DNA from: a virus
Strand: one strand, 5' to 3'
Virus record (IMG/VR): IMGVR_UViG_3300031227_000475
Span: 1-22,328 of that record
Length of the DNA: 22,328 nt
In this document: positions 1 through 22,328 of the stretch, piece by piece
How positions within the stretch are numbered: the stretch's first letter is position 1
Layout of the letters: each line of letters begins with the position of its first letter
Made by a program: the position numbers and the translations under genes
Notes under the pieces: generated by a model
Seen by the model: the letters and a program-made list of their open reading frames with translations, nothing else
What the model was told of the DNA's origin: nothing
Database searches by the model: none

Positions 1-4
1 TTCA

Positions 5-1000
5 TTATAGATAAACTTTCTTCCTTCCATAGCGTAATATGGTATACGCCACAGTTACATCATAACTCCCATCGTTAGAAATACGGAATTTGATCTCCCC
101 CGCCGACCACCCATCTAGTACCTCCGCACTGCAATCATCATCGGTTGTGCTCAATTCTATTGGTCCTAACAAAATTAAATCTGCGTGAGAACGTTCAATG
201 TCCACATGTCCCGCAGCCGGTAGGTTAACTACGCTTCCACTTAACTCAATACAATGTACTGCTCCTGCTCCAGTCCAAAGATTACGGTCAGCATCGGTGG
301 GGTCATTGTCCGATGCTGTAACGTTCCCAGACCCATCCAGAGCTACCATGCATACTAATATATCACCCGTGGCGCATACACCTGTTGTATTGGCCACCCA
401 AGATATTCTAGCATCTCGTGCAGTCCTTCCTAATGCTCTCCCATATACAAAATTGGTATTGCTATTAGTAAGGTCTTGGATATAGTAAAATGTAATGGTG
501 AACGTATCGCCATTGCTGACTGTAACGGGCGTCGCAACAGACCAAGTAGCCTTACCTGTAGTGCTATCAAAGTTGGTAATCGCTCTTACTTGACCGTCGT
601 TGACACCCGACGTGAACAACACAAAACCATCATTCCAGTAATCATCAGCCTGAGTCAGTGCAGCATCCACTAAATATGTAGTGGCACCCCCATCGGCGGT
701 ACTGTCCTGCTCCATCGTACTATCCATAATGAAGCCTCTACCATATAAGAAACCTATTATAGGGTCGTCAACTGGAGGCGTAGCAATTCTAGCAGTGCTC
801 TCATCAATGGTGGGCACATCAGGGCTGCGATTTATTATACCATCCTCAACCAGATGATTGAGCAAAATATTTGCCACCGCATACTCCAAGTAACGAGCGG
901 GGCGATTGTTATCCTCTGGAGCTACGAGGTCACCACTGCCTTCTGTCGCTGACCCTCTATCCCAAAATAATCCTAGTATTGGAGATTTGTCAGAACCCAT
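5..1000 (-). CDS. Tail-tip or receptor-binding region protein (331 aa)
   Basis: The start has GAGGTG six bases upstream, overlapping the previous stop. The N-terminal part (residues 35-60, ARYLEYAVANILLNHLVEDG) is helical. Residues 107-170 form a small beta domain with GFVLFTSGVNDGQVRAITNF and VSNGDTFTI, a module type that recurs in phage tail proteins and is similar in kind to the insertion in the stopper-like protein. The C-terminal third is beta-rich and ends YGRKKVYL before a TAA four bases from the window edge. Late position in the tail module suggests a minor tail, adaptor or fibre-associated protein. No enzymatic motif is visible. Confidence 0.7.
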   Translation of the reverse strand: MGSDKSPILGLFWDRGSATEGSGDLVAPEDNNRPARYLEYAVANILLNHLVEDGIINRSPDVPTIDESTARIATPPVDDPIIGFLYGRGFIMDSTMEQDSTADGGATTYLVDAALTQADDYWNDGFVLFTSGVNDGQVRAITNFDSTTGKATWSVATPVTVSNGDTFTITFYYIQDLTNSNTNFVYGRALGRTARDARISWVANTTGVCATGDILVCMVALDGSGNVTASDNDPTDADRNLWTGAGAVHCIELSGSVVNLPAAGHVDIERSHADLILLGPIELSTTDDDCSAEVLDGWSAGEIKFRISNDGSYDVTVAYTILRYGRKKVYL

Positions 1001-1011
1001 TGTTTTTCACC

Positions 1012-1263
1012 TCACACATAATATTCTTCTCCATAATTGCTCATATCATAAGACGCAACCATAGTCATATACTTTACGCCACCAGAATAATAGTAGTGGG
1101 TCATATAGTGTATATTAGCTCGACCAGCAATATCCTGCGAAGTCTGCACAGCACCGGCAGTAGCATCATCTGCCTGTGCCCCCAAAGCATTCCACTTATT
1201 AACCAGCTTCATTGCGTCAGTTTCGTGTGCAATGTCCTGATCTGAATCGTATGCTATCCTCAT
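1012..1263 (-). CDS. Small tail-module protein of unknown function (83 aa)
   Basis: GGGAGA lies seven bases before the ATG and the gene fits tightly between its neighbours, so it is probably real. The first half is likely helical (DIAHETDAMKLVNKWNALGAQ). The second half is Tyr- and Met-rich (IHYMTHYYYSGGVKYMTMV) and probably beta-stranded. No family is recognised. Its stop codon overlaps the Shine-Dalgarno of the next gene. Position suggests a minor tail protein or chaperone for the tail tip. Confidence 0.75.
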   Translation of the reverse strand: MRIAYDSDQDIAHETDAMKLVNKWNALGAQADDATAGAVQTSQDIAGRANIHYMTHYYYSGGVKYMTMVASYDMSNYGEEYYV

Positions 1264-1275
1264 CGAGCTATCTCC

Positions 1276-3984
1276 CTATACAGAGTAGGTTTTAACCCAC
1301 CATCCAGTAAGTTCAGTGCTACGAGGCCCACTTGACCCCGAAAGCTGGTGCTGAACATCAGTTATACGATATATTTTCCCGTTCACTCCCAGTTCATTCC
1401 CCCCAGCAATATAAAATGTCCTCCCCTTACACGCAGATGGTGTGAATGGAATCCTCACTCTGGCATATTCTGGACGAAACGCATGACGCGCATAAAGTGC
1501 TTTGGCTATCCTAATTACAATAGCATCTGTGTTGGCCCAATCGTAGGTCAATGTCAGTTGCTTCAGACGCCCAAGAGGATAGCCCTTTCCAGAATAAGGT
1601 GTCGACCCCTGAACAGAATGCCAATCAGTATATTGATATGTTATTGGCTCGTCTGCATCAGCATATTTTGCACCCTTTACCACTATGCTGTTGTAATAAT
1701 CCCCCAGTTCCATCATTGGTGCTCTAATATCCTCTATTTCGTGGGTCATAACATCATCGTCATCAACCAATCCAACCAACTTGCTACGGTCATTTGCGGC
1801 CATCGTCAGCCAATAATCAACACCAAGAGGATGACCAGTACGAATTATATCCTCCCAAAGGCATCCAGGCGACGCAGGACCATTACTAAGATGGTCCCAC
1901 CAGTGTCTTTTATGTAACCCCGTAGTTCCAACTACGGCATTTCGCATTGTTGGAATACCACCAGCATCCACACAATATGGGCAGCCCTTGTACAATCTCC
2001 CCCCTCGCATAAACAGCCCAGCATTACCTCCGTAAGTAGCAATGTTTTTAAGCACATCCACCCAGGGCCTGCCATCACGAGGGAGCCAAGCTGGTTGGTC
2101 GGGGGGGCCAAAGTTAAAATATTGAATACCTCCGTTGCCATCAGCTGGCTTCAGTATCTCACTCCCCCAATAAATGCCCAACTTATTGCAAATCCAAGCA
2201 AACACATTCTCTATCCGATGGCCTCCGAAAACAAATGAATCACCTGTAACATTTACCGTACCAGCGCGTTGGATGGCCTCAACTATGTTCGCATCCAAAT
2301 CAATGTCCCTATGTTCGGCTCCCTGAAACCCATCAATAAATCCATCGTGTATAATACAGGTATTTTCTTCTGTCCCATCACTTTTCGTCCAAGTCGCCAC
2401 AACCCGCACACGCCTGACCCTACCATCCTGAGCAGTGTAGCTCCAACCACCTGTCTGGTTGTCGAGACTGACCACACCACTGCGACCTGCTCGGCCCTTG
2501 CTGCTTTGTATCCTAATCTCCTTGGTAGAAACATAGGGTGCAGACTGAGCCTGAAAAAAATAATCACTGTCCTGCCAATAATCATTCCAATAAACTAATG
2601 GACTACGACAGGTCTGGAATGTCAAAGCTGTGCCAGCGGCCAAGGGGTTCATTTGGTTATTACCAATTTGCCCCCCAGCAGTCAACTCCTCAGTATATGT
2701 ATGTGTGGACATTGTTGTTTTATACTCAGTCGCATAGGCACCAACAGGCACACGGGACCCTTCTTGCCCACCAATCCAAACAGATGGGGAATCCGCACGA
2801 ATAACATACTTATCCTCTTCCAAATCAACCACGGGTTGCCGACAAGCACGAATCTGAGATTCTTGAGTATTTTCCCCTGCTGGGTAAGGTAAATATATCA
2901 CAGGAGAAACATAGCTGGCATAGGCAGGCATCATGATTGGCCAAAATGTAAACATAAACTGACCAGCATTGTGAGTTACAGAAACGGGTCCTTTTCTTAC
3001 CCCAGGCACCGCAGTAGTTAAATTTCTCCAATCAGTTCTGCGGAATCGATTGGGATATTGATATAATGTACCAGTCCCTCCAGGGTCCTTTCCAGTTACA
3101 ACCAGTATGCCCCTGTCTATGGGGATAATCCAAATACGTGTTTGTACTGGGTCCTCATTTGCTTCCATTTGCTGCCCAACATCGGTCAATGGAGCCACAG
3201 TAATATTGGCACCTTTGCCTTTAGCTGGCTTCAGCTCAATTGTTCCAGTAACCCACTGCGAATCCTTCCACCATAAATGCGCTGGACCATTATATGGTAT
3301 TTCTAACGCGAATCCACCATAAGAACTAGTACCAAATATAATATATGTTGAATGGGGCTGAACTGGAGCTTCATCGGGCAACCGGCCCCGCCACAAATCA
3401 ATTGCAAATGGGGCGTTGTAAGGGAGGTTAAAGCGAGATTTCAAACCAGTAAAATTACCAAGATCGGGTGTGTCCCCATTACAGTTACTCAATTGGGCTG
3501 CGGCTGGGCTACCTACTGGAGAATCCATCCAATACTCCCCATCGCCTGCTGCAACATCCCAGTAGTTCAAATCTATAAACTGTGCTATGCCTTTCTCTCC
3601 ACTACCCCAAGCCTCTTGTGTCGTCCAGCCGCGAGTATCAAGAAATGGATAAACAATCATCGGATGGTGTTTATCACCCGTCTGGAGACGAACAAATGCA
3701 GGTACTTGCCAAGCAGCAATGCCACTACCCGAATAGACAGGCTTTCCCCCGCTGGGTGGGAATGGGTCATTATTGTTAGCATATAGCGTGACCCAATCAA
3801 ATACCGCATCGTCCCAGTTGCTACTAACCGACCAAGGTTCCATATCCCCAGGAAAGTGCAGCCCACCCCAACCAGGATAGCGAACAATTTGCCTATTAAG
3901 GGTTAAACTACCCCCACCCTCCATAAGAGGGGTGCCTGGTTGGGTAATTGCTACATAAAGTTTTGGTTTCACTCTATGAGACAT
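1276..3984 (-). CDS. Tail-tip (baseplate hub-like) protein
   Basis: The 902-residue protein follows the tape measure, where siphoviruses encode distal tail and hub proteins. The C-terminal half shows a hub-like layout. It has a segment KGRAGRSGVVSLDNQTGGW, then GFIDGF, then MELGDYYNSIVVKGAKY. Near the end, YARVRIPFTPSACKGRTFYI, NGKIYRITDVQH and STELTGWWV resemble the final beta domain of phage hub proteins. The N-terminal half of about 480 residues is rich in Trp, Tyr, Gly and Pro, looks beta-stranded and is not recognised; it could be a fused distal-tail or carbohydrate-binding part. The start overlaps the tape measure stop region (TAACTATG) with a weak ribosome-binding site. The hub assignment is inferred from position and pattern. 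Confidence 0.6.
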   Translation of the reverse strand: MSHRVKPKLYVAITQPGTPLMEGGGSLTLNRQIVRYPGWGGLHFPGDMEPWSVSSNWDDAVFDWVTLYANNNDPFPPSGGKPVYSGSGIAAWQVPAFVRLQTGDKHHPMIVYPFLDTRGWTTQEAWGSGEKGIAQFIDLNYWDVAAGDGEYWMDSPVGSPAAAQLSNCNGDTPDLGNFTGLKSRFNLPYNAPFAIDLWRGRLPDEAPVQPHSTYIIFGTSSYGGFALEIPYNGPAHLWWKDSQWVTGTIELKPAKGKGANITVAPLTDVGQQMEANEDPVQTRIWIIPIDRGILVVTGKDPGGTGTLYQYPNRFRRTDWRNLTTAVPGVRKGPVSVTHNAGQFMFTFWPIMMPAYASYVSPVIYLPYPAGENTQESQIRACRQPVVDLEEDKYVIRADSPSVWIGGQEGSRVPVGAYATEYKTTMSTHTYTEELTAGGQIGNNQMNPLAAGTALTFQTCRSPLVYWNDYWQDSDYFFQAQSAPYVSTKEIRIQSSKGRAGRSGVVSLDNQTGGWSYTAQDGRVRRVRVVATWTKSDGTEENTCIIHDGFIDGFQGAEHRDIDLDANIVEAIQRAGTVNVTGDSFVFGGHRIENVFAWICNKLGIYWGSEILKPADGNGGIQYFNFGPPDQPAWLPRDGRPWVDVLKNIATYGGNAGLFMRGGRLYKGCPYCVDAGGIPTMRNAVVGTTGLHKRHWWDHLSNGPASPGCLWEDIIRTGHPLGVDYWLTMAANDRSKLVGLVDDDDVMTHEIEDIRAPMMELGDYYNSIVVKGAKYADADEPITYQYTDWHSVQGSTPYSGKGYPLGRLKQLTLTYDWANTDAIVIRIAKALYARHAFRPEYARVRIPFTPSACKGRTFYIAGGNELGVNGKIYRITDVQHQLSGSSGPRSTELTGWWVKTYSV

Positions 3985-3986
3985 AG

Positions 3987-6900
3987 TTAATACAACCCCG
4001 ATTGCTGAACTCTGCGGCTAGCTTTGCCCCCACCTGGATGGGTGCCTTGTCCATATTCAATGTCAAGACCTGGAGGGGTAGAAACATGGAAATAGACATC
4101 CGTGCTTGGTGGTACTCCCCCTCCCGTTGCACCTACTCTTTCCCCAAGCGTGGGCACCCGCATCGGAGGAACAGCGGGACCCCAACCAATTGCTTTTCGT
4201 TGGTGAGGAGTTAATGGATAGCCTTGCCGTCTCTCAGCCTCTCTCGCCCCAACACCAACTCCCACATCTCGGCCAATGCCAATAGCACCCCTCATCAGCC
4301 TTTCTGCTAACAGTATTTCAGGACCAAGAAGTCTTGTTAATATTCCACCAGTCCGAGGGCCAAGTCCCTCAATAACTTCCGCAGCTCTCGAACCTGCTAC
4401 TGCTTGCCTTGATGCTAATTCACGCGCTGCCATTTCTTTAGCCACAGCGCTTGACCCCGTTCGCGGCCCTCCACCCGTAAAGAATCCTTTAATAGTATCC
4501 CAAATTGGCCTGAGCTTTCCACCGAGCTTTCCAACAAAGTCGCTTGCTGATAGCACCAGCTTTTTAAGTCTCCCCGCAAATTTTATTACCCCCATAATCC
4601 CTTCCGTTATAGCCTGTTTAGCCAACACCAACTTGAACAAAAGAGTTAAGGAAAAATATGTGATTACCACCTTCCATATATTAGAACTTTTCCATAAGTT
4701 CTCAATAGCCCTTCCAATGCCCGAAACAAAACCCCATATCCTAGTGAAGAAACATCCTATCCTAGTGAAGAAACCTTTCGCAGTATTCTCAGCGGCGTCT
4801 TCCTCGGGGGAAGGAACACCTCCTACTTTCTTAGCCGCCTCCAACGATTCTCTGTTTCTCCGCTGCAATGGTGTTTCAGTTGTCGGTAGCACCGCCCCAC
4901 CTGCCCCTAATGGCATACCAGCAGGCGCATATGTATAACCTGGTGGGCCTTGAACATCCCCTGAACTGAGCATAACACGACCAGCGGCTCCCAACGCCTC
5001 CTCTCTAGTAGCTTCGTGCTCTCTATAATACCTCCGCCATGCACCCGCCTTCGCCACCTTTTCCTCCATGGCCCTTAACGGCCCTCCTACCCTTTCACCA
5101 ATTGACTCAATAGCATCTTTGGCTTTCTCTGCTGCTTCTGCTGCCCTCCCGAACATTTCCGTCTTCTCTACATCCCCCATTGCGGAAGCAACCTCACGGG
5201 CAGCTTCCACCGCACCTTGGAGCACTGTCAACACTGCACCACCTATTGTCAATATAAGACTTAGATATGTACGAAAAACACCAATAGCAGCAGGAGCGTG
5301 GTCAATAATAAACTCCATAACTGTCATCATTATGCCTTGGATACCATCAACCTTTTTATACCACACATCAAACTTATCGCCGATACGACCCAGCCAATCA
5401 GAAATTATAGAAAGCATTGGCTCTATTCTTTCTGCAAACCACATAAAAACTGGCCGTAGTCGTTTTGACCACTGCGTGAACTGGGCAGCAATCCTCTGAG
5501 CCATTGGGCTTAACTCTCGTTCGCCCGTACTTGTTATTCTCATAATAGCATCTCTAACCATTATCAGAGCGTCAGTTATCGGGCGGAGAAATCCAATATC
5601 CTTCAATTCCTTGCCAAACCTAGCCCAAAGGTCAGACATATCATCCACCACGGCCTTATAGGTATTGCTAGTCGCCTTAGCCATCCCTCCATAACGAGCC
5701 TGAATCAAATTGAGAATTGCTACAAGGTTCTGGGCTTGTTGCTCTGGTGTCTTCCCTACCAAAGTCCCTCCTGGGCCTGCTACACCCCCGTAATTAACAA
5801 CTTGCTGTGGCATTATGCCATAAGTCCGACGCAATGACATAAAGAACCCTGTCGAGGCCTTCATTACGGCGGCTCCTGCATCCTCAACTGACTGACCAAA
5901 CATTGCCGCCAAATCCATTATTCCAGGCATAACTCTCTCAACAGCGTCTGGGCCGAGCTTGGGAAGAAACTCCACCCCCAAAGCCTGTACCTTCAGCATA
6001 GCATTGGCAATATCTGTCCAGACAAATCTCAACCCAACTGCCGTATCCATCGCCCATTTCATCATCCCAGACCCTGCTGCACCACCAAAAAGCCCACGCA
6101 TCCGCAGTTCCAACATTTCAATCTCAGCAGATATATTTATCAACGAGCCGATAAGCTGCTTGGCGTAACCCAGAACTCGCTGAAACCCTGTAACCATCCC
6201 ACGAACCAAATCTGTAAATGGGCGCACAATATTACGAACAGCATACATAATGGACAGACCTGCCCAATATATGTGCATAAACCCAACAACAACATTTCTG
6301 GCACCCTTCGCCATACCTCCTAATATTGCCAATCCACCACGTGCTACTCCTGCAATACTCATCTTCTTACTTGCCTTGGCATACTCTTCCATAGCACGAG
6401 CATGCAATGCCACCATCTTCCGCTCTGCTCGTTCTCTTACAGCAAAGTCCTTTACCATCTCTTGCCTAGCCTTAATACGAAGCTGGGCTTCCTTTATCGT
6501 TACCTGCTTCCTCGCAGCAAAATCCTTTACCATTTCCTGCCTAGCCTTAATACGGAGTTGACCATCCTTCACCATTACCTGCTTCCTCGTAGCAAAATCC
6601 TTTACCATCTCTTGCCTAGCCCTAATACGAAGCTGACCTCCCTTTACAACTTCCTGTTCTCTTGCAGCAAAATCCTTTACCATTTCCTGCCTAGCTTTAA
6701 TACGGAGCTGGCCTTCCTTTACCATTACCTGTTCTTTTGCAGCAAGTTCCCCATCCATTTGTTGCTTGGCTCTAATACGAAGCTGCCCCTCCTTTACAAC
6801 CGCCTGTTCTTTTGCAGCAAATTCTTTATCCATTTGTTGCTTGGCTGTAACACGGAGTTGACCCTCCTTCTGCCCAGCCACTGCTCGCGCATCAATATTC

Positions 6901-7346
6901 TTAAGTAAAGCATGGCTATACGCAACCAACTGTCGCTGATGAGCAACCCCAACACCAATAGACCGAGCCTCTGTGGTATTACCCAGTTCTACCGCATTCC
7001 GGCGGTCTCGCTCCAACGATACCGCTTTGTTCTGGGCCGCATATAATCTTTGCAGCATCATCTCCCTGGCTCGTTCAGTCAATGTAGATTTAAGAGTACC
7101 TGCCATGAGTGCTTGGCGAGCCAAGCGCAAATGCTCCGTTCGTGCCGCAACACCCGCCAAGCTCCGTTGTTGCCTATCCAATGCCCCAGTCTGCCTAGTA
7201 CTCTCCTGTGTGGTTCCACCACCACCACCACCAGCAGCACTACCCGTAGTGCCACGAGCACCACTGCTAAGCCGCTTCATTTGCTGCATAGCCTGAGAAA
7301 TATTAGCTGTAACAGTCATCCCAAGATTTACACTTGCATCAGGCAT
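3987..7346 (-). CDS. Tape measure protein
   Basis: The 1119-residue protein sets tail length and is probably injected ahead of the DNA. It begins with a short region containing a Gly run (residues 39-44), then long charged helices. Six tandem 25-residue repeats follow (residues 160-309) of the type KEGQLRIKARQEMVKDFAAR. Next come hydrophobic helices (about 329-375 and several later, including LSLILTIGGAVLTVLQGAV and VVITYFSLTLLFKLVLA), as in other tape measures. The C-terminal 120 residues are Gly-, Pro- and Arg-rich. With the usual 0.15 nm per residue, the length predicts a tail of roughly 165-170 nm. GGTGA lies five bases before the ATG, overlapping the stop of the preceding gene. Confidence 0.93.
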   Translation of the reverse strand: MPDASVNLGMTVTANISQAMQQMKRLSSGARGTTGSAAGGGGGGTTQESTRQTGALDRQQRSLAGVAARTEHLRLARQALMAGTLKSTLTERAREMMLQRLYAAQNKAVSLERDRRNAVELGNTTEARSIGVGVAHQRQLVAYSHALLKNIDARAVAGQKEGQLRVTAKQQMDKEFAAKEQAVVKEGQLRIRAKQQMDGELAAKEQVMVKEGQLRIKARQEMVKDFAAREQEVVKGGQLRIRARQEMVKDFATRKQVMVKDGQLRIKARQEMVKDFAARKQVTIKEAQLRIKARQEMVKDFAVRERAERKMVALHARAMEEYAKASKKMSIAGVARGGLAILGGMAKGARNVVVGFMHIYWAGLSIMYAVRNIVRPFTDLVRGMVTGFQRVLGYAKQLIGSLINISAEIEMLELRMRGLFGGAAGSGMMKWAMDTAVGLRFVWTDIANAMLKVQALGVEFLPKLGPDAVERVMPGIMDLAAMFGQSVEDAGAAVMKASTGFFMSLRRTYGIMPQQVVNYGGVAGPGGTLVGKTPEQQAQNLVAILNLIQARYGGMAKATSNTYKAVVDDMSDLWARFGKELKDIGFLRPITDALIMVRDAIMRITSTGERELSPMAQRIAAQFTQWSKRLRPVFMWFAERIEPMLSIISDWLGRIGDKFDVWYKKVDGIQGIMMTVMEFIIDHAPAAIGVFRTYLSLILTIGGAVLTVLQGAVEAAREVASAMGDVEKTEMFGRAAEAAEKAKDAIESIGERVGGPLRAMEEKVAKAGAWRRYYREHEATREEALGAAGRVMLSSGDVQGPPGYTYAPAGMPLGAGGAVLPTTETPLQRRNRESLEAAKKVGGVPSPEEDAAENTAKGFFTRIGCFFTRIWGFVSGIGRAIENLWKSSNIWKVVITYFSLTLLFKLVLAKQAITEGIMGVIKFAGRLKKLVLSASDFVGKLGGKLRPIWDTIKGFFTGGGPRTGSSAVAKEMAARELASRQAVAGSRAAEVIEGLGPRTGGILTRLLGPEILLAERLMRGAIGIGRDVGVGVGAREAERRQGYPLTPHQRKAIGWGPAVPPMRVPTLGERVGATGGGVPPSTDVYFHVSTPPGLDIEYGQGTHPGGGKASRRVQQSGLY
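6420..6869 (-). repeat. Six tandem 75-bp repeats in the tape measure gene
   Basis: Six units of exactly 75 bp encode 25-residue helical repeats with the core GQLRIKARQEMVKDFA. Odd and even copies differ consistently (plus strand CGGAG in copies 1, 3 and 5, CGAAG in 2, 4 and 6; QVMV ends copies 2 and 4). A 150-bp dimer therefore appears to be the unit that was amplified. The copies nearest the N-terminus (1 and 2) have diverged most. Confidence 0.93.
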
Positions 7347-7351
7347 CTAAA

Positions 7352-7933
7352 TCACCATGCCATTTTATACCAATAGTGGCCTGCGTTTCTCTTAAGGTGT
7401 GCTACAAACTTATCAACAAAGTAATCATTCTTGTTATGCAAAAATGAATGAGGGCCGGGAGCGACAGTGATAAATGGAAGATAATCAGGACTCTGCTTAT
7501 AGCCAGCCTCAGTCGGCTCTGGAAGTCCAGGTCTTATCTGGCGAACATACCTACGCAGCTTCTTCCTCCATTTTGTATTGGGACTTTTACCATATAACCA
7601 TACTCGGTGAGGCTTTGCGCCAGCTTCCATTCCCCAAATATAGCTGAATGGATCATACTTCTGAACAGGCTCCCCTTTAACCAACAATGCCCCACTTTCG
7701 CCTATACGGACTTGGTATGTGTCTCTGGAAAGTACAGTCAGTGGAAATACTCTCAGGTCCTCCCGAAGACTACCTTCAAATATAGGTGCATCCATCTTGG
7801 ATTGCTCTAGTGTGGCATTTGCAGATGAAACCAATCCACGAGCCACCTCAGCACCAAATGCCCGATTAAACTGCTGAGGCAGAGAGTTTATCCATCGTAA
7901 ACTTCGATTGTCCCACCGAATGCTAATCTGCAT
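7352..7933 (-). CDS. HK97 gp10-like (neck/tail completion) protein
   Basis: The 193-residue protein carries the family signature DAPIFEGSLREDLRVF (a variant of 'aPv.TG.LR.si'), then a strand QVRIGESGALL and YIWGMEAGAKPH, matching the '..Y...vE.G..PH' part of HK97 gp10-like proteins. It ends with a helix (DYFVDKFVAHLKRNAG). The start is placed at ATG 7933-7931, nine bases after GGTGGAG; the GTG at 7948, adjacent to the previous stop, overlaps that Shine-Dalgarno. Family members usually lie with the neck genes before the tail tube. Here the gene sits between the chaperone and the tape measure, so its role may differ. Confidence 0.68.
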   Translation of the reverse strand: MQISIRWDNRSLRWINSLPQQFNRAFGAEVARGLVSSANATLEQSKMDAPIFEGSLREDLRVFPLTVLSRDTYQVRIGESGALLVKGEPVQKYDPFSYIWGMEAGAKPHRVWLYGKSPNTKWRKKLRRYVRQIRPGLPEPTEAGYKQSPDYLPFITVAPGPHSFLHNKNDYFVDKFVAHLKRNAGHYWYKMAW

Positions 7934-7948
7934 AGCAAAAAACTCCAC

Positions 7949-8380
7949 CTATTGCCGATACTTGGACTTCATTGCTTTGGCCTTACCTGCACTGTACGCC
8001 TGCCAAATTGACATGCGCCAATATGCTATTCTATTCCAAGGCAAGTTATCCGGCGAGAGGTGCAGTTCGTAAAATATCTCGGCTTCTTCGACCCTGTGAT
8101 AAAGAAAGTTCGCAATTCTCCGCTCAAGGTATGTCGCATCTATCTCTGGGTCAGTCTCTTTCAATAACTGACCGTGCTGAGCAAGATACTCGCGGTACTT
8201 TACTTTATCAAGTCGGCCTTCCTCAGTGCGAAACCGAGGATCTTCTTTGGCCTGAATCTCGTTTATAAGAGTAGCGGGTTCCTTCTTCGTTAGCTCTGCG
8301 TCTGCCCCATTCTGGACAACTATCCCCAACACCGAATACTCAGCATCAGACACCGCTGCCCTTCCCACCCGCTCGGCTAG
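7949..8380 (-). CDS. T part of tail assembly chaperone GT (made by -1 frameshift from G)
   Basis: This frame continues gene G after the slippery site, giving a GT fusion of about 327 residues (184 from G plus 143). A GTG at 8368 could be read as an independent start, but no Shine-Dalgarno precedes it, so the frameshift is the likelier route. The T part is helical and charged (TYLERRIANFLYHRVEEAEIF, near residue 80 of the free frame) and ends KAKAMKSKYRQ. In lambda the T domain contacts the tail tube while the G domain binds the tape measure. The stop codon TAG is followed immediately by the next gene's ribosome-binding site. Confidence 0.82.
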   Translation of the reverse strand, partial: LAERVGRAAVSDAEYSVLGIVVQNGADAELTKKEPATLINEIQAKEDPRFRTEEGRLDKVKYREYLAQHGQLLKETDPEIDATYLERRIANFLYHRVEEAEIFYELHLSPDNLPWNRIAYWRMSIWQAYSAGKAKAMKSKYRQ

Positions 8381-8931
8381 TTTTTTAGTTCACTAACCAC
8401 AGCATCCTGGTCAGAGGTTATTGCAGCATTACCCTCTTCGTCTTCAACCTCTACCTGATCTTCTCCGAAGTAGAAGTCATTTATCATCTTAAACAGAATA
8501 CCTTGCAGACCGGGCATAATCTGAACGAGTAACTGCTTTTGCTCATAGGACTTCCGAGGCCACTTCAATACCTCAATCTCGCCCTTCTCGTTCAGCTTTG
8601 GAAATACCGCGTCCTTGATTAACCCATCTTCCACAACAGCACGCAGCATACCAAATGTGTCATAGCGTCGCTCTGTTACCATTTCGATTTTGCCATCGTC
8701 ATCAGCTTCATTACGAACAAGCTCTCGGATAAAGCGCGACTCCAGACTACTAAGCTCCTCTGCATTGGCTTCCTTAAAGACGACCCAGAATTCATCCCCA
8801 ATATCCTCACCTTCGGGGTGACGACTGGACGGGGGGCCTGTCAGCGGAATTACCCCGCTGTCACCCAATTGGGAGCGCAAAGCTAACTTCCCTAAAATTT
8901 CCGCTCTCCTCTTATCGGTTAATTTTCCCAT
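8377..8931 (-). CDS. Tail assembly chaperone G
   Basis: The 184-residue acidic protein sits between tail tube and tape measure and ends at a -1 slippery site next to its stop codon, the hallmark of the G gene of the G/GT pair. The start is taken at the ATG 8931-8929 because GAGGAG lies seven bases before it; the TTG two codons earlier is too close to that Shine-Dalgarno. The protein has a helical N-terminus (KLTDKRRAEILGKLALRSQL), a central region with FWVVFKEANAEELSSLESRF, and an acidic tail (EDQVEVEDEEGN). G and GT coat the tape measure and help polymerise the tube around it; they are absent from the finished virion in lambda. Confidence 0.85.
   Translation of the reverse strand: MGKLTDKRRAEILGKLALRSQLGDSGVIPLTGPPSSRHPEGEDIGDEFWVVFKEANAEELSSLESRFIRELVRNEADDDGKIEMVTERRYDTFGMLRAVVEDGLIKDAVFPKLNEKGEIEVLKWPRKSYEQKQLLVQIMPGLQGILFKMINDFYFGEDQVEVEDEEGNAAITSDQDAVVSELKN
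8380..8386 (-). other. -1 ribosomal frameshift site A AAA AAC
   Basis: On the minus strand the zero-frame codons CTA AAA AAC are followed at once by the TAG stop of gene G. The heptamer A AAA AAC fits X XXY YYZ exactly. Slipping back one base enters the frame CTA GCC GAG CGG GTG..., which is open through the next reading frame to its stop at 7949. A downstream stimulatory stem-loop was not convincingly found by eye. Confidence 0.88.
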
Positions 8932-9006
8932 TTTCAAGCTCCTCTGCTACCGGATTTTGTTATTGTTCTCTGATTATCTATTATTTACTCTCTGTACTCA
9001 TTCGTC

Positions 9007-9330
9007 TTAGTCTTTCAACTTTGCCTGCGCTTCGTTCATAGCCGGTATAACGATGTATTTCCGAATTTCGTCATACCTTTTACTGGGCACATCTGCTCCA
9101 TTAGTTGTGTCCTTATGCTGCTTTAACTTCTCAAGCAGCAGTCCATTCTCCTGAGACCCAATCGTGAATGTACATCTAGGCCTCCTGCCCTGCTTCTGGA
9201 GACTATCGGGCAAAGGCTGTGCCTTCGTCCCGTTCAAGAAAATACCATCAAAACAGAGCAGCGTACAAACCAAGTTCATATCAGTCGTTGTAAATGTGAA
9301 TACAGTACGTTCTTCTGTCAGACTTGCCAT
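9007..9330 (-). CDS. Small tail-module protein of unknown function (107 aa)
   Basis: I do not recognise this family. The protein begins with a Thr-rich stretch (ERTVFTFTTTDMN) and has a hydrophobic segment with two Cys (LVCTLLCFDGIFL). Its C-terminal half is probably helical (LLLEKLKQHKD and IPAMNEAQAKLKD). The position between tail tube and chaperone G suggests a tail-assembly or minor tail function. The start is preceded only by AT-rich sequence with several ATG triplets and a weak ribosome-binding site. The 69 bases after its stop hold no feature apart from the ribosome-binding site of the next gene. Confidence 0.7.
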   Translation of the reverse strand: MASLTEERTVFTFTTTDMNLVCTLLCFDGIFLNGTKAQPLPDSLQKQGRRPRCTFTIGSQENGLLLEKLKQHKDTTNGADVPSKRYDEIRKYIVIPAMNEAQAKLKD

Positions 9331-9356
9331 TATTCATCATTCATTTCTAAATATCA

Positions 9357-10328
9357 CTATGGTGTCGTAAGTGTGATAGGTGCAGTCGCACCGTCATCGC
9401 TTCCCAACGCAGTAAAGTCAGATTCAACTTTGATCCTACTGCGGTTATCCCCAGGATAATCATTCCGAGGGTCCATCCAACGAACACGGGACATTAGCAG
9501 ATTAAGGGTAATACCGCCACGAAGAAGAGCTATGTTTATCTGACCATCATAACTCGTACCAAATGTGTCATCTAGCTGAGACCGCCACTTGGTAAAGAAA
9601 TCACTGCCGCCCGCCTCGGGGATGTCTCTGGTAAATCGCCCAGTCACATCAGGCCCACCGAGATTATACAATACCCGAGGATTCCAACCACCATCCAAAC
9701 GCATCCCCTCACTGGGGTCTTCAAGGACATTATCAATACGGACTTCTATTTCCTCAAACTCATAATCAGCAGACAATGACCCAATTCCACCAACGTCCGT
9801 TGTAACGGTTGCCTCCTTGTAGATATACGGCCCGCCAGTAGTGACATCAACATCAGGCCCATTATAACTTGCATGCTCCTTACCAACCAACCCCAAAGTG
9901 AACTTAACAACCCCACCTTTAGTAAATGTGATGGTTGCTTCCCTCACCTTCACATCGATAATCTCACGGCTTTGGTATTCATCAACAAGGAACACCGTTG
10001 CGAACATACCTTGATTATACCCCATTGTGGTGCGGTCAGTAATCCAAGTAATCAAATCATCAAGACTGGCCTCTACTGCTTGCAAAGCAACGGGAACTCC
10101 CCCCTCAAACCACTGACCACTGGAAAACATCAGGTGGTTATAATCAGTATAATCCGCCTGTTGGTAAATCTCAGCATTGCCCATTCGCGCTAAATCAACT
10201 GTGTCATTAAATGGGAGCCAGTTGGTATCAGCAGCATCTTCAGAAGCTGACCCCTCAGTGGTCTGGAGAGCAAAACCAAATCGAACGTGTTTACTTAAAC
10301 TAGGACCAACTGTTAGTAACATAGCCAT
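9357..10328 (-). CDS. Tail tube (major tail) protein
   Basis: The 323-residue, beta-rich protein lies before the chaperone and tape measure genes and has one of the two strongest ribosome-binding sites of the window, as expected for a tube subunit made in hundreds of copies. Segments such as AVEASLDDLITWITDRTT, VREATITFTKGGVVKFTLGL and EFEEIEVRIDNVLED fit the tube fold, in which a helix packs on a beta sandwich. A strand near the C-terminus (GGITLNLLMSRVRWMDPR) probably belongs to the same sandwich. At 323 residues it is larger than a minimal tube protein, so it may carry an extra surface domain. No separate sheath gene is present, so the tail is most likely non-contractile. Confidence 0.75.
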   Translation of the reverse strand: MAMLLTVGPSLSKHVRFGFALQTTEGSASEDAADTNWLPFNDTVDLARMGNAEIYQQADYTDYNHLMFSSGQWFEGGVPVALQAVEASLDDLITWITDRTTMGYNQGMFATVFLVDEYQSREIIDVKVREATITFTKGGVVKFTLGLVGKEHASYNGPDVDVTTGGPYIYKEATVTTDVGGIGSLSADYEFEEIEVRIDNVLEDPSEGMRLDGGWNPRVLYNLGGPDVTGRFTRDIPEAGGSDFFTKWRSQLDDTFGTSYDGQINIALLRGGITLNLLMSRVRWMDPRNDYPGDNRSRIKVESDFTALGSDDGATAPITLTTP

Positions 10329-10336
10329 AATATTTT

Positions 10337-10353
10337 ACCTCCTTCCTTTCTTA
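10337..10353 (-). promoter_or_regulatory. Strong ribosome-binding site of the tail tube gene, copy of the capsid gene's
   Basis: The minus strand reads TAAGAAAGGAAGGAGGT followed by AAAATATT and ATG. It is identical over 17 bases to the leader of the capsid gene at 15347-15363, including use of the upstream stop codon TAA. Confidence 0.85.
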
Positions 10354-11166
10354 TGCTGGTGTTGCAGCCTTATCGGTAATCGCAATCCTCTTCGCTTCTA
10401 TATAAATATCTCCCCAATCAATCTGTGTACCTAAAGCAGTTGCCACCTCTCGATCAGCGCCTGGTCCCGTCACTCGCCCCGCCGTTGGCACTAGTTGCAT
10501 TGGTCTACTAAGATAAGAGTCATAACAAGTACCTCCCAACGTATAATCCTCCCCAAGCAAAGTGGCCAATGTCTCCATTTCACCTACAATAGTCTGCCTG
10601 TCATATCCATCACCCATCAAACGGGCGTATCGTACAATAATACTGTAAGTATCAATCCATTGAGTATTAGTCAAATCATCACGATTCACCACCCCGCCGA
10701 ATACCCAAATGGCGGGAAACCACCTGTCTTGTGGTTGTGTTGGGCCTAAAGCAAGGAAATCCTGTTGGACTAATTTCAAGGAACTGCACAAGGATGGCAG
10801 CGTGTAAAGTCTTACATAGGCCCCACGAGCCACCGTATATGCGTGAGTTATCCCACTTGTAGCGTAGAGATGCCATTCTTTCGTGCCTAATTTGCTTGTA
10901 TTGATAGTAATAGTCTCTTGGTGCTCGATGCTATTAGGCTCATCAACTGCGTTAGGTTGGACTATAATTGCCTTGCTGGTAGTTTCCAGTGGGTTATTAT
11001 ACCAAAGAAACGTACCCACAATCCCCAAACCAGCATCGTCTCCTGTAAACTCTTCCCCAACACATAATTCAGTGTCACTTATAGCAGCGTTCTGCTTCAA
11101 TAGAACGCGGCCCAAGCAGAGATTTCTAGCTCCTTCAAATGGATTTATGGTGTAAGTAGGTCGCAT
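10351..11166 (-). CDS. Probable tail terminator/completion protein with N-terminal beta extension
   Basis: The 271-residue protein lies directly before the tail tube, where the tail terminator is normally encoded. Its C-terminal half (from WIDTYSIIVRYARLMGDGYD to DIYIEAKRIAIT) has the length and alternating helix-strand pattern expected of a small terminator that caps the tube. The N-terminal half is beta-rich (NAAISDTELCVGEEFTGDD, VGTFLWYNN, TITINTSKL). It resembles the insertion domain of the preceding stopper-like protein, suggesting a related accessory domain. The ATG follows the stop of the previous gene by one base (TAAAATG), so translation is probably coupled; the ribosome-binding site is weak. 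Confidence 0.55.
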   Translation of the reverse strand: MRPTYTINPFEGARNLCLGRVLLKQNAAISDTELCVGEEFTGDDAGLGIVGTFLWYNNPLETTSKAIIVQPNAVDEPNSIEHQETITINTSKLGTKEWHLYATSGITHAYTVARGAYVRLYTLPSLCSSLKLVQQDFLALGPTQPQDRWFPAIWVFGGVVNRDDLTNTQWIDTYSIIVRYARLMGDGYDRQTIVGEMETLATLLGEDYTLGGTCYDSYLSRPMQLVPTAGRVTGPGADREVATALGTQIDWGDIYIEAKRIAITDKAATPA

Positions 11167-11167
11167 T

Positions 11168-11758
11168 TTACAACATTCCCGCTACGCCTATTATCTCTCT
11201 CAACGTAACTACCTGGTAGGGACCGAGGGCATCATACGGTGTCCTCCGTGCAATAATCCTATAAAATCTGCAAGCGTATATAGTCGACCCTGCGTCAAAG
11301 TCACTTTCAAGTGCATTTATGCCATAGATGGTCAACTCATTAGTATCCACGGACTTTATCTTGCAAAGCTGAACAGTCGCACCTGACTTTATAGAAATCT
11401 GATCGCCAGAAGCAAACCCAGTATCGGTAACAACAGATAGAACAGTATCGTCGATAACAGCATCAGATGAAATAGTAGTAGTAACAGCTTCCCGCACCCC
11501 CTCCAAAACACGAGGCTTTTTAACGGTCATAAAATATCCCAAAGCTAAATCCACATTTGGTTCTGCCCAAAACTCAGCAGTTACCTCAACAAGTCCCTCA
11601 TTAGCCATCATCAACGACTCTTCGTCGGGAAATATCCGTCCCATCTTATCTTCCCCATAAATATCAGATGTGTCCAATACCACCGACAGGTTATGCCGCT
11701 GGTCTGGCGAGTTGGAGTATAACCTGTATGGATTTGATCTCATCCAAATCTTTGACAT
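11168..11758 (-). CDS. Probable head-closure (stopper) protein with inserted beta domain
   Basis: The 196-residue protein follows the adaptor and precedes the tail terminator, the normal place of the stopper that seals the head. The flanking parts (residues 1-89, with VVLDTSDIYGED and EVTAEFWAEPNVDLALG, and residues 164-196, FYRIIARRTPYDAL) would together make a small stopper of about 120 residues. Between them is an insertion of about 75 residues with the pattern DDTVLSVVTDTGFASGDQI, KIKSVDTNELTIYG and DFDAGSTIYA. This resembles the small beta domain ('t.L.v....F..GD.i.i') that recurs in many phage structural proteins. GGAG lies eight bases before the ATG, overlapping the adaptor stop region. 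The role is assigned by order; the insertion is directly visible. Confidence 0.6.
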   Translation of the reverse strand: MSKIWMRSNPYRLYSNSPDQRHNLSVVLDTSDIYGEDKMGRIFPDEESLMMANEGLVEVTAEFWAEPNVDLALGYFMTVKKPRVLEGVREAVTTTISSDAVIDDTVLSVVTDTGFASGDQISIKSGATVQLCKIKSVDTNELTIYGINALESDFDAGSTIYACRFYRIIARRTPYDALGPYQVVTLREIIGVAGML

Positions 11759-11762
11759 TGCG

Positions 11763-12545
11763 CTAACTCCACATCACTTTCGATGACATAGCATATGACC
11801 CGACATGCCCAGCATCCGCAGTGAGCGTCTTAGGGAACCGATACCGCAAACATGCCTCTAACGCAGCCGCTTCCAACCTCTTTATGTGAGGACCATACTG
11901 GCCTTCGCTTCCTAGTCTGATGTTCAAGCCTTCGTACTTCAGGCTCGTGGTGCCACCTGGAACAATTCCATCCTCACTGTCAGCGGCGCTTAACTGACTC
12001 AGAATGTCTGCTGCTACTTTCCTCGCCTGAGCTACACGAATATCATAGGGAGGAGTCTCATAGCCCCACGTTATGGTCATAGCAACATTTTGGGTTCCCA
12101 AAAGGAAAAATGGGCTGGAACGACCAGTAGTGTACTTAATGGTGGAGAGGGTTTCAACAGGCCTTATCCGACCATCCGAGTAATACTTATAATCATCAGC
12201 ATCTTCGTCGCTGCCAGTAATAACGAGGTCTGAAACAGAAAGTAGGGGAACAAAATTGAACTGGCTCAAGTCCTGACAATCCAAACCGCTACCATCTACT
12301 GCTATATCAACAGCCTCATGGTAATCAAAATCGTGCCCAGCCTTCCCATCAGTCCACATTCGGGCATCGGGAATAAGAAACCGAATAGTTTCATCACGAT
12401 CAGTACCGCTGAGCCAACTCCCCAATGTCTCATAGGCAGCATCCACAGCCACTCGCCGAAGAACTGTCAGAACATCATTAACAGTACAATACCGCTCATC
12501 CGACAATCCAGAAACTTCATTATCAGCAGCCCTAGTAGTTGACAA
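11763..12545 (-). CDS. Head-tail adaptor (connector) protein, HK97 gp6-like
   Basis: The 260-residue protein would bind the portal as the first ring of the neck. Support comes from position (between head genes and stopper) and from the layout of such adaptors: an N-terminal helical part that begins YCTVNDVLTVLRRV and an alpha-helical C-terminal part (RVAQARKVAADILSQLSAAD). Between them lies a beta-rich central insertion that includes YYSDGRIRP and MTITWGYETPP. The start is a TTG at 12545-12543, supported by GGAGGTG seven bases upstream. It overlaps the end of the glycosyltransferase gene by 14 bases, suggesting translational coupling. At 260 residues it is longer than simple gp6 proteins. Confidence 0.65.
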   Translation of the reverse strand: MSTTRAADNEVSGLSDERYCTVNDVLTVLRRVAVDAAYETLGSWLSGTDRDETIRFLIPDARMWTDGKAGHDFDYHEAVDIAVDGSGLDCQDLSQFNFVPLLSVSDLVITGSDEDADDYKYYSDGRIRPVETLSTIKYTTGRSSPFFLLGTQNVAMTITWGYETPPYDIRVAQARKVAADILSQLSAADSEDGIVPGGTTSLKYEGLNIRLGSEGQYGPHIKRLEAAALEACLRYRFPKTLTADAGHVGSYAMSSKVMWS

Positions 12546-13788
12546 GTTCCAACACCTCCCCCAACTTCTCCAGTATTAGTTCGTCGGGAATCTGCTCCAG
12601 ACATTGTGCTGGCGGAGCACAAACTTTATATTGGTGCGAATTACAAGGCGGGCAGCCACAAAATCTATTACCCTGAATTACTGTACAGTTTGGCTGGTCT
12701 ACAATCCTTAACTTGCTATCCACATGCCCGTATAATGCAAGTGTAGGCTTGCCAAGGGCATTAGCCAAGTGAGTCGGGCCTGTGTCCCCGGTCAAAACAG
12801 CATCGCAAGCATCCATAACAGCTATAAGCGTTCCAGTATCAGTCTTGCCTGTCAAGTTGACCACACCGGCCATATCCCAAGTAGTGTCGTGCTGGGAATG
12901 CAAACACACGGGGGTCATACCATCATCCACCATTTTTCCCAATATCCCCTTTAATTTCACAGCCGACATCATCCTCATCCAATTTGCTCCCTTAACACTA
13001 ACAGCGACCAACGGGTGCTTGTCTGGTAGGAGTTTGGTCGCATTTTCTGCCCCCACAAAAACTGGCATCCGATAGTCATCCAGCTTATCAATACCTACCA
13101 AAACCCCAAATAAATCTGGTCGGGGGATTTCACCTTGTTGTGGGTGGCTTTCAACAGTGCGACCAGATGAATAAGTCCAGTCAACGATGTAGTTATAAGG
13201 ACGATAATTGTAAGCACCGTCCAAATCAACCACTCTCGTTACCGCTGGATTATTAAGAAGAAGTCTCCTATTATGTGGGGCACAGGCGTAAGTAATCTCA
13301 CAAGCTGGGCATATTCGCTTCAATGTTGAAAGTGCAGGCAACGAAAGAAATATATCACCCAATCCCCCCGTCCTAATTATCAAGATACGCATACTCAAGC
13401 GGGTTGTCGGCATTGCAGAATAGACTGCTATTACATCAATCAGCGGGACCTCACTGAAACCCCCCCGCTTTTTAAGAACTTTGAATATATAAAAAGGAAC
13501 ATCATAGAGCTTCCCGTGTTCATACTCCTCATAATACTCACGATTCAGCACAGGGTCATCAAAACGAACCCTGGCCTGCGACCCTTTACAATCACAAAGA
13601 ACTATTTTACTACCAAGTGGCTCCTTTTCCCTAAGTATACAGCTATCATTGGACATAAGATAGGCCAAATCTGATGGATTGGTCACCTCAGTCCATTCAC
13701 CCGCTGTAAAAGTATAGGGCTGGGAAACCGGGCCACCGGCGGCGACATGGTAGGACCTGGCTCCAAATGGGGTAAGAGAAACACTCAT
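12532..13788 (-). CDS. Fusion of a small phage domain with a family 9 glycosyltransferase
   Basis: The 418-residue protein has two parts. Residues 1 to about 130 are phage-like and include YTFTAGEWTEVTNPSD (25-40), matching a segment of the preceding 157-residue protein. Residues 133-418 are a GT9 (ADP-heptose:LPS heptosyltransferase-type) GT-B enzyme. It has MRILIIRTGGLGDIFLSLPA at its N-terminus, with the conserved Asp at 145, and the donor-site signature LTGDTGPTHLANALGKPTLA (332-351). Its C-terminal Cys cluster (CGCPPC, C390, C396) and PDELILEKL are also seen in many GT9 proteins. All hallmark motifs are present, so it is probably active. No Shine-Dalgarno precedes Met133, so the fusion appears real. 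It sits between capsid and adaptor genes; the substrate is unknown, perhaps a virion protein. Confidence 0.88.
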   Translation of the reverse strand: MSVSLTPFGARSYHVAAGGPVSQPYTFTAGEWTEVTNPSDLAYLMSNDSCILREKEPLGSKIVLCDCKGSQARVRFDDPVLNREYYEEYEHGKLYDVPFYIFKVLKKRGGFSEVPLIDVIAVYSAMPTTRLSMRILIIRTGGLGDIFLSLPALSTLKRICPACEITYACAPHNRRLLLNNPAVTRVVDLDGAYNYRPYNYIVDWTYSSGRTVESHPQQGEIPRPDLFGVLVGIDKLDDYRMPVFVGAENATKLLPDKHPLVAVSVKGANWMRMMSAVKLKGILGKMVDDGMTPVCLHSQHDTTWDMAGVVNLTGKTDTGTLIAVMDACDAVLTGDTGPTHLANALGKPTLALYGHVDSKLRIVDQPNCTVIQGNRFCGCPPCNSHQYKVCAPPAQCLEQIPDELILEKLGEVLELVNY

Positions 13789-13792
13789 CCCA

Positions 13793-14266
13793 TTACTTGT
13801 CCTTTCTATCTATCATCCCATCAGCCCCCACCGTTTCAGTTGTTATCCCAACAGACTGTTTGGGCTTACCTATGTCAACGTCTATATCAGATTCGGACTC
13901 ATCCCTCCCCGCCCCCAGTTGACCGTTCTCAAGCATTTCCTTAAGTTGGGCCAACACAGTAGGACTGGTCAAATCCAAAGGCTTATCAGTATCAGGCCGC
14001 CCAGTTTCAAACATGGGAACTTGAACAACCTGTCTGGCCTTAGGGCGACCAGGTACATTAGTCATTATCCCCTGAAAGGTCTCAAAATCCTCGTCAGTGG
14101 TCACACGCTGGGCCTTGCCCTTCTCGAATCTATATATTCGATATAAGACCTTATCCGAGCCAGGACTTGAAACCTTTTCAGATACAGAAGGTATCGACAA
14201 AGTTTGAGGGTGGAAATCCGTTACCGGAATGTACAACCATCCACCCTTTTTATTTTCATTTGCCAT
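13793..14266 (-). CDS. Head-module protein of unknown function (157 aa)
   Basis: I do not recognise a named family. The start is supported by AGAGGA nine bases before the ATG. The N-terminal half looks beta-rich and includes Y-x-F-x-x-G-x4-V-T-x3-D (residues 45-60), a pattern that recurs with identical spacing in the N-terminal domain of the next protein. Residues 97-117 (LDLTSPTVLAQLKEMLENGQ onward) match a segment near the C-terminus of the terminase. The C-terminal 40 residues are acidic and look disordered. Its place between the capsid gene and the head-completion genes suggests a head component such as a decoration or vertex-associated protein, or an assembly factor, but this is inference only. 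Confidence 0.8.
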   Translation of the reverse strand: MANENKKGGWLYIPVTDFHPQTLSIPSVSEKVSSPGSDKVLYRIYRFEKGKAQRVTTDEDFETFQGIMTNVPGRPKARQVVQVPMFETGRPDTDKPLDLTSPTVLAQLKEMLENGQLGAGRDESESDIDVDIGKPKQSVGITTETVGADGMIDRKDK

Positions 14267-14283
14267 TTCTGTTCATCCTCTCT

Positions 14284-14304
14284 TTAATTATTTCAGGTAA
14301 TTAA
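14284..14304. repeat. AT-rich inverted repeat after the capsid gene
   Basis: Perfect 7-base arms TTAATTA and TAATTAA flank a 7-base spacer in the short gap between the capsid stop codon and the next gene. The stem is only A-T pairs and has no adjoining U-tract, so it is a weak hairpin at best. It might mark an mRNA processing point or mean nothing. Confidence 0.3.
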
Positions 14305-14307
14305 CTG

Positions 14308-15339
14308 CTAGTACGCAACTGACAGGGCTGGGTCAACTTCCGGCAGTACATTACGGGCCACTACTACTGCATCAATGTTGCGATACTGTACATCAAATTC
14401 GCCCCACCAAGAGTAGTATTGGACCTTGCCGTCAGACTGACGTAGGCCAAGATGGAAAATCATCTCAGGGCCATATCCAACTACCATATTACCGCGCTCA
14501 ACCAACAGAATAAATGTATACTCACTTGACGAATCGGACTGGGTGAGCACACCAGACACATCAGTTGGAATTGCGGGTACTGGAGTAATCGGAACGCCAG
14601 CAAAGGACAAGTCTCCCTCTTGGGTCATTGATAGGTCACCAAGGGGGGTTGTGCGCCTTGCCAAGTAATCACGATATTCAATAGCCAATAGATCACTGAC
14701 ATAGTAACGGAAGTCACCCTTTTTAGCGGCATTAAACCGCCACTTGGCCGGTAATTCCTTCCACATGTCCTTAAAGACCTGAGGATTGATATACCCACCA
14801 GCGTGATCAACAACATGACCAGAACTGGCTTTAGTCGACCATCCATCAATGGTGGTCCTATTGCCTGTGGCATAATCATCGGGATTAGTGCCACCGACTA
14901 CTGCGTTGATACCAATATCCTCAAAGTTATTGGCCATTGACTTACGGACGGCGACATCCACATCATCAGCCAACTGCCCTCGCGCAATGTTATAACGGGG
15001 CAGATGAGTAGCCTCGAAGTCATAGCGGAGATCGGCAGTCTGGGGGTTAAGATTGCGCCCCCCAAACGTGGGTGTCACCTGGTCATCATCACTCACTTCC
15101 TCAGTGTAATCCAATCCCATTGCCATTCGGCCATCGGGAATGTCGATGTTAGCCAAGTCAATGTTAGGTGCGGTTAGTACCAAGTGGGTAGCATCCTTCA
15201 GCATAACTGAAGTATCAACAGTTAAATCAATAAAACTGCTGAGCTGCTCCCCATGCAGATGAAGATAATCCGTATCTGCGGTGGTGCTAGTAACTGACTT
15301 ATTTATGTACTGTTGTGCGGTCATTATCTGACTAGCCAT
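14308..15339 (-). CDS. Major capsid protein (HK97 fold)
   Basis: The 343-residue protein lies directly after the protease and scaffold, has the strongest ribosome-binding site in the cluster, and has the expected length for an HK97-fold capsid protein. Several stretches fit: a central segment with DLLAIEYRDYLARR and the GDLSFAGVPITPVPAIP loop (a typical 'G.P...vp.iP' element), and the C-terminal strand region FILLVERGNMVVGYGPEMIF followed by WWGEFDVQYRNIDAVVVARN. These resemble the P-domain and A-domain strands of capsid proteins. No N-terminal delta domain is fused, which agrees with a separate scaffold. The fold is inferred from position and motif pattern rather than a clear match to one named phage. 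Confidence 0.85.
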   Translation of the reverse strand: MASQIMTAQQYINKSVTSTTADTDYLHLHGEQLSSFIDLTVDTSVMLKDATHLVLTAPNIDLANIDIPDGRMAMGLDYTEEVSDDDQVTPTFGGRNLNPQTADLRYDFEATHLPRYNIARGQLADDVDVAVRKSMANNFEDIGINAVVGGTNPDDYATGNRTTIDGWSTKASSGHVVDHAGGYINPQVFKDMWKELPAKWRFNAAKKGDFRYYVSDLLAIEYRDYLARRTTPLGDLSMTQEGDLSFAGVPITPVPAIPTDVSGVLTQSDSSSEYTFILLVERGNMVVGYGPEMIFHLGLRQSDGKVQYYSWWGEFDVQYRNIDAVVVARNVLPEVDPALSVAY

Positions 15340-15363
15340 TTTACAAACCTCCTTCCTTTCTTA
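15337..15363 (-). promoter_or_regulatory. Strong ribosome-binding site of the capsid gene, shared with the tail tube gene
   Basis: The minus strand reads TAAGAAAGGAAGGAGGT (15363-15347) then TTGTAAA and ATG. The leading TAA is the stop codon of the protease/scaffold gene. The same 17 bases precede the tail tube ATG (10353-10337), again using the upstream gene's TAA. Confidence 0.85.
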
Positions 15364-15993
15364 AGATGAAACAGACTTTATATGTCGTGTCAATATATGC
15401 GCTACATCACCAGAATCACCATTGCCCCCAGATTCAGTTCCCTGAGGAACTTGAGTTGAAACTCCCCCCGCCTTCGCAAGGGAAGCAACGGAATTAGACA
15501 AGGAATTCATCCGCACTTCCTGCTCTTCCTGGTCTGCCTTGTTCTTAGTGAGTTGCTTGAAAATTTCCCCCAGACTCTCCCCGATGCGTCCAAGGTCAGA
15601 ATCTTCCGCTGTCTCGGCCTGTTCGTCTTTGGCATCAGACTTCTCAACAGGCTCCTTAATCTCATCCTCGCTCTTACCCTTAGCCTCTTCCACAGACTCC
15701 TCACTGGCCTCGGATTTATCGGCCTTATCGGATTTATCCTCATCTTCGGACTTCTCTACACTATCGAGTCTCTTGCCCAACGAGTCAATCTTCTCAACTA
15801 ACGAAGCAAGAACATCAACAATGTTTGGCTCATCCTCGACCTTAGCAACTTCAACATTCTCCTCAGCATCAGCCCGTTCAACATTCTCGTCTACTACTTC
15901 ATCCTCAGTGCTAATGCCCAGAAGACCGCGTAGACTTGTCAGTAGGGTCTCGGCAAGACCCTGCCTAGCTTTACTAACTTGATTCTCATCCAT
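15361..15993 (-). CDS. Nested in-frame scaffold protein (internal start in the protease gene)
   Basis: An internal ATG at 15993-15991 (residue 343 of the protease, MDENQVSKARQ) is preceded on the minus strand by GGAGGTGTACCAGTAATG, a near-perfect Shine-Dalgarno eight bases before the ATG. This ribosome-binding site looks stronger than that of the full-length protein. The product would be 210 residues, acidic, with a coiled-coil segment (LVEKIDSLGKRLDSVEKSE) and a second helical region near the C-terminus. It lacks the protease and zinc-ribbon parts. Lambda Nu3 is made in this way from within gene C and acts as an internal capsid scaffold in excess over the protease fusion. Here the sequence signal is seen and the function is inferred. 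It is followed immediately by the capsid gene. Confidence 0.78.
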   Translation of the reverse strand: MDENQVSKARQGLAETLLTSLRGLLGISTEDEVVDENVERADAEENVEVAKVEDEPNIVDVLASLVEKIDSLGKRLDSVEKSEDEDKSDKADKSEASEESVEEAKGKSEDEIKEPVEKSDAKDEQAETAEDSDLGRIGESLGEIFKQLTKNKADQEEQEVRMNSLSNSVASLAKAGGVSTQVPQGTESGGNGDSGDVAHILTRHIKSVSS

Positions 15994-17019
15994 TACTGGT
16001 ACACCTCCTTCGTTCACTTCATCCGATTCGTCGAAACTACCCTTTTCCACATCTTCACTTTCTAGCATAGCTTCAGCTCCCTCTTCCGCCTTCTCCTCTG
16101 CAACATCAGCCTTGTCCGTTTCCGGCCTAGCCATCTTAGCTCCACATTTAGAGCATTCCAATTCGTAACAGGGAGCACCTGTCTCATGCTTTTGCTCATT
16201 GCCACATTCAGGGCAAACACAGACACTACCTGGGCCAAGCCCTTGACCCTCAGGTTGTCTGCCCATTGTCTCAGCTGCCTTAAAGATCATTCCAGTCCAA
16301 TCACTCATACCCTTCTCTGCTCCAGACGGACTAATCCAAGTATCCTGATTGAGTGCTGAATTAGACGAGCAGAGCAATACATGCTGTAGCTCAACCTCGT
16401 TTATCTCACTTACTGCACGGCCAGTCTGTGCATCGTAGCTCCGCTTGACTGCTCCCTCCGGCAATCTCCCCGAAATGGAGAGCTTCATTGTCTTTCGCCT
16501 TTCATCATCCAATAAATCCTCGTAGACTGTCTGAGCAAATGGGTGGGATTTCTTCAACTGGCCCGCTATTCGGAAAACACTAAGGTCATCATCAGTTATT
16601 TCAGGTCGACACCACCCGATGCGAGAAACAATACTAACTTCACCTTCTTGGTGACTACCCGCTGTAACCAGAGGGATAATTCCGGTATTCCTCATAGACT
16701 GAATTGCCTGCTCAGTAACCCTGTCGCCGGTCTTGTCAATCACTGAAGACGATGCCTGGCCTACAAAATTGAGTTGGTCATCTGCGTCTACACTGGCCTT
16801 TTCAATCGAAGCGACAAATGAAAATGTTCCTGTCATTTCAACACGCTCCAAGTTAAACTTTTCCTTCACCATTCTATGTGTAGTAGCGATGGCTATGCCC
16901 TCGTCCATATCGGGATTTTCACGCAACATCCCATTTAGAACGCGAAGGGCATACTTACGTTGCTCTGGGCTGTAGTTCTTAAATACATCGGGAAGTTGTG
17001 ACACGCTGTCATATGGCAC
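15361..17019 (-). CDS. Prohead maturation protease with C-terminal scaffold region
   Basis: The 552-residue protein has a ChaB-like N-terminal helical segment (SQLPDVFKNYSPEQRKYAL, residues 7-25), followed by an XkdF/HK97-type prohead serine protease domain. Candidate catalytic residues are His123 in SHQEG and a Ser in LSISG (181 or 183). The strand INEVELQHVLLCSSNSALN (206-224) resembles the family's usual strand before the PAN-like motif. Residues 265-295 hold a zinc-ribbon-like pair, CPEC (269-272) and CSKC (289-292). From about residue 300 it becomes very rich in Glu, Asp, Lys and Ser with coiled-coil character, as expected of a scaffold or delta region. The start is a GTG with a weak ribosome-binding site; an in-frame TGA lies two codons upstream. 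Genes C and Nu3 of lambda are organised in the same way. Confidence 0.88.
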   Translation of the reverse strand: MPYDSVSQLPDVFKNYSPEQRKYALRVLNGMLRENPDMDEGIAIATTHRMVKEKFNLERVEMTGTFSFVASIEKASVDADDQLNFVGQASSSVIDKTGDRVTEQAIQSMRNTGIIPLVTAGSHQEGEVSIVSRIGWCRPEITDDDLSVFRIAGQLKKSHPFAQTVYEDLLDDERRKTMKLSISGRLPEGAVKRSYDAQTGRAVSEINEVELQHVLLCSSNSALNQDTWISPSGAEKGMSDWTGMIFKAAETMGRQPEGQGLGPGSVCVCPECGNEQKHETGAPCYELECSKCGAKMARPETDKADVAEEKAEEGAEAMLESEDVEKGSFDESDEVNEGGVPVMDENQVSKARQGLAETLLTSLRGLLGISTEDEVVDENVERADAEENVEVAKVEDEPNIVDVLASLVEKIDSLGKRLDSVEKSEDEDKSDKADKSEASEESVEEAKGKSEDEIKEPVEKSDAKDEQAETAEDSDLGRIGESLGEIFKQLTKNKADQEEQEVRMNSLSNSVASLAKAGGVSTQVPQGTESGGNGDSGDVAHILTRHIKSVSS

Positions 17020-17189
17020 ACACCATCACCGCACCTGAAATACTGTGTTCATCAATTAAAGAGCACCGGTATCAGTAATTCGCGGGCCAGAGGAAGGGCG
17101 GCGATTGGAACGGTATTTATAGTATTATATGTTACCGCCCTTATCATCTTCTCTTGCTAGAGTAAGATTATCCTCTGGCTATGTCATCA
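17020..17189 (-). promoter_or_regulatory. Structured 5' leader upstream of the protease gene
   Basis: The predicted transcript begins near 17189 and reaches the protease start codon at 17019. On the minus strand the 16-base segment CCGCCCTTCCTCTGGC (17101-17086) is complementary to two upstream segments: GCCAGAGGA (17179-17171) and AAGGGCGG (17142-17135). Together these make a long helix with one large one-sided bulge of about 28 nt. A competing local hairpin, CGGTA...TACCG (17137-17133 with 17115-17111), shares bases with the inner helix, so two conformations are possible. No U-tract follows the helix, so it is not an intrinsic terminator. An eight-codon open frame without a Shine-Dalgarno (ATG at 17052, TGA at 17026) lies near the end. 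Pairings are seen by eye; function is inferred. Confidence 0.45.
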
Positions 17190-17195
17190 CGCGAT

Positions 17196-17225
17196 ATTGT
17201 ACTTTAATACTAAAGATATTGTCAA
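17196..17225 (-). promoter_or_regulatory. Promoter of the protease-scaffold-capsid unit
   Basis: On the minus strand a consensus -35 box TTGACA (17225-17220) is followed after 18 bases by TACAAT (17201-17196), five of six matches to the -10 consensus. Transcription would begin near 17189. The -35 box is one arm of the inverted repeat shared with the terminase promoter. It lies in the largest gene-free gap of the cluster, before the highly expressed capsid genes. Confidence 0.7.
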
Positions 17226-17235
17226 GCCGTTGACA
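17221..17235. promoter_or_regulatory. Operator-like inverted repeat, copy 2
   Basis: The 15 bases GTCAAGCCGTTGACA are identical to 21347-21361, and here too they overlap the -35 box of a minus-strand promoter. Matching sequence and matching position at two late promoters suggest co-regulation by one DNA-binding protein. Confidence 0.5.
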
Positions 17236-17298
17236 AAACCAAATCCCATCTTTATTAAAATCTTATACAATATTGACGATTAGGCTGCTTCGTATTTA

Positions 17299-19170
17299 TT
17301 ACTCGTCATCGTCCCCATCATCCTCCGCTGCTGGTATAAATCCTATCATATCCTTCAATCCGAAATCGTCCAATATCAACGCCATCTCCTGTTGCTCTTC
17401 CGGCTGTAATTGCCCAACTGCCAGAGCATTGAATAATGCCTTACTGGTATTTGGTAACTGAAAAATTGGTGCGGAGCTTGGAGGAGTCTTCATTTGGCTA
17501 GACACAATGGGGGACGGCTTGCCTTTACCATCCTTGTCATCCTCGGGCATAACACCAACATTCATCTCAACAACTCTTTTGACCAAGCTAACTGGCAGAA
17601 ATCCCACGCCCAATGAATTGAGCAACGGTTCATCCCCACCATCAACTGGAGGTCGTCCATAGAACCTACGAACCTCGTTTATGCTAAGCACACCTCTTCC
17701 CATCAGTGTCGAAAGTATCTGTGCCCGCTCCAGTTCGGATATGAGTTCTGGCACTGCAAGGTCCATCACTACATCATCTACCCCAAGGTCTTCCCGAAAG
17801 ATGTAGTTAATCCTCGTCTCTATTCTTCGCTGCTCTGGGCGCACCACATTCGACAGGAACCGCCAATTTGCCTCTTGACTAACCGCCCTGTTAAGGCCCA
17901 TAAGAGACGCAATAATACTGGGCGGTACACGATGTGCCCTCATCATTCTCTCATCACAAAGAACACGAAATTCATTAAACCCTGATTCCTGCAATTGGGA
18001 AACAGAAAGGTCCCACTTCTCAATCGTAACATCAGTACCAGGAACCTCTATTATCAAAACTTGGTTCAGCGCATCAATTTGATTCTGCTCATTCATCCAC
18101 TGCTGAATTGACTTTGTTACCTTAGATGTCAGCTCCCCCCCACGAACAATAATAGCTAAGCGGGGAACCGTAGCATTCTCAAAGTAATTTGCATTAAACT
18201 GTGCAGAATACTTCGCGCCAAACAAATCATAAACAGCAGAAAGAGTATCTGGTTCACCATATACAGTATCTTTCGCCGTGCCCTTCATCATAGAAAGTAG
18301 CTCATTTACCTTCTCGGCAGTCTCATCATTTTCTTTATCAATCGCCTTACCAAAAAGACTCGCATCAATCCCATCAGATGTAGTTCCCCAACGAACTGGT
18401 ACATCTATCAAACTATCATTTCCCCGTCCGCTGCCTAGAACTTGCTTCACCCGCCGCACCTTTACAGCTTTTGGCCTGGACTTACCATCAGCAGTATATT
18501 TCGTATAGAACCTCCGCTCGCCTCCACGAAGCTGTAGATACCCTGAACCATCTTTCAGATGGCGGATAGTAACAGCCTTGCAGGGATACATACCATCTAT
18601 ATTACCATCAGTGTCCCGTGAGAGTTCAATAAACCCCTGACCTATAGTCTCTAAATCTCTCCACATAGAAGCAAGCATATCAGGAAATGGGTAATCTGGC
18701 ATCCCCAAAGACAAAAACTTCTCAGCCTTTTCCAATTGATTCTGTATGTCCTTGGTGTCTTTGACAGAACTGGAGTCGGTCCCATACAAGTCCGCCATCG
18801 GCGCAAGGGATTGGTCTAATACAGCAAGCTCCCAACGAGGCCTAATCTTATATCCTTGCTGACAGATATTTACAACCTTGGCTTCAATGCAAGCATGAAT
18901 GGTGGGTTCGTCAGCAAGGGTAACATAAGTATTTGGGTCCACAGGCGGAGTAGACACTGCCCCATAACGGTCATAAGCATCAACAGTCCTCTGCTGCTCC
19001 TTTCCTATCTGGGTAGAACCAGATGCTATACCCTCCGCCTTGCTCACCATTGATATTGCTTGGCCGCGAGGTGTATCAGAAGAGAACTTATAAATATGGG
19101 CATCGACATTGCCGTGCTTGGATTCTATCTGTTCGCTACGAAAATCTTCAATCTCAGTATTATCCGACAT
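17299..19170 (-). CDS. Portal protein (HK97/PBSX-type)
   Basis: The 623-residue protein would form the dodecameric DNA-entry ring at one capsid vertex and dock the terminase. Family features are visible: ADEPTIHACIEAKVVNIC near residues 86-103, the core strand LETIGQGFIELSRD (173-186), and the C-terminal RVPPSIIASLMG followed by a helical stretch with VRPEQRRIETRIN. These match the PF04860-type portal fold. The C-terminal region is proline- and serine-rich and ends in a strongly acidic tail (EDDGDDDE). The length is at the long end for the family. The gene starts 14 bases after the terminase stop, with only a weak AGGGA upstream, so it is probably co-transcribed with terminase. No clear terminator follows its stop at 17299. 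Confidence 0.93.
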   Translation of the reverse strand: MSDNTEIEDFRSEQIESKHGNVDAHIYKFSSDTPRGQAISMVSKAEGIASGSTQIGKEQQRTVDAYDRYGAVSTPPVDPNTYVTLADEPTIHACIEAKVVNICQQGYKIRPRWELAVLDQSLAPMADLYGTDSSSVKDTKDIQNQLEKAEKFLSLGMPDYPFPDMLASMWRDLETIGQGFIELSRDTDGNIDGMYPCKAVTIRHLKDGSGYLQLRGGERRFYTKYTADGKSRPKAVKVRRVKQVLGSGRGNDSLIDVPVRWGTTSDGIDASLFGKAIDKENDETAEKVNELLSMMKGTAKDTVYGEPDTLSAVYDLFGAKYSAQFNANYFENATVPRLAIIVRGGELTSKVTKSIQQWMNEQNQIDALNQVLIIEVPGTDVTIEKWDLSVSQLQESGFNEFRVLCDERMMRAHRVPPSIIASLMGLNRAVSQEANWRFLSNVVRPEQRRIETRINYIFREDLGVDDVVMDLAVPELISELERAQILSTLMGRGVLSINEVRRFYGRPPVDGGDEPLLNSLGVGFLPVSLVKRVVEMNVGVMPEDDKDGKGKPSPIVSSQMKTPPSSAPIFQLPNTSKALFNALAVGQLQPEEQQEMALILDDFGLKDMIGFIPAAEDDGDDDE

Positions 19171-19184
19171 ATCTATTCACATCC

Positions 19185-21308
19185 CTAATTCTTTTTGGCG
19201 TATTTCCTCGCTGGATGTCCCTTACCTTGCTTTGGGCCATTACCTGATCCGGTCTTACCCGATTTCTCATCATTCTCCACCAACAATCCACTATTAACAA
19301 TTTCCTTGACTTGCTTTAACACAGCAGGATTTTCCAAATCCAACCCAGAAATTTCTTTTGGTGGAGAAGACGATGCCGATGCACTAACTACTGTAACACC
19401 CCGTCTTCCAGTATTATCCCCCACTTCAATATCAACTCCTGCTAGCTCTCTGGGAGACTTGCCTTTTATTATTGTTGCTCTACTCACTCCCGATGGAATA
19501 CGCATCTCATCCAACGCATGAGCCGCTGCCGCCACTGTATCATCATGGACACCAAACGGATATTCGTTGAGTTCATCAATAAACGATGCAAAAACATATT
19601 GCGTTCTATAATTATCATCTGCCCAAGGCACCCAAAGCAGATTGGACTGGATAAGATCACGAACATTTAATATCATCTCTGTTTTCCGCTTATCCAAGGG
19701 CTTAATCGTAACAGGAAAGCCTATAACCTTGGAAAGACCCCTAGCAAATAATTTCTCAACAGCATTAGCCTCAACAATTAGTTTACTAGGGTGGTAAGCA
19801 GAAACCCAATCGCGGAGTAGCCCCCCCAATTTACCAGGGTCAGCGGTCTTTCTCCGAAGTTGGTTAAGTATTATCCGTATTTGACTATCCCGGTCTAACG
19901 CCCAAAGCTGAAATACTGTATAATCCGACCACTGAGACTCCGTAGATGCGAGGTCAACCGTGATAATCCGATCAAACCTATCTATATTGAACCCCATCTC
20001 ACTATAAAGATTATATAGGCCGGAACCCTCGGGGGGTATCCCAATAGAAATCGGCCAGCGAGACAACAGTGGTTTATATTTTTTTGAATCTAAATATCCT
20101 GCCCCATCCGCTTTTACTGCCTCAAGTAACTGAACAGGAAACCACTGCTCTTCTGGGTCAATAAGAATGTTTTGCCTAGTTTGGGCAAATGTAGTTTTAT
20201 TGTTTAGCCAATCGGGAACCAACTTCTCCGCTGTCCATTCCTGCGGCCATATAGTTACCAGGTCTTCTGGTATTCTGATATTGTCCATATGATCGGGCTG
20301 GTCTGGGTCTATTCGCTTAGGGGGCCAAGTACCCCCCTGTATCATATCCTCCTCATGGTAGGCCCATACCCCCTTCTCCTCAGCCTCCCCCTTCTTAGTA
20401 TGATAATAATCCCCATAATGCTGAAATGTCCCCACAACAAGTCTCATACGCCTCTCAGGGTTAAGTCTGCCTTGAAACTCACCCCCATCAAGCCAGTTCT
20501 TCATTCGCAAACGACTTTCTTGTGTCCTGCTATTTTCTGCACTAATAACATCGTCAGCAACCACAATATCAAAACGCTCCCCCTGAACAGACCCACGGTA
20601 TCCAACAATCTCAACACTGGATGAATCTCTATCAATCGGCCTGTCAACAACAATGCACCCAGCTTGCCAAGTCCCTGTACTATCATCGGCGTGGAGGTCA
20701 CCATGCAGCCAACGAAACCGTTCATTTTGGATAATATGAGACTTGATAGCATTTATAAACCGATCCCCCAATCCCGCAGCCTCAACCGCTATCAAAATAG
20801 AAACAGTTGGGTCACAACCAATTCGGTAAAGTGGAAACCCCTTTCCTGTGACTGTACTCTTAAAACATCCAGTCGGCAGAACCCAAAGAACGCTCCAAAC
20901 ATTACTATGTTCGGGCTTGTTTTCAGATATTATAAATCCTAATGGAGTATGCTTCTCAAGAGTATCACAATAATTGTTTATAAACGGGGGTAGTCCAGTC
21001 AATGAATCAAAATCAACTATATCAGGACTGACAGGTTTCGCCGGATAAATCATGTCCAACTCAGTGGAAGAAAGCCCCCTCTCACGAAGACTTTCAAATG
21101 GTAAGAAAATATTGCGGAACCAAACCTTGTATGATGATAAATTTAGATAAACAAAACGCTTGTCTTTCTTAGATAGCCTGCCCCACGAACTGGCATTCCA
21201 CTTGGCGGGGAGCAACACATGACCATACATCCTGAACCAATGGTCAGGAATCACATACTGGTCAGTATCCAGCGGAACCAATAATCTATCTTCACAGTAG
21301 GCAATCAT
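19185..21308 (-). CDS. Terminase large subunit (DNA-packaging ATPase/nuclease)
   Basis: The 707-residue protein translocates phage DNA into the prohead and cuts it. The ATPase half has a Walker A-like P-loop LPTGCFKST (residues 144-152), a Walker B strand DIVVADD (247-253) and a coupling motif VVGTF (291-295). The RNase H-like nuclease half has the three acidic positions: D452 in TVDLAS, E513 in IVEAN, and D589/D590 in GVHDD. The P-loop has Phe where most family members have Gly before the Lys. The tail after residue 605 is low-complexity and contains an LDL..P.VL.Q.KE motif (656-676) that recurs in the 157-residue protein at 13793-14266. An in-frame TAG directly precedes the ATG, so this is the first possible start, but no Shine-Dalgarno is visible. 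No small terminase gene is seen upstream. The gene is followed within 14 bases by the portal. Confidence 0.95.
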   Translation of the reverse strand: MIAYCEDRLLVPLDTDQYVIPDHWFRMYGHVLLPAKWNASSWGRLSKKDKRFVYLNLSSYKVWFRNIFLPFESLRERGLSSTELDMIYPAKPVSPDIVDFDSLTGLPPFINNYCDTLEKHTPLGFIISENKPEHSNVWSVLWVLPTGCFKSTVTGKGFPLYRIGCDPTVSILIAVEAAGLGDRFINAIKSHIIQNERFRWLHGDLHADDSTGTWQAGCIVVDRPIDRDSSSVEIVGYRGSVQGERFDIVVADDVISAENSRTQESRLRMKNWLDGGEFQGRLNPERRMRLVVGTFQHYGDYYHTKKGEAEEKGVWAYHEEDMIQGGTWPPKRIDPDQPDHMDNIRIPEDLVTIWPQEWTAEKLVPDWLNNKTTFAQTRQNILIDPEEQWFPVQLLEAVKADGAGYLDSKKYKPLLSRWPISIGIPPEGSGLYNLYSEMGFNIDRFDRIITVDLASTESQWSDYTVFQLWALDRDSQIRIILNQLRRKTADPGKLGGLLRDWVSAYHPSKLIVEANAVEKLFARGLSKVIGFPVTIKPLDKRKTEMILNVRDLIQSNLLWVPWADDNYRTQYVFASFIDELNEYPFGVHDDTVAAAAHALDEMRIPSGVSRATIIKGKSPRELAGVDIEVGDNTGRRGVTVVSASASSSPPKEISGLDLENPAVLKQVKEIVNSGLLVENDEKSGKTGSGNGPKQGKGHPARKYAKKN

Positions 21309-21322
21309 CTAAATTCAGGTTT

Positions 21323-21351
21323 AGTTTAACAAAATATCTGTTTGGCGTCAA
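21323..21351 (-). promoter_or_regulatory. Promoter of the terminase-portal unit
   Basis: On the minus strand a -35 box TTGACG (21351-21346) is separated by 17 bases from a -10 box TAAACT (21328-21323). Transcription would begin near 21316, only about 8 bases before the terminase ATG. It lies just downstream of the terminator at 21404-21432. The -35 box forms one arm of an inverted repeat that recurs at the second promoter at 17196-17225. Confidence 0.6.
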
Positions 21352-21361
21352 GCCGTTGACA
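21347..21361. promoter_or_regulatory. Operator-like inverted repeat, copy 1
   Basis: The plus strand reads GTCAAGCCGTTGACA. The arms GTCAA and TTGAC are perfect inverted repeats around GCCG. The same 15 bases occur at 17221-17235. In both places one arm coincides with the -35 box of a minus-strand promoter, the usual position for a repressor or activator site. The binding protein is not in this window. Confidence 0.5.
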
Positions 21362-21403
21362 TTGAAAACATTTGAAACCTGGTTGAAACTGAATAAAGCA
21401 ATG

Positions 21404-21432
21404 AAAAACCCCCGCAAACTGCGGGGGTTTTT
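21404..21432. terminator. Bidirectional intrinsic terminator
   Basis: A perfect 7-bp GC stem (CCCCCGC / GCGGGGG) with loop AAACT is flanked by AAAAA on one side and TTTTT on the other. It therefore works as a hairpin plus U-tract on either strand. On the minus strand it lies 71 bases past the stop of the beta-helix gene and upstream of the terminase promoter, separating the two transcription units. The bases from 21433 to 21503 show nothing else that can be supported. Confidence 0.93.
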
Positions 21433-21503
21433 ATCCCATCAAGAAAAGTCAAGGCGCGGCCCGAGGACAGGTTATCAGCGCCCCAGGCCACGCCGGATCG
21501 CAC

Positions 21504-22328
21504 TCAGACCAGCGGCGTCACCGCATAGGTTCCGGCTGGTTTGGTTACAATCGCAAACCCGTCGTCGTCACTAATTATTTCCTCGCCGTTTATGACAACC
21601 GTGCGACCAATCACAGGATGCCCCGCCTCGTCTACCAGTTGTGCTCCGCAAGGATATTGCTTACTGGTCAATACAAAGCGAGCAACCCCAGTGTCAGGAC
21701 TGGCCTCATTAACAGTTACCTCTGCGCTGGCTGGTAGCCAGCGATATTCGGCCATTGGTTCTTCACCTCCCTCGTAAGCTCCTATGTCTGGCGGTGACTG
21801 TCTTAACTGACCGTCGAAATCATCCGACGGCACGCCAAGTTCGTAGGTGCCCGCGTCAATGGCGGGGGAAGTTACAGCTAAGTGATAATCAGTATTGGCA
21901 ACGTTAATGAACTCCGGGTCGGCCCATAGTGAATTGGCATCGATTCCGAAGTGGCTGCGAAAGCCGTCCAGGTCTACTGTAATACGCCCGTCGGTGTGAG
22001 GAGTAGCCCCGTAAACAAAGCGTTGATTGCCATCTTCCCTCCAATACAGATTGTTGTCGCAGACAAATCCTACCTCTGATCCTCCAGCAACATATACAAT
22101 GCCCCGCGTGCCAGACTCGGCAACGATATTATTCTTCAGTGCAATGTTCTCGGAGGGAAATCTCCGGCCACTGCCGTCCTCCCCGTTTCCAAACACCGCT
22201 ATCCCATACTGTCCATTCGTCGTACATACGGTGTTGTTATACGCTGCACAATTCCGGGCCTCACGAAAGCAGATTCCGCCAACAGCGTCATTGACAATCA
22301 AGTTATTGTAGACAACCGTATCCTCACA
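21504..22328 (-). CDS. Right-handed parallel beta-helix protein, 3' part (5' end outside window)
   Basis: The reading frame is open to the window edge, so the start lies beyond it; about 274 codons are visible. The visible part shows beta-helix rungs rich in Asn and Gly (for example ENIALKNNIVAES and VGFVCDNNLYW), followed by SPAIDAGT and DIGAYE. These motifs are typical of the C-terminal end of secreted or phage beta-helix (pectate-lyase-like) proteins. After DIGAYE the frame continues into about 85 residues resembling a small Ig-like or carboxypeptidase-regulatory-like beta domain (DEAGHPVIGRTVVINGEE, ending GTYAVTPLV). Such proteins often act as carbohydrate-binding or degrading tail spikes, but no catalytic residues can be assigned here, so enzyme activity is not claimed. 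It is read in the same direction as the phage genes but separated from them by a terminator. It may belong to the phage tail-spike region or to flanking DNA. The base composition looks richer in G+C than the genes to its left. Confidence 0.7.
   Translation of the reverse strand, partial: CEDTVVYNNLIVNDAVGGICFREARNCAAYNNTVCTTNGQYGIAVFGNGEDGSGRRFPSENIALKNNIVAESGTRGIVYVAGGSEVGFVCDNNLYWREDGNQRFVYGATPHTDGRITVDLDGFRSHFGIDANSLWADPEFINVANTDYHLAVTSPAIDAGTYELGVPSDDFDGQLRQSPPDIGAYEGGEEPMAEYRWLPASAEVTVNEASPDTGVARFVLTSKQYPCGAQLVDEAGHPVIGRTVVINGEEIISDDDGFAIVTKPAGTYAVTPLV
21753..21770 (-). promoter_or_regulatory. Possible internal ribosome-binding site and in-frame start within the beta-helix gene
   Basis: On the minus strand the sequence reads GGAGGTGAAGAACCAATG, a near-perfect Shine-Dalgarno followed at normal spacing by an ATG (21755-21753) in the same frame as the beta-helix gene. 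Initiation here would give an 83-residue protein beginning MAEYRWLPASAEVTV, which is exactly the C-terminal beta domain. The purine-rich stretch also encodes Gly-Gly-Glu-Glu right after DIGAYE, so it could be a coincidence of coding. Confidence 0.4.

Follow-up and report, generated by a model that had tools for sequence, protein, structure and literature searches.

A conserved fusion of a GT9 glycosyltransferase with a small N-terminal domain in the head operon of tailed phages

What does a GT9 glycosyltransferase, joined to another small domain, do in the head operon of a tailed phage? Particles that carry sugars are known for a few phages, with the enzymes and the recognition of their acceptors mostly open; the GT9 class itself is well known and, to our knowledge, a GT9 fusion of this combination and in this place is new. 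The case analysed here lies in a 22,328-base IMG/VR contig (the window) that carries a tailed-phage late operon on its minus strand, and the phage may use the enzyme to glycosylate its own particle or the surface of its host while virions are being assembled. Several phages retain this permanent union of transferase and small domain among their head genes, which makes it a compact test case; such a fusion predicts that some head protein offers a docking site.

The fusion gene (positions 12,532–13,788, minus strand) is a single frame of 418 codons with no internal stops, encoding a compact N-terminal domain of about 115 residues with a two-repeat layout, a variable linker and, from residue 133, a GT9 glycosyltransferase (PF01075). 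The original prediction that a GT9 enzyme is joined here to about 130 other residues was borne out: the fusion recurs at full length in three further IMG/VR contigs, L002, L004 and L003 (76%, 57% and 38% identity, respectively), and none of the four copies contains an internal stop or a frameshift between the two parts. A comparison of the window with L002 gives a dN/dS of 0.17 for residues 1–120 and 0.11 for the GT part, indicating that purifying selection acts on both alike, and the linker of about 10 residues (30% identity, with in-frame indels) is the sole loosely constrained region. A Shine–Dalgarno-like AAAGGA stands upstream of the fusion start, whereas the internal ATG at residue 133 has no comparable ribosome site, and the L003 junction reads GCG-GGC-CGC where the other copies carry ATG. 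The absence of stops, the presence of AAAGGA at the fusion start only and the missing junction ATG in L003 argue that the GT9 enzyme and the N-terminal domain are translated as one polypeptide. Constraint on both sides of the junction, together with the lack of stops and of a start codon or ribosome site shared by all copies at the junction, rules out two genes or a frameshift; the same evidence speaks against an assembly artefact, which is ruled out by the origin of the four contigs in at least two metagenomes. At its end, the gene shares a 14-nt overlap (12,532–12,545, minus strand) with the TTG start of the next, adaptor-like gene, and an overlap is also found in L003 and L004, making three genomes.

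The GT part (residues 133–418; 12,535–13,392, minus strand) has the appearance of a complete GT9 enzyme, presumably of GT-B fold. It matches PF01075 (E = 1.3e-13; score 51.3 bits, cut-off 22), as do the GT parts of the relatives, also above the cut-off, and its profile matches in the PDB are 3tov, WaaF (1psw) and WaaC (2gt1/6dfe). The NCBIfam heptosyltransferase I model is hit with E = 1.4e-15 but below its equivalog cut-off, and none of the lipopolysaccharide heptosyltransferase I, II and III equivalogs is reached (57, 43 and 43 bits for TIGR02193, TIGR02195 and TIGR02201, with cut-offs of 185, 135 and 170). In an alignment with Escherichia coli WaaC, WaaF, WaaQ and WaaU, residues D145, R223, D335, G337 and H340 fall on WaaC D13, R120, D261, G263 and H266. 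The three motifs that had been read from the sequence are all present as described, namely GGLGD with the invariant catalytic-base Asp145 (13,354–13,368, minus strand; placed by the WaaC alignment and a PDB profile match), the donor motif DTGPTH from Asp335 to His340 (12,769–12,786, minus strand; PF01075 and WaaC alignment), in which D, G and H are invariant and which reads DTG or DSG across the phage copies, and a four-Cys cluster, C379-x2-C382-x7-C390-x5-C396 (12,601–12,654, minus strand), invariant in all four copies, which likely forms a metal knuckle. Arg272 (12,973–12,975, minus strand), an Arg in all phage copies, occupies the place of the donor-phosphate contact Lys192 of WaaC; because the exchange is conservative and E. 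coli WaaU also lacks a Lys there in the alignment, it is no argument against GT9 as such. Ser9 and Ser10 of WaaC are not retained, and the N-lobe falls short of those of WaaC and WaaF by about 50 residues. The full-length structure model is poor (pLDDT 56), and its top Foldseek matches are all GT9 enzymes (E down to 1.6e-8), TibC among them; a loss of the GT-B fold, which would have spoken against the original prediction, was not seen in this weak model. Since the known GT9 catalytic residues are kept, the phage enzyme is probably active.

Modelled alone with AlphaFold2, the N-terminal domain is predicted with pLDDT 86.5 and pTM 0.76 to fold into two units, residues 3–54 and 60–113, in each of which beta strands lead into a helix and then a further strand. 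The first repeat (residues 1–58; 13,615–13,788, minus strand; strands within residues 3–54, helix 38–46) contains the best-conserved stretch of the alignment, FxxGxWTEVTNPxDLxYLxS, and the second (residues 59–115; 13,444–13,614, minus strand) comprises strands in 60–98, a helix at 99–108 and a strand at 111–113. A further helix (116–124) leads into the variable linker, which ends in low confidence at residue 132 and carries in-frame indels between relatives (13,393–13,443, minus strand). Sequence similarity between the repeats is not significant; we therefore do not treat them as sequence-detectable duplicates, and the twofold character lies only in the predicted layout. Searches of PHROGs, Pfam, known phages, genomes, the PDB and BFVD gave no relative of the domain; Foldseek against the PDB and BFVD returned nothing below E = 0.4, and the best VIA-align rows, GINS B-domains at Z 5.5, are within chance range. 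By eye, the domain had seemed to resemble the small proteins encoded behind the capsid gene in many phages, but homology to the one in Streptomyces phages (phrog_9487) was rejected (not significant by hhalign, probability 0.1%). The original prediction had called this part phage-type and structural-type, a label that no sequence or fold match supports; with no relative detected, ‘phage structural domain’ stays a guess, and virion binding is a role that we infer. Of the GT9 fused to a structural-type domain in a head cluster, there remain a conserved fusion of a folded domain and an apparently active GT9, without the structural label.

The late operon runs terminase, portal, protease/scaffold-like protein, capsid, 157-aa gene, fusion, adaptor-like gene, tail genes and tape measure. 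The portal protein (17,299–19,170, minus strand) matches PF04860 (E = 1e-17) and phrog_12 (E = 1e-34), and the major capsid-type protein (14,308–15,339, minus strand) matches the virion structural protein family phrog_1623 (E = 7e-37) and, by tblastn, proteins annotated as major capsid proteins in Streptomyces and Rhodococcus phages. Between capsid and fusion lies the 157-aa protein (13,793–14,266, minus strand), which has no family match in profile searches. The head–tail adaptor-like protein (260 aa; 11,763–12,545, minus strand) has no family match by itself, but its L003 homologue (38% identical) matches phrog_442 (E = 3e-10), the same family as the adaptor of Braelyn. In all four contigs, the slot is the same, in the order capsid gene, small gene, fusion and adaptor-like gene, confirming the place between capsid and adaptor genes from which the original prediction started. 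The portal and capsid proteins are distantly related to their counterparts in Streptomyces Stanwilliamsviridae and Rhodococcus phage Trina, and because the related head modules of Braelyn and Trina run capsid, small gene and adaptor with no GT9 enzyme, the enzyme looks like an insertion into the head module; the base composition of the fusion gene matches that of its neighbours, which suggests a long-resident gene. Elsewhere in the window, the tape measure gene contains a tandem array of a 75-base unit (6,431–6,870; 5.9 copies, 79% matches) coding for charged, probably helical 25-residue repeats. The protease/scaffold-like protein (window 15,361–17,019; L002, 2,532–4,649; L004, 4,221–6,407) is about 150 residues longer in L002 and L004, where an extra domain that the window copy lacks adjoins a zinc-ribbon-like CPEC motif. 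Upstream of the terminase, a partial right-handed beta-helix-like protein (21,504–22,328; PF13229, E = 0.003, below the cut-off) is cut by the contig end.

How widespread is the combination? The three relatives came from a search of 2.9 million IMG/VR viral contigs, in which scans with the fusion, capsid, GT and portal as queries gave no further copies, and none was found in 85,000 genomes. Six contigs with more distant portals showed no GT9, though several are short fragments. Among known phages, GT9 matches were weak only, including those in a 595-kb uncultured phage and in Campylobacter phages, and plasmid-borne GT9 genes likewise gave only weak matches. The domain combination is real and conserved: it has four examples, and none was found elsewhere in the collections searched. 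The 48-kb L003 record (G001) carries a second GT9 gene (17,257–18,309, minus strand; 350 aa; PF01075, E = 8e-13) with its own N-terminal extension of about 60 residues and a CxxC..C..C cluster; it is a separate gene after the tail genes, directly downstream of a homologue of the window ORF at 5–1,000, where the window itself ends, and it is absent from the corresponding place in the L004 contig. By eye, the first 15,000 bases of the same record (1–15,000) hold genes for a DNA polymerase I type protein, a primase/toprim protein, an SbcC/SbcD-like pair, an amidase and a DNA methyltransferase, and a partial ORF upstream of the terminase in L003 (L003 positions 26–583, plus strand) resembles a GT2 glycosyltransferase, with no Pfam, PHROG or PDB match. 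PADLOC returned no anti-phage defence match, and the relatives contain no tRNA genes.

We tentatively favour, at somewhat under even odds, a late-expressed transferase docked by its N-terminal domain to an acceptor, most likely a phage head protein. The GT9 enzyme would be produced together with the head proteins; its C-terminal module would transfer a sugar from a nucleotide-sugar donor, ADP-heptose being the GT9 default; and the two-repeat domain would hold the enzyme to the capsid protein or to one of its neighbours, with glycosylation taking place during assembly. We infer transferase activity, donor, acceptor and docking role alike. The precedents of TibC and the mycobacteriophages, compared below, together with the place in the head operon, make head-protein glycosylation the most likely reading and a host glycan its main rival. 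In its favour, the slot is kept down to 38% identity, both parts are constrained, and the catalytic Asp, Arg, DTG and His are retained. Against it, the GT9 enzymes characterised so far mostly modify lipopolysaccharide, inspection of the 48-kb relative by eye revealed no gene for sugar-nucleotide synthesis, TIGR04414 gives no match, the full-length model reaches only pLDDT 56, and the N-terminal domain has no detectable relative.

As the main rival, the enzyme would act late in infection on a glycan of the host surface (in the lipopolysaccharide core or the cell wall) and thereby keep released virions off debris or exclude other phages, the N-terminal domain serving only as an aid to folding or oligomerisation. 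The nearest named models belong to the ADP-heptose lipopolysaccharide heptosyltransferases that dominate GT9, and the second GT9 after the tail genes of the 48-kb relative is placed as in a multi-step glycan pathway; however, the scores fall far below every lipopolysaccharide heptosyltransferase equivalog cut-off, the constant head-module place and the overlap with the adaptor gene speak against it, and the conserved extra N-terminal domain is not found in E. coli WaaC or WaaF; we consider a host-glycan target less likely than a head protein. Fusion to another domain at a fixed place among structural genes, with Arg at the Lys192 position and without Ser9 and Ser10, could also mark a GT9 module that has lost sugar transfer and now serves the head–neck region as a structural or scaffolding component, but this is improbable given that copies with only about 40% identity all keep the catalytic Asp, the Arg120 equivalent, DTG/DSG and the His. 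Least probable is that the head-cluster place is a matter of chance and the target is phage DNA bases or another intracellular molecule. Phage glycosyltransferases are known to glucosylate DNA (PMC12619734), which speaks for such a target; against it, we know of no GT9 enzyme among the known DNA-modifying transferases, inspection by eye showed no gene for base hypermodification in the 48-kb relative, and the slot is conserved in four genomes.

The phage fusion can be set against four known systems. The head modules of Stanwilliamsviridae and Trina share related portal and capsid proteins and the same order of capsid, small gene and adaptor, but their slot lacks the GT9, and their small gene (phrog_9487) is not significantly similar to the N-terminal domain. 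WaaC and WaaF (2gt1, 6dfe, 1psw) and the Veillonella GT9 (3tov) share with the phage enzyme the Pfam family, the GxGD Asp, DTG..H and the Arg120 equivalent; compared with WaaC and WaaF, the phage protein adds a 132-residue N-terminal extension and a four-Cys cluster, both absent from the E. coli enzymes, has a shorter N-lobe and Arg for Lys192, and is encoded in a phage head operon. A precedent for the target comes from mycobacteriophages whose capsid and tail-tube subunits are glycosylated (PMC11256854, PMC12619734). The virion-glycosylating transferases of Che8 and its relatives are phage-encoded and, in the accounts cited there, are proposed to act on these subunits; those of Maravista lie near the 3′ genome end and are not described as domain-fused, the comparison being one of published descriptions (PMC11256854, PMC12619734).

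Closest in build are the TibC-type GT9 protein O-heptosyltransferases, which qualify the original view that GT9 enzymes stand alone: they too carry an N-terminal domain and a four-Cys (iron) finger (PMC4358343). TibC activity requires both, and deleting the N-terminal 80 or 95 residues abolishes it (PMC4358343). TibC/BAHT (4rap, 4rb4; PMC4358343) and the phage protein alike combine an N-terminal domain, a GT9 core with reduced N-lobe and CxxC..C..C. The Foldseek match to TibC (E about 1e-5) was obtained with the weak full-length model (pLDDT 56), and TIGR04414 (hepto_Aah_TibC) was not matched by the L002, L003 and L004 records at E ≤ 10 and is not listed for the window protein. Cys spacing is 2-7-5 in the phage protein and 2-15-11 in TibC, in the same order; the phage N-terminal fold is predicted as two strand–helix–strand repeats, whereas TibC has one eight-stranded barrel (two four-stranded sheets) and is absent from the listed fold matches of the phage domain; and no autotransporter is in sight for the phage enzyme, whereas the TibC family is characterised by a dodecamer and by heptose transfer to autotransporter Ser. 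That the docking-domain GT9 glycosylates the phage’s own capsid or neck proteins during assembly, as an independent phage analogue of the TibC-type enzymes, is a narrower proposal that we regard as possible but doubtful; the nearest solved enzyme of like build is TibC, a protein O-heptosyltransferase.
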